A stretch of DNA of 64,000 nt from a virus: IMG/VR virus record IMGVR_UViG_3300047548_001122, positions 62,001 through 126,000 of that record; one strand, given 5' to 3'. The position numbers were made by a program, and so were the translations under genes. This document shows positions 1 to 64,000 of this stretch, piece after piece; positions within the stretch are counted from its first letter, which is position 1, and the number at the start of each line of letters is the position of its first letter. Under the pieces are notes generated by a model, which ran no database searches, was not told the DNA's origin, and was given only the letters and a program-made list of their open reading frames with translations.

Positions 1-1
1 C

Positions 2-3000
2 AGCAATTATGTTGATCCTGATTATTTCACTGCGGTTTTAGATCCAGGTAAAGCATATGTTGGTGGTTATGAGGTTCAAACTATTGCTCCAACAAAATTG
101 CAGGTTGCTAGAGGAAGAACAACAGCAAATGTTAATGACTATGATTTACCTACGAATTATTCAAGTTATTTTTATGCGGCAAATGTACATGGTTCATTAA
201 CAATTTCCGACTTTGATTTGTTTGATATTCATTGTGCCAATCATTCAAGTGTAAGTCTCGCTTCAACAACAGAATATAATTCATCTAAAATAGGCACACT
301 TCGTGCTCACATGATGAAATATGACACATCAACAGCTTCCGATAACGGCACCACACATAAGTTTACGATAAACGTTTTTGATGTAAATGCTTCATCTATT
401 ACAGGTTCATTAGCATCTTCCGGTTCGAATACTAGGTATGTTGTTTTACCTTCTTCATTTGCTCAACTTCCATCAGACAGTTATGCTGGTATGTTCTTTA
501 GTATAAAGGATGGTGCCGGCGCTAGTTTGGCTCCAATCAGAATTGAAGGTTCGGACGGTTCAGCAAAAGCAATATGGTTATCTTCTGCTTTACCATTTAC
601 ACCAGCTTCAAATACATTTTCAATCGATTCAGACTTTAAAACTTCAGAATCAATTGTATTAAAAGATGGAACAGCAAAAGTTTTTGCGGCAGATATTGAT
701 TCCGAATCTAAAGATAACGATGGTTTTTCTTTCATAACAGAACCAAATAGACAAGGTTTAATTTTTGATGTTCCCTATGAAGCAATAAAAGCAAATACAA
801 TTACTAATTTTGATTTCTTTGCTAGAAAAGTTTATTCAAACAAAGTTTCTAACGCCGGCGGTGTAATCACTCTGGCTACATCTGGTACAGACACTTTTGC
901 TTTTGCTGGAACTCCAGGAACTTTATCTGATAATGTTATTTTAAATAATATTATCTGTTTCATTCGTTACGATTCGGCGTCAAATGGTACTTCTGGAATT
1001 ACACCAAATACTGTTTGTAGTTTAGCTAATAATTTATTTACTGTAACTGCTATTAACGATTCCACACTTGAAATAGATTTTAATACTGCCGGTGTTCGTG
1101 CTGACTTTATTGTTACAACTAAAGTTAATAATGCCGAAGATGGAACAAATGGTGCGATACGTGTAAAAACAATGTATCCACTATCGAACACTAAACACGA
1201 AGCCGTTGCATATACTGTTGATACTACAACAGGATTAACTTTAGCAAACACTGGAACAGTTACTCCAATTTCCGGTGGTTATGTTTTCCCAGATTTGGGT
1301 GTAACGTATTTTGATAATGAAGCGTTGACTGATGAAGGAACCGTAAGAAAATTAAAAACACCTGGCGTTCCTGTGAGTTTGCAAGTTCCTGATGTTTATG
1401 AAATTGTAAAAATCATTGATTCTAGAACTACCACAGGTAATATCACAACAGCTATGCTAACTGACCCAGCATACGATGTTACAAATAGATACGAATTTGA
1501 TAATGGTCAAAGAAAAACACATTACGATCATGCCACAATTAAACTAAAAAGAGGTTTTAGTTCACCTGTCGGTGGATCAATTTATGTAATGTACAATTAT
1601 ATGAGGCACAGTCAAGCACCATCGCCACAAAATATAGGATTGTTTACGGTTGATTCTTACCTTGGTGGTGGATCGAACATTACATATGATACCATTTCTA
1701 AATTTTTAGATAGAGATAAAGGAAAGTTTTTATCAGGTAGATCATCATTCGACTTTAGACCAACTAGAGAAATCGCAGGAGATTCCATTTCAGGAGCAGT
1801 TTGTCCTGATCCTGATTTTACTGCCGAACTTTCTTTCCAGAATTTCTTAGGAAGAGTAGATAAAATTGTTATTAAACCTTCTAAAGAAATCGTAGTAATT
1901 TCTGGCGAGTCTGCTGTTAAACCTTTACCTCCGCCAAATGACATTAACGACATGTTAATTTACACGTTGTATATTCCACCTTATACAGAAAGTGTAAAAG
2001 AAGTTCGTGCTGATTTTCAGAATAATCGTAGATTTACGATGAGAGATATTGGTGCTTTTGAAAATAGAATTAAAGGATTGGAATATTATGTCGCTTTAAA
2101 TTCATTAGAAAAAAATGCAAATGATTCTAAAATATTAGATGCAAATGGTTTAGAAAGATCGAAATATGGAATTTTAGTTGATAATTTTACATCAACTGAC
2201 GTTCAGGCTTCTTACAATGATGTAGGTTTTGATAACAGAAATTTAGTTGAAGGTGGTGAATTGAAACCAGCTTCATTGATGAGAACTATAAAATTATTGT
2301 GGAGTGAGTCGGGTTCTGCTGGTAACTATAAACTAAGTGGAACGAATACACAAAAATCTTTGACGATGGATTATACATCTTCGGTTTTTGCGGATCAACC
2401 ATATGCAACAAAAACTATTCCTGTTGCTAGTGCTCTTTATGGTAACTTTAATGGACATTTGAGATTATTTCCAGAAATAACAACAGAACACGATACTAGT
2501 GTAACATCTAAAATTACATTAAACTCCGTACAAGGTTTAGAAAATGCATTTAATTACGTTAATGATGCTTTTAAATTTATCTCAGACAAAAATCCAACTT
2601 GGTTGAGTGATAAAGATAGTCCTTTTGCAAAAGTTCCTGATTCTTCTTGGTTTGAAACTATCAGCACCGTCACAAACGCTACCGTAGATTTAGGTAATAG
2701 AACACAGGGAAATTTACAAACAACGACAGACCAAGTTTATGTTAGTGCGGGAGCAACATTAAGTCAAGAACAAATTACAGTTTCTTCTTCTAAAGTTGAT
2801 TTAGGTTCTTATATTACGGATATTTCTATTAATCCTTATATGAAACCTAGAGGTGTAGTTTTTTATGGATCATCATTAAGACCTAAGACACGTTTCTATT
2901 CTTATTTCGATGATGTTTTAGTTGATGATTATACCATCGTTCCAACAAAAGTTACATTAAGTGGAACCAACCCACTGAAATCGGGTGAAATGGTATTGAT

Positions 3001-5263
3001 TGCAAATACTAGTGCAGAGTTGACAACACATATTGCCAACTATTTAAGTGGTTCTGGAATTTTCCATTTGGGAGTCTGTGCAGTTTCGGAAGCAAATACG
3101 TCAAACGTTCGCATAGTTAATGAAAGTAGTTTATCACTGTCTGGCAAATATATAATTGGATTGGACACTTCTGTAACAAAAGTAATTTCTACAGTTGTTG
3201 ACCATCGTTGTGGACAAACAAGATCCGTTACCTCAAGTACTATAACTTTAGCCTTAGATGCTCCTAGTGTAGATATAACAGGAAACACTGTTACTTTAGT
3301 TAGACAAACAACAGATACCACAGGAAACGGTATAGGATCGAAATATACTGTAACAGCATATAATACTACAACTAAAGTTGCAACTGTTTCCGAAACAATA
3401 CCATCAACTGAAGTTGGAAAAATTTTCTCCTATAGTATAGGATCTAACATCTCCAGTGATTCTGGCCAAGTTGGAGGAATTTTCTATATTCCACAAGCAA
3501 CATTTAGAAGTGGAGAAAGAAAATATAGACTAACAGAATCATTTAACAATTCTTATGATGCTGACGCAATTTCTTTTGCCGAAAAAACTTATGTATCTTC
3601 TGGAGTTACAACAACAAAAACTTCATTGGTTGATACTGTTTATAACATAGGCACTCAAACAAATATTGTAGGAACAGTTACAAGTCCACTTTTACAATCG
3701 AGTAAAACGACTAGTACAATAACAAAAACATGGAGAGTCGATCCTTTAGCACAAACTTTCTTTGTTGATGACCAAAAATATCCTCATGGACTATATTTGG
3801 AAAGTGTAAATCTATTTTTCAGCGCGAAAGATGATGAACAGTTACCAATAACTGTACAAATTAGACCTACAGAAAATGGATTACCTTCTTCAAATTATTG
3901 GTATCCAGAATCAGTAGTAGAAAAATATCCTAATGAAATAACCGTTACAGATAGTCCAAGTGTTGATACCGATAGTACAAAAACCACTTTCACTTTTGAA
4001 TCTCCAGTATTTTTAAAACCAGGACTATATTCTTTAGTTGTTTTGACTGATTCTCCAGATTATGTGATGTGGACTGCACAAAAGGGTCAAACAACTTTAA
4101 ATAATCAAATTGTTTCTGTTAACCCATACGTAGGCACTTTGTATAAGTCACAAAATGCCATGGAATATGTTCCTTATTTAAATGAAGATATAATGTTTGA
4201 ATTGAGTCGTTGTGTGTTTGATACCTCGACTGCAACTTTCTCTTTAGTTAGTGAAAAACAAAATTCGGTAAAATATGTAGATAGATTCCGTCTTTTAGAA
4301 AAATCCATTCAAACACAATCATCTTCACCAATTAGTATTAAATACTCTTTTGTTTCAACACCAGTTGGAGGATCAAAAGAGACTAATTATAGAAATATCG
4401 ATCCACAGACAATCTATAATATGGCCGACGATACTTTTTACGCCATAGGAAATAGAAGAAAAGAAATTTTAGATCAAGGAGATTTCACAGTTAAGTTGGA
4501 AATTAGTACCTCTGACGATGCGATAACACCTTTAGTTTCATTAGAGAGTTTATCTTTAAATTGTTGGGAAAACTTTATTGATAATGGTGAAATTAATGAT
4601 GAAGATTTTAATATTGTTAAGTCTGGTGCTGGTTATGCCAATTCAAATACAATCACGATAACTTCGTCAACAGGTGAAGGTGCTCTTGTTTATTTAAGTT
4701 GTGATGCAGTTAATGGAAATGTTCTTGCAGCTAATGTTGTTTCTTCAGGTATAGGTTATACTGATAACTTTACAATATCTTATGCTGATACTGGAAATAC
4801 ACCAAACGTCACTGCAAATGCTGTTATCACATTAAACAGTGAATTTGATAGTTCTGGGGGACCATGTTTGGCAAGATACATTACTAAACCAATAGTTCTG
4901 TCTGATGGTTTTGATGCTGGCGATCTTAGAGTTTTCTTATCAGCAAATAAACCTGTTGGTACTGAAGTTCATGTATTTTATAAATTACTTTCTGGTTCCG
5001 ACACAACTAGTTTTAATGATAGAGGTTATGGAAAACTCGAATGTTTTAATCCAACAGTTGGAGGATCAATTGAAGAATCCGAGTTTAGAGAATATGAATA
5101 TCGTCCTTCATTAACAGAAGATCAGATTACTTATGTTTCTGATTCTGGAGTAACATATGATACGTTTAAAACCTTCTCTATCAAAATAGTTATGACTTCA
5201 GAAGATCCTTCAGTCATACCTAGAGTAAAAGATTTGCGAATAATTGCTCTTCCGGCAGGTTAA
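2..5263 (+). CDS. Large tail/baseplate structural protein, DUF4815-type (5' end outside window)
   Basis: The frame is open from base 2, so the gene starts upstream; the TTG at 98 is an internal Leu codon, not a start. The first visible residues (around AVLDPGKAYVGGYEV) match the motif seen near the N-terminus of DUF4815-type structural proteins of T4-like cyanophages and relatives. About 1750 residues are visible, rich in Thr, Ser, Asn and Val with no membrane segment, as expected of beta-rich virion proteins. The last 250 residues contain a Gly-rich segment (SGAGY ... SGIGY) that looks like a small inserted beta module, and the protein ends in LRIIALPAG. It lies 3 bases before a coiled-coil gene and then a fibre gene, which fits a baseplate or tail-fibre attachment role. 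That location is inferred from family and context; the exact T4 counterpart cannot be assigned. Confidence 0.72.
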   Translation, partial: SNYVDPDYFTAVLDPGKAYVGGYEVQTIAPTKLQVARGRTTANVNDYDLPTNYSSYFYAANVHGSLTISDFDLFDIHCANHSSVSLASTTEYNSSKIGTLRAHMMKYDTSTASDNGTTHKFTINVFDVNASSITGSLASSGSNTRYVVLPSSFAQLPSDSYAGMFFSIKDGAGASLAPIRIEGSDGSAKAIWLSSALPFTPASNTFSIDSDFKTSESIVLKDGTAKVFAADIDSESKDNDGFSFITEPNRQGLIFDVPYEAIKANTITNFDFFARKVYSNKVSNAGGVITLATSGTDTFAFAGTPGTLSDNVILNNIICFIRYDSASNGTSGITPNTVCSLANNLFTVTAINDSTLEIDFNTAGVRADFIVTTKVNNAEDGTNGAIRVKTMYPLSNTKHEAVAYTVDTTTGLTLANTGTVTPISGGYVFPDLGVTYFDNEALTDEGTVRKLKTPGVPVSLQVPDVYEIVKIIDSRTTTGNITTAMLTDPAYDVTNRYEFDNGQRKTHYDHATIKLKRGFSSPVGGSIYVMYNYMRHSQAPSPQNIGLFTVDSYLGGGSNITYDTISKFLDRDKGKFLSGRSSFDFRPTREIAGDSISGAVCPDPDFTAELSFQNFLGRVDKIVIKPSKEIVVISGESAVKPLPPPNDINDMLIYTLYIPPYTESVKEVRADFQNNRRFTMRDIGAFENRIKGLEYYVALNSLEKNANDSKILDANGLERSKYGILVDNFTSTDVQASYNDVGFDNRNLVEGGELKPASLMRTIKLLWSESGSAGNYKLSGTNTQKSLTMDYTSSVFADQPYATKTIPVASALYGNFNGHLRLFPEITTEHDTSVTSKITLNSVQGLENAFNYVNDAFKFISDKNPTWLSDKDSPFAKVPDSSWFETISTVTNATVDLGNRTQGNLQTTTDQVYVSAGATLSQEQITVSSSKVDLGSYITDISINPYMKPRGVVFYGSSLRPKTRFYSYFDDVLVDDYTIVPTKVTLSGTNPLKSGEMVLIANTSAELTTHIANYLSGSGIFHLGVCAVSEANTSNVRIVNESSLSLSGKYIIGLDTSVTKVISTVVDHRCGQTRSVTSSTITLALDAPSVDITGNTVTLVRQTTDTTGNGIGSKYTVTAYNTTTKVATVSETIPSTEVGKIFSYSIGSNISSDSGQVGGIFYIPQATFRSGERKYRLTESFNNSYDADAISFAEKTYVSSGVTTTKTSLVDTVYNIGTQTNIVGTVTSPLLQSSKTTSTITKTWRVDPLAQTFFVDDQKYPHGLYLESVNLFFSAKDDEQLPITVQIRPTENGLPSSNYWYPESVVEKYPNEITVTDSPSVDTDSTKTTFTFESPVFLKPGLYSLVVLTDSPDYVMWTAQKGQTTLNNQIVSVNPYVGTLYKSQNAMEYVPYLNEDIMFELSRCVFDTSTATFSLVSEKQNSVKYVDRFRLLEKSIQTQSSSPISIKYSFVSTPVGGSKETNYRNIDPQTIYNMADDTFYAIGNRRKEILDQGDFTVKLEISTSDDAITPLVSLESLSLNCWENFIDNGEINDEDFNIVKSGAGYANSNTITITSSTGEGALVYLSCDAVNGNVLAANVVSSGIGYTDNFTISYADTGNTPNVTANAVITLNSEFDSSGGPCLARYITKPIVLSDGFDAGDLRVFLSANKPVGTEVHVFYKLLSGSDTTSFNDRGYGKLECFNPTVGGSIEESEFREYEYRPSLTEDQITYVSDSGVTYDTFKTFSIKIVMTSEDPSVIPRVKDLRIIALPAG

Positions 5264-5266
5264 AAA

Positions 5267-5506
5267 ATGAAAGACGATTTAGTAAAAGTTGAAGGTGGCC
5301 AGTTTGTTAAAAATAGAAAAAATGGAGCTTTACTTGCTGTGAATAGAAACGTTTTAGTTCAAAATGAAGCTAGAAAAAAACTAGGCCAAAAAATAAATGG
5401 AAATGATGCTGAAATAAATAACTTAAAAAGTAAAATAGAAGAAATGTCTAATGACATGAATGAAATAAAATCTTTGTTAAAGACCCTGATTCATAAAAAG
5501 GATTAA
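5267..5506 (+). CDS. Small coiled-coil protein, putative virion component
   Basis: A 79-residue charged protein. The first 40 residues are basic and contain GGQFVKNRKNGALLAVNR; residues about 45-75 show heptad-like spacing of Ile, Leu and Met (NNLKSKIEEM ... IKSLLKTL), indicating a short coiled coil. It begins 3 bases after the preceding large tail gene and ends 9 bases before the fibre gene. Small proteins of this composition are common beside structural genes in marine T4-like phages, so it may be a linker or trimerisation factor. No enzymatic motif is seen. The function is not known. Confidence 0.6.
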   Translation: MKDDLVKVEGGQFVKNRKNGALLAVNRNVLVQNEARKKLGQKINGNDAEINNLKSKIEEMSNDMNEIKSLLKTLIHKKD

Positions 5507-5515
5507 TAATTAGAA

Positions 5516-8500
5516 ATGCCTACCTCATTAATACCGATTATCGCTAGAACGAATACCATCGACGAATGGAGAATTCAAACAAATAAATCTGCTTCAGATT
5601 TAAATGATCTTGGATTTTATACTTACGACAAAAATCAGGGTACTTTATTACTCTCAAATACTTCATTGTTGAGTATAACCGCAAATGGTACACCACTTCA
5701 AGTTGCGAATAATGTTCTATTTCAAAGTAGCCTAACTTTAGGTAATACACTTTTCCTTGGTGTACAAAGTTCTGCAACTGGTAATATTATTGCTGGTGGA
5801 ACTGTTTCGGTGAGGGGGCCAGGATCAGCATTATCTGTTTCGAATAACTCTTATGTTGGTGTAGACCTACAAGTTGTAAGTAACATCTATGCAAACAATT
5901 ATACTGCTAATGGAAGTTTAACTGTAGCAAATAATGTTACTGTATCCACAGGCATTTTAAGATTAAATGGCACAGGAAATGTAGCTTACGTAAACAGTGG
6001 TTCTATTTCCGCAAACACGTTGTATGTTACAGATACCAATTCAACAAATGTAAAAACTGCTAACCTTACTGCGGCATTTGCAAGAATTGATGTATTGGAT
6101 GATCTAGCCTTTGCAAGAATAGGTATTCTGGAAAACACAACAGGCAATTCATATTATCTTTCTTCGAATTCTCATACTTCGAACTCTATTGCAACGAGAT
6201 ATATTACAGCAAATATTTCCGGTAATATTGTTAATTTTAGTTCTAATGTATCTTCAATTAATACAGCTACAATTTTAACTGGAAACGTAGTATCACTAAC
6301 AAGTAATCTATCTGGAATAAATGTAGCAACAATCAATACATCAACTACACTAGTTGGAAACGTAGTATCACTGACAAGTAATTTATCTGCAATTAACGTT
6401 GCCACAGTTAATACATCAACCACATTAGTTGGAAATGTAGTATCTTTAACCAGTAATACATCTTCTATTAATGTAGCAACAGTTAATACCGCTTCTATTA
6501 ATGTATTAAGTTCTTATAACTTAACTTCTACACATAGAATAACAGCAAACAACATTATCACAAACAATGTAGAAGTTTCTACTATAAATGTTGCTCATGT
6601 AAATATTTCTTCTAATCTTTGGATCGCAAGTGGTTCTGTTTCTAGAATATATGCACCAACAGAAGAACATGAATCTTTAACGGTTGATGGCAAAACAACT
6701 TTAGAAACAGCATTAGTAACAAATAATTTAACTGTACAAGGAACTTTTACACAATTAGGTGATATTGAATATGAAACGAATGAGATTATATTCAATAAGA
6801 GAACTCCAACAAACGCAGACGTAATCATTAGAAATGAAAGACCTGTTGGAAATGATGCAATCATACAATGGAGTGAATCTGATGACCAATGGGTATTATC
6901 AAAAGGAAACACTTATACTCAACTTTTTGGTATATTAGATACGAGTTTCTTAGATTCTTCAGTTTTAAATGTTAGTTCATCAAATGTTGCTACCCCTTTA
7001 GCTGTCAATATTGCTCATACTACAGCACAGACTGTTGGTAGATATGCAAATTCTTCGTATATACACGCTAATGCTTCATTTAATTGGGCAAATGTTGTAT
7101 CAACTACTGCAAATGCAAATACAGCAAGATTAACTACAGACGTTACAATTGCAGGAAACTATGCTAATAATGCATACATGACTGCTAATTCAGCCCAAGT
7201 GTATGCTAATGCTGCATTTAGAACTCAAAATACCACTGGCGTTTATGCGAATTCTGCTTTCGATGTTGCAAACACTGCTTTAATTGCAGGCGGCACAATT
7301 TCAGGTGGTTATGCGAACGCAGCATTTGCGAGGGCAAATACAGCAAACACAACATCAATAAGCGCATCCTCTTATGCAAATGGTGCGTTTGCGGCCGCTA
7401 ACACTGCTGCAACAGCTGCTGCACTAGCTCAATCTTCTGGCGTTTCTGCTGGACTATATGCTAACGCAGCGTATGAAGCTGCAAATAGTGCTGTTGATAC
7501 TTGGGTTAGAAATGCGGCAAACTCAGCATCCAGTTATGCAAACAGTGCCTTTGCAAATGCTAATAATGCAATATACAAAACCGGACAGACAAGTCAAACT
7601 TTAAGTGGAAGTTTAGAAGTAACTGGAAATGTAAATACGTCAGATATTAAATTTACTCCGGGAACAACTTTATTACAAGGTTCTAAAGTTGTTATTAATT
7701 CTAATCAGAATCAAAACCAAGGTCCTTCTTTATCAGCTACCATAGAAGTAGATAGGGGCATTTCTCCTAATGCCATATTCAGATATAATGAAACTATCGA
7801 TAGATGGGAATACACTCATGCTTTATCTGACCCAGCCGATTTCACAACATTAGGATTTATAAGTGAACGAGCTAATAATATTACTGGTGGTGCAGCGAAT
7901 AGAATTCCTGTTCAAACTTCTGCCAATGTTACATCATTTATTGATGCCCCCGTTACGGCTAATTATTTCTTAAAGTGGACCGGATCAGCATTTACTTGGG
8001 CAGATGTTCCTACAGCAGACTTATCCAATTTAAATGCGACAAATTTAACTTCTGGTATATTACCATTAAGTAGAGTTACTAAACTTAATAACATTGCAGG
8101 AAGCACACCGAATGATGGTACGAAAAGAGTTTACTCGATGCATATCGATGGTGATGCTGCATATGCGACAACCGCAGGATCAGCAACTTCAGCAACTTCA
8201 GCAACAACAGCCGGATCCACCACAAATGTAACTGCCGGCGGATCTGTAACTACAGGAACAATCAATCAGGGTACAACAACAGCATTAACAAACTATGGTG
8301 GAACTGACTTCTATAACAGAGTCAGAATTAGAAATAGTACACAAGCCACAACAACCCAAGATAATAGTAATAGTCCTGCTTCTGGTGCCGCACTTTATGT
8401 TGAGGGTGGTATATATTGTGAAAAAGATATAGTTTGTGATATACTCAGAGGCACTGCAACTGCTGCCTACTACTCCGCTGACGTTGCGGAAAAATATTTG

Positions 8501-8839
8501 CCTGACGTTGAATACCCAACAGGAACAATTCTGATGGTTGGCGGCAAAAAAGAAGTTACAGCGGCTACAAAAGAGAAAAGTTATGTTATAATAGGTGTTG
8601 TATCTGAAAATCCTTCACTCATAATGAATTCGCAACTGGAGGGTGGTGTAATTGTTGGACTTAAAGGACGACTGCCAGTGAGAGTTATTGGTAAATGTAA
8701 GAAGGGTGATCTATTAGAGATGTCGGATATACCAGGTGTAGGTATAGTTTCTGACGGTAATAAATTGCCTTTAAGATTAATTTGTTTAGAAAACAAAAAA
8801 ACTGAAGAAGAAGGAACGGTAGAAGTAGCTATCATGTAA
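5516..8839 (+). CDS. Tail fibre protein with ANSA-type repeats and C-terminal peptidase-G2/chaperone-like domain
   Basis: A 1107-residue fibre. Residues 1-500 are Asn/Thr/Ser-rich beta repeats, including near-identical blocks around residues 240-320 (LVGNVVSLTSNLS). Residues about 500-680 contain the YANSAF/AANTA repeat shared with other fibres in this window. Two copies of an approximately 75-residue module with an aromatic-rich core (IIQWSESDDQWVLS and IFRYNETIDRWEYT) interrupt the repeats. From about residue 985 the sequence changes to a compact domain (SADVAEKYLPDVEYPTGTIL, GVVSENPSLIMNS, LKGRLPVRVIGKCKKGDLL). This resembles the peptidase G2 / intramolecular chaperone domain at the end of many marine phage fibres, which helps trimer folding and may cleave itself off. 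Whether cleavage occurs here cannot be read from sequence. It probably contributes to host binding. Confidence 0.75.
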   Translation: MPTSLIPIIARTNTIDEWRIQTNKSASDLNDLGFYTYDKNQGTLLLSNTSLLSITANGTPLQVANNVLFQSSLTLGNTLFLGVQSSATGNIIAGGTVSVRGPGSALSVSNNSYVGVDLQVVSNIYANNYTANGSLTVANNVTVSTGILRLNGTGNVAYVNSGSISANTLYVTDTNSTNVKTANLTAAFARIDVLDDLAFARIGILENTTGNSYYLSSNSHTSNSIATRYITANISGNIVNFSSNVSSINTATILTGNVVSLTSNLSGINVATINTSTTLVGNVVSLTSNLSAINVATVNTSTTLVGNVVSLTSNTSSINVATVNTASINVLSSYNLTSTHRITANNIITNNVEVSTINVAHVNISSNLWIASGSVSRIYAPTEEHESLTVDGKTTLETALVTNNLTVQGTFTQLGDIEYETNEIIFNKRTPTNADVIIRNERPVGNDAIIQWSESDDQWVLSKGNTYTQLFGILDTSFLDSSVLNVSSSNVATPLAVNIAHTTAQTVGRYANSSYIHANASFNWANVVSTTANANTARLTTDVTIAGNYANNAYMTANSAQVYANAAFRTQNTTGVYANSAFDVANTALIAGGTISGGYANAAFARANTANTTSISASSYANGAFAAANTAATAAALAQSSGVSAGLYANAAYEAANSAVDTWVRNAANSASSYANSAFANANNAIYKTGQTSQTLSGSLEVTGNVNTSDIKFTPGTTLLQGSKVVINSNQNQNQGPSLSATIEVDRGISPNAIFRYNETIDRWEYTHALSDPADFTTLGFISERANNITGGAANRIPVQTSANVTSFIDAPVTANYFLKWTGSAFTWADVPTADLSNLNATNLTSGILPLSRVTKLNNIAGSTPNDGTKRVYSMHIDGDAAYATTAGSATSATSATTAGSTTNVTAGGSVTTGTINQGTTTALTNYGGTDFYNRVRIRNSTQATTTQDNSNSPASGAALYVEGGIYCEKDIVCDILRGTATAAYYSADVAEKYLPDVEYPTGTILMVGGKKEVTAATKEKSYVIIGVVSENPSLIMNSQLEGGVIVGLKGRLPVRVIGKCKKGDLLEMSDIPGVGIVSDGNKLPLRLICLENKKTEEEGTVEVAIM

Positions 8840-8842
8840 ATT

Positions 8843-9580
8843 ATGATTGGAATTATTGGTTATGGTATGGTTGGACAAGCCGTTGAATACGGCTTTTCCA
8901 AAACTAAAGTTTTTGTTTGTGATCCGAAATATAATCACGTAACAATTAAGGGTCTTTGTTTATTAAATCCAGAGGCCATATTTGTATGTGTGCCTACCCC
9001 TACAGACGATACAAATTATTCATTATTGACTTCAATATTGGACGAAATCGTATTGATGAATTATCAAGGCATTGTTATTGTAAAGTCTACAATATTGCCT
9101 CAATATTTGTCCAAATATGATATAGTGTATAATCCTGAATTTCTATCCAGATCAACTTCAAAAGAAGATTTCGTCAAACCTCCTTTTATATTACTGTCTG
9201 GAAAAAAATCTGAAAAAGTAACAGAACTCTATAAAAAATATTCTATTGTTGATACTAGTAAAATATTTACTACCGATATCAATACTGCATCTTTTATAAA
9301 GTATACCATGAATAGTTTTTATGCGACAAAAGTAACGTTCATGAATACCATGTATGATATTGCTAAAGAGTTAAACGTTGATTATAATGAAGCAATATCA
9401 ATTCTATCTCAACACCCCTGGATGGGTTCTCATCATTTTCAAGTACCTGGACCTGATGGTAAAAGAGGATTTGGAGGTCCTTGTTTACCGAAAGACACAA
9501 AGGTTTTAGCTGAAAAATTTGATAAAGAATTATTAAAGACTGTTTTAAAAATAAACGAACAATATAGAAATATTATATAG
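8843..9580 (+). CDS. UDP-glucose/GDP-mannose dehydrogenase-like protein, short form
   Basis: 245 residues. The N-terminal Rossmann motif GYGMVG (residues 6-11) should bind NAD. FVCVPTP, IVKSTILP and NPEFLSR follow in the order seen in UDP-glucose 6-dehydrogenases, then a helical region with KYTMNSFYATKVTFMN, and finally GFGGPCLPKD with the catalytic Cys at residue 214. Cellular members run to about 390-450 residues; the C-terminal UDP-sugar-binding domain is absent here, so the substrate is uncertain. The expected reaction is a two-step NAD-dependent oxidation of a nucleotide sugar to the uronic acid. It starts 4 bases after the fibre gene and precedes the radical SAM cassette. It could supply an activated sugar for the nearby glycosyltransferases, which is inference. 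Confidence 0.82.
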   Translation: MIGIIGYGMVGQAVEYGFSKTKVFVCDPKYNHVTIKGLCLLNPEAIFVCVPTPTDDTNYSLLTSILDEIVLMNYQGIVIVKSTILPQYLSKYDIVYNPEFLSRSTSKEDFVKPPFILLSGKKSEKVTELYKKYSIVDTSKIFTTDINTASFIKYTMNSFYATKVTFMNTMYDIAKELNVDYNEAISILSQHPWMGSHHFQVPGPDGKRGFGGPCLPKDTKVLAEKFDKELLKTVLKINEQYRNII

Positions 9581-9610
9581 TTGACTAAAACTATATACTA
9601 TAAAGAGGAG
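9581..9610 (+). promoter_or_regulatory. Possible promoter plus strong ribosome binding site ahead of the radical SAM cassette
   Basis: The 37-base gap after the dehydrogenase gene is one of the longest in this part of the genome. It contains TTGACTAAAACTATATACTATAAAG followed by AGAGGAG (9604-9610), an excellent ribosome binding site 7 bases before the ATG at 9618. TATACT (9594-9599) could act as a -10 element but there is no well-spaced -35, and the ATAAATA late motif is absent. A cassette promoter here is therefore only a suggestion. Confidence 0.25.
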
Positions 9611-9617
9611 AAAAAAA

Positions 9618-10724
9618 ATGGTTGTAGACATTAACGTAACTAGTATCTGTAATTTGGCTTGTACGTATTGTTCAGAAGGATTTGAATGTGGATTGTCAAC
9701 AGAATTTGAAGAAAATACTTCTTTAACGTTGGATAATGTTGAAGAATTTATGGCAAAAATTTCCGATCCAAAGAAAGATGTTTATTTTTGGGGTGGTGAA
9801 CCTTTTGTTAATTGGGATTTTTGCAGGGGAGTTATAGAGAAATTTAAACACGACCCTGGTTTCTCATTCTTCTTCTATACGAATGGTACATACTTGAAAA
9901 GATATCTAAAAGATTTAGTTAGAATTCATAATGAAATACCAGGTAGATTAAAACTACAAGTTTCGTATGATGGAAAGCCAGTAAATGACATTGCTCGCGT
10001 AACCAAATCTGGTACGCCATCTTCAGCTTTAGTTAAAGCGAATTACATTGCAGCTAAAGAAGCCGGATTAAACATTTCGTTGAAATCAGTTTTAACTTCA
10101 GATAATTTTCATTTGATTTATGAAGCGTTTTTAGATGTAATTGAAATGGACAAAAATTATTTTCCTACACCAGACTTATACAGTCAGTTAACTGAGGAAG
10201 AATTTATGCCCAAGTTAGAGGTATTAAAAGAGGGATTGAAAAAGATAGCAAAACACATTTATGAAAATAAGTTACCACCTGAAAAATTTGGATGGTTTCA
10301 ACAGTCTAGAGCTCTCTGTGCCGCAGGTATTAATTATTTGAGTGTAGATTTGAATGGAGATTTAAGTCCTTGTCACGGGTGCATGTATAAAGAATCACAT
10401 TCACATAAATTAGGAAACATTTTTAAAGTTGCTGATTTGGATGCTTTAATTGAAGAAAAATCTACAATGTATAAAAATGCTTTAAAAAATCAACCATTGG
10501 ATTGTATGAATTGCGACAGTCAATTCTGTATGAAATGTAATGCTGCAACATATGAGAAAAGTGAGAAAGAAACTTATTTGGAAAAGTGGAGCGATCACAC
10601 CGCAAACTGGCAAGTATGTAAAGTTTTTAAAACAAACGAAATTGTGCATCACGCTTTAAGAACTGCTTTGAAGAGTTACAAAAAACCTGTAATTAAAATC
10701 CAAGCAGAACAATGCACAGTTTAA
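9618..10724 (+). CDS. Radical SAM protein with SPASM-like C-terminus (1 of 7)
   Basis: 368 residues. The CNLACTYC motif puts three Cys at residues 11, 15 and 18 (CX3CX2C), which hold the [4Fe-4S] cluster that cleaves S-adenosylmethionine. GGEP at 59-62 is the SAM-binding motif. The C-terminal third carries more cysteines (CAAGINYLSVDLNGDLSPC and CMNCDSQFCMKC), the layout of SPASM or twitch domains that bind auxiliary clusters in peptide- and protein-modifying enzymes such as anSME and sactipeptide maturases. A strong AGAGGAG site supports the ATG. The next gene, 9 bases downstream, is another radical SAM protein, so the two may act together. The substrate is unknown; a peptide or protein is favoured by the SPASM-like region. 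Confidence 0.85.
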   Translation: MVVDINVTSICNLACTYCSEGFECGLSTEFEENTSLTLDNVEEFMAKISDPKKDVYFWGGEPFVNWDFCRGVIEKFKHDPGFSFFFYTNGTYLKRYLKDLVRIHNEIPGRLKLQVSYDGKPVNDIARVTKSGTPSSALVKANYIAAKEAGLNISLKSVLTSDNFHLIYEAFLDVIEMDKNYFPTPDLYSQLTEEEFMPKLEVLKEGLKKIAKHIYENKLPPEKFGWFQQSRALCAAGINYLSVDLNGDLSPCHGCMYKESHSHKLGNIFKVADLDALIEEKSTMYKNALKNQPLDCMNCDSQFCMKCNAATYEKSEKETYLEKWSDHTANWQVCKVFKTNEIVHHALRTALKSYKKPVIKIQAEQCTV

Positions 10725-10733
10725 GGAGAAAAA

Positions 10734-11858
10734 ATGTTTACATTGGAAGTTAGTGTTACGGAAAAATGTAATCTTGGTTGTCCATATTGTTATGTGGCAA
10801 ACAGACCAACATGGATGACAAAAGAAGTTTTCGATCAAGGTATGGAAGACCTCACGAAACTAATGCAAAAATCTGGCGATAAAGATTATCATGTTAGTTT
10901 TTTCGGGGGTGAACCTTTACTTAATTGGGAATTAATTACTCATGCAGTACCGTATTTAAAATCGGATAAAAGATGTAAGGGTATTAATATCATTACTAAC
11001 TTAACGATGATTGATGAAGAGAAGGCCAACTATTTGAAAGAAAATAGTGTTGGTGTTTCTTGGTCGTTTGATGGTATGAGTTCAAATGAAAGTAGACCAC
11101 TTTTACCTTTACTCGAAAATACTAACCCAGAAACCGGCGAATTGTTTGATGGCATTCTTTCAATGTATGAATATAAAAAGGATATCATAAAAGGTTTGAC
11201 AAATGGTTGCAAGGTTATGATATGGCCAGGCAATACAAAAGACATGAAAGAAAATTTTGAATTTTTGCTCGAATGGGGAATAGAACATCCAGATTTCAGT
11301 ATTGTTCGTGATGATGTTTGGACAGCAGATGACATAAGACAGTTTAGATATGAATGTGAAAGATTAGCAGACTTTTGGATAGAACAACTGAAAGCGGGAA
11401 AACCCTGTTCTGTTGGATTTCTTAGACTTGCAATCTTAGACACATTATACGGATTGGTAAAAGGTAAAAGACCATTCGGATGTTTTGCTGGAGCAAATGG
11501 TGGAGTTTTAATGAGTTCTGGTGAATTTTATCCTTGTGCTAGATTTGCATCTAAAAAGATCATGAAGATGGATGAACAATATAACTTTAAATATTATCAA
11601 GACATTTTTAATCCTAAGAATTTCGATAAGTGTGAACCGTGTGATTTGAAACAAGTTTGCAATGCTGGTTGCACTTATTCTCAAATCATGAATGATAACA
11701 AACCATTGGATAGTATTTGTGAATTATTTCACATCTATTATGAACAAGCTATAAGAGTTGTGAATGAATGTAGAGATATTCCAACATTTCAAGATTTAGT
11801 GCTGCATTTTATTGAAAGTGTTGGTGTGGAAAATGAAGGATTGGAATGTAGGAATTAA
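10734..11858 (+). CDS. Radical SAM/SPASM protein (2 of 7)
   Basis: 374 residues with CNLGCPYC (Cys 12, 16, 19) and GGEP (58-61). The C-terminus contains CFAGANGGVLMSSGEFYPC and then CEPCDLKQVCNAGC followed by a later Cys in SICELFH. The CX2CX5CX3C spacing is the classic SPASM signature for auxiliary Fe-S clusters. Proteins of this design modify peptides or proteins: formylglycine formation, thioether bonds, or other Cys, Tyr or Asn chemistry. It has a good AAGGAG ribosome site and is separated from the first radical SAM gene by only 9 bases. Among the seven it is the clearest maturase-like member. A role on the Cys-rich product encoded 1.6 kb downstream is a hypothesis. Confidence 0.88.
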   Translation: MFTLEVSVTEKCNLGCPYCYVANRPTWMTKEVFDQGMEDLTKLMQKSGDKDYHVSFFGGEPLLNWELITHAVPYLKSDKRCKGINIITNLTMIDEEKANYLKENSVGVSWSFDGMSSNESRPLLPLLENTNPETGELFDGILSMYEYKKDIIKGLTNGCKVMIWPGNTKDMKENFEFLLEWGIEHPDFSIVRDDVWTADDIRQFRYECERLADFWIEQLKAGKPCSVGFLRLAILDTLYGLVKGKRPFGCFAGANGGVLMSSGEFYPCARFASKKIMKMDEQYNFKYYQDIFNPKNFDKCEPCDLKQVCNAGCTYSQIMNDNKPLDSICELFHIYYEQAIRVVNECRDIPTFQDLVLHFIESVGVENEGLECRN

Positions 11859-11859
11859 T

Positions 11860-12189
11860 ATGAAAAAATTAAAAAGTTTATTGTCAATACCTATAAAGGT
11901 AGAAATGCAACCTGTTGAACATGCTTCAAATAGAGTTATAACGGTTGATGAACTATCAAATCAAATAGAAGAGGCTAGAAAAGGTAAAGCTAAAGTTGAT
12001 AGTAAGTATGTTGGATACAATGAAGCTGGCCATTTATTTGATTACAAATTTGATTATGTTAAATTTTTAGATAATATGAGTTTCATAATTAAAGAGGCTA
12101 AAAAAAGACCTAGAGATAACAGATATAAGAGTGAACATAAATTAATGTTGTCGAACGCCGGCAAAGGGCAAGATATACAAAAAGAATAA
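11860..12189 (+). CDS. Small basic hypothetical protein between radical SAM genes
   Basis: 109 residues from the ATG at 11860, one base after the previous stop. An earlier in-frame ATG at 11812 would overlap the radical SAM gene by 47 bases and add a sequence unlike the rest, so it was not chosen. The protein is rich in Lys and Glu, with MKKLKSLLSIPIKVEMQPV at the start, a central EEARKGKAKVDSKYVGYNEAGH and a basic C-terminal third. No known domain is recognised. Its stop overlaps the ATG of the third radical SAM gene by one base, so translation is coupled. It could be an adaptor, a peptide-recognition partner or a substrate, but nothing in the sequence decides this. Confidence 0.6.
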   Translation: MKKLKSLLSIPIKVEMQPVEHASNRVITVDELSNQIEEARKGKAKVDSKYVGYNEAGHLFDYKFDYVKFLDNMSFIIKEAKKRPRDNRYKSEHKLMLSNAGKGQDIQKE

Positions 12190-13055
12190 TGGCTATAAAA
12201 GATTTTTTTGTTTTTCATGAATCCAATAAACCAATAATTACAAATTCTGGTGTTAATGTTTTATACTTCACAAATAAATGCAACTTAGCCTGCACTTATT
12301 GTTATGAGGATTTGCCTGGAAGACCCCCTCAAATTTTAAGTAAAGAGGATATTGTTCGTATTGTAGACGAAGTTATTTTGAGAGAGGATCCTGAAAAGCA
12401 AACACTATTTGTTTTATTTGGTGGTGAACCCACTCTAGAATGGGAAAATGTTTGTTTTGCTATGGAATATGCCTATAATAAAAAGAAAAACGTACACTTT
12501 AATATGACAACAAATGGTATAAAATACCTAAGTGAAAAATTTATAATTGAGACTAAAAATAACTTTTTCTACAAAAATAGAATGTTGTCTATAGATGTTA
12601 GTTTTGATGGCATCGGCAATAAAGACAGAATTTTCCATAATGGAAAAGAATCAACTTCTTCAATGTTGACTGTTTTTAAGAATTTGTTAGTAAATAACTT
12701 TAGATATAGACTCAGATATACTGTACATAAATATAATGTTAAATGGTGTTATGATGACATACACAAATTAATAAAGACGTTTAAACCTGAAAGATTGATA
12801 ACTTCAGTTGCATGGGACACTCTAGGTGAAGATGATTTAGTTAAGTTACAGGAAGTAAAAGACAAGTTTAGAGATGACTGGATAAATAGAAGAATAGACG
12901 TTCCAGTATGTGATATATTTTGTGACATGTGTAACGGATGCTCGGAGACAAAAGATATCAAAACCTATTTTACCAATGAAGGTAATGTAACAACTCATAA
13001 AAATTTTGAGAGTACGCCCAAATTTAAGGATTTTAAAGAAAAGGTAATGTTATGA
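12189..13055 (+). CDS. Radical SAM protein (3 of 7), short C-terminus
   Basis: 288 residues. CNLACTYC gives Cys 31, 35 and 38, and GGEP lies at 78-81 after a hydrophobic strand (LFVLFGG). The rest of the core follows, including MTTNGIKYL and VSFDGIG, typical of the radical SAM barrel. Near the end CDIFCDMCNGC forms a tight Cys cluster (CX3CX2CX2C) that may bind one auxiliary Fe-S centre, in place of a full SPASM domain. It overlaps the small gene before it by one base and the next gene by four, so all are probably co-expressed. The substrate is unknown. Confidence 0.85.
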   Translation: MAIKDFFVFHESNKPIITNSGVNVLYFTNKCNLACTYCYEDLPGRPPQILSKEDIVRIVDEVILREDPEKQTLFVLFGGEPTLEWENVCFAMEYAYNKKKNVHFNMTTNGIKYLSEKFIIETKNNFFYKNRMLSIDVSFDGIGNKDRIFHNGKESTSSMLTVFKNLLVNNFRYRLRYTVHKYNVKWCYDDIHKLIKTFKPERLITSVAWDTLGEDDLVKLQEVKDKFRDDWINRRIDVPVCDIFCDMCNGCSETKDIKTYFTNEGNVTTHKNFESTPKFKDFKEKVML

Positions 13056-13441
13056 ATAAAGATGAAATCGTAATTGAAAAATTGAAAAATATTGCTCAGA
13101 TTATCAATGATATCAAAGAGTATGACCAACCTCTTGCTGACTTAATTTGGATGGGTTTCGATACTTCTATGAGTTTAGCTAAATCCGTTTATGAAAATTC
13201 CGAGAAAGATGAACCTATTGATATTTCGGTTTATTTGGAACAAATGTGTGAAGTTCTAGGTATAAATCTGGAACAATTAATTTTAGATATAGTTCAGAAA
13301 AATAACACGAATGAAGTTGCTGAAAAAGAACCTGACACTGAAACTCTAGATTTCATAACTTCTGACATGGATGATTATGAAAAATTTTTGGCCAAAAATT
13401 CAGCGAAAAATAATCTAGATTTCTTATCTAAGGAAATATAA
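13052..13441 (+). CDS. Acidic hypothetical protein between a radical SAM gene and the Cys-repeat gene
   Basis: 129 residues, helical and acidic, with no recognised domain. It starts in a four-base ATGA-type overlap with the radical SAM gene and ends 4 bases before the gene for the CTCNCNY-tailed protein. The N-terminal 75 residues look like amphipathic helices (EKLKNIAQIINDIKEY, SVYLEQMCEVLGINLEQLIL); the last 50 are acidic and likely flexible. Its position between a modifying enzyme and its possible substrate makes a chaperone or recognition partner conceivable. This rests on position alone. Confidence 0.6.
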   Translation: MNKDEIVIEKLKNIAQIINDIKEYDQPLADLIWMGFDTSMSLAKSVYENSEKDEPIDISVYLEQMCEVLGINLEQLILDIVQKNNTNEVAEKEPDTETLDFITSDMDDYEKFLAKNSAKNNLDFLSKEI

Positions 13442-13445
13442 AAAA

Positions 13446-14045
13446 ATGGCTAGTTTAGGACAATTCTTTAATACCGATTCGCCGGTGTATGGCCAGACAA
13501 AACCGGCTGGTGTTCACAGAAAAATATCGAAAACATTTCAAGGAACTTTTGCAACTAATGCCGTTTCTTACGGTCTTTCTGAAGTAAATACCAGTACTAC
13601 TATATCATCATCGTTTTTCAATTCTTTAATTACTAATGCAAAATCTGAAAGAGTTAGAAGGGGAAAGGCAGATGCTAATATAAGTGCCGTTTCATCAGGC
13701 ACAGCTATATCAGCTACCACTCTTAATGATATTAGAAATGCATATAATGTTACAGATGATAGGGTAAATCAAGCGTGGGACGATTGGAGTGGAGCTAATG
13801 CTAATTCTCCAACCGAAACAGCTTTACCAACAAAAACAGTTTGGGGTCCTACAGCAGCTCCATCTAATGTTCCAGGAAGCGTATCTTCAGGTACAAAAAT
13901 TACCGCGAGTGTTATCAATAGTTTAGTGAATTCTTTAAATGCAGCAGGAGCAGTTTGTACCTGTAATTGTAATTACTGTACCTGTAACTGTAACTATTGC
14001 ACTTGTAACTGTAATTATTCCTGTACGTGTAATTGTAATTATTAA
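13446..14045 (+). CDS. Virion-like protein with a CTCNCNY cysteine-repeat tail
   Basis: 199 residues. The N-terminal 170 residues are Ser/Thr/Asn-rich with three related segments (ISSSFFNSLITNA, ISATTLNDIRNAYN, ITASVINSLVNSLN), a style seen in phage tail and capsid decoration proteins. Residues 171-199 are four copies of CTCNCNY, with a Ser inserted before the last, giving 12 Cys in 29 residues. The repeat reaches the stop codon. Such a tail could bind metal or form thioether or disulphide crosslinks. Three radical SAM genes lie directly upstream in the same operon, so this is the best candidate substrate in the window; that link is inference. A good AAGGA site supports the ATG. No other gene here carries the tail. 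Confidence 0.7.
   Translation: MASLGQFFNTDSPVYGQTKPAGVHRKISKTFQGTFATNAVSYGLSEVNTSTTISSSFFNSLITNAKSERVRRGKADANISAVSSGTAISATTLNDIRNAYNVTDDRVNQAWDDWSGANANSPTETALPTKTVWGPTAAPSNVPGSVSSGTKITASVINSLVNSLNAAGAVCTCNCNYCTCNCNYCTCNCNYSCTCNCNY
13956..14042 (+). repeat. Four-copy 21-base tandem repeat encoding CTCNCNY
   Basis: Units at 13956-13976, 13977-13997, 13998-14018 and 14022-14042, with one extra Ser codon (TCC) at 14019-14021. The amino acid sequence of each unit is identical while third codon positions differ (TAC/TAT, ACC/ACT/ACG, AAT/AAC, TGT/TGC). This suggests selection on the protein and not a fresh DNA-level expansion. Confidence 0.95.
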
Positions 14046-14047
14046 AA

Positions 14048-14518
14048 ATGTTATTTGATTTAAATCACTTGGAAGAAACTGAAATGTCTTACATTAGACA
14101 CTTCAACCATGGTATGATATTAGGTATGTGGTTGTTTTTTTGTTTTTGCGCTTCTCTTGTTTATTGTTTTTTTCCAATTAAATTCTTACAAGATTTTATA
14201 AGTGAAAGAATAAAAACAATGTATCATGGATTAATGTTGAGATGGTTCGAAGATGATAATTTTAATCCACTCAAACCAAAAAAAGATGCAATAAGAGAAA
14301 AAGTCTATAAAAAAGAATATATTGAAAATATACAAAAAGGATTAGTTAAACCATTTGGTAATTTCAGAACATCTTATGAACTGTTAGTTACTTCTTTAGC
14401 GAGTGTAATACATTCTACTATACCTCAGATATTAGTTCATGTTGCAGCTATGAATGTGGTAAGGTTGTATTTTAGTATTAAAATTGTGGAGAAATCATAT
14501 GAAGCAAAACAAAGTTGA
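14048..14518 (+). CDS. Small membrane protein, possibly DUF6356-like
   Basis: 156 residues with two hydrophobic stretches: about residues 23-50 (GMILGMWLFFCFCASLVYCF) and a weaker one around 115-140 (SLASVIHSTIPQILVHVAAM). The segment ETEMSYIRHFNHG just before the first resembles the start of DUF6356, a bacterial membrane family of unknown function, but the match is from memory and weak. A polar stretch separates the two segments. It starts 3 bases after the Cys-repeat gene and overlaps the next gene by 20 bases. It could anchor a process at the host membrane; no catalytic motif is seen. Confidence 0.6.
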   Translation: MLFDLNHLEETEMSYIRHFNHGMILGMWLFFCFCASLVYCFFPIKFLQDFISERIKTMYHGLMLRWFEDDNFNPLKPKKDAIREKVYKKEYIENIQKGLVKPFGNFRTSYELLVTSLASVIHSTIPQILVHVAAMNVVRLYFSIKIVEKSYEAKQS

Positions 14519-14903
14519 AATTGAAGGTGTAGATGCAAACACTTACGCAGGAAAAGCTATTCAAGCGTGTAAGTTAAAAGCTAGAGGTATATTTGGAGAC
14601 GAACTTTTAACATTTAAATTGTTGGATTTTGTGAGTTTTTTCTTATTAAATAATGAATTGTCATCCAAAGGATATACTATTACGGAAAATAACAGAGAAG
14701 AAGTTTATATTAAAATTATAGAAACTGGCGACATTCAATTGATTAATGATTTGGAAAAATACATTTCTCTTAGAGATTCTTTAAAAGAATTGGAAAAAAA
14801 GAAAGAAGAATATTATAATATTGTGGAAAAGTTGTCTAGTTTACAAGATTTCAATGATGAAGTCAGTATAAATGAAATAGTAGAGTCGTATTTAAGGAGA
14901 TAA
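14499..14903 (+). CDS. Hypothetical protein with C-terminal coiled coil
   Basis: 134 residues from the ATG at 14499, which follows GGAG (14487-14490) at good spacing. An upstream TTG at 14484 is in frame but lacks a ribosome site. Residues 1-90 are mixed alpha/beta with no recognised domain; residues about 85-115 (ISLRDSLKELEKKKEEYYNI) form a likely coiled coil. It overlaps the membrane protein gene by 20 bases and is followed 2 bases later by the next gene, so it belongs to the same operon. The role is unknown; small coiled-coil proteins of this kind are often structural in T4-like phages. Confidence 0.6.
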   Translation: MKQNKVEIEGVDANTYAGKAIQACKLKARGIFGDELLTFKLLDFVSFFLLNNELSSKGYTITENNREEVYIKIIETGDIQLINDLEKYISLRDSLKELEKKKEEYYNIVEKLSSLQDFNDEVSINEIVESYLRR

Positions 14904-14905
14904 AC

Positions 14906-15892
14906 TTGTTAATACTTTTAAATGGACCTAGAAGTGTACATTTAAGATCCATATCTAGAGCTATTATAGATCAACAAAAAAATTGGAGTTTTAAAGATTA
15001 TACCGTTAAATATAAAAATAACGGTTTTATTGTTTTGGATTCCAACCAAAACAACGTCTATTGTAATAATCCGGAGTTGGGAAACTTAAACCACGACATT
15101 TTTATAAGTTGTTTTACTCAAGAAGAGTTTGATGAGAAATCATTATTGATCGATGAGATAAACGATTTTAATAACAAAATAGATGAAGATATAAAGAAAA
15201 ACCATTTTATAGATTCTTGGCCAGTTACAGATTTTTCCTTTTTATTCGATCACGATTTTAATTTCGAACAAGATGAAACCTATGAAAAAATATTAGAAAC
15301 TTATAGAAACAGTTCAGATACGGATGATATTTGGACAGGAAGATTTTCCATTTCTTTTATAGAAAAACTAAAATCTGATATAGGATCAGAAAATTTAAAA
15401 ATCATAAACTTTATAAGAAATCCAAGTTCTTGTGCATTTACGAACCATTTGGATGAAAATTGTAAAATCGAACATGCAAACATATCAATTTTAAATATGT
15501 TCCTTGTCTCAAAATTACCCGAAACAATTAATGTGAAATATGAAGAATTTTTGAATGATAAAAAGTTTTCTTTGGACGGTTTGGAAATACATTTACCTGA
15601 ATTGATTGTGAATCATAATGGTTTAATTAGTGAGTATGAATTTTCAAAATATGATTCCGATTTAATAAATGATGAAATCATTAATAAACTGAATGATGTT
15701 TATTCCAATTTTAATTTAGTGGAAGTTATGAAAGATGGGTTAAGTGTAGACAATACCTCAGAAATTTACAATGAATTTTTCACGAATTTACAACAAAGAA
15801 TAAAAGAAGATATAAAACAAAGTATACCAGAAAACTTTTTTGTTGAATTGAATTATTCACCCCTATCACTAGAACAAATTATATCGAAATAA
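14906..15892 (+). CDS. Hypothetical protein, weakly sulfotransferase-like
   Basis: 328 residues starting at TTG 14906, supported by AAGGAGA (14893-14899) 6 bases upstream. The N-terminus LILLNGPRSVHLRSISRAII has the look of a phosphate-binding loop followed by a helix; a later KIINFIRNPSSC and VKYEEFL recall the 3'-phosphate-binding strand and following motif of sulfotransferases. The rest is acidic and poorly conserved in appearance. If correct it would transfer sulfate from PAPS to a sugar or protein, fitting the surrounding sugar-modifying genes. The similarity is faint and the assignment is tentative. An unrelated nucleotide-binding protein is the main alternative. Confidence 0.5.
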   Translation: MLILLNGPRSVHLRSISRAIIDQQKNWSFKDYTVKYKNNGFIVLDSNQNNVYCNNPELGNLNHDIFISCFTQEEFDEKSLLIDEINDFNNKIDEDIKKNHFIDSWPVTDFSFLFDHDFNFEQDETYEKILETYRNSSDTDDIWTGRFSISFIEKLKSDIGSENLKIINFIRNPSSCAFTNHLDENCKIEHANISILNMFLVSKLPETINVKYEEFLNDKKFSLDGLEIHLPELIVNHNGLISEYEFSKYDSDLINDEIINKLNDVYSNFNLVEVMKDGLSVDNTSEIYNEFFTNLQQRIKEDIKQSIPENFFVELNYSPLSLEQIISK

Positions 15893-15898
15893 AATTTT

Positions 15899-16777
15899 GT
15901 GTTTTTATTGAACTTGAGGAAGTATGATTTAGTTATTACCACATCATACAATTTTAAATTTGGTATTTGTGGTCATTTATTTGAAATGATAGAATATTAT
16001 TGGGCAATAAAAAATTGGACAAATCTAAATCCATGCATATTATTATCCGATGGAACAACTTTAGAAGAGTTTAATAAAGCTCTAGAAAACAAATATGATG
16101 ATTTGGTGATTGAAAATGTAATATATCATCCTTTCCCCAAAGTATTAATAACAAAAAATCTATTAATAGTTGACGGTTCTTCTCGATTTGATAGAACCGA
16201 AATATATTCGGACAACTTTTTCTTACTACGTTGTCACGAAAATGAATACGATTTTTACTCCAAAAATAAATCAAATTGTTACCTGTTTCAAGATTTTGAA
16301 ATCTATGAAGATATACCGGACAAAATAACAGTAATAGATTATAAGAAAAAAATATTATACAATAAATTTAAAAAAATTGAAGGCGCAGTTGATGATGCCG
16401 CAATGTTTTATTTGACTGACGTTAGTAGATTCATGTCCGAAGATGATGTTAAACACGTTATACAAAAATACCAATTTCCAGATAATGTAATTTTTACCAA
16501 TAAAACAGAACTGTATAAATCAATTAAAACTTATAAAGTTCCCGTTGAGAATATGTGGAATAAATTTTCAAAATATGTTTATACGAAATTGCCTGGAAAA
16601 AGAGATTGTTCAAGTAGATTCATTCTGGAATGTATGCATTATGGAAAAGAAGTTATCTACGACATAGATTACTTTGACAAATCTTTAGAAGTTAGAAAAA
16701 AAGATGGTGTCACCAACACTTCTTTAGGAAAAGGCGATCTTTTGGTCGAATATCTAAATGAACGAATTAAGCGTTAA
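15899..16777 (+). CDS. Hypothetical protein, possible GT-B glycosyltransferase
   Basis: 292 residues from GTG 15899. The N-terminal half alternates hydrophobic strands and helices (YDLVITTSYN, CILLSDGTT, LLIVDGSSRF), as in a Rossmann-like fold. The C-terminal part contains PGKRDCSSRFILECMHYGKEVIYD, like the end of some phage glycosyltransferases in which a conserved Arg/Glu region binds the nucleotide sugar. No family-defining motif is certain. The gene overlaps the next radical SAM gene by 20 bases and a clear GT2 enzyme follows, so a sugar-transfer role fits the context, but it remains an inference. Confidence 0.5.
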   Translation: MFLLNLRKYDLVITTSYNFKFGICGHLFEMIEYYWAIKNWTNLNPCILLSDGTTLEEFNKALENKYDDLVIENVIYHPFPKVLITKNLLIVDGSSRFDRTEIYSDNFFLLRCHENEYDFYSKNKSNCYLFQDFEIYEDIPDKITVIDYKKKILYNKFKKIEGAVDDAAMFYLTDVSRFMSEDDVKHVIQKYQFPDNVIFTNKTELYKSIKTYKVPVENMWNKFSKYVYTKLPGKRDCSSRFILECMHYGKEVIYDIDYFDKSLEVRKKDGVTNTSLGKGDLLVEYLNERIKR

Positions 16778-17750
16778 AAAAATTAACATAGATTATGATA
16801 GGTCTATAAACAATAGAGCTAAATTGGATACAGGTAAACTATGTAATTATAAATGCGAATTCTGTTATTATAAAAATCAACTAAGTGAGAGAGATGAACT
16901 AGATAAAATTTATCAAAGAGTGGATTATTTGTTAAGTTATGGAATAACACAAATTGATTTGAGTGGTGGTGAAAGTAGTGTAGAACCTAATTGGTTTAAA
17001 ATATTAGAATACTGTCAGAATAAGTTCGAAAGAATAAGTTGTTTAAGTCACGGAGGAAAATTTAGTGATAAAGAATTTATTCAAAAGAGTTATGAATTAG
17101 GACTGAGAGAGATATTATTCAGTTTACACTGTACTGAAGAATCGATACACGATAAAATAGTTGGTAAAAAAGGTGCTTTCAAAAATTTATTGAAAGCGAT
17201 AGAAAATTGTCATGATCTTGGTATTGAAGTTAGAATTAATACAACCATATACCACGAAAACTATGATAAGATAAACACCGATTTTATCAAAAGTTTAAAT
17301 CCTTCACAAATAAATTTTATAGCTTTGAATTATTGGCAAGATAATAGTGATTTTTCTACGATAGATTATGAAAAAGTTTGTTCATATGTTTCAAATTATA
17401 TCAAAAAGTTGCATGATAAAATAGAAGTTAATGCCAGATATTTTCCGTATTGCTTCATGCCAGACGAAGAACGTTTTATTAAAAATCACTATCATCATAT
17501 CTATGATATGAAAGATTGGAATAAAGCTGTATATAATGGTCAGTTAGATACCTCTATTACTTATACACACAAACAGAAAGTGGAACAATCATTTGATGAA
17601 GCTGAAAGGTTGCGTCTTTATACTTGTTTCAAAAGTAACGAATGTTTGAATTGCAAATATTTTTATGTCTGTGATGGAATAGAAAAACAATTGAAAGGTA
17701 AAATTCAACCTAAACCCATATTAGGTGAAAAGATAAAGGTCGTATGGTAA
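16758..17750 (+). CDS. Radical SAM protein (4 of 7), GGES variant
   Basis: 330 residues. LCNYKCEFCYY gives Cys 29, 33 and 36; the SAM-binding motif is GGES (70-73) where the others in this cassette have GGEP. LSLHCTEE-like strands (ILFSLHCTEESIHDKIVG) and RINTTIYHENYDKI match the later part of the radical SAM barrel. The C-terminus has CFKSNECLNCKYFYVC, a Cys cluster suggesting one auxiliary cluster. Overlaps of 20 and 7 bases with its neighbours tie it to a possible glycosyltransferase before it and a GT2 enzyme after it. This placement would also suit action on a sugar or nucleotide sugar. The substrate is unknown. Confidence 0.85.
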   Translation: MNELSVKKINIDYDRSINNRAKLDTGKLCNYKCEFCYYKNQLSERDELDKIYQRVDYLLSYGITQIDLSGGESSVEPNWFKILEYCQNKFERISCLSHGGKFSDKEFIQKSYELGLREILFSLHCTEESIHDKIVGKKGAFKNLLKAIENCHDLGIEVRINTTIYHENYDKINTDFIKSLNPSQINFIALNYWQDNSDFSTIDYEKVCSYVSNYIKKLHDKIEVNARYFPYCFMPDEERFIKNHYHHIYDMKDWNKAVYNGQLDTSITYTHKQKVEQSFDEAERLRLYTCFKSNECLNCKYFYVCDGIEKQLKGKIQPKPILGEKIKVVW

Positions 17751-18415
17751 ATCCTGATTTATCGATACTTATATTGACACACAAAAGACCTTTGTTATTT
17801 GAAAGGTGTTTAACTTCGGTTATGAATCAATATTCCGAAAATATAGAGGTTTTGGTTAATAACGATAGTTCAGATATAAAAGAAATCTTTTCGGAAAATG
17901 TTAAATATTTTTATGAGAAATTTGATAGTATTTCCGAAATATACGAATTTTTGTTGAAGATGTCGAAGGGAAAATACATTTACTTTTTAGAAGATGACGA
18001 TTACTTAACGGAAGATTTTTTAAATCAGAAGTTGGATTCGGATATAATTGCTGGGAATTATTGTCCTACATATAAACCTAATAAAATTTTAGATTTAATG
18101 AATATGTTCCAAGATTCTTTATTTTTCGATAGAGTAGATTTTATAAAAAAACTAAATTTGGAACATTTACAATTAGGACAGTTTATATTTAAAAAAGATG
18201 TTATAGAAGATTTCGTTTTTGAAAAAGATAATAATGTACATAACGATATCAAACTTGTATATCATGCTTCACTGAAATGTAAAACCTTTAAAACAACCAG
18301 TAAGTTTTTTTATTATCAGACTATAGACGGTAACGACAATATATCTTTTCCCAATACTATAAAAAATATATCGGTTACCGCATCTATGGATTTTTTAAAG
18401 AACTATGAAATATAG
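17744..18415 (+). CDS. Family 2-type glycosyltransferase
   Basis: 223 residues. The N-terminus LSILILTHKRPLLFERCLTS is the nucleotide-sugar-binding start of GT-A family 2 enzymes, followed by VLVNNDSSD and then FLEDDDYLTEDF, where the DDD cluster (84-86) should bind the metal and sugar diphosphate. The acceptor-binding C-terminal half is short. It would transfer a sugar from an activated donor to an unknown acceptor in the cytoplasm. It overlaps both flanking radical SAM genes (7 and 11 bases), so production is coupled. Bases 18405-18415 are shared with the next gene. Confidence 0.8.
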   Translation: MVNPDLSILILTHKRPLLFERCLTSVMNQYSENIEVLVNNDSSDIKEIFSENVKYFYEKFDSISEIYEFLLKMSKGKYIYFLEDDDYLTEDFLNQKLDSDIIAGNYCPTYKPNKILDLMNMFQDSLFFDRVDFIKKLNLEHLQLGQFIFKKDVIEDFVFEKDNNVHNDIKLVYHASLKCKTFKTTSKFFYYQTIDGNDNISFPNTIKNISVTASMDFLKNYEI

Positions 18416-19316
18416 CATACAACATCATAAAGATCAAGACCCAGATCATATTAACGTACATTGGGATAGCTTAACTATTTGTCAGTTAAAGTGTTCTTAT
18501 TGTTATGCTAGAAATGAGTATGGAAAAGAATGGGGTAAAATATCCAGTAAAACAATAATTGATGCTGTTTTGGATGCTCTGAATCGTAGTAGTTTAAATT
18601 TCAATTTAGGTTTGTTGGGTGGTGAACCAACTTTAGGTCCCCATTATTATTACATACTTGATTCGATTAGTAAAATGGAAAAGTTTAATTGGGTATATGT
18701 TGTAACTAATGGTGAAAAAGACTTGACAACTCATCCACATTATGATAGACTGGCTTTTCTTTTTAGTTATCATCCGGCAGATTGTACTGATCGAGATAGG
18801 TTTTTAAACAATATTCGACATATGTTGGATAGAGGTTATAAGTGTAAAGTGAATGTCATGCTCCACCACGATAAAAACTTATGGCCTAAGATTAAAGAGA
18901 TGTTTGAAATTTTGGAGAAAATTCCAAACCTTAAAGTTCATCCACATTTCCTTTACGGTAACAGTATCACCAAGTTGTTCAATTATAGAAAAGATTTTTG
19001 GGAATATTTTTCATTTTTGGAAAACTATGAAAAAGAATTGAAATATGATGATGACCTTTTTAATGATTATATCATATTCAGAGATAAATTAACGAACTTT
19101 AAAGGTTGGAGTTGTTATAATAACAATTATGAAATTGATGTTAGAGGTAACGTAGTTAAATTTTGTATGCCAAAAACAGATAATGTTAACCTCGTTCGTG
19201 ATAGGGATTTCTTTAAAAATATATCCAAAACTGTTCCTATGATTTGTCCACATAAAGCTTGCAATTGCGATGGACTCTTGAAACAATTAAAAGTAAAAAA
19301 TGAGCCAGATAGTTGA
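18405..19316 (+). CDS. Radical SAM protein (5 of 7)
   Basis: 303 residues. LTICQLKCSYCYARN supplies Cys 26, 30 and 33, and GGEP lies at 72-75. VVTNGEKDL, KCKVNVMLHH and the C-terminal CMPKTDN, ICPHKACNCDG follow; the last Cys group may hold an extra cluster. The C-terminal part is short compared with SPASM enzymes. It overlaps the GT2 gene by 11 bases and the next radical SAM gene by 17. It shares the general plan of the other members but no two are close copies, so each probably has its own step or substrate. Confidence 0.84.
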   Translation: MKYSIQHHKDQDPDHINVHWDSLTICQLKCSYCYARNEYGKEWGKISSKTIIDAVLDALNRSSLNFNLGLLGGEPTLGPHYYYILDSISKMEKFNWVYVVTNGEKDLTTHPHYDRLAFLFSYHPADCTDRDRFLNNIRHMLDRGYKCKVNVMLHHDKNLWPKIKEMFEILEKIPNLKVHPHFLYGNSITKLFNYRKDFWEYFSFLENYEKELKYDDDLFNDYIIFRDKLTNFKGWSCYNNNYEIDVRGNVVKFCMPKTDNVNLVRDRDFFKNISKTVPMICPHKACNCDGLLKQLKVKNEPDS

Positions 19317-20058
19317 ATGGGAAATTACACTTAAATGTAATTACAAATGCACTTACTGTACGAATTTGGATCCAAGTATACGACCTGAACTCGATGAAAG
19401 TAAAATAAGAGAATTTATTGCGAACTTAGGACAAAAGTATCCTGGTGTGGAAGTATTTATTTTTGGTGGTGAACCTTTTGTTCACCCTAAGATAGAATTC
19501 ATTATAAAAACTTTTAATGAACACAAAATACCTTTTGTAATTCAAACCAACTTCAGTAATTATAGTCGAGAAAAGATTCGAAAAATAACTGATCCTTTTA
19601 AGATCAATATTAGTGTTCATCCCACCGAAACTTCTATAGATGATATTGTGGAAGGACTCAAGAGCACAAACGTCAATATAAAAACGATAGATGTTATGTA
19701 TACTGGTCAAGATGCAATAAAATATTATTTTGCAGTTAAAAAAGCTATCGAACATGACAATTTATTTTTAACTCCAATTACAGATTTTGGAGATGGTTAT
19801 AGTGACAATTTACTTCTACAATACCTTGCATTGAAGAAAAAAACGGTATATAAAAATATAATTAAATTTGAAAATGTAAAAAGATTGGATCGTCAACGTA
19901 GTGAAATTTGGGCAGATCCTAATTTTAAAACTTTTGGAAAGCCCTGTTTATACAAAGATAAATATTTTTTATATTCTCCCAATTTAGAATTGTATAATTG
20001 TTGTTATAGAATAAAAGTGGACAAATTGTGTCCGAAAACAAAATGTTTTTTAATGTGA
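19300..20058 (+). CDS. Radical SAM protein (6 of 7), compact
   Basis: 252 residues, the smallest of the set. LKCNYKCTYC supplies Cys 13, 17 and 20; GGEP is at 56-59. The end carries KPCLYKDKY, LYNCCYRIKVDKLCPKTKC, a dense Cys group likely to hold an auxiliary cluster. The 17-base overlap with the previous gene and 6-base gap to the next place it in the same transcript. Its size is close to that of minimal radical SAM enzymes, such as activases or queuosine-type QueE, but the VFIFGGEP context and C-terminal Cys group do not identify a known reaction. Confidence 0.84.
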   Translation: MSQIVEWEITLKCNYKCTYCTNLDPSIRPELDESKIREFIANLGQKYPGVEVFIFGGEPFVHPKIEFIIKTFNEHKIPFVIQTNFSNYSREKIRKITDPFKINISVHPTETSIDDIVEGLKSTNVNIKTIDVMYTGQDAIKYYFAVKKAIEHDNLFLTPITDFGDGYSDNLLLQYLALKKKTVYKNIIKFENVKRLDRQRSEIWADPNFKTFGKPCLYKDKYFLYSPNLELYNCCYRIKVDKLCPKTKCFLM

Positions 20059-20064
20059 TGTTAT

Positions 20065-20880
20065 ATGAGATATCTTTTAGCTGGCGCTTTCAGTAAATCA
20101 ATACCGATAATAAAATTTTTAACACATAAGTTGGTAGACAACACCAAACTTGTGGTTTATGATGGTGTGAATAAATGTAAATGGAATGGCGGAAGAATTA
20201 ATCGGGATGTTTATTATAGTGATGCGTTAATAGACTATTACTATAGTAAAGATATCAGTATTGCTCTTACGATGAGTAATCATAAAATTGATTTATCGGA
20301 TGAAACAGGAAATCACCTGCTAGAAAAATTTCACAAAGAAGGTAATGCCTTAATTATTGTTAATGATGATTTAAGGCAATACGTCAGAAAAAACTTTCCC
20401 AAATACGATTTAATTTATAGTATTACTGGTATGGGTCTGTTAAACATTCCTTTACAAGATAGTGATATTGCTTGGTATAAAGACTTGGAAAGTAAGTATG
20501 ATTGGATTGTTCCGAGATTTGAACATGTATTTGATTCTAGAGCTTCGGAGTTAGATAGAAACAAATGGGAAGTTATGTTAAATGACACTTGCGTTTGGGG
20601 TTGTAAACATTGGGATGAACATTTCAAAGCAATCGCAGATGAAAATACCGCTGGTCGTCCATATAGTAAACAGGTAGAAGAATGTTGGTTGCCAAAATTT
20701 GATTTTAATAAAGATAGTAAATATCCTCCAATGGATATCAAACCAGAAAACATGCGTAAACTTTTGGACGTTGGTGTAAGAAGTTTTAAAATTACCGGTA
20801 GAGAAATGACAGATGATGAATATTATGGTGAATTGACGAGATTCATTAATCGAAGTTTAGAGGCATTAAAAAATGGATGA
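20065..20880 (+). CDS. U32-peptidase-like protein
   Basis: 271 residues. The middle and end recall the U32 family (UbiU/UbiV, RlhA, TrhP and relatives): WIVPRFEHVFDSRASELDR, MLNDTCVWGC with Cys 176 and 180, then Cys 207, and a C-terminal FKITGREMTDDEYYGEL close to the family's F-K-I-x-G-R end. U32 proteins bind an Fe-S cluster through several Cys and take part in hydroxylation or nucleotide modification, rarely true proteolysis. The N-terminus differs from typical members and may not be conserved. It lies between two radical SAM genes, so it may act in the same pathway. The assignment is moderate and the reaction unknown. Confidence 0.55.
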   Translation: MRYLLAGAFSKSIPIIKFLTHKLVDNTKLVVYDGVNKCKWNGGRINRDVYYSDALIDYYYSKDISIALTMSNHKIDLSDETGNHLLEKFHKEGNALIIVNDDLRQYVRKNFPKYDLIYSITGMGLLNIPLQDSDIAWYKDLESKYDWIVPRFEHVFDSRASELDRNKWEVMLNDTCVWGCKHWDEHFKAIADENTAGRPYSKQVEECWLPKFDFNKDSKYPPMDIKPENMRKLLDVGVRSFKITGREMTDDEYYGELTRFINRSLEALKNG

Positions 20881-21943
20881 CTGGAAAAAAATCAAAGTCG
20901 TTCGAAAAAAAGAGGACATGCAAGTTGGCCTAATTAAGCCAGAAAAAACTTATAATGTACTGAAAATAAATGACCAAGAAGGTAGACATATCGATTATTC
21001 TGTAACATTTAGAATAACCGAAGCTTGTGATTTGAAATGTAATTATTGCCATTGGCATAGTGGTAGACACTATTCTTTTGAAGATATTATTACTAGCATT
21101 GATAATCTTTTTGTGTTCTTCAAAAAACAGAAATTCAAAAGTGTTGTTTTTTATTATCACGGTGGAGAACCAACTCGACATCCTAAATGCGTTGATATTC
21201 TAAAGTATATACACCAAAAAGGTAAAGAAACTGGAATTATAGCATATAATGAAATGCAAACCAATTTAACGATTGGTGAAGAAAAATTAAAAGATATGTT
21301 GCCGTATTGCGACATGTTCAATGTGAGTTTTCACTATCTGGAGTTGAAGAGATTGAATAAACTCAAGAACTTTGATAGTAATTGGGAACTATTAAAAAAA
21401 TTAGGTATATCCATTCATAACATGGATATTATGATGGAGAATGTAGAAAGAGGTAATCGATGGTATCAAAACAAAGTTATAGAAATAATACCAGAAGAAT
21501 TTTATGAAAGAGTCAAATACTATCTAACATATGATAAAATTGTGAATAGTGAAATGATATACGGGTTCTGCCATTATGTTTATCCGGAAGATGTGGCAGA
21601 AAAACATATGGCATTTTATAGAGAACATAATAAAACTGAACAAAAATATGAAATCGATGGAAAAATATACACAACAAATGACTTGTTTAAATTAGGTGTT
21701 GATGCTCGAGGTTGGAAGTGTGCGGCAGGACAAGAAAGTATTACAATTAATGGTGATGGAAATGTTTTTAATTGTGGTATACACATGACGAATTATATAA
21801 GAGAAAGTGCTCCAGAAAAGCCATACACAAATTTAGTTCACGATGAGGCAGCTGTAACTAAAATGTCGATATTATATAAAACTGGAACTGTTTGTAGATG
21901 GGATTATTGTGGTGGCGATTTTTATTTGAGTAGAAAACCATGA
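20873..21943 (+). CDS. Radical SAM protein (7 of 7) with N-terminal extension
   Basis: 356 residues. A 50-residue leader precedes EACDLKCNYC (Cys 52, 56, 59); HGGEP is at 96-100. The C-terminus has KCAAGQESITINGDGNVFNC, the strand-loop pattern that opens a SPASM/twitch domain, and a final CRWDYCGGDFYLS. This supports one or more auxiliary clusters. It overlaps the U32-like gene by 8 bases and the next SDR gene by 4. The extension might bind a partner or substrate. No specific reaction can be read from the sequence. Confidence 0.85.
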   Translation: MDDWKKIKVVRKKEDMQVGLIKPEKTYNVLKINDQEGRHIDYSVTFRITEACDLKCNYCHWHSGRHYSFEDIITSIDNLFVFFKKQKFKSVVFYYHGGEPTRHPKCVDILKYIHQKGKETGIIAYNEMQTNLTIGEEKLKDMLPYCDMFNVSFHYLELKRLNKLKNFDSNWELLKKLGISIHNMDIMMENVERGNRWYQNKVIEIIPEEFYERVKYYLTYDKIVNSEMIYGFCHYVYPEDVAEKHMAFYREHNKTEQKYEIDGKIYTTNDLFKLGVDARGWKCAAGQESITINGDGNVFNCGIHMTNYIRESAPEKPYTNLVHDEAAVTKMSILYKTGTVCRWDYCGGDFYLSRKP

Positions 21944-22560
21944 AATGCGCTATAACAGGACATACTAGAGGATTAGGCAAATCTCTCTATAATCACTTTA
22001 AAGAAAAAGGATGGGAAGTAATTGGATTTAGTACAACCAATGGATATTTTTTACCTGATGCTTTAGAAAAAGTAATTGAAGAGTCGAATGGTTGCGATTT
22101 GTTCATCAACAATACATTTGCACAGGGACATCAAATCGATCTGTTACATGCTTTGAAATATAAGGTTAAAAATATGGTTGTTTGTGGATCGATTGCTAGA
22201 ACTGAACCATTAAACGAAATACTGTATGGTGATTATGTAGACATTAAAACCGAGTTAGCAAAGTCTTGTAATATTTTAAGTATCAGTAATGACAGTAGAT
22301 TAATGAATATATTACATTTGGATTTGGGATTTTTAGAAGGTAGTGTTGAAAACATTTTAGATCCTACAGAATTTATAAGTGATTATACAATAGGTTTTAA
22401 TGATGTAATCTCCGCAATTGAATTATGGTTGTTGCATCCTAAGATTAAACAAATTGAATTTTCCTGGAAATTAACTCCTTTTTTGGAAACTAGACTTAAA
22501 CGAGCCACAAATAATCCAGATTCATTAAATAAACTTTTATCTGACATAAATGAAGCGTGA
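21940..22560 (+). CDS. Short-chain dehydrogenase/reductase-like protein
   Basis: 206 residues. MKCAITGHTRGLGKSLYNHF carries the GxxxGxG nucleotide-binding turn of classical SDR enzymes (T-G-H-T-R-G-L-G). LFINNTFAQGH resembles the NNAG motif and MVVCGSIARTEP the catalytic Ser strand. The usual Tyr-x3-Lys pair is replaced by a less certain YVDIKTELAKS (Tyr then Lys with different spacing), so activity cannot be assumed. It could reduce or oxidise a sugar or small carbonyl compound using NAD(P). It overlaps the radical SAM gene before it (4 bases) and the transketolase gene after it (11 bases). Confidence 0.65.
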   Translation: MKCAITGHTRGLGKSLYNHFKEKGWEVIGFSTTNGYFLPDALEKVIEESNGCDLFINNTFAQGHQIDLLHALKYKVKNMVVCGSIARTEPLNEILYGDYVDIKTELAKSCNILSISNDSRLMNILHLDLGFLEGSVENILDPTEFISDYTIGFNDVISAIELWLLHPKIKQIEFSWKLTPFLETRLKRATNNPDSLNKLLSDINEA

Positions 22561-23278
22561 ACTTTTAAAATATTCCTACGAAAATCAACTATCGCATATT
22601 CCTAGTGCGTTAAGTATGATTGATTATGTTGAAGTTTTATTTACAAGTAAACATGTAACTAAGGATGATTATATTATTATAGGAAAACCTTTTGGTTCCC
22701 AAGCTTATTATTTGATTTGGCGAAGATTAGGATATTTAAATAATATTGAAAAATTGAGTGTTGGTGTTAAACATGAAGAAATAGACTTTGTTGATTTTAG
22801 TGAAGAAACTATGGGAAATGCACTTGGTGTTTCTATAGGAGTAGCAATTTCCAATCCAGAAAAACGTGTTTGGGTGAATATAAGTGATGCTTCATTACAG
22901 ATGGGAAATACTTTAGAAGCAATACAGTTTATCGGACATAATAAAATAAAAAACATCTTTTTGACAATTGATTATAATAATGCTCAAGTTACCGGTAAAA
23001 CACAAGATGTATTGAGTGTATCTCCAGTAGTAAATATGTTTGAAAATTATGGATGGAATCTACAGATTGTGGACGGACATGAACACAGTGTTATAAAAAA
23101 ATCTTTAGATAATTTGTCTAAATTTTTACCAAATGTTATAGTGTTCCAAACCAAAAAAGGCAAATCTATTCAAAGTATGGAAAATGATGTTAAAAAGTGG
23201 CATTATAAAAAAATTGAAACGTCAGAAGAATTAGACTTTTTATTAGAAGAAATTTATCATGAGACAACAACTACATAA
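22550..23278 (+). CDS. Transketolase N-terminal half (thiamine diphosphate-binding subunit)
   Basis: 242 residues corresponding to the pyrophosphate-binding domain of transketolase. SHIPSALSMIDY matches the early conserved His-containing motif, EETMGNALGVSIGVA the following helix, and SDASLQMGNTLEA...DYNNAQVTGKT the cofactor site: D113 and N143 are 30 residues apart, as for the metal-binding Asp/Asn pair of E. coli TktA. The usual GDG is SDA here. With the next gene it would transfer a two-carbon ketol unit between sugars. Split transketolases exist in bacteria and archaea. It overlaps both neighbours, by 11 and 20 bases. Confidence 0.8.
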   Translation: MKRELLKYSYENQLSHIPSALSMIDYVEVLFTSKHVTKDDYIIIGKPFGSQAYYLIWRRLGYLNNIEKLSVGVKHEEIDFVDFSEETMGNALGVSIGVAISNPEKRVWVNISDASLQMGNTLEAIQFIGHNKIKNIFLTIDYNNAQVTGKTQDVLSVSPVVNMFENYGWNLQIVDGHEHSVIKKSLDNLSKFLPNVIVFQTKKGKSIQSMENDVKKWHYKKIETSEELDFLLEEIYHETTTT

Positions 23279-23735
23279 ATTCTTAAATCGTTATCCTGGT
23301 GAAGTTTATTTTTTACACTGTGATATGTGGAAATGGTTAGACTCGAACTATAAACAAATAAATTGTGGCGTACAAGAACCAAACATGGTTAACATTGCAG
23401 CAGGTTTGGCCAGCCAAGGTAAAAAAGTGATTATATACGGTGTAGCTGGATTTGTGATTTATAAAAGTTATGAACAAATAAAACTTAACATAAAAGGTTG
23501 GGCAGAAAAATACGGAAGTATAATTTTTGTAAATGCGGGTGCTAATGGAGCCTATAAAATATGTGGCAGGGGACATTTGTTAGATGATGATGAACAACTA
23601 ATGAATTCTCTCGGTATTGATTTTTATGATCCAATTGACACTTCAACCTTTATAAGAAATGTTAAAGATGGACTAAAAAGTCCTGGTGTAAGATATCTTA
23701 GACTTGGTTGGGACAACGAAGTATGGAAAAAATAG
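23259..23735 (+). CDS. Transketolase pyrimidine-binding half, lacking the C-terminal domain
   Basis: 158 residues matching the pyrimidine-binding (central) domain of transketolase. NCGVQEPNMVNIAAGLASQGKK contains the Glu (residue 40) that activates thiamine diphosphate, followed by VIIYGVAGFVIYKSYEQIK. The third, C-terminal domain found in cellular enzymes is absent, as in some split or sugar-biosynthetic transketolase-like proteins. It starts inside the end of the N-terminal gene in another frame (20-base overlap). Either a natural two-subunit enzyme or a frameshift could explain this; the clean ends favour two genes. It ends 12 bases into the next gene. Confidence 0.78.
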   Translation: MRQQLHKFLNRYPGEVYFLHCDMWKWLDSNYKQINCGVQEPNMVNIAAGLASQGKKVIIYGVAGFVIYKSYEQIKLNIKGWAEKYGSIIFVNAGANGAYKICGRGHLLDDDEQLMNSLGIDFYDPIDTSTFIRNVKDGLKSPGVRYLRLGWDNEVWKK

Positions 23736-24325
23736 TTGTTACTGGATCAACAGGATTCATAGGAAGTAATCTTTGCCTACAGTTGGAAAAAAGAGGTTTT
23801 GATGTAATAAGAATGAATCGTAGTTTTTTTCCAATTGAGTCTTGTTATAGAATTTACCATTTAGCTTGTCCATCCACAACAAAGAGAATAAACGATAATC
23901 CAACAGAAATAATGGATATAATTTTTGACAGAACTAGGCAAGCATTAGATATTTGCCGTTCTTCTTTGTTTATAAATGCCTCGACCTATGGTGTGAATTT
24001 CATTGACGAATCTAAACAATCGTGTTATAATATAGCCAAACTTTCGATGGAATACTATCTAAAATATAGTGGAATAAAGTATCTTAATTATAGATTACCT
24101 TCAGTTTATGGTGAAGGTATGCATGATGATAACTTCATAAAAAGATGTATTGACAATACCGCATATAAACCAAAAAATCCTGAACAAAAATATTTTATTT
24201 CACATATTGATGATGTGATAGAATCTCTTATAAATTTAACAGAACTTAAAATTGAAGAGACAACTTTAGGATCGATATATAAAGATTTTGGTTCAGGAAA
24301 AAGAGGATTAAAAAAATATGTCTAA
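23723..24325 (+). CDS. NAD-dependent sugar epimerase/dehydratase, short
   Basis: 200 residues from ATG 23723; an in-frame TTG at 23708 would add only five residues and has no better ribosome site. VVTGSTGFIGSNL is the GxxGxxG NAD-binding motif of extended SDR enzymes, YHLACPSTT the expected following strand, and YNIAKLSMEYY the catalytic Tyr-x3-Lys. LNYRLPSVYGEGM and FISHIDDVIESL are also typical. At 200 residues it is shorter than usual (about 310), with a reduced substrate-binding part. It should interconvert or dehydrate a nucleotide sugar. It overlaps the transketolase half by 13 bases and the halogenase by 8. Confidence 0.8.
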   Translation: MEKIVVTGSTGFIGSNLCLQLEKRGFDVIRMNRSFFPIESCYRIYHLACPSTTKRINDNPTEIMDIIFDRTRQALDICRSSLFINASTYGVNFIDESKQSCYNIAKLSMEYYLKYSGIKYLNYRLPSVYGEGMHDDNFIKRCIDNTAYKPKNPEQKYFISHIDDVIESLINLTELKIEETTLGSIYKDFGSGKRGLKKYV

Positions 24326-25583
24326 TATAGAAAACATTGTTGTTATTGGTGCAGGAACTACAGGATATTTGACAGTCTTTCATTTATGTGAAACTTATCC
24401 GAATAAAAAAATTACTTGGATTTATCCCGAAGAAAATCAACCTATAGGTGTTGGAGAAGCTATAATACCAGATGTTAGTAAGTTTTTGAATAATTTTGGA
24501 ATAACACATAAAGACATTTTAAAGAATTGTAACGGCACATTAAAATTTGGCATTTATTTAAAAGGTTGGAATACGCCAGGCGAAGATTTTACTTTTCCTT
24601 TTGGATACGAATCGGTTAATATCAAACATAATTCGGCAAGTCAAGATCGAATTATGAAAACTCATAAGATACCGAAAGGTATATTTGAATATCAAAACAT
24701 ATCGACACATTTTAGAGCTACAGAATTGTTGATGTACATGGATAAAGTAAAAGAAAAATATTTAAATTTGAAAGTCGTTAGGAAAGAAGTAACATTAAAT
24801 GAGATTAAAGATAGTTATGATTTAGTTATAGACTGTACTGGATTTGAAAGAAAAATAAGTTATCTACCAGATAATTTTAAAAACATTAACGATAAGATAC
24901 CAAACAATCAAGTTTTTCTTTTTAGGCATAATTATACCGATAGAGAAAAACAGTGTGTTCCTTATACGGTTGCTGAAGCAATGAATTATGGATGGTGTTT
25001 TAATATACCTTTGAGAAATGAACTGGCGTGTGGTTATGTACACGATAATAAATTTGATGTTACAGATGAATATATTCAGTATTTGGAAAAAAAGTTTAAC
25101 ATAAAAGTTCAACCAGAGCAATTGAAAAAATTAAAGATGATAACTGGTAGAAACAAAGTACACTTAAAAGATAATGTTGTTGCTATGGGACTTTCATCCT
25201 GTTTCATAGAACCCTTAGAATCTACTGGTTTATATTTGGTAACTAGTTCTTTGAGAAAGCTCTGCGACTACATTGATGAAAAAATTACTGAAAATGAATA
25301 TAACTTTTTTATTAATGAAGAATTTGATACAATTACCGATTTTATAGTCGAACATTATAAGTTTTCCAAGAGGAGTAACGATTATTGGAATTTTTACAAA
25401 AGCGTAAAAACTAAAAAACGTACAATTAATATTTTTCCCAATTCTGGTTGGGATACTATAAGAAGTGGTTTTTTACCTGAAGTTAAAAGACCTACAGAAT
25501 CTTTGGATGGAAAAGAATTGATAGAAATACATAGAGGCAAACCTTTTCATGAATGGATATTGGAGGAAGAAAATTATATATGA
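24318..25583 (+). CDS. Flavin-dependent halogenase (tryptophan halogenase family)
   Basis: 421 residues. IVVIGAGTTGYLTVFHL is the FAD-binding GxGxxG; IGVGEAIIP follows as in PrnA and RebH. K76 in NGTLKFGIYLKGW aligns with the catalytic Lys79 of PrnA, and FIEPLEST (Glu 298) matches the segment holding PrnA Glu346. The GWxWxIP family signature reads GWCFNIP (225-231), with Phe for the second Trp. Members use reduced FAD, oxygen and chloride or bromide to halogenate an aromatic ring; the reductase would have to be host-supplied. Most of the family remains uncharacterised and may act on substrates other than free tryptophan. It overlaps both neighbours. Confidence 0.85.
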   Translation: MSNIENIVVIGAGTTGYLTVFHLCETYPNKKITWIYPEENQPIGVGEAIIPDVSKFLNNFGITHKDILKNCNGTLKFGIYLKGWNTPGEDFTFPFGYESVNIKHNSASQDRIMKTHKIPKGIFEYQNISTHFRATELLMYMDKVKEKYLNLKVVRKEVTLNEIKDSYDLVIDCTGFERKISYLPDNFKNINDKIPNNQVFLFRHNYTDREKQCVPYTVAEAMNYGWCFNIPLRNELACGYVHDNKFDVTDEYIQYLEKKFNIKVQPEQLKKLKMITGRNKVHLKDNVVAMGLSSCFIEPLESTGLYLVTSSLRKLCDYIDEKITENEYNFFINEEFDTITDFIVEHYKFSKRSNDYWNFYKSVKTKKRTINIFPNSGWDTIRSGFLPEVKRPTESLDGKELIEIHRGKPFHEWILEEENYI

Positions 25584-26503
25584 ATAATTTAATTTTAGGT
25601 GGTGCTGGGTTTATAGGTCAACATTTAACTCATAAATTATTGAAAACTCGCCAACAGAGAGTAACAATTATTGATAATCTTTCCACCAGTAAAATAAATC
25701 TTGATGAATTTTCCGAATATAAAAATCTTTTTAGTTTTATACATGCCGATATTCAAAGTTTGGAGGATAAACAGTTACTTAAATTGATGAGGGATAATAA
25801 TAGAGTTTTTCATTTTGCTGGTAGTGTTGGAGTGGAACACATCGACAAAAATCCAAAAGAAACACTATTCAATAATGTTTCCCTTACAAATAAACTTTTA
25901 CCTCTTTTTAGAGAATCTAAAAGACATGTGATTTTTTCTAGTACAAGTGAGGTTTATGGAAATGGACCATTTAATGAGGAAGATTCTTGTAACATTGGTC
26001 CTAGCAATAAATTAAGATGGGGTTATGCTGCCAGTAAATTGATGACAGAATTTTTGTTGAATGCTAGTGAAATGCCTTCAACTATATTTCGTTTTTTTAA
26101 CATTGTTGGTCCAGGACAATTATCCGACTATGGTATGGTTTTACCAAGATTTGTGGAGTCTGCAAAACGAAATGAGGATTTAATTGTTTATGGAACAGGA
26201 GAACAAATACGCTGTTTTTTTCATATTGATGATGCGACAGATGCTATAATCAAATGCAGTGGTTTTAAAAATGAACTATTCAATATTGGTAATGACAATC
26301 CTGTTACGATAAACGAACTTGCAAAAAAAGTAATAGAAATTAGCGGTTCTAACAGTAAAATTATTCACGTTCCTTATGAAAAAGCATTCAGTAATAATCA
26401 TCAAGACATTCAAACCAGAATTCCTGATATTACTAAACTTAGAGAAAAAACAGGGTTTAAACCTAAACACGATTTAGAAAAAATAATAATGGATATGTTA
26501 TGA
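25580..26503 (+). CDS. NAD-dependent nucleotide-sugar epimerase/dehydratase
   Basis: 307 residues from ATG 25580; an earlier in-frame ATG at 25553 would add nine residues inside the halogenase gene and lacks the NAD motif lead-in. LILGGAGFIGQHL gives the NAD-binding turn; FSSTSEVYG holds the catalytic Ser/Thr region and WGYAASKLMTE the Tyr-x3-Lys. RFFNIVGPGQ, FFHIDDATDAI and FNIGNDNPVTI complete the extended SDR pattern of UDP-glucose 4-epimerase and UDP-glucuronate decarboxylase. The UGD-like gene upstream makes a uronic acid route plausible. It overlaps the halogenase and the next deacetylase by four bases each. Confidence 0.85.
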   Translation: MNNLILGGAGFIGQHLTHKLLKTRQQRVTIIDNLSTSKINLDEFSEYKNLFSFIHADIQSLEDKQLLKLMRDNNRVFHFAGSVGVEHIDKNPKETLFNNVSLTNKLLPLFRESKRHVIFSSTSEVYGNGPFNEEDSCNIGPSNKLRWGYAASKLMTEFLLNASEMPSTIFRFFNIVGPGQLSDYGMVLPRFVESAKRNEDLIVYGTGEQIRCFFHIDDATDAIIKCSGFKNELFNIGNDNPVTINELAKKVIEISGSNSKIIHVPYEKAFSNNHQDIQTRIPDITKLREKTGFKPKHDLEKIIMDML

Positions 26504-27144
26504 AAATAGTTTTCATATTTGCTCACTTAGATGATGAATCCTTTGGACCAGCCGGAACAATATCTAAGATGTGTGAAGAGAACGAAGTTACGATAGTTTC
26601 TTTATGTAGAGGCAATCGACCAGGAAACGAACATGTAGAGTCGAAAAGGTTGAATGCCTTTCATAAAGCATGCTCTTATTTTGGTGCCAAACCATTATTT
26701 TTTGAAAATTCCGACTGTAAATTAGATTTGGAAAAATGTTTAGTTGATGTAGAATCTGTAATCCGTGATATTCAACCAGAAGTGGTTTTTACTAATAACA
26801 TATCAGATATTCATCGAGATCATAGAATAGTGTCTGAATCTGTTATGGTGGCTTGTAGACCTAAACCAGATTCAACTGTAAATCAGTTATATATGTGTGA
26901 GATACCGGCTTCTACCGAATGGTCTATGGGTCAAATAGAACCAATTTTCACACCCAACTATTTTGTCGATGTTTCAAAATATATGAATGAGAAGAAACAT
27001 GTATTATCTTTTTATGATACGGAAATATATTCATACCCAGATGCAAGATCAGAGAAAAGTATGGTAGTATTGTCCGAGTATAGGGGTAAACAAGTAGGAT
27101 TTAACAATGCTGAGGCTTTTAAACTGGTATACTCCCGTCAATAG
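26500..27144 (+). CDS. LmbE/PIG-L-type N-acetylglucosamine deacetylase
   Basis: 214 residues. FIFAHLDDESFGPAGT contains the His9-x-Asp11-Asp12-Glu13 metal and acid motif, and SDIHRDHRIVS the second metal motif (His105, Asp107, His108). These define the Zn-dependent PIG-L family, which removes acetyl groups from N-acetylglucosamine conjugates (for example BshB, MshB, teicoplanin deacetylase). It would act in the cytoplasm on a small sugar conjugate. It overlaps the epimerase by four bases and, tail to tail, the minus-strand gene by 26 bases. Confidence 0.85.
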   Translation: MKIVFIFAHLDDESFGPAGTISKMCEENEVTIVSLCRGNRPGNEHVESKRLNAFHKACSYFGAKPLFFENSDCKLDLEKCLVDVESVIRDIQPEVVFTNNISDIHRDHRIVSESVMVACRPKPDSTVNQLYMCEIPASTEWSMGQIEPIFTPNYFVDVSKYMNEKKHVLSFYDTEIYSYPDARSEKSMVVLSEYRGKQVGFNNAEAFKLVYSRQ

Positions 27145-27673
27145 ATATTCTTTCTTTTCCATAAAATTCTTTTATTCCATAAGTTTTTAATATTGATTTG
27201 TATAACCCATCCAAGTCATCATTATAGGGAAAACAAAACTTTTCTGGAAAATAATTTAAATTCTTTTGAAACCACTCTAACATTAATTCTGTATCCTTTT
27301 TTATGTGATTTACCTTTTCATTTAAACTAGAAAAATAATTTAGATTTTTATGAAAATGTGAGTGACCTCCAATAAAAACATTTTCCTGTTGAGATAAATA
27401 CTTTATCTGTTCTAAATTCATAAAATCTTCATTATTTCCTTTAAACGATTTTTCATGGCACTCTTTAGAACTTATGAAGTTTTTGGATTGTTTACCGTTG
27501 CCAATAATATTAGTTGAAATAAAAAAGATTTTTTCTGTTGGTATATTTTTTATTTTTGGATAATAATAAAAATGGTTGTAAAGTCCGTCATCGAAGGTTA
27601 AAATATAATTTTTTAGGTTTAATTGGAGATGATTATCTTCAAATGTGTGTATCATCAAAACTGACTTTTTCAT
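27119..27673 (-). CDS. Polysaccharide deacetylase (NodB-like), the only minus-strand gene
   Basis: 184 residues from the ATG at 27673 (CAT at 27671-27673 on the + strand); a longer frame to 27736 would run over the next gene's start. ILTFDDGLYNHFYY carries the TFDDG motif (Asp 28 and 29), and FIGGHSHFHKNL the H-S/T-x3-H-like metal motif. These mark carbohydrate esterase family 4, which deacetylates chitin, peptidoglycan or other polysaccharides. No signal peptide is evident. It is convergent with the LmbE-type gene, sharing 26 bases, and lies 33 bases from the divergent Fe-S gene. Its isolated orientation suggests separate acquisition or separate control. No clear Shine-Dalgarno is seen. Confidence 0.75.
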   Translation of the reverse strand: MKKSVLMIHTFEDNHLQLNLKNYILTFDDGLYNHFYYYPKIKNIPTEKIFFISTNIIGNGKQSKNFISSKECHEKSFKGNNEDFMNLEQIKYLSQQENVFIGGHSHFHKNLNYFSSLNEKVNHIKKDTELMLEWFQKNLNYFPEKFCFPYNDDLDGLYKSILKTYGIKEFYGKERISIDGSIPV

Positions 27674-27677
27674 ACAA

Positions 27678-27685
27678 AATAAATA
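27678..27685 (+). promoter_or_regulatory. Putative late promoter AATAAATA
   Basis: AATAAATA lies 21 bases before the ATG at 27707, with AGGAG between them. It resembles the T4 late promoter TATAAATA. It is in the 33-base gap between divergent genes, where a promoter is needed for the Fe-S gene. Confidence 0.5.
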
Positions 27686-27706
27686 TATTAGATAGGAGAT
27701 TTTAAG

Positions 27707-28021
27707 ATGTTTAATGTAACAGAAGCTGCAATACAAGAAATCAAACAGTATTTAGATGAAGAGAACAAGTATTTAAGAGTTTATGTTGAGGGTGGAGGTT
27801 GTTCAGGATTTAGATATGGTTTTGATTTTGAAGAGAGTTTATCGGAAGATGATTTTGAGATCCCGTTAGATGGTTTTTCCATTGTTGTCGATTCTTTTAG
27901 TATGCAATATTTGGACACGGCCACTTTAAATTTTAAAGAGGATATTATGGGTCATACTTTTACCATAGAAAATCCAAATGCTCAGACTACATGTGGCTGC
28001 GGAAGTAGTTTTTCGGTATAA
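27707..28021 (+). CDS. A-type Fe-S cluster carrier (IscA/ErpA/HesB-like)
   Basis: 104 residues. YVEGGGCSGFRYGF gives Cys 32 and TTCGCGSSFSV gives Cys 96 and 98, the three conserved cysteines of A-type Fe-S carriers; the length is also standard (about 105-110). Such proteins accept [2Fe-2S] or assemble [4Fe-4S] clusters and pass them to apoproteins. Related genes occur in T4-like phages of marine bacteria. A GATAGGAG site precedes the ATG. It follows, on the other side of one gene, a cassette with seven radical SAM proteins that each need [4Fe-4S], but it may have its own transcript. Confidence 0.9.
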   Translation: MFNVTEAAIQEIKQYLDEENKYLRVYVEGGGCSGFRYGFDFEESLSEDDFEIPLDGFSIVVDSFSMQYLDTATLNFKEDIMGHTFTIENPNAQTTCGCGSSFSV

Positions 28022-28038
28022 TAAAGATATTAGTTTGA

Positions 28039-28045
28039 CTAAATA
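28039..28045 (+). promoter_or_regulatory. Putative late promoter CTAAATA
   Basis: CTAAATA lies 23 bases before the GTG at 28069, followed by GAGAGGAG. It is one base off the ATAAATA core found before other structural genes here. It would start the fibre operon. Confidence 0.4.
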
Positions 28046-28068
28046 CCACATTAAGAGAGGAGTTTAAT

Positions 28069-28401
28069 GTGGCTGAATTTGTAGAACTTACTATAGACCA
28101 GGGTGCGACTTTTAACACCGTTATTACTGTAAATGATGGTACCGGCGCAGGCCAGAACTTATATGGTTATACCGCCAGGTCGCAGATGAGAAAATCTTAC
28201 TATTCCTCAACAAAATACGATTTTAATGTTCAGGTGACTACTCCCAATATTGGAGAAATTACCATGATTATGTCGGCAGCAAACACCGCAAATTTAACAC
28301 CAGGACGATACGTTTATGATGTAGAAATAGATGATGGAGAAGGTGAGGTGACTAGGATTTTTGAAGGTGTAATTACTGTCCTTCCTAACGTTACGAGATA
28401 A
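28069..28401 (+). CDS. Small structural protein at the head of the fibre operon
   Basis: 110 residues from GTG 28069; GAGAGGAG upstream supports it, and the ATG at 28067 is in the wrong frame. The protein is beta-rich (FVELTIDQGATFNTVITVND, LTPGRYVYDVEIDDGEGEV, FEGVITVLPNVTR) and resembles small baseplate or fibre-collar proteins of the BppU N-terminal type found in tailed phages. No catalytic residues are seen. It is the first of three genes whose ends are separated by 0-2 bases and end in a 1482-residue fibre. Confidence 0.65.
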   Translation: MAEFVELTIDQGATFNTVITVNDGTGAGQNLYGYTARSQMRKSYYSSTKYDFNVQVTTPNIGEITMIMSAANTANLTPGRYVYDVEIDDGEGEVTRIFEGVITVLPNVTR

Positions 28402-28403
28402 AA

Positions 28404-28604
28404 ATGCCAATAAATGTAAACGTAAAACCTCAAAAAACAACCATTTCTTCGGTGACCGTAGCTAGAACTGCAAACCTAAGTCTTTCCCAATTAAACAACG
28501 TGGAAACTCAAGGATCACAAGATGGTTATGTTTTGACATATGAAGAAGGTTCAAATAAGTTTGTTATGAAAGAAATTCCAGTAATTAATGGTGGAAGTTT
28601 CTAA
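28404..28604 (+). CDS. Very small protein between baseplate-like and fibre genes
   Basis: 66 residues, basic N-terminus (INVNVKPQKTTISSVTVART) and a segment LSLSQLNNVETQGSQDGYVL similar to those seen in fibre-attachment regions of T4-like phages. It starts 2 bases after the preceding gene and stops one base before the GTG of the fibre gene. A structural adaptor is likely but unproven. Confidence 0.55.
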   Translation: MPINVNVKPQKTTISSVTVARTANLSLSQLNNVETQGSQDGYVLTYEEGSNKFVMKEIPVINGGSF

Positions 28605-31600
28605 GTGTCAACAGCGATTGTAACCAAGTATTCCACAGCGAATACTGTTCCTGAACCAAATCAGTTATTAGGTGGAGAATTAGCTTATTCTTTTGCCTCC
28701 GGAAATTTGTTCATTGGAACAGATGCCGGATCTTATGAGATTATTGGTGGTACCTATTACACCTCATTAATTGATGCTAGAAGTAATACCACTTCAACGA
28801 ACACTTTAGTCACCCGCGATTTGCTGGGAGATATACGTTCCAGAGTCTTTATATCTTCTTCTATAGGATCAGGATTTGTAGGTAATCTCCAAGGTATAGC
28901 AGATTCAGCAAATACACTTTTCACTCCAGTTGAAATATCTTTAACTGGAAATGTATCTGGAAATGTTGTAACCGATTTTGCTAATAATGTAACATTACAA
29001 GTTACACTAGAAACGACCGGAGTTAATTCTGGTACTTACGGAAATTCAACCTCGATACCAGTAATAACTGTAGATGAAACAGGTAGAATTACTAGCGCTT
29101 CTAATTTAGCAATATCTGTAGCTTCTGAGCAACAAGCAAATGCTGCTTTTCAACAAGCAAATCTTGCAAATGTACTTGCACAGGCCGCATTTGATGCTGC
29201 AAACAGTTCTACTCCCTCTTTTAATCAAACCGCATTTGATCACGCTAACGCAGCATTTAACACAGCAAATACTGTATTAGTTGTATCGACATATGCGAAT
29301 TCTGGTTTTGAAATAGCAAATATTGCTTTATTCAATTCCTTAGCTGCGTATCGACATGCTAATGCAGCATTTAATGCAGCGAATACAGATTTAAGTGCTA
29401 ATGATACGGCAAATGCTGCATATGATTTAGCTACTTTTATTTCAACATCTGTTAATGCTGCTTTTAATGTAGCAAACACTGCTTTATCTGAATCAGGTAA
29501 TACAGCAGATAACTTTGATGCTTTAAGTAATAGTGTAGAGGATCTACAAGCTCTTTCTCAAAATGCAGCTGCTATTGCTATTACAACAAACGTAACTACA
29601 ACATTAGCCTATACTCAAGCCAATGCGGCATTTAATGCAGCTAATACTAAACTAAGTTTGACTGGTGGAACAGTAACAGGTAATCTATTTGTTACTGGCA
29701 ATTTAACTGTCGCAGGAAATGTAAGTTATATTGCAACAAATCATTTGAATATTGGTGATAATATCATCACCTTAAATGCCGATTTAGGACAATTGGCGAC
29801 ACCAACAGAAAATGCTGGTATAGAAGTAGAAAGAGGATCTTCCGCTAACGTTTCTATAATTTGGAACGAAAGTTTAGATAGTTGGACATTTACAAATGAC
29901 GGAACCAATTTCTCGAATGTTGGATCCGCAGCGGCTTCGTCTTATGCCAATTCTGCATTTGAACTTTCAAATTCCGTTTTTTCTATATCCACACAAAATG
30001 GTTTAGGAATAACATCTGCATACAGACATGCAAATGCTGGATTTAACTTTGCTAACACAGCAAATAATCACGCTAATACGGCATATACTCATGCAAATGC
30101 TGCCTATGTTCAAGCGAATACACCAAGTCAACATGCAAATTCGGCTTATATACATGCAAATGCTGCCTTTGCAACGGCAAACGCTTTAAATCCGTCATTT
30201 AACCAATCTGCTTTCGACAGAGCTAATGCGGCATTTCAGTCGTCAAATAATGTTGCGAATGTAGTTGGTTCTTATGCTAACTCTTCATTCGATAGAGCTA
30301 ACGCTGCATTTGCTTTTGCAAATACAATTTCCTTAGGTGCAACTGACATATATGCCAGAACACACGCTAATGCTGCATTTGCTAATAGTAACGCTATATT
30401 TAATTTTGCAAACTCTTCGTATTTGCAAGCAAATCTATCTACAATTATTGCGCTTGCGGCATACGCTACTGCAAACTCTGTTGATGCTTCAGCTGGACAA
30501 GGTGGATGGGATAAAGCTAATGCTGCGTATGATTTTTCAAATACCACTTTTATACATGCTAATGCAGCGTTCACCTTTGCAAATCTTTTATCCACAACAA
30601 CGATAGATTTTTATGCAAGACCCCATGTAAATGCAGCTTTTAGCCAAGCCAATTCTTCATATTTACATACTAATGCTGCGTTCGATGTTGCAAACACCAA
30701 ATTCAACTCTTCTGGCGGCACAATTTCAGGTGATGTTACTCTAAATGGTAATTTAACTATTCAGGGGTCTTCCGTTTTAGTCAGTGTTCCTACACTTTCG
30801 GTTGAAGATAATATTATCGACATTTCGGCAGAAACAATAGGAACACCGACACAAAATGCCGGTATTAGAGTTATTCGTGGTGATGAAGTTCCGGTTCAAT
30901 TTAGATGGAACGAATCTTTATTAAAATGGACCTTTACGAATGATGGTATCAATTATAGTTCTGTAGCTTCAGATGCCGGTGAGCAATATGCAAATGCAGC
31001 ATACTTACATGCTAATGCTGCATTTAGATCACAAAATACAACTGGTGTATACGCCAACTCAGCGTATCTAAGTCAGAATACCACAGGCGTTTATGCTAAT
31101 GCGGCCTATGCTCATGCTAATACTAAGTTTGCTTCAGCAGGTGGTACAATTTCTGGAGATGTTTTAGTATCAGGTAATTTAACAATTGTTGGTCAAACAA
31201 TATATGCCAATACTGAAACTGTTGTAATTAAAGATAACATTATTACTTTAAATGCTGCGATTAATCAAGCAGCTTCTCCTCAATTTAATGCAGGTTTCGA
31301 GGTTGATAGAGGAAGTTCATCTAATGTTTCTTTTATTTGGAATGAAACTGTAGATAATTGGCAATACACTGTTGACGGTTCCAATTTTGTAAATTTATCA
31401 TCTGCATCGGCTGAATCTTACGCAAACGCAGCATTTTTAGCGCAAAATACAACAGGTAGTTATGCTAATTCTGCATACGATCAAGCTAACGTTGCATATA
31501 ACACTGGAGTTACTTCTGGTGTATATGCTAATGCTGCATACACACTAGCTAATACTTTAACAACGGCAGCAGTAGATTCTTATGCAAGACCTCATGTTAA

Positions 31601-33053
31601 TGCTGCATTTAATCATGCCAATTCGTCATTTGATTTAGCAAACACTGCAAGTCAAAGATCGATTAGTGCAGAATCCTATGCAAATGGAGCTTTCTCTTCT
31701 GCAAATACTGCGGATCAAAAAGCAATAACATCTGGATCTTATGCTAATTCAGCGTATAATCTTGCAAACACAAATGTTACGAATGTACTAACAGCAGATC
31801 AGAAAGCTTCTAGTGCTGGAGATTACGCTAATTCTTCTTTCGTAAAAGCTAACACCGCAGACCAAAGAGCAATAACATCTGGATCTTATGCTAATGCGGC
31901 TTACAATCAAGCAAACACTGCAACAACAACTGCAACCACAGCAGATCAAAAAGCAATAACATCTGGATCTTATGCTAATTCTGCATACAGTTTAGCCAAT
32001 ACAAAATATTCTGCATCGGGTGGTACAATTTCTGGTGATGTTGTTATAACAGGAAATATTACTGTACAAGGAAATACTGCTTCATTTAGTGTACCACATT
32101 TTATTTCTCAAGATGGTATTTTAGAAGTTAATGCAGAACAAATAGGAAGTAATCCTACAGAAAACGCTGGCTTAAGAGCTATGCGTGGAGATTTAAATCC
32201 AACATCTTTATTGTGGAATGAATCAACAGATTCATGGACTTTCACTAATGACGGAACAAATTATAACAACATAGCTTCATCGTCCGCTGAAGTTTATGCT
32301 AATGCAGCATTTAGAACTCAAAATACAACCGCAATTTATGCTAATTCAGCGTTTGATGTCGCAAATACAGCTTTAACGGCTGGTGGCACCATTGCAGGTG
32401 GATATGCAAATTCTGCTTTCGCTGCGGCTAATAGTGCAGGCAGTTATGCCAACTCTGCATATCAAAGTCAGAACACAACTGGCACATACGCTAATTCATC
32501 ATACATTCATGCTAATGCAGCGTACACAAGTCAAAACACTACAGGTGTTTATGCTAATGCTGCATTTAATAAAGCTAACAGTTCTATAACTAGTTCTGGT
32601 GGTACAATTTCTGGTGATTTAACTATTACTGGCAATTTAACTATTACAGGTAACACCGTATATCATTCTGCTAACGATTTTATAGTTAATGACCCCATAG
32701 TACTTTTAGCAAATAATAATGTCGGAAATATTTTAGATGTCGGATTTGTTGCTCACTATGTTGAAGAATCAACGACAAAACACACCGGATTAATAAAAGA
32801 TGTATCAGCTAATGTTTGGTACCTCTTTGATAACTATAGTCCCCATGTACAAGAAACTAATATATTAGATGTTTCGGACAGTTCGTTTAGAGTAGCTAAT
32901 CTTACCGCTAATTTAATTACATCAACAATAAGTGTTAGAGGTTATGATCCTGTAAATCATGCAAACAGCGTTTACGCTCACGCAAATGCATCTTATACTG
33001 CTGCCAATACAGCTATAGCTGACGCATTAGCTTTTGCCATTGCGCTAGGATAA
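28605..33053 (+). CDS. Long tail fibre with ANSA repeats and five core modules
   Basis: 1482 residues from GTG 28605, directly after the previous stop. The N-terminus (VPEPNQLLGGELAYSFASGN, LFIGTDAG) is the usual phage-attachment start for such fibres. The rest alternates YANSAF/ANAAF/ANTA repeats with five copies of a roughly 90-residue module: SGDVTLNGNLTIQG, a beta segment, ENAGIRVIRG-like and WNESLLKWTFTNDG. The fifth copy is a variant that leads to a SVRGYDPVNHANS segment. Long repeats of this type form trimeric stalks. The C-terminus ends in ordinary repeats without a clear adhesin head, so it may be a proximal fibre. The repeats are shared with genes at 5516, 33405 and 57678. Confidence 0.8.
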   Translation: MSTAIVTKYSTANTVPEPNQLLGGELAYSFASGNLFIGTDAGSYEIIGGTYYTSLIDARSNTTSTNTLVTRDLLGDIRSRVFISSSIGSGFVGNLQGIADSANTLFTPVEISLTGNVSGNVVTDFANNVTLQVTLETTGVNSGTYGNSTSIPVITVDETGRITSASNLAISVASEQQANAAFQQANLANVLAQAAFDAANSSTPSFNQTAFDHANAAFNTANTVLVVSTYANSGFEIANIALFNSLAAYRHANAAFNAANTDLSANDTANAAYDLATFISTSVNAAFNVANTALSESGNTADNFDALSNSVEDLQALSQNAAAIAITTNVTTTLAYTQANAAFNAANTKLSLTGGTVTGNLFVTGNLTVAGNVSYIATNHLNIGDNIITLNADLGQLATPTENAGIEVERGSSANVSIIWNESLDSWTFTNDGTNFSNVGSAAASSYANSAFELSNSVFSISTQNGLGITSAYRHANAGFNFANTANNHANTAYTHANAAYVQANTPSQHANSAYIHANAAFATANALNPSFNQSAFDRANAAFQSSNNVANVVGSYANSSFDRANAAFAFANTISLGATDIYARTHANAAFANSNAIFNFANSSYLQANLSTIIALAAYATANSVDASAGQGGWDKANAAYDFSNTTFIHANAAFTFANLLSTTTIDFYARPHVNAAFSQANSSYLHTNAAFDVANTKFNSSGGTISGDVTLNGNLTIQGSSVLVSVPTLSVEDNIIDISAETIGTPTQNAGIRVIRGDEVPVQFRWNESLLKWTFTNDGINYSSVASDAGEQYANAAYLHANAAFRSQNTTGVYANSAYLSQNTTGVYANAAYAHANTKFASAGGTISGDVLVSGNLTIVGQTIYANTETVVIKDNIITLNAAINQAASPQFNAGFEVDRGSSSNVSFIWNETVDNWQYTVDGSNFVNLSSASAESYANAAFLAQNTTGSYANSAYDQANVAYNTGVTSGVYANAAYTLANTLTTAAVDSYARPHVNAAFNHANSSFDLANTASQRSISAESYANGAFSSANTADQKAITSGSYANSAYNLANTNVTNVLTADQKASSAGDYANSSFVKANTADQRAITSGSYANAAYNQANTATTTATTADQKAITSGSYANSAYSLANTKYSASGGTISGDVVITGNITVQGNTASFSVPHFISQDGILEVNAEQIGSNPTENAGLRAMRGDLNPTSLLWNESTDSWTFTNDGTNYNNIASSSAEVYANAAFRTQNTTAIYANSAFDVANTALTAGGTIAGGYANSAFAAANSAGSYANSAYQSQNTTGTYANSSYIHANAAYTSQNTTGVYANAAFNKANSSITSSGGTISGDLTITGNLTITGNTVYHSANDFIVNDPIVLLANNNVGNILDVGFVAHYVEESTTKHTGLIKDVSANVWYLFDNYSPHVQETNILDVSDSSFRVANLTANLITSTISVRGYDPVNHANSVYAHANASYTAANTAIADALAFAIALG

Positions 33054-33056
33054 ATA
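33049..33056 (+). promoter_or_regulatory. Putative late promoter GATAAATA
   Basis: GATAAATA overlaps the stop codon of the preceding fibre gene and lies 20 bases before ATG 33077, with TTGAGGA between. Spacing and core match the other late-type motifs in this window. Confidence 0.5.
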
Positions 33057-33076
33057 TCGTTTATTGAGGAAAATAA

Positions 33077-33403
33077 ATGGCAAATACATTTAAAAACAGT
33101 TTTCAACAAGGCGTAGGCCAAACCGCAACAACAATTTATACAGCAGGATCAGGCGTTCAAGCAACAGTTATTGGTTTAACAATAGCTAATATTACTAGTA
33201 ATGATGTACGTGCGAATGTTTTCGTCAATTCTTCTGGAACAGATTATTTCATAGTTAAAAACGCAACGATAGAACCTGGAAGTGCATTAGTACCTGTTGG
33301 AGGAGACCAAAAACTTGTTTTAGAATCTAGTGATTTTCTTAGAGTTCAATCGGACACATCTTCTTCTTTAGATGTTGTTTTAAGCGTATTAGAAATAACA
33401 TAA
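33077..33403 (+). CDS. 108-residue structural protein upstream of the 2464-residue fibre
   Basis: A beta-rich protein (AGSGVQATVIGLTIANITSN, FIVKNATIEPGSALVPVGGD, LSVLEIT). It has the same length, order of strands and LEIT ending as the protein at 40812, so the two are paralogs. Each is encoded directly ahead of a giant fibre. Such proteins are widespread in marine T4-like phages and are probably decoration or adaptor proteins. A late-type motif and TTGAGGA precede it. Confidence 0.65.
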   Translation: MANTFKNSFQQGVGQTATTIYTAGSGVQATVIGLTIANITSNDVRANVFVNSSGTDYFIVKNATIEPGSALVPVGGDQKLVLESSDFLRVQSDTSSSLDVVLSVLEIT

Positions 33404-33404
33404 A

Positions 33405-36400
33405 ATGACATATTCATACATTGGCAATCAATCTAATAGTCAAGAAAAAAGAATAAAAGCTGATGCCAATTCGGCACATTTAACAGCTAATTCTTCCGGC
33501 ATATATGCTAATGCAGCTTTTGCTGCTGCAAATATTGCCGATCAAAAATCTTTAAGTGCGAGTTCTTATGCCAACTCAGCATACAATACTTCAAATTCCT
33601 CATCGAGTTATGCGAATTCATCTTATATACACGCTAACTCTGCTTATGCAAGCCAAAACACTACTGGTGACTACGCCAATTCAGCTTTTGCTGTAGCTAA
33701 CGTTACTTCTTCTGGAGGAGTTACTTCTGGTGTTTATGCTAATGCTGCATTTCAAGCAGCTAATAGTTCTGGTTCTTATGCTAATTCTGCATATCTAAGC
33801 CAAAATACTAGTGGCGTTTATGCTAACTCGGCATTTGGTGTTGCTAACACCGCAGACCAAAGAGCAGTAACATCTGGTGTATATGCTAATGCAGCTTATG
33901 GTGTCGCTAATACAAAATACTCTTCATCGGGTGGTACAATTTCTGGTGATGTAAATATAACTGGTAGTTTAACTGTAAGTGGAACTACAACCACAATAAA
34001 CACTGAGACTCTAAATGTTGCTGATAATTTAATAGATTTAAATAGTAACTTTACCACTGGTACACCAACAGAAAATGCAGGCATTAGAGTTATAAGAGGT
34101 GATGAACTTGCAGTGCAGTTTAGATGGAATGAATCGTCATTAAAATGGACTTTTTCTAATGATGGTGTAAATTATAGTGCAGTTGGTTCTCAAGCGGCTG
34201 AAAGTTATGCTAACTCTGCTTTTCAAGCAGCAAATAGTGCTGGTTCTTATGCTAACTCGGCATTTGGTGTTGCTAATACTGCTGACCAGAGATCAGTAAC
34301 ATCTGGTGTATATGCTAATGCAGCTTACAATCAATCAAACACCGCAACCATAAATGCGGCTACGGCAGATCAAAGAGCAATAACATCTGGTGTATATGCT
34401 AATTCGGCATACACTCATGCAAATTCTGCTTTTAATTTTGCAAACACACTTAATGAATCTTCCACATCAGCAAGTTCTTATGCGAATTCAGCATTTGGTG
34501 TTGCTAATACTGCCGATCAAAGAGCAGTAACTTCTGGTTCTTATGCTAATGCTGCGTATGCAGTAGCAAATACCGCAGACCAAAGAGCAGTAACTTCAGG
34601 CGATTACGCTAATTCAGCATATCTAAGTCAAAACACAACTGGTGTATATGCTAACTCGGCATTTGGTGTTGCTAATACTGCTGACCAAAGATCAGTTACT
34701 TCCGGCGACTATGCTAATTCGGCATTTTCAAGTCAAAATACAAGTGGTGTATATGCTAATGCGGCATATACACATGCGAATACAAAATATTCTTCTTCGG
34801 GTGGTACGATTTCTGGTGATGTTAATATCACCGGTAGTTTAACCGTAAGTGGATCAGTAACTTATATTGATACTAATCAATTAAATATTGGTGATAATGT
34901 AATTAATCTAAATGCTGATATCGACCCTCTCGATAATCCAACAGAAAATGCTGGTATTAGTGTTGATAGAGGTTTCGAAGCTAATTCTTCTTTCATTTGG
35001 AATGAAAATGTAGATTCTTGGCAATATAGTAAAGATGGAACCAACTTTAGTAATGTTGGTTCTGCAGCGGCAGAATCTTATTCGAATAGTGCTTATCTAC
35101 ATGCCAATTCATCATTTACAAGTCAGAATACAACCGGTGTTTACGCAAACTCAGCGTTTAGTGTTGCTAACATTGCTGACCAAAGAGCAGTAACCTCTGG
35201 CGATTATGCAAACTCATCTTTTGCATTTGCTAATACCGCAGATCAGAAAGCTGTAAGTGCTGGTGATTATGCTAATTCTGGATATACTACTGCTAATACC
35301 GCAGATCAAAGAGCAGTAACTTCTGGACTATATGCAAATTCAGCATACACACATGTTAATGCTTCATATAATGCAGCGAATACGAAATTCAGTTCTTCGG
35401 GTGGCACAATTTCTGGTGACGTTACTATTACAGGTAATATTACTGTACAGGGATTAAATGCAACATTAAGTGTTCCTAATTTATCAGTTGAAGATAATAT
35501 TATTGACATTTCTTCAGAAACAACAGGAACTCCTGTTAATAATTCTGGAATAAGAGTTAATAGAGGTGATGAATCTCCTGTTCAGTTTAGATGGAATGAA
35601 TCAAATAAGAATTGGGAATTTACTAAAGATTCTATAACATATAGTAATATATCTTCACAAGCAGCTGAAATTTATGCAAACGCTGCATTTGAGGCGGCTA
35701 ATGCGGCTTCTTTATCTGGTGGTATTATTTCTGGTGGTTATGCCAATGCTGCATTTGAGGCTGCGAATAGTGCTGGTTCTTATGCCAATTCTTCATTCGC
35801 AAGTCAAAACGCAACTGGTGTTTATGCAAACTCAGCGTTTGGTGTTGCAAATACCGCAGATCAGAAATCTGTAACTTCAGGTGATTACGCTAATTCAGCA
35901 TTTGGTACTGCGAACTCGGCTTCCAGTTACGCTAATGGTTCTTTTGCTGCAGCTAATACCGCAGATCAGAAAGCTGTAACTTCAGGTGACTATGCTAATT
36001 CGGCTTATATACAAGCAAATGCAGCTTTTGATTTTTCAAATACTTTTACTAGTTCAGCGGCATCAGCATCCGATTACGCAAACTCAGCATTTTCTGTTGC
36101 CAACTCAGCATCTAGTTTTGCTAACGGTTCTTTTGCCGCAGCTAATACCGCAGATCAAAAAGCACTTACTTCGGGTGATTACGCTAATTCATCTTATACT
36201 CAGGCCAATACTGCAACAACTGACGCTGCAACGGCAGATCAAAAGGCAGTAAGTGCTGGTTCATATGCAAACTCTGGTTTTAGTAAAGCTAACTCGGCGT
36301 TTAATACTGCTAATTATGCTAGTCCACATGCGAATTCTTCATACCTTCACGCTAATGCAGCATTCACTTATGCAAATACTGTTGCTCTTGGTGGTGCTTT

Positions 36401-39400
36401 CCAGATTAGTGTTCTGAATGACACTTTTGTTGGCGATGGCACAACAGTTGCTTTTGATTTAAATGCTACTCCACCAAATGAAGATTACGTATTAATTACT
36501 ATTGAAGGTATAACACAATTAAAATCTTCATACACTGTAACCGGAAATACCGTTACTTTTTTAGATGAAGCTCCAGCAACCAATTCTAGAATTGATGTAA
36601 CAACTTTTACTAGTTCACAAATTATAGCGGATGAAAGTGCATATAGACACGCTAATTCTGGACACTTGGTTGCAAATGCGGCAAGTTCTTACGCCAACTC
36701 TGCATTTAATCATGCGAATTCAGCTTATGAATTAGCAAATACAATATCATTCGGTGGTTCATTTAGTGTTAGTGTCGTTTTAGATAATTTTGTAGGTAAT
36801 GGATCTTGTACAGCATTTTCTCTAACTACAACGCCTGCTAGTGAAAATTATACTTTAGTAACTATTGAAGGTATCACTCAGTTAAAATCTTCATATACTT
36901 TAAGTGGAAGTACAATCACTTTTGTAGAAGCTCCAGCAACCAATTCTAGAATTGATATAACAACATTTACAAGTTCACAAGACTTAATAGACGCATCAGC
37001 ATTTGATAAAGCCAATCTCGCAGCAAACATTGCTAATTCTGCAAGTTCTTATGCTAATTCAGCATTTATAACAGCAAATACTCCAAGCAATACAGCTAAT
37101 TCTGCAAGTTCTTATGCTAATGGTGCTTTTGTTGCTGCGAATACAGCTAATCAAAGAGCGTTAACATCAGGTGATTATGCAAATTCTGGATTTACTTTAG
37201 CTAATACAGCAAATCAAAGAGCTGTCACTTCTGGTGCATATGCCAACTCATCTTATTTACATGCTAATGCTTCTTATGTAAGTCAAAATACTACAGGCGT
37301 ATATGCTAATGCTTCTTTCACTTTGGCGAACACTGCCGATCAGAGAGCTGTAACTTCTGGTTCTTATGCTAATTCTGCTTATGTTGCTGCAAATACCGCA
37401 GACCAAAAAGCTGTAACATCGGGTGTTTATGCTAATGCGGCTTATAGTGCTGCCAATACGGCAGATCAGAGAGCAGTAACATCTGGTGATTATGCTAACT
37501 CTGCTTATGGTGTTGCAAATACAAAACTTTCTACGAGCGGCGGTACAATTTCTGGCGATTTAACAGTTACAGGAAATCTAACTGTATCTGGTAATACTTT
37601 ATCCATAGAAGCTACAAGTTTAAGTGTTGAAGATAATATGATTTATCTCAATGCTAACAACACGGTGGCTAATCCAGATTTAGGTTTTGCTGGTAATTAC
37701 AACGATGGAACATACGCTCATGCTGGATTGTTCAGAGATGCTACAGATGGTACCTGGAAGTTTTACTATAATTATCAACTAGAACCAGACGCTTCACCAT
37801 ACATCGACACAACACATGCATCATTTAGAATTGCAAATCTAACAGCAAATATAATTTCTGATATTGTGAGTATCAGAGGATATGATCCAGTAAATCACAC
37901 CAATTCTGCATTTGATTCTGCTAATACCGCAGATCAAAAAGCAGTAAGTGCAGGATCATACGCAAATTCATCATTTAGTATATCGAATGTTGCTGACCAG
38001 AGAGCAGTAACTTCTGGTTCTTATGCTAATGCAGCTTATGATACTGCTAATACCGCAGATCAAAGAGCAATCACCTCAGGAACTTATGCTAATGCTGGAT
38101 TTGCAATAGCTAACACCGCAGATCAAAGAGCTGTAACTTCTGGTTCTTATGCTAATTCTGCTTATGTTGCTGCAAATACCGCAGACCAAAAAGCTGTAAC
38201 ATCGGGTGTTTATGCTAATGCTGCTTATAGTTTAGCAAATACACTATCTTCTGGATCTGTTGATAATTATGCAAGACCTCACGCAAATGCCGCTTACGAT
38301 ACAGCAAATTCAGCCAGTTCATATGCGAATTCTGCTTTTGCTGCAGCCAATAATGCGGTAGATACTTGGGTAAGAGATGCAGCTAACTCAGCAAGTTCTT
38401 ATGCAAATAGTGGATATAGCAGGGCTAACACCGCAGATCAAAGAGCAGTAACTTCGGGCGTTTATGCTAATGCATCATATGACCAAGCAAATACTGGAAA
38501 TGTCACAGCGCAGTTTGCCTATGATGCTGCAAATTTAGCCTCATCAAATGCAACTTCAAGTTCTTCTTACGCCAATGGAGCATTTTCTAGAGCAAACACG
38601 GCTGAAGTTACTGCAATTTCAGCTGACACAAAGGCAACAAATGCAGGAAATTACGCTAACTCGGCATACATTCAAGCAAACGCCGCATTTAGTTATGCAA
38701 ACACTTTAGCAAGCGCATCAATTGATCCTTACGCTAGAAATACAGCCAATGCGGCAAGTTCGTATGCAAATTCTGCTTACACTCAAGCAAATACACCAAG
38801 TCATGTAGCTAATGCTGCTTCTAGTTATGCTAACTCAGCTTACGCATATGCGAATACTAGATTGGGTGCCACTGGTGGTGTTATTTCTGGTGACTTGACC
38901 GTTACGGGTAATTTAACAATACAAGGTAATACAACTTACGTTGAAACTGAAGTTTTAAGTATATTTGATAATATAATTGACCTTAACAGTAATTTTATCG
39001 CAGGTACTCCTACAGAAAATGCTGGAATAAGAATAATTAGAGGCGATTTAAATGCGGCACAACTTCGTTGGAATGAAACTTCAGATTATTGGGAATTTAC
39101 AAATGATGGAACCAATTATAGTAATGTTGGTTCTGCTGCAGCAGAGTCTTATGCAAATTCTGCTTTTGCTGCTGCCAATAATGCCACTGATACATGGGTA
39201 AGAAGTGCAGCAAATGCTGCTTCTAGTTATGCTAATTCTGCATATGCATCTGCCAATACTGCTGATCAAAAAGCAGTAAGTGCTGGCGCATATGCTAATG
39301 CTGCTTTTGCTGTTGCTAATACTGGAGGTGGTGTAACCACAGACTCTTATGCTAGAGAACACGCAAATAGTGGTTATATTCAAGCTAATGCATCATTTAG

Positions 39401-40799
39401 TGCTGCCAACTCGGCAAGCTCTTATGCTAATGCTGCTTTTGCTGCTGCAAACACTGGCGGTGGAGCAACTACAGATTCTTGGGCAAGAAGTGCAGCTAAT
39501 TCAGCTTCTAGTTATGCTAATTCAGCATATGGTGTAGCTAACTCTGCACTCGCTAACGCTGCAACGGCAGATCAGAAAGCTGTAAGTGCTGGTTCATATG
39601 CTAACTCTTCATTCGATAGAGCAAACAATAGTCTAAACGCTGCTTCTGGTGGTTCGGTTACAGGTGACGTTTCTATTACAGGTAACTTAACTGTTACTGG
39701 TTGCACAGCGTCATTGACTGTTAATACTTTAAGAACCTCAGATCATATAATTGACATTGGATTTGGAACAACCGGAACACCAACAGAAAATGCTGGAATT
39801 AGAGTTTTAAGGGGCGATTTAAATCCTGTACAAATCAGATGGGTTGAAAGTGATGATTATTGGGAATATTCAAACGATGGAACAAATTATATAAAATTTG
39901 GATCCTATTCGGATGGTGTTTATGCTAATGCAGCGTTTAATGCTGCCAACGCTGCATCCAGTTATGCTAATGCTGCATTTGCTGTGGCCAATACTGGTGG
40001 AGGTGGTGCAGCTGCGGGTATAGTACAATACGCATCTACTATGAAAGTTGACTCTTTCACAGGAACAGGTGCATGTACTCAATTCACATTAACGCAAGAA
40101 CCAAGTGGTGAAGATTATACAATTGTTTCTATTAATGGTGTTTTACAACATAAGTCTGCATATACTTTAACAGGTTCAGTAATAACATTCTCTGAAGCTC
40201 CAGAAAATAACGTTGCAATTGATGTTGTTTCTTTGGTAAATAAAATTGTTGGTGGTTCGTCAGAAATTTTTGTAGACAATTTTACAGGCAATGGTTCAAA
40301 TACATCATTCACATTAAGTACAACACCGGCTTCTGAAAATTATGTTACCGTAGTGTTTGATGGTGTAACTCAGTTGCGTTCTACTTATTCTATAAATGAA
40401 ACAACCATTACTTTTGATGAAGCGCCGCCTGATACCGCAAACATTGAAGTTACAATTCAGAAAAATGTTATTGGTACGTTCATAAATAGAAATTATCTAG
40501 GTGATGGATCTAATACCAATTTCACTGTAACGAGTGGTGTTTCAGCAAACAGTGTACTTGTTTTCCAGAACGGTATTGCACAAAGACCAATAACAGATTA
40601 TACTGTTTCTGGGAACACACTAACATTCTTAACAGCACCAACAGACGGTGAAGTTGTACAGATTAGAGAATTAACTGGTGATCCTGGTAGCGGAGCTGTA
40701 GCACAAGCTGCTTATATTCATGCTAATGCCGCATTTGCTGCAGCGAATACTGGTGGAGGTGGAGGTCTTTCTCTTGGAATGTTAATAGCTTTAACTTAA
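33405..40799 (+). CDS. Giant tail fibre (2464 residues), ANSA repeats, six core modules, five small beta domains
   Basis: A very long fibre made of YANSAF/ADQKAVTSGDYANSAY repeats broken by six approximately 90-residue modules (SGDVNITGSLTVSG ... ENAGIRVIRG ... WNESSLKWTFSNDG). Two roughly 65-residue domains near residues 1005-1190 (VDNFVGNG-like, EGITQLKSSYTLSG) and three more near the end (2205-2430; NGVLQHKSAY, DGVTQLRSTY, NGIAQRPITD) are of one type and look like small immunoglobulin-like receptor-binding or spacer domains. The C-terminus is a Gly-rich GGGGGLSLGMLIALT tip. It is probably a trimeric, distal host-binding fibre. Exact DNA repeats inside it may allow length change. Confidence 0.82.
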   Translation: MTYSYIGNQSNSQEKRIKADANSAHLTANSSGIYANAAFAAANIADQKSLSASSYANSAYNTSNSSSSYANSSYIHANSAYASQNTTGDYANSAFAVANVTSSGGVTSGVYANAAFQAANSSGSYANSAYLSQNTSGVYANSAFGVANTADQRAVTSGVYANAAYGVANTKYSSSGGTISGDVNITGSLTVSGTTTTINTETLNVADNLIDLNSNFTTGTPTENAGIRVIRGDELAVQFRWNESSLKWTFSNDGVNYSAVGSQAAESYANSAFQAANSAGSYANSAFGVANTADQRSVTSGVYANAAYNQSNTATINAATADQRAITSGVYANSAYTHANSAFNFANTLNESSTSASSYANSAFGVANTADQRAVTSGSYANAAYAVANTADQRAVTSGDYANSAYLSQNTTGVYANSAFGVANTADQRSVTSGDYANSAFSSQNTSGVYANAAYTHANTKYSSSGGTISGDVNITGSLTVSGSVTYIDTNQLNIGDNVINLNADIDPLDNPTENAGISVDRGFEANSSFIWNENVDSWQYSKDGTNFSNVGSAAAESYSNSAYLHANSSFTSQNTTGVYANSAFSVANIADQRAVTSGDYANSSFAFANTADQKAVSAGDYANSGYTTANTADQRAVTSGLYANSAYTHVNASYNAANTKFSSSGGTISGDVTITGNITVQGLNATLSVPNLSVEDNIIDISSETTGTPVNNSGIRVNRGDESPVQFRWNESNKNWEFTKDSITYSNISSQAAEIYANAAFEAANAASLSGGIISGGYANAAFEAANSAGSYANSSFASQNATGVYANSAFGVANTADQKSVTSGDYANSAFGTANSASSYANGSFAAANTADQKAVTSGDYANSAYIQANAAFDFSNTFTSSAASASDYANSAFSVANSASSFANGSFAAANTADQKALTSGDYANSSYTQANTATTDAATADQKAVSAGSYANSGFSKANSAFNTANYASPHANSSYLHANAAFTYANTVALGGAFQISVLNDTFVGDGTTVAFDLNATPPNEDYVLITIEGITQLKSSYTVTGNTVTFLDEAPATNSRIDVTTFTSSQIIADESAYRHANSGHLVANAASSYANSAFNHANSAYELANTISFGGSFSVSVVLDNFVGNGSCTAFSLTTTPASENYTLVTIEGITQLKSSYTLSGSTITFVEAPATNSRIDITTFTSSQDLIDASAFDKANLAANIANSASSYANSAFITANTPSNTANSASSYANGAFVAANTANQRALTSGDYANSGFTLANTANQRAVTSGAYANSSYLHANASYVSQNTTGVYANASFTLANTADQRAVTSGSYANSAYVAANTADQKAVTSGVYANAAYSAANTADQRAVTSGDYANSAYGVANTKLSTSGGTISGDLTVTGNLTVSGNTLSIEATSLSVEDNMIYLNANNTVANPDLGFAGNYNDGTYAHAGLFRDATDGTWKFYYNYQLEPDASPYIDTTHASFRIANLTANIISDIVSIRGYDPVNHTNSAFDSANTADQKAVSAGSYANSSFSISNVADQRAVTSGSYANAAYDTANTADQRAITSGTYANAGFAIANTADQRAVTSGSYANSAYVAANTADQKAVTSGVYANAAYSLANTLSSGSVDNYARPHANAAYDTANSASSYANSAFAAANNAVDTWVRDAANSASSYANSGYSRANTADQRAVTSGVYANASYDQANTGNVTAQFAYDAANLASSNATSSSSYANGAFSRANTAEVTAISADTKATNAGNYANSAYIQANAAFSYANTLASASIDPYARNTANAASSYANSAYTQANTPSHVANAASSYANSAYAYANTRLGATGGVISGDLTVTGNLTIQGNTTYVETEVLSIFDNIIDLNSNFIAGTPTENAGIRIIRGDLNAAQLRWNETSDYWEFTNDGTNYSNVGSAAAESYANSAFAAANNATDTWVRSAANAASSYANSAYASANTADQKAVSAGAYANAAFAVANTGGGVTTDSYAREHANSGYIQANASFSAANSASSYANAAFAAANTGGGATTDSWARSAANSASSYANSAYGVANSALANAATADQKAVSAGSYANSSFDRANNSLNAASGGSVTGDVSITGNLTVTGCTASLTVNTLRTSDHIIDIGFGTTGTPTENAGIRVLRGDLNPVQIRWVESDDYWEYSNDGTNYIKFGSYSDGVYANAAFNAANAASSYANAAFAVANTGGGGAAAGIVQYASTMKVDSFTGTGACTQFTLTQEPSGEDYTIVSINGVLQHKSAYTLTGSVITFSEAPENNVAIDVVSLVNKIVGGSSEIFVDNFTGNGSNTSFTLSTTPASENYVTVVFDGVTQLRSTYSINETTITFDEAPPDTANIEVTIQKNVIGTFINRNYLGDGSNTNFTVTSGVSANSVLVFQNGIAQRPITDYTVSGNTLTFLTAPTDGEVVQIRELTGDPGSGAVAQAAYIHANAAFAAANTGGGGGLSLGMLIALT
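37344..37438 (+). repeat. 95-base exact direct repeat, copy 1
   Basis: Identical base for base to 38127-38221 and 783 bases (261 codons) away. Encodes RAVTSGSYANSAYVAANTADQ and part of the next repeat. Synonymous sites are also identical, unlike most repeats here, suggesting a recent duplication or gene conversion. Confidence 0.95.
38127..38221 (+). repeat. 95-base exact direct repeat, copy 2
   Basis: Second copy of 37344-37438. Because the offset is a multiple of three, recombination between the copies would delete or add 261 codons without a frameshift, changing fibre length. Confidence 0.95.
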
Positions 40800-40811
40800 C
40801 GGAATCTTAAA

Positions 40812-41138
40812 ATGGCAGAATCATTTAAACACAAACATTATTCATTAACAACAGCAAATACTACATTGTATACTTGCCCTTCTTTGACCTCGGGCATAAT
40901 TTTTATGGCACAAGTTGCAAATAAAAGTAATGTGGATTCCACTACTGTTACAGTCACTTCAACAAAATCCAGTGATGGTTCAACAAAATTTTTAATTAAA
41001 GATGTTGTCATACCTTCTGCTGTCGCAGCTTCCGTTTTAACAGGCAAATTAGTACTTGAAGCTGGAGATTCTATTTCAGCAAACGCAGCTTCAAATAACA
41101 TGATCGATGTAACATTTAGTATTTTGGAGATTACATGA
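40812..41138 (+). CDS. 108-residue structural protein upstream of the giant propeller adhesin
   Basis: Beta-rich (LTTANTTLYTCPSLTSGIIF, LIKDVVIPSAVAASVLTGKL, VTFSILEIT). It is a paralog of the product at 33077: same length, an (I/V)-K-D/N-x-x-I-x-P strand, a similar Leu-Glu segment before the end and the same LEIT ending. It overlaps the following giant gene by four bases (ATGA), so the two are translated together. It may be an adaptor or decoration protein. No late-type motif is seen in the short gap before it. Confidence 0.65.
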   Translation: MAESFKHKHYSLTTANTTLYTCPSLTSGIIFMAQVANKSNVDSTTVTVTSTKSSDGSTKFLIKDVVIPSAVAASVLTGKLVLEAGDSISANAASNNMIDVTFSILEIT

Positions 41139-44100
41139 ATAGAGGAATAATTGGAAAACGTTTACTAAGTCCTTCCAATAGAGTTTCTTCCTTTTCTGCG
41201 AATGGAACAGTTTTTACTTTAGAAGATATCTATGAAGCCTCTTATTCGGCTGAAGGATTGACTAGTCAGTGGGTTAAAAATAAGTATAGTCCACTATCAA
41301 CAAAATACCCATTACTAACAAATACAAATAGTTTTTCTTTTGCCACACAAACAACAGCGGCACAATGTTGTACCATGTCTGAAGATGGTACAAAGTTATA
41401 CATCGCGTCGAATACTACCGTTTACACTTATAATCTTTCAGTAGCCTATGACATAACAACTGCTGTATTTTCTTCTTCGTGGGTAATTTTAGGAGAAACA
41501 ACAGCTAAGGGTATGTATTTTAAACCTGACGGCACACGTTTATTCATTATTGGTAATACTGGTGATGATATTACATGGTATGATCTATCGGAAGCTTGGA
41601 ATGTTAATTCAGCAACACTAGTTTCTCAACAACTTGTAGGGTCTACAGGATTAACAGGATTAACTTTTAATTCTGATGGAACAAAATTATTTGTAGTTGA
41701 TTTAACTTCTGAATTAATTTATGCTTATAATTTAAGTACAGCATGGACACCATCATCGTTAGATGCTGGTACAACATATCCGATTTCAACAGGCACATTA
41801 ACATCAGGATTTATAGAATTCAATTCTGATGGTACTAAAATGTATGTTGGAGACAATGCTACTACTTTAGACAAGTATCTTTTAGAATTTAAATTAACTA
41901 CTGCTTATGATATAACAACCGCAACACTTCAAGGCAGATTAAGTTTAATGGAATTATTAGGCGGAGGTTATCCTACTAGTGGTTCAAAATCTGTAATTAA
42001 CGTTGAAGATTTCAGATTTTCAAATGGTGGTAATAATGGTTTATTTTTAACTGCTTCAGTAGTTTGGAATGTACCTTTACCTAGTACTAGAGAATTTGGT
42101 TTTTTTGGTCAAACATCAATTATTTCTTATTTAAATTCTGTCACAGAAGGTCAAGGAATTTACTTTAAACCGGACGGAACAAGTTATTACATAACCGATT
42201 CGTTAGATGATGCTGTGTATGAATATAGTATGACTACACCTTGGGATATTTCTACGTCTGGTTTAGTAAGAACCGAAAGAAATTTCTTCACACAAGACGG
42301 AAACGCAACTGACATTTGGTTTAAACCTGATGGTACAATCATGTATCTAATAGGTAATGATAATGATAACATTTATCAATATACTTTAGGTACAGCTTGG
42401 GATATTTCTACTGCGACCTATAGTGGAATTAGTTTTTATGTGGGATATGAAGATACTTCTCCTACAAGTTTCTGTTTATCAGAAGATGGTTTATATTTGT
42501 TCGTTATAGGATCACAAAAAGATGTTGTTTTTAAATATACTCTAAAAACAGCTTGGGCAATAGGCAGTGCTGTTTTAGATGCTTACTCTCACTATACAAC
42601 TCCAATAGGAGAAGGAAATAGAAGTCTTTACTTTAATGGTGTTGATACGTCTTATGTTTCGTTAAGTGGTAGTGGATTTAATTGGGGTACAGGAGACTTT
42701 ACGGTAGAATGTTGGGTTTATATTCCTAATGTAAGTAGAGATAATACGATTGCCAGAATGAGTTTAAATTCTGGTTGGAGTATAAAAATTAATGATACAG
42801 GAGAACTTCAGTGGGCTTTTAGTTCTCCAATCGCCACTACTACCACTAAAATTCAAGCCAACACTTGGACACACGTAGCGGTGTCTAGAGAAGGAACTGA
42901 TCTTAGACTTTTTATTAATGGTAATTTGGAAAACACAGTAACACATTCTGGTAATTACATTTATTCTGGTACTGTTTATATCGGAAGTAATCTTAGCACT
43001 GGATTTTTAGGAAACATTTATGGATTAAGATTTGTTGACCAGGCTGTTTACACCTCTTCGTTTGTTAGACCTGTTTCTCCACCAATTACAACTCCGGAAA
43101 CTATATTAAAAACAGCATTATATACTACTATTATAGACGGTAGTACATATAATAGAACACTTACAGTTTCGGGAACAGTTGAAGTAAATACTGCTTATCC
43201 TTTTTCATCGACCACTTACCTTGGTGCAGTGATGAAACCTGATGGAACAAAATCGTATTTGTTAAACAAAGGTAATTACAAAATTTACCAATATGCATCT
43301 GGTAACACAAACTATGACTTCGTAAATGTAACTCCCGAAAAAGAACTTTATATTGGGAATAAATCTACCTCATCAGAAGATTTTTTCATCAATAACGATG
43401 GAAACAAATTATTCATCTTAGATTCTGGTACAAAAGAAATAATTCAGTACGGTTTAACTGATACATGGAACATAGCTAATGCTACTTTCCAATATAATAC
43501 TTTAGTTTCTGAACTAGAATTAACACCTACAAAATTTACTTTTAACTCTGACGGTAAAAAATTATTTGTTTATGGTTCAACAAATAAAAGAGTGGTTGAA
43601 TATAATTTAACAGAATCTTGGAATATTGCAACTGCTTCAATCGACACAAACAAAATACCGGCTCCAGGTCAATATGGTACAAACACCGGCACATCTTACG
43701 AAATTTTATTTAATGATATTTTGATTGCCAATAGTGGAAACACTATGTATACTTTGGGACAAACAAATGAAGAAATAAGAGAATATCCTTTAGATACGCC
43801 TTATAATCCTTATACAGCAGTATATAATACAACAAATTATGATGCATCTTTGCTTGATCCTCAAGGTATGTTTATTAATTATGATGAGGGTGCTGACAAA
43901 CTTTATATTACAAATGCAACATCAGTTAGACAGTATACATTAAAAGTTCCACGTAAATTATACAGTTCTGCGTACGATAACGTATTTTTTACTCCAAGTC
44001 CTGCCATAACAATTAAAGATGTTTCTTTAAGTAATACTGGAGACAGACTTTACTTATTAAGTGATGCAGGTACAGAACAGATATATCAATATGATTTAGA

Positions 44101-47100
44101 GTTGCCTTGGAATGTAGGTAAAAATACCGCAAAAGGAACTTATAATTTTACTGCTTACGGAGAAACTGTTCCGGTTTCTATGTACTTTAAAAGAGATGGT
44201 ACAAAATTTTATATAATAGGTCAAACGCTAGATAGAGTTCTTGAATTTAATATGGCAACAGCCTGGAATGTTACAACTGCCTATCAGGATCTTTTCTATA
44301 CTTCTCCTACTGAAACATCTCCACAAGATATTTACTTTTCCAATAACGGTACAAAAATGTATATTGTTGGAACTTTGGCTCCAGCTAAAGTTAATGAATA
44401 TTCTTTGAGTGTGCCATGGGAAGCTGGTACTGCAACATATTCTTCAAACGTACAAGTTGTTATAAAAGACAATACTCCTACAGGAATATCTTTTAGTAAT
44501 AATGGATCAAGTTTATATGTTGTTGGTTCCGCAAACGATTCTGTACACCAATACACTCTATCGACTCCATGGGATGTATCAACTGCCACATTCTTACAAA
44601 CTAAATCGGTCGCAACGGAAGATACAGTACCAACTGCTGTACAATTTTCAAATACTGGTAATAGAATGTTTGTTTTGGGTACAACAGGAGATGATATAAA
44701 TCAATATGAGTTGAGTGTAAATTATGATGTAAGTACTGCATCATTTACTAGACTTCAAAGTATTGCAGCCCAAGACATTACCGCTCAAGGTATGTATTTT
44801 AAACCTGATGGTACTCAATTATTTTTAGCTGGCGCAACAAATGATATCGTATATTCATACAATTTATCAGAAGCTTGGAACATAGCCACAATTTCTTTAG
44901 CAAACACTAAATCTATTGCTGCTCAACAAACTGTACCAAACGGTATACACATGAGTGACGATGGATTGAGCATGTATATTATAGGAACAACACCTGTCGG
45001 AGTTCATCAATATCGTTTGACTGAATCATGGAATGTTGCGACAGCCAACTATGCTTCTTTTAGTGTTTCAACTCAGACTGCTGCGCCTACAGGAGTATCG
45101 TTTGCCAATAATGGTACTAAGATGTACGTAATGTCTGCAAGTGGTGCAGGTTCGGGTAATGTGCATCAATACTCTCTATCAACACCTTGGAGTGTAGGAA
45201 CAGCTACGTTTGAAAGATCATCAGCAAATACGATTCCTTTAACTTTTGAAAATTTGCCAACTGATTTTAATTTTAATGATATTGGTACTAAAATTTTTAT
45301 TGCTGGAACAGCCAGAGATATTGTAACAACTTTAGAATTAACAGAAGCGTGGAACGTATCTACTATACGAGTTAATCCGGTAAACAAGTATAATGTATTT
45401 TCACTTGATATTACTGGAACAGGAATTGATTTTGCAAATGATGGCACAAGTTTCATATTTACTGGTTCTACAAATGATAGAATTCATCGAGTAAGTTTAA
45501 CAGAAGCTTGGAATCTAAGAACAAACAGCACAGTAACTTCTGCAAGTTTACCTTCAAGTGTGCTCAATCCAACTGGTTGTGTATGGGCGAATAATGGTAA
45601 CACTTTAGTTGTAAGTACAGCAACTCAAGTCATAGAATATCCAACAAGTGTAACATATAATGTAGCAAATCTTTATGGACCTAGATTCAGTTTGGTTACA
45701 CAAGATACTGCTATGAATGATATCTATTTTAAACCTGATGGCAAAAGTTTTTATACAGTTTCTTCTACCACTTCAGGTAGAGTCCATCAATATGATATGA
45801 ATGTTGCATGGCAAGTAGCTACAGCAAATTTTGCAAGAAGTCTTATTGTAACAGTACGAGATATTTCTCCAACTGGTATTTGGTTTAGACCGGAAGGAAA
45901 TTCAATGTATGTCGTTGGAACAGCTAACGATACTATATCTCAATACAATTTGAGTTCGGCTTGGAATATTGGCACTGCTACATATGCTTCATTATCATTA
46001 GGAATTGCTGCAATAGAAGGTACAGCAAGTGGAATATGTTTTGCTAATAATGGCACTAAATTGTACGTTGTTGGACAAACTGGAGATAATATTCGAGAAT
46101 ATACGTTATCAACACCTTGGTTACTTTCTTCAGCAACATTAACACGTAACAGTTCTATTTTAGCTTTTGACACAACTTCAACTGGATTGTATATAGACCC
46201 TACAAGTTCATATATGGCTGTAGTTGGTGGCAGCAATGATAACATACAATTATACACTTTTGGACAAGCAGGTAATATTGCTACATTAAGTGCTGCTTCA
46301 AGTAGATCGGTAGCAGGATTGGGAGGAAGTCCATCGGGTATATATTTTAAACCTGAAGGAGACGTTCTATATGTTACAGATTTATCAACAGATTATGTGC
46401 ATCAAATCAATTTAACTGAAGCATGGAATGTTAGCTCTGGATATTATGGAGTAACTACTTTAGCTCCTGTAGTTGGAGCTACAACAGAGGTGGATATTCA
46501 AGGCATACGGTATGCAAATAATGGTTATGACCTTTATGTTTTAGGTTCAACTAATGATTCTATTTACCAATATAAATTAGAAGAACCATTTAAAGCAAAT
46601 AGTGGCATATTTTTTGGTTCGAAGTCTATTGCTAACTTAGAAATAAATGCAACCGGATTTACAATTGATAACGATGCTAGTCAAATTTTTGTAATTGGCA
46701 CCGCTGCAGCAGGATCCGAAAAAATATCAAGATTAAGATTTTTGTCGAATAATAATATTCACACTTTACAAACCGATTATTTGTCATTAACAGAAAAAGA
46801 AACTGATGTAAGAGGTATTGCTTTAAGTAATGACAATACTCAATTAATAGTTGTTGGAGATACAGTATCACCAAATTTACATAGGTATAGTTTAGCTAAT
46901 TCTAATGTCTTATCTACAGGAACTTATGCTGAAAGTATACCAGTATCTTCAGCTTTAAATCCAAATAAAGTATTAATAAAAGATACGGACGAGATGGTTG
47001 TTCACATTTCGTCAACTGATGGAAATGTTTTGGATTATATTTTAAATTCTCCAAATACTTTAACTGGTGCAGAACTAAGAAATAGTTTTAATACATCTAC

Positions 47101-48889
47101 ACAAAACACCGTTGTATCAGCTAGTTTTATGAAACCTGATGGTTCTAAGTATTATATCTTAGATACCGCAAACGATAAAGTATACCAATACTCAACTTCA
47201 AATAATTTTGTTTTGCAAGATTTTGCTTTGGAACAAGAATATGATTATAATCAGTATGGTATAAAAATAGGATCTACAGCATCATCCAGATTAGTTGTTA
47301 CAGCAAATTCATTATTAAACATTTATAATAATGATGAATTTACAATTCATTTTAATTTTAATCCTACTGTTTCTGGACTTACCACACCAGTCATTTTTTA
47401 CCTGGGTTCTTCTGCGACAAACAGAGCTTATATTGCGGTAAATGCTACTGGACAATTATTTTATTATGCCAATAATGGAATAGGAACAAACAACAGTACA
47501 ACGGTCTTTACTAATAATAGAATTGAAACCAATAATTGGTATCATTTTGCATTTGTTAAGAGTGCAAACAATTATAATGCTTTCTTAAATGGTGAATTAA
47601 TAGGAACTGCAAATACTACAGTTAGACCACTAGGAACACTAAATTTAACTTTAGGATTCCCTCAACACGACTCTGTTGTTACAAATTTATATAACGGTTT
47701 AATTATTAAAGATTTTGAAATTTTAGCGAATCAATCTTTATATACGGCAAATTTTTCTCCAGAAATTACTACCGCCGGTGATTACATTTCAAAACCTATA
47801 GAAAAATCAGCGAATACGATAATTTTGTTGGCACAGAGCTCTAATGTAACCACAGATAGTTCAAATAATAATTTAGCTGCTACAGTAGCAGGTGTTGTTA
47901 CTTCTGAAAAAATTATTACTAATACCGCCACATCTTTATTCTTTAGTAATACTGGTTCAAACATGTACATTTTCGGCACCGACAATGATTTATTGGCATC
48001 ATATGACCTTTCTTCAAGTTGGAATGTTTCTACCGCATCGATAACATATAAACCAAATAATTCTGCGGTATTATTTTACACCGACGATGTAAGAGAGTAC
48101 TCTCCAGGTGGAATTCATGTGAATGGTGATGGAACAAATTTATATGTTGTTGGTACTAACGGTTCTTGGAAAGTGTATCAATTCACTTTGAATACTCCAC
48201 ACGATTTGAGTTCCATATCTTCACAGTTTAAACAATTTAGTATTATTGAACAAACAAAGGAAGCTAGAGGTATTACTTTTAGTCCAGATGGTAAACAAAT
48301 GTATATTTGTGGTGGCAACAGTAATCCAATCGCAGCTGCAACAGGATCCGTATACTCATATAATTTATCAACTCCATGGGATATAACGACATCTGAATAT
48401 TATGAAGAAATGGTAGTAACACCTTTAGAAGCTTATCCTACTGGAGTTAGATTCCGTGAAGATGGAACGCACATGTATGTTATGGGAACAATTGGATCTG
48501 ACATTACACCTTATGTGTTAAGTACTCCTTGGAAAATAAGTACCGCAACAGCATTAAGTGAACTAAAATTAACCACGGTTTTAACAACACCGACTCAAAC
48601 AACTTTAACTCAAATTGGTTCACCTCAAGATTTTGATTGGTTAGATAACGGTAATTATCTATATACTGTAGGTTCAACGACACTATCTAGTAATACTATA
48701 AATATAATACAGCACAGAAGTTTAAATAATGCTTATTCTACAGGAATACGTGATGGAGTAATCACTCTTCCATTAGATACCACATATTATACTGGAAATA
48801 TTTCAGGTATTTCTGTTAAATCTGATGGTAAACAAATGTGGGCTGTAGATGCTGCGAACGCTGTTATACAGCAATTCAACTTATATTAA
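41135..48889 (+). CDS. Giant adhesin (2584 residues) with beta-propeller repeats and two LamG-like domains
   Basis: The N-terminal 60 residues look like a phage attachment module. The rest is roughly three dozen copies of a 45-50-residue repeat with the pattern D/NGTKMYVVGT ... VYQYSLSTPWDVSTATY, typical of YVTN-type or related beta-propeller blades. Two laminin-G/concanavalin-like domains interrupt them: about residues 505-660 (FTVECWVYIP, NTWTHVAVSREG, LRLFINGNLE) and about 2055-2210 (FTIHFNFNP, NNWYHFAFVKSA, YNAFLNGELI). LamG domains commonly bind sugars. Several propellers in a row would make a very large receptor-binding surface. No membrane segment or signal peptide is seen. It is probably a virion adhesin, by composition and position. 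Confidence 0.82.
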   Translation: MNRGIIGKRLLSPSNRVSSFSANGTVFTLEDIYEASYSAEGLTSQWVKNKYSPLSTKYPLLTNTNSFSFATQTTAAQCCTMSEDGTKLYIASNTTVYTYNLSVAYDITTAVFSSSWVILGETTAKGMYFKPDGTRLFIIGNTGDDITWYDLSEAWNVNSATLVSQQLVGSTGLTGLTFNSDGTKLFVVDLTSELIYAYNLSTAWTPSSLDAGTTYPISTGTLTSGFIEFNSDGTKMYVGDNATTLDKYLLEFKLTTAYDITTATLQGRLSLMELLGGGYPTSGSKSVINVEDFRFSNGGNNGLFLTASVVWNVPLPSTREFGFFGQTSIISYLNSVTEGQGIYFKPDGTSYYITDSLDDAVYEYSMTTPWDISTSGLVRTERNFFTQDGNATDIWFKPDGTIMYLIGNDNDNIYQYTLGTAWDISTATYSGISFYVGYEDTSPTSFCLSEDGLYLFVIGSQKDVVFKYTLKTAWAIGSAVLDAYSHYTTPIGEGNRSLYFNGVDTSYVSLSGSGFNWGTGDFTVECWVYIPNVSRDNTIARMSLNSGWSIKINDTGELQWAFSSPIATTTTKIQANTWTHVAVSREGTDLRLFINGNLENTVTHSGNYIYSGTVYIGSNLSTGFLGNIYGLRFVDQAVYTSSFVRPVSPPITTPETILKTALYTTIIDGSTYNRTLTVSGTVEVNTAYPFSSTTYLGAVMKPDGTKSYLLNKGNYKIYQYASGNTNYDFVNVTPEKELYIGNKSTSSEDFFINNDGNKLFILDSGTKEIIQYGLTDTWNIANATFQYNTLVSELELTPTKFTFNSDGKKLFVYGSTNKRVVEYNLTESWNIATASIDTNKIPAPGQYGTNTGTSYEILFNDILIANSGNTMYTLGQTNEEIREYPLDTPYNPYTAVYNTTNYDASLLDPQGMFINYDEGADKLYITNATSVRQYTLKVPRKLYSSAYDNVFFTPSPAITIKDVSLSNTGDRLYLLSDAGTEQIYQYDLELPWNVGKNTAKGTYNFTAYGETVPVSMYFKRDGTKFYIIGQTLDRVLEFNMATAWNVTTAYQDLFYTSPTETSPQDIYFSNNGTKMYIVGTLAPAKVNEYSLSVPWEAGTATYSSNVQVVIKDNTPTGISFSNNGSSLYVVGSANDSVHQYTLSTPWDVSTATFLQTKSVATEDTVPTAVQFSNTGNRMFVLGTTGDDINQYELSVNYDVSTASFTRLQSIAAQDITAQGMYFKPDGTQLFLAGATNDIVYSYNLSEAWNIATISLANTKSIAAQQTVPNGIHMSDDGLSMYIIGTTPVGVHQYRLTESWNVATANYASFSVSTQTAAPTGVSFANNGTKMYVMSASGAGSGNVHQYSLSTPWSVGTATFERSSANTIPLTFENLPTDFNFNDIGTKIFIAGTARDIVTTLELTEAWNVSTIRVNPVNKYNVFSLDITGTGIDFANDGTSFIFTGSTNDRIHRVSLTEAWNLRTNSTVTSASLPSSVLNPTGCVWANNGNTLVVSTATQVIEYPTSVTYNVANLYGPRFSLVTQDTAMNDIYFKPDGKSFYTVSSTTSGRVHQYDMNVAWQVATANFARSLIVTVRDISPTGIWFRPEGNSMYVVGTANDTISQYNLSSAWNIGTATYASLSLGIAAIEGTASGICFANNGTKLYVVGQTGDNIREYTLSTPWLLSSATLTRNSSILAFDTTSTGLYIDPTSSYMAVVGGSNDNIQLYTFGQAGNIATLSAASSRSVAGLGGSPSGIYFKPEGDVLYVTDLSTDYVHQINLTEAWNVSSGYYGVTTLAPVVGATTEVDIQGIRYANNGYDLYVLGSTNDSIYQYKLEEPFKANSGIFFGSKSIANLEINATGFTIDNDASQIFVIGTAAAGSEKISRLRFLSNNNIHTLQTDYLSLTEKETDVRGIALSNDNTQLIVVGDTVSPNLHRYSLANSNVLSTGTYAESIPVSSALNPNKVLIKDTDEMVVHISSTDGNVLDYILNSPNTLTGAELRNSFNTSTQNTVVSASFMKPDGSKYYILDTANDKVYQYSTSNNFVLQDFALEQEYDYNQYGIKIGSTASSRLVVTANSLLNIYNNDEFTIHFNFNPTVSGLTTPVIFYLGSSATNRAYIAVNATGQLFYYANNGIGTNNSTTVFTNNRIETNNWYHFAFVKSANNYNAFLNGELIGTANTTVRPLGTLNLTLGFPQHDSVVTNLYNGLIIKDFEILANQSLYTANFSPEITTAGDYISKPIEKSANTIILLAQSSNVTTDSSNNNLAATVAGVVTSEKIITNTATSLFFSNTGSNMYIFGTDNDLLASYDLSSSWNVSTASITYKPNNSAVLFYTDDVREYSPGGIHVNGDGTNLYVVGTNGSWKVYQFTLNTPHDLSSISSQFKQFSIIEQTKEARGITFSPDGKQMYICGGNSNPIAAATGSVYSYNLSTPWDITTSEYYEEMVVTPLEAYPTGVRFREDGTHMYVMGTIGSDITPYVLSTPWKISTATALSELKLTTVLTTPTQTTLTQIGSPQDFDWLDNGNYLYTVGSTTLSSNTINIIQHRSLNNAYSTGIRDGVITLPLDTTYYTGNISGISVKSDGKQMWAVDAANAVIQQFNLY

Positions 48890-48907
48890 TGATTTTATGG
48901 AGTAGTT

Positions 48908-49561
48908 ATGTCTGTTTTGATTTGCATGCCGTCTTATGGCGGTATTGTTAGTGATAAAACCGCAATTTCACTTTTTAACTTAGGTAAAACTTTAGTTAGA
49001 AATAATATCGATCATGGAATTTTATCCATGAGTAATCAATCACTAATCACAAGAGGCCGTTCCAAAATGGCCAATTTTTTCCTCAATAATACCGAATACG
49101 AATATCTTTTCTTTTTAGATTCTGATATAGGTTTCGATCCAAATGACGTTTTAAAATTGTTGTCACACAAAAAAGATATAGTTTCTGGTGCCTATCCTAT
49201 GAAATCTATACCTTTAGAGTGGAATTTTTCTCTGAGTCAAAATGGTAAAAGAGAAAATGATCTTGTGGCAATCGATAGAATTGGTATAGGTTTTACTCTA
49301 ATTCATAGAAACGTTTTTGAATCATTAATAAAAAAATACGGTGAAGAATTAAAATTCATGCCAAAAGAATCTAAAAACGAAGTACTAACAATTGAAGAAT
49401 TAAATAATTCTTATCATTTTTTTTCAGAACTAAAATACCAAAATACTTATTTACCTGAAGATTTAAGTTTTTTTGAAAGAGCAAAAAACTGCGGTTTTCA
49501 ACCTTGGATGGACGTTTCAATTAATTTGTCTCATGTAGGTTCTTACGTATTTAAGGAATAA
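48908..49561 (+). CDS. GT-A-type glycosyltransferase
   Basis: 217 residues. VLICMPSYGGIVSDKTAISL opens a GT-A fold, ITRGRSKMANFFL follows and FFLDSDIGFDP (DSD at 71-73) is the metal/nucleotide-sugar site. Late residues YLPEDLSFFERAKNCGFQPWMD, then LSHVG, match the acceptor and catalytic region of this phage-type family. It lies 18 bases after the giant adhesin gene and just before a GT4 gene, so it may glycosylate virion proteins or host surface sugars. The direction of this effect is not known. Confidence 0.8.
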   Translation: MSVLICMPSYGGIVSDKTAISLFNLGKTLVRNNIDHGILSMSNQSLITRGRSKMANFFLNNTEYEYLFFLDSDIGFDPNDVLKLLSHKKDIVSGAYPMKSIPLEWNFSLSQNGKRENDLVAIDRIGIGFTLIHRNVFESLIKKYGEELKFMPKESKNEVLTIEELNNSYHFFSELKYQNTYLPEDLSFFERAKNCGFQPWMDVSINLSHVGSYVFKE

Positions 49562-49562
49562 T

Positions 49563-51323
49563 ATGATATCTGGTGCTACGCAATCTTCCTTTAATTTTTT
49601 GTTTGAACATTTTGATGTACCTGAAAATGTAGTTATTGATTTTGATCCTAATAATTTGGTTTTGTACAAAGAAAAAATTAAGATACTTTGGGCACACTAT
49701 AACTGCGATCAACCATTATACCAAAACATTAATTGGGATAGTATTACTCATATAGTTTGCGTTTCAGAATGGGAGAAACAACAATTTATAAAACATTTAA
49801 AAATACCCGAAGATAAAATTAGTGTTATAAGAAATGGTGGTGCCGAATATTTTCAACCAAGTAAAAATAAATCAAAAACTTTAATTTACACTAGTACACC
49901 ATATAGAGGTTTAGAATATCTTCCTTATATTTTCACAAAAGTTTTAATTAAACATCCAGACGCTAAATTAAAAGTTTTTAGTGGTATGGAATTATATGGA
50001 TTACCAGACAATTATAACGAATTATATTCAATATTAAAAAGTATTCCTAACGTCGAAGTTTATAAACCTATTGAACATAAAAATTTGGTTGAACATTATC
50101 AAGATGCTGCAATTTTTTGTTACCCAAATATATGGGAAGAAACGTCATGTGTTTCGCTTATTGAATCTATGAGATGTGGTTGTTATCCTATTTTGTCTGA
50201 TATAGGAGCTCTTCGTGAAACATCGATGGGTTTTGGTAGTTTAATTAAAATGGATGGAGAAAATACTCCATCTGGTTGGAAACCTACAAGAGATTTTTTT
50301 GATAAATTTTCAGATGAAATAATACGTGTTTTAGATGACTATAAATACGATGAGAACATATCTAATTTTGCTTGTAACTATTATGATTGGAAAATAATTT
50401 CCGAAAAATGGGTAAAGTTGGTTGAAAGATTATTACAAAAGGAAAAAAACATGTCTTACGATGTTACAGAATTGGTTGAAATGCCTACTTCAAAAATAGT
50501 TAGTGATTCCGAAGTACTTAAAAAGGTTTATGACGATGTATTTAAATGGGAAAATTATGATAAAGAACATGCTCAAGGAAGAACTAATTTTCAAATAGAA
50601 AAATTTATTGCTCTAGATAATTTTACTATTGCTTCTTCCTTTACTGCTTTACTTAAAAATAGAAGAATTATGGCAGAAGGACTTTTTAGTAAAATTATTG
50701 AGATGAAAGAACGTCAAAGAGAATTTGATATGAAGTGGGAAAATACTCCTAAAGACAAACCTTTAGATAATGGTGGTAGTTATTCTTGGTATGATTTGGA
50801 TTCTTTAAAATTAGAAAACTATTTAAGATCATCTGAACTTGAAATTAGAGATAGAGTTCAACAAATAGAATTTTTTGATAAGTTATTAGATAAATTAATT
50901 GAGATGAATGGTGGCCCAATTACTAAAGAACAATTTGAAGAAGAAGATCATATCTATTGGGAAAGACGATTTGCTAATCAGGCATATGATGAGTTATTAA
51001 GTCAACAAACAGGAATCAGTATGGGTAATTTACATTCGATTCGTCGCGCAACAGCTCCAACCTTAGTCTCAAACGATGTAAATAGAATTAAAAATCCTTA
51101 TCCAGAATTAACAAAACTTATGTCTGATGATAAAAGTAAACAAGAATTTATTTTGGGGCTTCAACAAAAAGTTGTTGAAGGTATAGGTGAAGTTACTGGT
51201 ATAGATACTAAAAAGTTAGCTAACGAAAATGTGGCTGATAGAATTAGTTTACCAAATAAAATGCAAGAACAACAAATAGTATCACCAAAATCTTTGTTTA
51301 ATAAACAATATGTGAGTAATTAA
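49563..51323 (+). CDS. GT4 glycosyltransferase fused to a second, unknown domain
   Basis: 586 residues. Residues 1-295 are a GT-B family 4 enzyme: WDSITHIVCVSEWEKQQF, ISVIRNGGAEYF, KTLIYTSTPYRGLEYLP and EETSCVSLIESMRCGC with the EX7E-like donor-binding Glu pair. From residue 297 a different, mostly helical and charged sequence runs to the end (MSYDVTELVEMPTSK, QFEEEDHIYWERRF, ISLPNKMQEQQI). An AAAAGGA sequence at 50437-50443 precedes the Met at 50451, so the second half might also be made alone by internal initiation. It may have been a separate gene. The function of the second half is unknown. Confidence 0.8.
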   Translation: MISGATQSSFNFLFEHFDVPENVVIDFDPNNLVLYKEKIKILWAHYNCDQPLYQNINWDSITHIVCVSEWEKQQFIKHLKIPEDKISVIRNGGAEYFQPSKNKSKTLIYTSTPYRGLEYLPYIFTKVLIKHPDAKLKVFSGMELYGLPDNYNELYSILKSIPNVEVYKPIEHKNLVEHYQDAAIFCYPNIWEETSCVSLIESMRCGCYPILSDIGALRETSMGFGSLIKMDGENTPSGWKPTRDFFDKFSDEIIRVLDDYKYDENISNFACNYYDWKIISEKWVKLVERLLQKEKNMSYDVTELVEMPTSKIVSDSEVLKKVYDDVFKWENYDKEHAQGRTNFQIEKFIALDNFTIASSFTALLKNRRIMAEGLFSKIIEMKERQREFDMKWENTPKDKPLDNGGSYSWYDLDSLKLENYLRSSELEIRDRVQQIEFFDKLLDKLIEMNGGPITKEQFEEEDHIYWERRFANQAYDELLSQQTGISMGNLHSIRRATAPTLVSNDVNRIKNPYPELTKLMSDDKSKQEFILGLQQKVVEGIGEVTGIDTKKLANENVADRISLPNKMQEQQIVSPKSLFNKQYVSN

Positions 51324-51325
51324 TT

Positions 51326-51985
51326 ATGGAAGAAAATTTATTATCAAACATTTTAATAAAAAAAAATGTTTTGGATGAAGATGCTATTAAATTTTTAATG
51401 GATTTTGTAAGTAATAAAACAAAAAAAGATTTATCTGTTTTTGATCCAGAAAAATCAAATAAAACCGGTAAAATAGAAAGTTCTGTTGAAAAAGATATAA
51501 GAAACACACAATATATCGACTATTCGGAAATATATGAGTTGATTTATGATTTGTATAAAGATATTGTAAAAAATATTATAAATCCTTTTTATAATATTGA
51601 AGTCAAAGATTCTGAAATGCCTCAATTTTTACATTATGGTGTTGGAGGACATTACCGACCACATAATGATGCAGAAGCATTATGGAAAGCTCCAGACGGA
51701 GATATTTTTTGGAGAAAAAGTATGGACCGAGATTTAAGCACTGTACTTTTTCTAAATGATGATTATGAGGGGGGACACTTTGTTTTTCCGGAACTTAACA
51801 TTTATGTCAAACCTAAACCTGGTTTACTCATTTGTTTTCCTTCAAACCATCAGTATATTCACGCAGTTGATCCGGTTACAAAGGGTACCAGATATAGTAT
51901 AGTCAATTGGATGAGGGTAAAAGGTATAAAAACCGTCGAGGAACAGACTGAGGAAATAAACTCAAAGTACGGTATAGAGTCTTAA
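51326..51985 (+). CDS. 2-oxoglutarate/Fe(II)-dependent oxygenase (prolyl 4-hydroxylase-like)
   Basis: 219 residues. HYRPHNDAEALW holds the His113-x-Asp115 metal pair, YIHAVDPVTKGTRYSIVNW the distal His179 and Arg189 for 2-oxoglutarate. FLNDDYEGGHFVFPE and PKPGLLICFPS complete the jelly-roll pattern of P4H-type enzymes. The reaction would hydroxylate a protein side chain or small molecule using oxygen. Phages of marine cyanobacteria often carry such genes near tail genes, which has led to the idea of virion-protein modification; the substrate here is unknown. It sits 2 bases after the fused GT4 gene. Confidence 0.85.
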   Translation: MEENLLSNILIKKNVLDEDAIKFLMDFVSNKTKKDLSVFDPEKSNKTGKIESSVEKDIRNTQYIDYSEIYELIYDLYKDIVKNIINPFYNIEVKDSEMPQFLHYGVGGHYRPHNDAEALWKAPDGDIFWRKSMDRDLSTVLFLNDDYEGGHFVFPELNIYVKPKPGLLICFPSNHQYIHAVDPVTKGTRYSIVNWMRVKGIKTVEEQTEEINSKYGIES

Positions 51986-51997
51986 ACTACCAATAAG

Positions 51998-52005
51998 CAT
52001 AAATA
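51998..52005 (+). promoter_or_regulatory. Putative late promoter CATAAATA
   Basis: CATAAATA lies 33 bases before the ATG at 52039 in a 53-base gap. The sequence and position fit a T4-like late promoter for the propeller adhesin pair. Confidence 0.5.
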
Positions 52006-52038
52006 GTCTAAAATCGTAATTTTTCATAAGAGAAAAGA

Positions 52039-53487
52039 ATGACTATTACAAAAGTTATCAAAGATTTGATTGAAACCAATACTTACAATGAAATTGTATC
52101 GAATATTGGAAACACTCAACCCGTAACCATAAATTCTATAGTATTTGCAAATACACTTTTCACAAATACTTCCAATACTTCCATGTTAACAACAGGAGGG
52201 TATTTTAAATTATATGGAAACAACTATCAATCTGGTGCAAATGTATATCTAGACAAATATCTTGCAAGTAATACGAGATATGTTTCATCTAATGAATTAA
52301 GAGTAACTTTTTCCACTATCCCTGCTAAAACATATTCTTTATTTCTTTATAATCCAGACGGATCAAATGCAATAAAATATAAATCGTTTTTGGTACAAGG
52401 AGATAATACCATAGGTTATATTGCTGGAGGAACTGCAACTGGAGGTCCCGGTACAGGTACAGTTACTCGATATTCATCAGTTGAAAGGATAACGTTTTCT
52501 AATGATGCGACAACGCCAGACACGCGAGGAAACCTTCCAACAGATAGAGGTATATCATTTAGTTTTAATACAAATGAAAAAGGATATATTTCTTTAGGAA
52601 AAGTTGGTTCTTCCGCTTTAGGTACTTCAATAGGCAATTTAGTTAAAATACTATTCAATAATGACACTGCCTCCGCAACTACTTTTCCATATCCTTTTCC
52701 TACAGGTACTTTAACTCTTGGAAGTTCGGTACAAAATTCAACATACGGTTATCACGTATCAGGGTTTGGAATTCCTTCACCGGGTTCAATCGTATCTTCG
52801 ATTCTTAGAATGGATTTCCAAAATGAAGCTGCTACTCCAATTTCAAAGGGATCCATAGATTCTGCTAGAGGATATTCAACTGGCGCTTATAATAATACTT
52901 ATGGTTGGATAATAGGAGGTACAACAAGTACAATTTTTACAAGTAGTACTAGTTCCAGTAATGAAGGAGTTTCTTTAATTAGTAGAATAGATTTTTCTGC
53001 GGACACTAATATTAGTATTGTTAGAGGTCCAACTAGTACAAATTATTTTGCAGGAGTATCTGTTCAAAATCAAAATTATACTTGGTTTACTGGAGGATTA
53101 AGTAGTCACACTTATAATCCTGGAACACCAGCAACATTTGTATCAACCAACACCACTAACATTAAAAGATTCGATTTCAGTAATGATACAGTTGCAGCTA
53201 CAACAAGATTGCCTATAATTTCAACAGCTGATAAAACAGTGGGAGGCTCGAATGAAAATAATGATTATGGTTGGTTTCTTGGTGGCGCTGATGTTCCTTC
53301 CTCAGTAACAACAGCTCCCGTAGGTCCTACTTACCTACCAGAATTTTTGGATTATGCACCTTCAATAGGTGCTATAAGTCTGGTATATAGACTAACCTTT
53401 GCATCCGATACTTCTGCGGTTTCTTCTAGATCATCTTTAAATTTAGCTAGAAAAGGTGTAACTAGTTTTAACGGAATCAATACCTAA
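52039..53487 (+). CDS. Propeller-type adhesin A, with N-terminal IPT/TIG-like domain
   Basis: 482 residues. Residues 1-130 look like an attachment helix plus an immunoglobulin-like IPT/TIG domain (FKLYGNNYQSGANVYLD, SLFLYNPDGSNAIKYKS). Then come about six repeats of 45-60 residues with YGWIIGG / GYHVSGFG openings and R-I-x-F-S-N-D closings (ISRIDFSADT, IKRFDFSNDT), resembling Kelch-type propeller blades. It ends one base into the start of its paralog. Such propellers in phages usually bind host-surface sugars or proteins. No transport signal is seen. Confidence 0.75.
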   Translation: MTITKVIKDLIETNTYNEIVSNIGNTQPVTINSIVFANTLFTNTSNTSMLTTGGYFKLYGNNYQSGANVYLDKYLASNTRYVSSNELRVTFSTIPAKTYSLFLYNPDGSNAIKYKSFLVQGDNTIGYIAGGTATGGPGTGTVTRYSSVERITFSNDATTPDTRGNLPTDRGISFSFNTNEKGYISLGKVGSSALGTSIGNLVKILFNNDTASATTFPYPFPTGTLTLGSSVQNSTYGYHVSGFGIPSPGSIVSSILRMDFQNEAATPISKGSIDSARGYSTGAYNNTYGWIIGGTTSTIFTSSTSSSNEGVSLISRIDFSADTNISIVRGPTSTNYFAGVSVQNQNYTWFTGGLSSHTYNPGTPATFVSTNTTNIKRFDFSNDTVAATTRLPIISTADKTVGGSNENNDYGWFLGGADVPSSVTTAPVGPTYLPEFLDYAPSIGAISLVYRLTFASDTSAVSSRSSLNLARKGVTSFNGINT

Positions 53488-54869
53488 TGGCTATTACTAA
53501 AGTTATTAAGAGTTCTATAGATTCTAATACTGTTTTTAGAATTCGACAAGAAGTTAAACCAAATGAACAAACTGTAGGTATAACAAATATATATTATACT
53601 GATTCGTCGTATGCAAATACATCTAATACAACTATAAGTTCAAATGCCAATAGTTATATCAAAATTTTTGGATTTGGATTTCAACAAAACGCAAATGTAG
53701 TATTAGTACCTTCACAAAACACTTATTTGTATTCATCAGATGTAACTGATTTTTTTGAAAATGCAATAGAAGTAAATTCTTATTATGTAAATTGGGGTGA
53801 GTATAGAGCTCAAATAAATCAAAATTCAGCAAATACTTATCCTATCACAACAGAATACAATTTATTTTTAATCAATTCAGACGGTTCAAATGCAATCGTT
53901 AAAAGTGGATTAAATTATTCTAGTAGTAATGTAATTTATGGATGGACTGTTGGCGGTCATGATTCTAGCACAACAAATATTTCTTCAATTTATAGGTATG
54001 ATTTTAGTAATGAAACATTCCAATCTATCAACAATTTGAGTATTTCACAAGGACGAATAGCATCAATTTCTAATGATACGTTTGGATGGTTAATAGGTGG
54101 TTGTGTAAACAGTCCAACTCAAACTTCCACTTCAAACGTAGAAAGACTAAATTTATTTAATGATACCAGTGCAATTTCACAAAGGAATACTTTAACTAAA
54201 AATATTGGTGCAGCATCATCTGCAAAAACATCCGAATACGGTTATGTGATTGGTGGATATGCAAGAAACACACTTCCCACTAATGCTACTTATAGTACTA
54301 TAGATAGAATAGATTTATATAACGACTCTGTTATTTTATCTGAAAGAACTTCTATGTCATCTAATAGCATTAGTGAGCAAGCAACGGTGCAAAACGACAC
54401 TTATTTTTGGATAAATGGTGGAACTACTATTACTAATCCTATAACATTTAGTAGTAAAGTTTTAAGACTTGCTTTTTCTTCGGACACTTCTCAAGTTGAG
54501 CAAAGAGTAACGTTTGCAACAGGGCAATCAAGAAGTGCTGGAGTATATAATACAACATATGGCTGGTTTGGAGGAGGACAAATAGCAACACCAGCAGTAC
54601 TTTCTCAAGTAAATAGATTAACATTTTCTTCCGACACATCTGCTCTTTCAACCAGAGGTGCATTAAGTTATCCTAGATTTTATTTAAGTTCTACACAAGA
54701 TTCAACATATGGATGGTTTTTCGGTGGCTTGGGTCCAGGAACACCACAACCTTCACTTTCTTATGTTGATAGAATTACTTTTTCTAATGATACTGAAACC
54801 GCAACAACTAGATCAGATTTTCCAATATCCGTATATGGAATGTCATCGATGTCTAACTACCAAGTTTAA
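53487..54869 (+). CDS. Propeller-type adhesin B, paralog of the preceding gene
   Basis: 460 residues. MAITKVIKSSIDSNT and the following IPT/TIG-like domain match the previous protein in layout (IKIFGFGFQQNANVVLV, NLFLINSDGSNAIVKS). The repeats read YGWTVGG, FGWLIGG, YGYVIGG, YFWINGG, YGWFGGG and YGWFFGG with R-L-x-F-S-S-D endings, giving roughly six blades of a Kelch-like propeller. The start codon overlaps the stop of the previous gene. The blades of A and B differ enough that they probably recognise different ligands. Confidence 0.75.
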   Translation: MAITKVIKSSIDSNTVFRIRQEVKPNEQTVGITNIYYTDSSYANTSNTTISSNANSYIKIFGFGFQQNANVVLVPSQNTYLYSSDVTDFFENAIEVNSYYVNWGEYRAQINQNSANTYPITTEYNLFLINSDGSNAIVKSGLNYSSSNVIYGWTVGGHDSSTTNISSIYRYDFSNETFQSINNLSISQGRIASISNDTFGWLIGGCVNSPTQTSTSNVERLNLFNDTSAISQRNTLTKNIGAASSAKTSEYGYVIGGYARNTLPTNATYSTIDRIDLYNDSVILSERTSMSSNSISEQATVQNDTYFWINGGTTITNPITFSSKVLRLAFSSDTSQVEQRVTFATGQSRSAGVYNTTYGWFGGGQIATPAVLSQVNRLTFSSDTSALSTRGALSYPRFYLSSTQDSTYGWFFGGLGPGTPQPSLSYVDRITFSNDTETATTRSDFPISVYGMSSMSNYQV

Positions 54870-54873
54870 AACC

Positions 54874-54897
54874 TAGATGGCATAAATACTCCATCTA
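54874..54897 (+). promoter_or_regulatory. Late promoter CATAAATA inside an inverted repeat, before gp13
   Basis: TAGATGG (54874-54880) and CCATCTA (54891-54897) are perfect inverted arms with the 10-base loop CATAAATACT. The late-type motif itself is 54881-54888. The arms could form a hairpin or operator around the promoter; ATG 54908 is 19 bases past the motif, with AAGGAG between. Confidence 0.5.
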
Positions 54898-54907
54898 AGG
54901 AGAATTT

Positions 54908-55864
54908 ATGGCTGTTCCTACAACTAGAACTCAATTCAAAGATTATTGTCTAAGACAACTTGGCTGGCCAGTTGTACAGATTAATGTGGATGATGATCAG
55001 GTTGAAGATAGAATTGACGATGCACTTCAATTTTTTTATGATTACCATTTTGATGGTTGTGAAAAAATTTATATGAAACATCAATTTACACAAGAAGATA
55101 TTGATCGTCGTTGGATATATTGTCCTGATGCTGTAATATCTGTAATTGGTGTTATGCCTTTTGATGATTCAAATTCTTCCATAAACATGTTTGATCTAAG
55201 ATATCAACTCAGATTGCATGATCTTTACGATTTTACTTCCGTTTCTTATGTTTCTTATGAAATTACTATGCAACATATTCGAACTTTGAATTTGTTGTTC
55301 TCAGGTACCCCTCAATTTAGATTTAATCGCCACATGAATAGGGTGATGTTAGATATTAATTGGGAAAGTGATGCTAAAGTAGGAGAATATGTTATTATTG
55401 AATGTTACCGTAAATTGGATCCAGACACATTAACTTTAACTGGAACTGTAACAGGAAACACCTCTTCAAATACTTTAATTGGAACGAGCACAAAATTTGA
55501 TCAAGAAGTTGTTGAAAACGATTTTATTACTTTGTCTGACGGTCAAGAATTTCAAATTTATAAAATAAATTCACCAACAAAAATTGAATTAAGAAGTCCT
55601 CCATCAGCAAACATTGCGTCACTTACTATGACAAAACCTGGCGTAAGTGATGTTTGGAATGACAGATTCTTAAAACAATATGCCACAGCAAAAATAAAAC
55701 AACAATGGGGCACCAATATGAAAAAGTTTGGTGGCATACAAATGCCAGGTGGTGTGACATTAAACGGTAAAGAAATTTATGATGAGGCTACAGAAGAAAT
55801 TCGAAGAATAGAAGAAGATATGCAATCATATAATGTTTTACCTAACGATTTCCTTATGGGTTAA
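54908..55864 (+). CDS. 13: Neck protein gp13 with an inserted beta domain
   Basis: 318 residues. The start (RTQFKDYCLRQLGWPVVQIN, DRIDDALQFFYDYHFDG) is the well-known N-terminus of gp13 from T4-like marine phages, which with gp14 joins the head to the tail. At residues about 176-243 an extra beta-rich segment (TLTGTVTGNTSSNTLIGTST, FDQEVVENDF, ITLSDGQEF) interrupts the usual CYRxxDP to VWNDRFLKQYA connection. The canonical KIKQQWGTNMKKFGGIQMPG and GVTLNGKEIYDEATEEI follow. AAGGAG and a late-type motif precede it. Confidence 0.92.
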   Translation: MAVPTTRTQFKDYCLRQLGWPVVQINVDDDQVEDRIDDALQFFYDYHFDGCEKIYMKHQFTQEDIDRRWIYCPDAVISVIGVMPFDDSNSSINMFDLRYQLRLHDLYDFTSVSYVSYEITMQHIRTLNLLFSGTPQFRFNRHMNRVMLDINWESDAKVGEYVIIECYRKLDPDTLTLTGTVTGNTSSNTLIGTSTKFDQEVVENDFITLSDGQEFQIYKINSPTKIELRSPPSANIASLTMTKPGVSDVWNDRFLKQYATAKIKQQWGTNMKKFGGIQMPGGVTLNGKEIYDEATEEIRRIEEDMQSYNVLPNDFLMG

Positions 55865-55866
55865 TT

Positions 55867-56823
55867 GTGGCTACAAATTTTTATTTCCAACCATTTCCAC
55901 AAGATCAAATAACCAATGAACAACTTCTAGTTGAAGATTTGGTTATTGAAGCTCTTGGAATATACGGCATGGACGTATATTATTTACCTAGAACATCCAG
56001 AGATCCAAATGGTATCGATCAACTATATGGTGAAGATACTTTAAAACAATATGTCTCTGCACATCCAATCGAAGTGTATTTGGAAAATATTACAGGCATG
56101 GATGGTGAAGGTGATTTTATTTCCAAGTTTGGTTTAGAAATTAGAGATGAAATTACGGTATTAGTTTCTCGCCGAAGATTTAAGTACGCAGTAGGTTCTA
56201 CAAATTATAATCGTCCAAGGATTGGCGATATTGTTGCGACCGAAAATCAAGCACCAACAAGACCCAGAGAAGGTGATTTAATTTATCTACCTTTACTAAA
56301 AGGATTTTTTGAAATAACTATGGTTGAACACGAAGATGACCAAGCAATGTTTTATACGTTAGGTCGTGGTCGTGGAGGTAACGTTTATGTTTATGCAATT
56401 AAATTAAAAAAATATGTTTTTTCAGAAGAAGTTGTTACTACTGGAAAACAAGAAATTGACGATATAGCTTTTGACTATTATAGAAAAACTAGACTTTCTG
56501 TTCCAGTTTCAGGCACAGGAACTTTTATTAAAGGTGAAATTGTTTATCAAGGAACAGATTTAGCTAATTCGACAGCACAGGCTATAGTTCACACTTGGAA
56601 TCCTGCTCGATATGTTGATGTAGTTCAAGTGCAAGGCACATTTATTTCAGGACAAAGTTTAAAGGGTAATACAAGTAATTCAATTTGGACTATGGACGAA
56701 CCAGAAAATAATTTAATAACCACCAATACTGCATTTGAAGATGTTCAAGACAACTTTGTAATTGAGGGAGAATCAGATTCAATTATCGACTTTACGGAAG
56801 CTAATCCGTTTGGAGAACCGTAA
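55867..56823 (+). CDS. 14: Neck protein gp14
   Basis: 318 residues from GTG 55867, 2 bases after gp13's stop. NFYFQPFPQDQITNEQLLVEDLVIEALGI and YYLPRTSRDPNG are classic for gp14 of T4-like phages. The middle has NQAPTRPREGDLIYLPLLKG; the C-terminus carries GTGTFIKGEIVYQGTDLANS, a usual beta segment. With gp13 it forms the neck that attaches the head to the tail. The order gp13-gp14-gp15 is conserved. Confidence 0.94.
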   Translation: MATNFYFQPFPQDQITNEQLLVEDLVIEALGIYGMDVYYLPRTSRDPNGIDQLYGEDTLKQYVSAHPIEVYLENITGMDGEGDFISKFGLEIRDEITVLVSRRRFKYAVGSTNYNRPRIGDIVATENQAPTRPREGDLIYLPLLKGFFEITMVEHEDDQAMFYTLGRGRGGNVYVYAIKLKKYVFSEEVVTTGKQEIDDIAFDYYRKTRLSVPVSGTGTFIKGEIVYQGTDLANSTAQAIVHTWNPARYVDVVQVQGTFISGQSLKGNTSNSIWTMDEPENNLITTNTAFEDVQDNFVIEGESDSIIDFTEANPFGEP

Positions 56824-57677
56824 TGTTAAATACTGAACATTTTTATCATAGAACAATAAGAAAAATTGTTGTAGCTTTTGGCACATTATTTAATGACATA
56901 CAACTCATTAGATACACCAAAGATATGTCACAGGCAAAAGAGAGATTTAGAGTACCTTTACATTATGGTTCAAAAGAAAAATACGTAACTCGACTTTTAT
57001 CTGATCCTAATTTAATTAAAAGTGTAAGTACGACTGTTCCTAGAATGTCGTTCGAACTTACAAGTATGAGTTATGATGTTTCTAGAAAACAACAATCTTT
57101 ATTGAGAAACTTTTCTGCAAATAATTCAACTAGATTAAATACACAGTTTGCTCCTATACCTTATAATTTTGAATTTTCAATGTCAATTTATGTAAGAAAT
57201 ACTGAAGATGGTACGCAGATATTGGAACAAATATTACCATTTTTTACACCTGATTTTAATGTTACAGTTGATTTTGTTCCTGGTATGGATCAAAAATACG
57301 ATTTACCAATTATATTAAATTCTGTAAATACAACAACCGAATATGAAGGTGATTTTTCTTCTACTAGATACATTACTTGGGACTTAGAATTCACAGCAAA
57401 AGGATATATTTGGCCTGCAATTAAAACTGGCAAGTATATTAGACAAGCAAATACAAATATTTACCTGTCTGAAAATCCAACTAATTATGCTAACACGGCT
57501 AATTTAGCAATATCAGAAGTTAAGACAACACCAAATCCAATAACAGCTGAACCAGATGACGAATTTGGTTTTTCGGAAGAATTTAGTAATCCATTAGAAC
57601 CAGCGTCAATTTTAATTTTGACTGAAGATGGTTTTGAAATTGTAACAGAAGATTCCAGATTTAAACTAGAGGCTTAA
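56823..57677 (+). CDS. 15: Tail completion and sheath stabiliser gp15
   Basis: 284 residues. LNTEHFYHRTIRKIVVAFGTLFNDI matches gp15, which caps the tail and joins it to the neck. KERFRVPLHYGSKEKYVTRL, VPRMSFELTSMSYD and VDFVPGMDQKYDLPIILNSV are further family features. Its ATG overlaps the gp14 stop by one base. The C-terminal 70 residues are more variable. Confidence 0.93.
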   Translation: MLNTEHFYHRTIRKIVVAFGTLFNDIQLIRYTKDMSQAKERFRVPLHYGSKEKYVTRLLSDPNLIKSVSTTVPRMSFELTSMSYDVSRKQQSLLRNFSANNSTRLNTQFAPIPYNFEFSMSIYVRNTEDGTQILEQILPFFTPDFNVTVDFVPGMDQKYDLPIILNSVNTTTEYEGDFSSTRYITWDLEFTAKGYIWPAIKTGKYIRQANTNIYLSENPTNYANTANLAISEVKTTPNPITAEPDDEFGFSEEFSNPLEPASILILTEDGFEIVTEDSRFKLEA

Positions 57678-58436
57678 ATGGCAACCAAAAAAATATCAGA
57701 ATTAACAATATTAGATACTGTTAGTGCAAATTTACAATTAACAGTAATTCCAGTTTTAGATACAGCAACTGGAACAACAAGAAAAGTAACCCTCCAACAA
57801 ATTAATGATTCTGTCGAAGCAAACATTCCTTTTGCGGCCGCAGCATTTACACAGGCAAATACAGCAGCAAATTCTGCTAGTGTCGCTGACCAAAAAGCTG
57901 TGAGTGCATCTTCATATGCTAATTCAGCCTTTAATAGGGCTAATAATAGTTTGAATGTAAGTGTTGGAGGTACGATAACTGGTGACATTACGATTAATGG
58001 TAATGTTTCGATAACTGGTTGTACTGCCACACTATCAGTAAGTACCCTTAGAACTTCAGATCACTTGATTGATGTTGGTTATGGTACAGTTGGATCTCCA
58101 TCCCAAAATGCAGGTATCAGAGTTTTGAGGGGCGATGAAACTCCTGTGCAAGTGCGTTGGAATGAATCCTCAAACAAATGGCAATACACCAACGATGGTA
58201 CTGAATATATTGATTTTTCTGATGTGACATCAAGTCAACTATCATCGGCATACAATCAAGCTAATACTGCAAGTTTATATGCTAACGCAGCTTTTGATGC
58301 ATCCAATACTTCCGAACCATATATTGCAAGCAATACTTCTTATTGGTTAACATCATCACCAACAACAATACAAGATGCTGTTGATCGTTTAGCTAATTTA
58401 GTATTCACATTAAACAGTAATAATCCTATTCCTTAA
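57678..58436 (+). CDS. Short ANSA-repeat structural protein inserted between gp15 and gp16
   Basis: 252 residues immediately after the gp15 stop. ATKKISELTILDTVSANLQL and TVIPVLDTATGTTRKVTLQQ resemble fibre N-termini. One YANSAF segment leads to a single core module (TGDITINGNVSITGCTATLS, ENAG-like QNAGIRVLRG, WNESSNKWQYTNDG) which is very close to the sixth module of the 2464-residue fibre. The C-terminus YWLTSSPTTIQDAVDRLANL is a common capping segment. It is probably a minor structural or neck-whisker-like protein. The module may have been copied between genes. Confidence 0.72.
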   Translation: MATKKISELTILDTVSANLQLTVIPVLDTATGTTRKVTLQQINDSVEANIPFAAAAFTQANTAANSASVADQKAVSASSYANSAFNRANNSLNVSVGGTITGDITINGNVSITGCTATLSVSTLRTSDHLIDVGYGTVGSPSQNAGIRVLRGDETPVQVRWNESSNKWQYTNDGTEYIDFSDVTSSQLSSAYNQANTASLYANAAFDASNTSEPYIASNTSYWLTSSPTTIQDAVDRLANLVFTLNSNNPIP

Positions 58437-58438
58437 TT

Positions 58439-58840
58439 ATGAAAAAAACAAATGAAAAATTATCTGAAATATTGGAGATAGAACCAATATCTTATGAAGA
58501 TAAAAATGAAATACAAACAATTTCTCCCAATTTAACAATTATCGATGATGATGCCGAATTCGCTCGAACCAATATTAAAGAGTTAATACAAAAAGGAAAT
58601 GGCGCCATAGATAGTTTGTTGGAAGTAGCAAAAGCCACCGACCATCCTAGAGCATATGAAGTTGCTGCTAATATGTTAAAAAGTTTGGCAGAAATGAATA
58701 AAGATTTAATGGAAATACAAAAAAGAAAAAAAGATTTACAACCTAAAGAAACTTCACCAGCAAACGGTATAAATGTAGATAAGGCGGTTTTTATAGGTTC
58801 AACAAAAGAATTAATTAAAGCACTTAAAATGAAGGAATAA
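58439..58840 (+). CDS. 16: Small terminase subunit gp16
   Basis: 133 residues. DDDAEFARTNIKELIQKGNG and AIDSLLEVAKATDHPRAYEV followed by NMLKSLAEMNKDLMEIQKRK are characteristic of gp16, the DNA-recognition subunit of the packaging motor. KAVFIGSTKELIKALK closes it. It lies 2 bases after the preceding gene, upstream of a Dps-like gene and gp17. Confidence 0.92.
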   Translation: MKKTNEKLSEILEIEPISYEDKNEIQTISPNLTIIDDDAEFARTNIKELIQKGNGAIDSLLEVAKATDHPRAYEVAANMLKSLAEMNKDLMEIQKRKKDLQPKETSPANGINVDKAVFIGSTKELIKALKMKE

Positions 58841-58843
58841 AAA

Positions 58844-59278
58844 ATGGAAACTTTAGTAGAAATGATGAAAAAGGTATTAGCGGACACTTTTGCTATGTAC
58901 TTAAAATCTCATAATTATCACTGGAACGTAGAAGGTTCTAACTTTCCGCAATACCATGAATTCTTTGGAAACTTGTACGAAGAACTTCATGGTGCGGTTG
59001 ATCCTATCGCTGAACAAATTAGAGCTTTAGATGCTTATGCTCCAGGTTCTTTTTCTAGGTTCATGGAATTAACTGATATTCAAGACGAACTAAATGTTCC
59101 TCTTGGAACAGATATGGCGAGAAAACTTCTATCCGATAATCAACTGGTTTTAAATACTCTAAATATGACATTCAAACTAGCTGAACAATTTGACCAACAA
59201 GGTTTAATGGACTTTTTAGCTGGTAGAATTGATACTCATAATAAACACGCTTGGATGTTGAGAAGTATTTCAAAATAA
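58844..59278 (+). CDS. Dps-like ferritin protein
   Basis: 144 residues. KSHNYHWNVEGSNFPQYHEF, then VDPIAEQIRALD, match Dps (DNA-binding protein from starved cells). Ferroxidase ligands align with E. coli H51, H63, D78 and E82 as H26, H38, D53 and E57; the equivalent of D67 is Gly42, so iron oxidation may be altered. Dps forms a 12-subunit shell that stores iron and protects DNA from oxidative damage. It sits in the gp16-gp17 interval with 3- and 0-base gaps. It could protect the phage or host DNA, or draw iron; the latter is speculative. Confidence 0.88.
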   Translation: METLVEMMKKVLADTFAMYLKSHNYHWNVEGSNFPQYHEFFGNLYEELHGAVDPIAEQIRALDAYAPGSFSRFMELTDIQDELNVPLGTDMARKLLSDNQLVLNTLNMTFKLAEQFDQQGLMDFLAGRIDTHNKHAWMLRSISK

Positions 59279-60910
59279 ATGAATGACGGTTATCTTGGTA
59301 ATGAACGACTAAAAAAAGTCGGTGTAGAAATACAATATACGGAAGAACAGGCAGTTGAATTAGCTAAGTGTATTGAAGATCCTGTATATTTTATAAAAAC
59401 CTACGTTAAGATTGTAAACGTCGATAAAGGCCTTGTGCCTTTTGATATGTGGCCATTTCAAGAAGAAATGGTCAAATCTTTTCATAATAATCGTTTCTCG
59501 ATTGCAAAAATGCCTCGACAGGTAGGTAAAACGACCACAACAGTTGGTTATATGTTGTGGTGTGTTTTATTTCAGGAAGAATATTCGATTGCAATATTGG
59601 CCAATAAAGGTCAATTAGCACAAGAGATTTTATCCCGTATACAGAAGGCATATGAATATTTACCTATTTGGTTGCAACAAGGTATTATTGTTTGGAATAA
59701 AAGAAACATTGAATTAGAAAATGGTTCAAAAATTTACGCATATGCAACTTCTGCGGCAGGTGTTCGAGGTGGTTCGTATAACTTAATTTTCTTAGATGAA
59801 TTTGCTTTCGTTCAACATAACATGGCGTTAGATTTCTTCCAATCTACCTACCCCGTTATATCTTCTGGACAAACATCAAAAGTTATTATTGTTTCTACAC
59901 CCAATGGATTGAATCTGTTCTATAAAATGTGGACAGACGCAATCGAAAAACGTTCAACTTATGTACCCGTTGAAGTTCATTGGTCAATGGTTCCAGGTAG
60001 AGATGAAAAGTGGAAAGAAGAGACTATACGAAACACTTCGGAAGAACAGTTCAGAGTAGAATTTGAAACTGAATTTATTGGTTCTTCCGCAACATTGGTT
60101 TCTGGTGCAAAATTGAGGTCTATGGCTTTCTTTAACCCAATCGAATCGGAAGAAGGTTTAGATATTTACCAAAAACCACAACCAAATCGTCTTTATATTT
60201 GTACGGTAGATTGTTCGGAAGGTGTAGAACGAGACTATTCAACAATTAATGTTATAGATGTTTCAGAAGTTCCTTATAAACAAGTTGCAAAATATCGTAA
60301 CAATAAACTACCTTTGTTATTTTTCCCAACGATAATATATTCCTTGGCTAAAAAATACAATGAGGCTTTTGTTTTAATTGAAACTAACAATGTAGGTCAA
60401 CAAGTAGTTGACATTATGCACTATGACTTAGAATATGAAAATGTCTATAAAATTGACCACCATCACATTAAAGGTCAGACAATTTCTGGTGGATTTAAAC
60501 GTTCTGCAAATTTTGGTGTTAAAACCACCAAAACTGTTAAAAAAATTGGTTGTGCCAACTTAAAAACTTTGGTAGAAAATGATAAGTTAATTATCAACGA
60601 TTTCGATACGATTGCAGAATTAAATACATTCGTTCGACAAAAAGATAGTTATGCTGCTGAAGAAGGTAATAATGATGATTTAGTAATGGGTTTGGTACTT
60701 TTTGCTTGGTTGACAGCACAATCTTATTTCAAAGAAGCCACAAACATCGATATTCGTAAGGTTTTACTAGAAGAAAACGATTTGTTAGGTGAAGAACAGT
60801 TATTACCAGTAGGTATTATTGATGACGGAAGACCAGAGCCTGTCATCGATTCTTCTGGTGATGTGTGGTCTACCATAGAAGGTAGAGGATATGCATCCTC
60901 AAATTTCTAA
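59279..60910 (+). CDS. 17: Large terminase subunit gp17
   Basis: 543 residues. The ATPase motif PRQVGKTT (79-86) is the viral Walker A; NLIFLDEFAFV with D173/E174 is Walker B. The C-terminal nuclease domain begins around residue 305 with CTVDCSEGVERDYSTINVID, an RNase H-like metal site, and has LIETNNVGQQVVD later. It cuts concatemeric DNA and drives it into the head. The ATG directly follows the Dps gene stop. The length is typical. Confidence 0.95.
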   Translation: MNDGYLGNERLKKVGVEIQYTEEQAVELAKCIEDPVYFIKTYVKIVNVDKGLVPFDMWPFQEEMVKSFHNNRFSIAKMPRQVGKTTTTVGYMLWCVLFQEEYSIAILANKGQLAQEILSRIQKAYEYLPIWLQQGIIVWNKRNIELENGSKIYAYATSAAGVRGGSYNLIFLDEFAFVQHNMALDFFQSTYPVISSGQTSKVIIVSTPNGLNLFYKMWTDAIEKRSTYVPVEVHWSMVPGRDEKWKEETIRNTSEEQFRVEFETEFIGSSATLVSGAKLRSMAFFNPIESEEGLDIYQKPQPNRLYICTVDCSEGVERDYSTINVIDVSEVPYKQVAKYRNNKLPLLFFPTIIYSLAKKYNEAFVLIETNNVGQQVVDIMHYDLEYENVYKIDHHHIKGQTISGGFKRSANFGVKTTKTVKKIGCANLKTLVENDKLIINDFDTIAELNTFVRQKDSYAAEEGNNDDLVMGLVLFAWLTAQSYFKEATNIDIRKVLLEENDLLGEEQLLPVGIIDDGRPEPVIDSSGDVWSTIEGRGYASSNF

Positions 60911-60913
60911 AAA

Positions 60914-60921
60914 CATAAATA
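60914..60921 (+). promoter_or_regulatory. Putative late promoter CATAAATA before gp18
   Basis: CATAAATA is 44 bases before ATG 60966, a longer spacing than the others. AAAGGAG (60952-60958 region) provides the ribosome site. T4 gene 18 also has late promoter control. Confidence 0.5.
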
Positions 60922-60965
60922 GACAATAAAAGAATTTATTCAGCCTGAAAAAAGGAGATTTAAAA

Positions 60966-62672
60966 ATGGCTTTTCAACTATCACCAGGTGTGAATGTCTC
61001 AGAAGTTGATTTAACAACTGTTGTACCTTCTGTGGCTACTACTGTTGGTGGTTTTGCCGGTAATTTCAACTGGGGACCAGTGAATGAAGTTGTTACTATT
61101 AATAATGAGGTTCAACTAGTAGAGAGATTTGGTAAACCAGACAGTAACACATATACCTCATTCTTCACTGTAGCAAACTTTTTATCTTACTCTAACGACA
61201 TTCGCGTTATTCGTTCCGTGGGTTCTAGTGCTAACAATGCTACAGTTGACGGAGTGGGTGCAAGAATTTTAAATAGAACTGACTATGACGAGCAGATTCC
61301 AGTTACTTCATCAGAAGATGCGGGAAATTATCCAACAATATTCATTTCGAAATATCCAGGATCATTAGGGAATTCATTAAGAGTTTCGATGTGTGATGCT
61401 AATACCGAACTAATTTCTACTTGGCAGTATGCAAATGAATTTAGTGCTAATGCTAATACATCTTCTTTTGCTTCATCAAAAAATCTTTCGAATGACGAAC
61501 TTCATATAGTTGTTGTTGATAAGACCGGTTTAATTTCTGGAACAGCAGGAACTGTTTTAGAAAAATTTGGTTTTACTTCAAAATTAAGAGATGCAAAAAA
61601 TGAAGATGGTACCTCAAATTATTATGCCGAAGTTATTAATTCCAAATCAAAATGGATTTGGTGGGGAAGTCATCCTTTGTCGAGTCCAAACTGGGGTTCT
61701 TCTCTTTCTTATTATACTTCTGCTGCCGATTATGTTTTAGATTCTTTAACATCAACAACTTTTGATCTTTCTGGCGGATCCGATGCGGCACCAACAGCTG
61801 GCAATATAAACACTTCGTATGATTTGTTTGATAATCCTGAATCTGTTGATGTTTCATTGATTATGACAGGCTCAGTTTCGGGTGATACTATACCGGATCA
61901 TTTAATTTCTATGGCAGAAAATAGAAAAGATTGTTTAATATTCTTATCACCAGAACAAACCGATGTAGTAAACAATTCTGGAAACGAAGTAACAGATATA
62001 TTATCATTAAGAAATACTTTTACATCTTCTTCTTTTGCTGTTATGGATTCAGGTTGGAAATACCAGTACGACAAATACAATGATGTCTATCGCTGGATTC
62101 CATTAAATGGAGATATTGCTGGACTTTGTGCTAGAACAGATATTGAAAGAGATCCTTGGTTCTCACCAGCAGGATTCAACAGAGGTCAAATTAAGAACGT
62201 TGTAAAATTATCTTGGAATCCTACAAAAGCGGAAAGAGATTCTTTATATAAAGCTGGAGTTAATCCTATCGTTACATTCCCTGGAGAAGGCACCGTATTA
62301 TACGGTGATAAGACCTTGTTGTCAAGACCTTCCGCTTTCGATAGAATCAATGTTCGCCGTCTGTTTATTGTACTTGAAAAATCTATCGCAAGAGCAGCAC
62401 GTTCATCATTGTTTGAGTTTAACGACGAATTTACAAGAGCTCAATTTGTAAATCTAGTTGAACCATTCTTGCGTGATGTACAAGGTCGCCGTGGTATCTA
62501 CGACTATCGTGTAGTATGTGATACAACAAATAATACACCAGAAGTAATTGATCGTAACGAATTTGTTGGCGACATCTATATTAAACCAGCACGTTCGATC
62601 AACTTTATTCAACTTAACTTCGTTGCAGTACGTACAGGCGTATCGTTCAATGAAGTGGTTGGATCATTCTAA
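60966..62672 (+). CDS. 18: Tail sheath protein gp18
   Basis: 568 residues. FQLSPGVNVSEVDLTTVVPS and VATTVGGFAGNFNWGPVNEV are the standard N-terminus of contractile sheath proteins; ADYVLDSLTSTTFDLSGGSD and the C-terminal RINVRRLFIVLEKSIARAAR with FNDEFTRAQFVNLVEPFLRD are further hallmarks. It surrounds the tail tube and contracts on infection. A strong AAAGGAG site precedes it, consistent with a very abundant protein. Its codon use in the last third (CGC, CGT) looks more GC-rich than its neighbours, typical of highly expressed phage genes. Confidence 0.96.
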   Translation: MAFQLSPGVNVSEVDLTTVVPSVATTVGGFAGNFNWGPVNEVVTINNEVQLVERFGKPDSNTYTSFFTVANFLSYSNDIRVIRSVGSSANNATVDGVGARILNRTDYDEQIPVTSSEDAGNYPTIFISKYPGSLGNSLRVSMCDANTELISTWQYANEFSANANTSSFASSKNLSNDELHIVVVDKTGLISGTAGTVLEKFGFTSKLRDAKNEDGTSNYYAEVINSKSKWIWWGSHPLSSPNWGSSLSYYTSAADYVLDSLTSTTFDLSGGSDAAPTAGNINTSYDLFDNPESVDVSLIMTGSVSGDTIPDHLISMAENRKDCLIFLSPEQTDVVNNSGNEVTDILSLRNTFTSSSFAVMDSGWKYQYDKYNDVYRWIPLNGDIAGLCARTDIERDPWFSPAGFNRGQIKNVVKLSWNPTKAERDSLYKAGVNPIVTFPGEGTVLYGDKTLLSRPSAFDRINVRRLFIVLEKSIARAARSSLFEFNDEFTRAQFVNLVEPFLRDVQGRRGIYDYRVVCDTTNNTPEVIDRNEFVGDIYIKPARSINFIQLNFVAVRTGVSFNEVVGSF

Positions 62673-62678
62673 TAAATA
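62671..62678 (+). promoter_or_regulatory. Putative late promoter AATAAATA before gp19
   Basis: AATAAATA overlaps the end of gp18's stop codon (62670-62672) and is 20 bases before ATG 62699. GATAGGAG lies between. Separate late transcription of the tube gene is plausible. Confidence 0.45.
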
Positions 62679-62698
62679 GAGAGATAGGAGAAATTTAA

Positions 62699-63244
62699 AT
62701 GGCATTTAACATTAACGAATTCCGCTCTCAGATGCAAGGAGATGGGGCAAGACCAAACCTCTTCGAGGTTACTATGCCCTTCCCTTCTTTTTCATCACCA
62801 GGAAATGCACAAACAAAGCTTACATTTATGTGTAAAACGGCACAATTACCAGGATCAACTCTTGGTATTGTCCCTGTGCAATATTTTGGTCGTGAATTAA
62901 AATTTGCGGGCAATAGAACTTTTGCTGATTGGACAATCACTGTTATTAATGACGAAGATTTTATCATTCGTAATGCATTTGAACGTTGGATGAATGGTAT
63001 TAACAGTCACAGTCTGAACGTTCGTACACCAACTGCACAAACACCATCATCGTATTCTGTAGATGGTGAAGTTAGACAGTTTGCAAAAAATGGTGATGTT
63101 TTGAAGAAGTATAAATTTATTGGTTTATTCCCATCAGATATTACTCCAATTGATGTTGATTGGGGTGCTAATGATACGATTGAAGAATTTTCAGTGACTC
63201 TTACCTATCAGTGGTGGGAATCAGCTGAAGATGCTGTGGTTTGA
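62699..63244 (+). CDS. 19: Tail tube protein gp19
   Basis: 181 residues. FNINEFRSQMQGDGARPNLF and FMCKTAQLPGSTLGIVPVQY match gp19 of T4-like phages; ADWTITVINDEDFIIRNAFE and the closing VTLTYQWWESAEDAVV complete it. It forms the inner tube through which DNA passes. It has a very good ribosome site (ATAGGAG) and a strong terminator right after the stop. Confidence 0.95.
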   Translation: MAFNINEFRSQMQGDGARPNLFEVTMPFPSFSSPGNAQTKLTFMCKTAQLPGSTLGIVPVQYFGRELKFAGNRTFADWTITVINDEDFIIRNAFERWMNGINSHSLNVRTPTAQTPSSYSVDGEVRQFAKNGDVLKKYKFIGLFPSDITPIDVDWGANDTIEEFSVTLTYQWWESAEDAVV

Positions 63245-63246
63245 TA

Positions 63247-63275
63247 GAGAAAGAGCCTTTGCTCTTTCTCCTTTT
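63247..63275 (+). terminator. Rho-independent terminator after gp19
   Basis: GAGAAAGAGC (63247-63256) and GCTCTTTCTC (63261-63270) form a perfect 10-base stem with a CTTT loop, followed by CTTTT. It lies 2 bases after the gp19 stop and before the endonuclease gene. Confidence 0.9.
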
Positions 63276-63290
63276 ATAGGATTATAAATT

Positions 63291-63935
63291 TTGGCTATAT
63301 ATCTTCTCGTTAAAGAACATGCTTACACAGGTTTAAAATATCTGTGTAAGCATGCTGCATCTTCTTTTTCTGAATGTGAGAAATATAAAGGTTCGGGTAA
63401 ATATTGGAAACGACATTTGAAACAGCATGGAAATCATGTAAATACTACTTGTTTGTTTGTTACTGAAAGTGAAAAAGAATTTCGTGAAGTTGCCAAAAAC
63501 TATTCTTTACAATTTAATGTGACAGAATCTAAAGAATGGGCAAATCTTTGTAATGAAGAAGGACAAGGAGGTAATACCGTTGTTGATAAAAATATTCACG
63601 GTAAAAAAACTAAACAAGGTTTACATAGACCTGAAGTTAGACAAAAACACCTTTGCCATTTAAAAACACATATAAAGAATATTCAACCTTTAGCAGCAAA
63701 AGCTGCAAAACAAAAATTGACTGGTGTTCTTAAAACGGAAGAACATAAAAATAATATGCGTGGAAAAAGACCGCATGTAAATCAAACAGGTTCAAAAAAT
63801 AATTTTGCTAAAAAAATAGAAACTCCATTTGGAATATTTGGTAGTATTCGTGAAGCTTCTCATCAAATTGAAGGACATACATATAAAATGATTTGGAATA
63901 GATTACAAAATGATAAAGAATGGAGATATATCTAA
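63291..63935 (+). CDS. Putative homing endonuclease with NUMOD-type motifs
   Basis: 214 residues from TTG 63291. KYKGSGKYWKRHLKQHG is typical of free-standing phage homing endonucleases (SegD/Hef-like groups). KTEEHKNNMRGKRP looks like NUMOD3, and TPFGIFGSIREASHQI like NUMOD1, both DNA-binding modules of such enzymes. It would cut a neighbouring phage's DNA and copy itself in. It lies between gp19 and gp20, a known type of insertion point. A perfect inverted repeat is inside its 5' end. Its stop overlaps the gp20 start by one base. Confidence 0.82.
   Translation: MAIYLLVKEHAYTGLKYLCKHAASSFSECEKYKGSGKYWKRHLKQHGNHVNTTCLFVTESEKEFREVAKNYSLQFNVTESKEWANLCNEEGQGGNTVVDKNIHGKKTKQGLHRPEVRQKHLCHLKTHIKNIQPLAAKAAKQKLTGVLKTEEHKNNMRGKRPHVNQTGSKNNFAKKIETPFGIFGSIREASHQIEGHTYKMIWNRLQNDKEWRYI
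63318..63354 (+). promoter_or_regulatory. Perfect 13-base inverted repeat in the 5' end of the endonuclease gene
   Basis: CATGCTTACACAG (63318-63330) and CTGTGTAAGCATG (63342-63354) are exact reverse complements with an 11-base A/T-rich loop. The stem begins 27 bases after the start codon, so it may limit translation. RNA structures that hide ribosome sites control homing endonuclease genes in T4, but there the stem covers the ribosome site, which this one does not. Confidence 0.6.
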
Positions 63936-64000
63936 TGGCAATCCGTTTGTTTGGTTTCACTTTAGGTAAAAAGGACATTGTTCAGGTTGAAAAACCTGAG
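63935..64000 (+). CDS. 20: Portal vertex protein gp20, first 22 codons only
   Basis: The frame ATG 63935 to the window end gives MAIRLFGFTLGKKDIVQVE and three more residues. LFGF-x-LG at the start is typical of gp20 in marine T4-like phages, and the position after gp19 is where T4 encodes it. The portal forms the dodecameric gate for DNA entry. The rest is outside the window. Confidence 0.85.
   Translation, partial: MAIRLFGFTLGKKDIVQVEKPE

Follow-up and report, generated by a model that had tools for sequence, protein, structure and literature searches.

A radical SAM cassette of large phages and its candidate substrate, a tail-fibre-like protein with a cysteine-heptad array

The DNA analysed here, referred to as the window, comprises 64,000 nucleotides (bases 62001-126000 of a 214,237-base IMG/VR virus record). 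It carries a cassette with seven radical SAM (rSAM) genes, and within this cassette lies a gene for a fibre-like protein which ends in an array of cysteine-rich heptads. Three of the seven enzymes belong to a module that is shared by highly divergent phages; as this module nearly always sits beside such a cysteine-repeat tail-fibre-like protein, it probably remodels the phage's own particle rather than the metabolism of the host. We consider it likely that the cassette includes a RiPP-like virion-maturation module, in which two rSAM/SPASM enzymes (R1 and R2), helped by a third rSAM enzyme (R3), modify the cysteine array of the fibre-like protein, with thioether bonds being the likely product.

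Composition and conservation of the cassette

All seven rSAM open reading frames (ORFs) listed in the first-pass annotation of this DNA were recovered, each exceeding the Pfam cut-off for Radical_SAM (29.5 bits) in protein and genome scans, and a scan of the entire 214,237-base record yielded no Radical_SAM match beyond these seven. Numbered by their ORF starts they are R1 (9618..10724, 368 aa), R2 (10734..11858, 374 aa), R3 (12189..13055, 288 aa), R4 (16758..17750, 330 aa), R5 (18405..19316, 303 aa), R6 (19300..20058, 252 aa) and R7 (20873..21943, 356 aa); these genes and all others given below with a coordinate range lie on the plus strand. As had been described, every translation contains CX3CX2C together with GGES (R4) or GGEP (all others), and motif and score place all seven in the radical SAM superfamily (PF04055). 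The previously given length range of 252-368 residues holds at its lower end and is exceeded by R2 at its upper end. That the seven proteins are not simple copies of each other was confirmed, with the best pairwise BLAST alignments showing about 22-37% identity over short stretches of mostly less than 180 aa; this divergence rules out a recent duplication as their origin.

The cassette begins with a gene for a UDP-glucose/GDP-mannose dehydrogenase (UGDH; 8843..9580; PF00984 and PF03721 over cut-off), which is found upstream of R1/R2 in many relatives, including Campylobacter phage CP220. It is followed by the core module of R1 and R2, of which R2 is the most widely conserved, and by R3, which has a single C-terminal CX3CX2CX2C motif. 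Two small conserved proteins are encoded on either side of R3, one at 11812..12189 (52-82% identity in relatives, without Pfam match; real start probably an internal ATG near 11859) and one at 13052..13441 (35-70% identity in relatives, no Pfam match over cut-off). Next to the gene of the fibre-like protein (13446..14045), the proposed substrate, are a DUF6356 gene that is present in part of the relatives (14048..14518; PF19883 over cut-off) and f14484 (14484..14903, true start probably 14499), encoding an all-helical partner (AF2 pLDDT 89.9) which follows the cysteine-array fibre in most relatives. Two further conserved cassette proteins, both found in relatives, are encoded at 14906..15892 (matching no family) and 15899..16777 (f15899; no family over cut-off), and the latter is, by the look of its sequence, a probable if unproven glycosyltransferase. 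The distal part of the cassette consists of R4 (HxsC/MoaA-like; phrog_27238, E 8e-76), which recurs in distant cassettes, a family 2 glycosyltransferase (GT2; 17744..18415; PF00535 over cut-off), R5 and the short R6, each with additional conserved C-terminal cysteines, a conserved protein at 20065..20880 (40-80% identity in relatives) and R7. The 20065 protein has a weak Peptidase_U32-like stretch (PF01136, E 0.0018, 18.1 bits, below the cut-off of 22.4) and no meaningful relative in the PDB. Further downstream the window encodes a halogenase (24318) and an A-type Fe-S carrier (Fe-S_biosyn; 27707..28021; PF01521, E 6.2e-20), a homologue of which is located directly 3′ of R2 in one relative (L021). 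The description of the cassette as virion-adjacent proved accurate, as fibre-like proteins flank it on both sides, followed by head-tail connectors, terminase, sheath and tube. Nothing in the data points to the marine origin that had been assumed; the IMG sample numbers of the relatives resemble those of what we take to be Lake Erie freshwater sets.

A scan of IMG/VR with R2 yielded 15 other contigs with the cassette. Nearly all of them share the order UGDH-R1-R2-(extra rSAM)-11812-R3-13052-13446-(14048)-14484-14906-15899-R4-GT2-R5-R6-20065, which persists even at protein identities of only about 40-75%; in one relative no UGDH was seen within the available stretch of the cassette. A search for the gene set in other phages had been proposed in the first-pass annotation, and its co-occurrence in a fixed order rules out both an assembly join between phage and host contigs and the possibility that the rSAM genes sit in unrelated contexts and never co-occur. 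The seven genes are, however, not an obligate set, as the relatives contain 8-10 rSAM genes per contig, with additional ones inserted at places in the cassette, and only R1, R2, R3 and R4-like members recur widely. Among 50,697 phage records, a search at the level of near-identical DNA returned no match to the cassette.

The cysteine-heptad array and its association with R1 and R2

The product of 13446-14045, a gene passed over in the first-pass annotation, is a protein of 199 aa with the C-terminus VCTCNCNYCTCNCNYCTCNCNYSCTCNCNY. Its array, (CTCNCNY)3-S-CTCNCNY, is encoded at 13956..14042 (record positions 75956-76042), where all four heptad matches of the record are located. Among the orthologues the N-terminal part is variable while the array is nearly constant, being invariant in the 15 aligned orthologues, and array proteins span about 140-530 aa. 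A comparison of 424 units from 51 distinct tails gave the consensus C-[T/P/x]-C-[N/D/Q]-C-N-[Y/F/H], with N, D or Q at position 4 in 97%, N at position 6 in 87% and Y, F or H at position 7 in 96% of the units; position 2 is T in 67% and otherwise P, I or others. The four heptads of the window use differing synonymous codons, and across 18 aligned four-unit arrays 1919 synonymous codon differences stand against 244 nonsynonymous ones. Hence the array is maintained as protein sequence, by purifying selection, and did not arise by recent slippage.

Several longer orthologues run from the array into SDxRLK...GVMAQELL..., a Peptidase_S74 domain over the Pfam cut-off (PF13884; 24-34 bits versus a cut-off of 22 bits in L009, L016, L021, L030, L130 and L133). 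S74 domains act at the C-terminus of tail spikes and fibres as chaperones that cleave themselves off. In these orthologues S74 begins right after the final tyrosine of the array, exactly where the copy in the window stops, and the Pfam search found no S74 in the window's own 13446 protein. In several relatives only the initial S74 residues (SDxRLKxxIxYM) stand at the end of the fibre, and the ORF after it resembles the remainder of the domain, which suggests a split chaperone. AF2 predicted the body of the fibre-like protein with partial confidence and assigned no fold to the unmodified array. Foldseek found no significant PDB match for this protein or for f14484, and a search against BFVD yielded only weak matches, the top one being a protein of an archaeal rod-shaped virus (E 3.5e-3). 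A tblastn search with the whole fibre protein returned no match, whereas a pattern scan did recover heptad proteins, probably because low-complexity filtering masks the array in tblastn.

When 2.9 million viral contigs (IMG/VR) were scanned with two patterns, the heptad was identified on 39 and then on 12 further contigs, and rSAM genes are present in 48 of these 51. Among the first 39, rSAM genes were found in 37 (3-16 each); for the 12 further contigs, four were counted (0, 3, 7 and 8 rSAM genes) and the other eight encode a relative of R2. The three heptad contigs without rSAM genes are fragments of 16.1, 22.7 and 43.8 kb, the longest of which counts against the array being the target. In the reverse direction, 77 loci were kept from a scan with an R2 profile, 66 of them with a cysteine-dense ORF, defined as an ORF other than an rSAM gene in which a stretch of 40 residues contains 8 or more Cys. 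Of the 43 loci left after dereplication, 35 have such an ORF no further than 4 kb from R1 or R2, and frequently it lies 0-15 bp from R1. By comparison, none of 244 ORFs across 80 terminase loci is cysteine-dense; these control loci are mostly short contigs and serve as background for cysteine-dense ORFs. For rSAM counts they give only a weak background, with 0-1 rSAM genes in eight contigs, 20-80 kb long, that need not include the cassette region. Most exceptions have a visible cause: three loci lie at contig ends (L084, L104, L127), another contig starts shortly upstream of R2 (L094), in L081 a deletion took the array and left S74, L120 has a variant slightly below the density threshold, and in the Campylobacter phages the array is located elsewhere in the genome. 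L106, with R1 and R2 and without an array in its 5.5 kb flank, is an exception without explanation and counts against the association.

Several distant R2/R1 pairs (25-30% identity) without the strict heptad have another cysteine array at the same place, such as CICNSDCSCNNVCSCHNDCGCNY ahead of S74 or CHSN repeats with no S74 behind them. Even between deeply diverged phages, R1 is found immediately upstream of the array gene, and R4-like and f15899 genes also lie beside distant arrays (e.g., L130, L133, L138). In a bacterial genome collection the heptad was found on two MAG contigs only (L065, L066). All these counts were taken from phages that are related to each other and do not represent independent events. 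A link between the R1/R2 module and the cysteine-array fibre-like protein is strongly supported by the sequence comparisons.

Enzyme families, proposed mechanism and alternatives

The suggestion of SPASM-type ends on at least two of the enzymes was substantiated for R1 and R2. R2 contains the full SPASM motif (CX9-15GX4C-gap-CX2CX5CX3C-gap-C) with all seven canonical cysteines (C250, GX4C268, C300, C303, C309, C313 and C329), which are invariant in 11 diverse members, and the spacing from C250 to G263 is within the SPASM range. R1 passes TIGR04085 (31.7 versus a cut-off of 27); in its clade of 40 the 3 + 7 cysteines are kept, one of them at 97%, with a slightly different SPASM spacing. The full motif is absent from R3-R7, and the cysteines of R3 are conserved in 92-100% of 36 sequences. 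For both R1 and R2 the nearest PDB entry is 5wgg (E 5.6e-32 for R2, followed by 8vpo and anaerobic sulfatase maturases), which we take to be CteB, a thioether-forming maturase. None of the seven proteins reaches an equivalog or maturase cut-off of NCBIfam, which counts against the maturase reading. The best models, all far under cut-off, are PapB (R1-R3 and R7), HxsC (R4), QueE (R5) and prokaryotic viperin (R6). Membership was thus rejected for the PapB ranthipeptide maturases (NF047865, cut-off 340 bits; R2 133.5, R3 81.3, R1 77.4, R7 41.6), for HxsC (TIGR03977, 267.9 bits; R4 only 77.4) and for prokaryotic viperin (NF038283, 180 bits; the seven score about 32-62 bits). The CX3D/E cross-link motif of PapB is absent from uninterrupted heptads, in which the residue at Cys + 4 is never N or D but C, Y or whichever residue occupies position 2 of the unit; PapB tolerates other spacings in vitro (PMC9413430). 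No N-terminal extension able to hold a fused recognition domain is present in R1-R3. In a quick FastTree analysis the R1, R2 and R3 homologues of most array phages, including those of the CP220 type, group with the genes of the window, with weak support (43) for the R2 clade.

We propose that R1 and R2, with the help of R3, would act on the array tail of the 13446-14045 protein. Since a cysteine-rich target adjoins SPASM maturases of the ranthipeptide type, carbon-sulfur cross-links from the array cysteines appear most likely, by which a flexible tail would become a rigid modified tip; Asn/Asp or the aromatic residue may be the partners of these thioethers, with the exact bond being tentative. 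Where present, the S74 chaperone would promote folding and then cleave itself off, so that the mature form of a putative virion protein would end in the array. The A-type Fe-S carriers may supply cofactor to the rSAM enzymes. R4-R7, the glycosyltransferases and other enzymes probably modify the same fibre or a linked glycan further, and the 20065 protein and perhaps the 24318 halogenase may add modifications. The earlier proposal of a multi-step pathway with a peptide, protein or carbohydrate target is therefore retained in its direction (multi-step, phage-carried, protein), whereas a carbohydrate target appears less likely for R1-R3. For these three at least, a virion protein is favoured over a carbohydrate or free metabolite because counterparts of the heptad protein lie beside R1/R2 in divergent phages.

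The same genes could also be read as auxiliary metabolism: the rSAM enzymes might cooperate with UGDH, glycosyltransferases, epimerases, transketolase halves and the halogenase in the synthesis of an uncommon sugar or surface glycan, or might enhance the metabolism of the host, as proposed for the Campylobacter phages (PMC2853527). Sugar enzymes do lie within and beside the cassette, and UGDH and f15899 recur with R1/R2. However, the tightest partner of R1/R2 is the cysteine-array protein and not a sugar enzyme, many loci retain R1, R2 and the array yet lack UGDH, and SPASM ends as in R1 and R2 are typical of rSAM enzymes that modify peptides or proteins, so that we regard this explanation as unlikely. 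A similarly improbable reading is that the array forms a metal-binding or disulfide-stiffened fibre tip without any need for the rSAM enzymes, which act elsewhere and are neighbours only as fibre regions collect cargo. T4 gp37 has a metal-binding HxH needle, and the dense CxCxC motifs could bind metal too. In pelagimyophages, rSAM cassettes have been described from fibre islands that are hypervariable (PMC7029224). Against it stand the bidirectional association, which extends across several array types, and the position of R1 directly upstream of the array gene over deep divergence.

Rated just short of an even chance, and overlapping with the maturation module proposed here, is an arrangement of two adjoining modules, with R1-R3 maturing the fibre and R4-R7 and the glycosyltransferases making a separate glycan or small molecule. 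It would fit with R1, R2 and R3 homologues recurring in array phages, including those of the CP220 type, whereas R5-R7 vary or are missing; it fits less well with R4-like and f15899 genes recurring beside distant arrays. This arrangement is a refinement of the proposed fibre maturation and does not contradict it.

Campylobacter phages, related systems and implications

Among the 50,697 phage records, 15 Campylobacter records contain a relative of R2 (37-38% identity), and the heptad protein was found in 15 Campylobacter records of the same phages, so that the linkage of heptad and rSAM genes extends to CP220, CPt10 and CP21. The heptad protein of IBB_35 carries the accession AEF56812. The T4-like group II phages CP220, CPt10 and CP21 (Firehammervirus) resemble the window in having many rSAM genes, R1-, R2- and R3-like genes, homologues of UGDH and f14484 and a cysteine-heptad protein. 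With 11 rSAM genes reported for CP220, the number of matches that was also obtained here, and 12 for CPt10 (PMC2853527), they are precedents for many rSAM genes in one phage, a finding that the first-pass annotation had taken to be unusual for one window. Unlike in the window, their rSAM-related genes are scattered over the genome and form no single ordered cassette. The heptad protein of CP220 adjoins rnlA (a tail-fibre attachment gene), with an R1-like rSAM gene at a distance of about 2 kb; UGDH and f14484 homologues are found near the R2-like gene, far off in the genome from the array, and this distance of the R2-like gene counts against the array being the target. Timms et al. presumed that the many rSAM genes boost host metabolism and, without connecting the two, described a 21-bp repeat within CPT_0180 (PMC2853527); this repeat encodes the heptad. 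CPT_0180 is missing from the 11 identified virion bands of CP220 (PMC2853527), which counts against the predicted virion location.

Other known systems share parts of the arrangement. The ranthipeptide/sactipeptide maturases PapB and CteB are similar in the SPASM motif of R2 and in a cysteine-rich target adjoining the enzyme, but R2 stays far below the PapB cut-off and the target here would be a fibre-like protein instead of a short precursor. Tail fibres and spikes with a C-terminal PF13884 resemble several array orthologues; they differ in that here a cysteine array directly precedes S74, that S74 is apparently split over two ORFs in some phages and that the window's copy has none. The host-recognition islands of pelagimyophages, T4-like aquatic phages, also combine rSAM and sugar enzymes beside tail-fibre genes, but were described as variable gene cassettes without a proposed substrate (PMC7029224). 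A literature search (open-access PMC full text) found no paper tying phage rSAM enzymes to a fibre substrate. While the parts are of known kinds, the combination of a multi-rSAM module with a cysteine-array tail-fibre-like protein thus appears to be undescribed.

Since 2010 the rSAM enzymes of Campylobacter phages have been ascribed to host metabolism with no substrate named, and the array protein is a concrete candidate for one in cultured phages. As no receptor had been identified as of 2024 for the flagellotropic Firehammervirus phages (PMC10877375), the array protein is a candidate, too, for the part that contacts the host. Whether phages build a multiply cross-linked, rSAM-modified cysteine-array fibre tip by a multi-enzyme RiPP-like, S74-released route, which would be common among large phages and shared by the cultured group II phages of Campylobacter, is in our estimate evenly balanced. 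If true, it would, as far as we know, be the first case of a virion protein matured by radical chemistry. The annotation of viral rSAM genes as "auxiliary metabolic genes" would then change, and these phages would be a possible source of new peptide-modifying enzymes.

Organisation of the S74 chaperone and the cysteine array

In five loci (L046, L048, L065, L101 and L120) the fibre protein with its cysteine-heptad array ends in the motif SDxRLKxxIxYM, and the ORF following it is similar to the remaining part of the Peptidase_S74 fibre chaperone domain (e.g., L046:539-1413 and L120:10308-11110). Judged from these sequences, the chaperone thus appears to be split over two ORFs in these loci. Two further loci, L018 (at ~12880) and L081 (at ~10876), exhibit a deletion of the array with the fibre start and the S74 part being kept. 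It is possible that the absence of the array in these two loci originates from a collapse of the repeat during assembly.

Further cysteine-rich proteins

The N-terminal part of the array protein encoded at L030:4351-5136 is also unusually rich in cysteine, a property in which its relatives differ. Campylobacter phage CP220 contains, at about 24.2 kb (L115:15842-16213), a second, distinct cysteine-rich ORF with repeats of the CxxC type (CVKCLDCESCDYCYNC...), which is annotated as hypothetical. A cysteine-heptad protein together with a radical SAM protein resembling R1 of the cassette was also found on a 161-kb contig (L066, PAAV01000055.1) from a Chloroflexi MAG bin, and this contig is possibly a phage contig within that bin. 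A metagenomic myovirus protein annotated as "Six-cysteine peptide SCIFF" (BFVD A0A8S5UTL8) matched the fibre protein very weakly in structure (E 4.2).

Conserved proteins and additional enzymes of the window

The protein encoded at 14484-14903, a homologue of which comes after the cysteine-array fibre in most relatives, is predicted to be all-helical (AF2 pLDDT 89.9), and a structure search with this model yielded no significant fold match in the PDB. Another conserved cassette protein (20065-20880) contains a weak Peptidase_U32-like stretch below threshold (E 0.0018); relatives of U32 include Fe-S hydroxylases.

A transketolase-like protein is split into two adjoining ORFs (22550-23735), comprising an N-terminal half and a pyrimidine-binding half. 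The minus-strand ORF at 27119-27736 resembles, as compared by eye at the level of translations, a polysaccharide-deacetylase-like protein encoded inside the L120 cassette (15250-15822). The protein encoded at 24318-25583 belongs to the flavin-dependent tryptophan-halogenase family (PF04820), with the viral halogenase VirX1 (6qgm) being among its PDB matches (E 1.1e-33). Possible targets of this protein could be tyrosine or tryptophan residues of a virion protein, or a small molecule.
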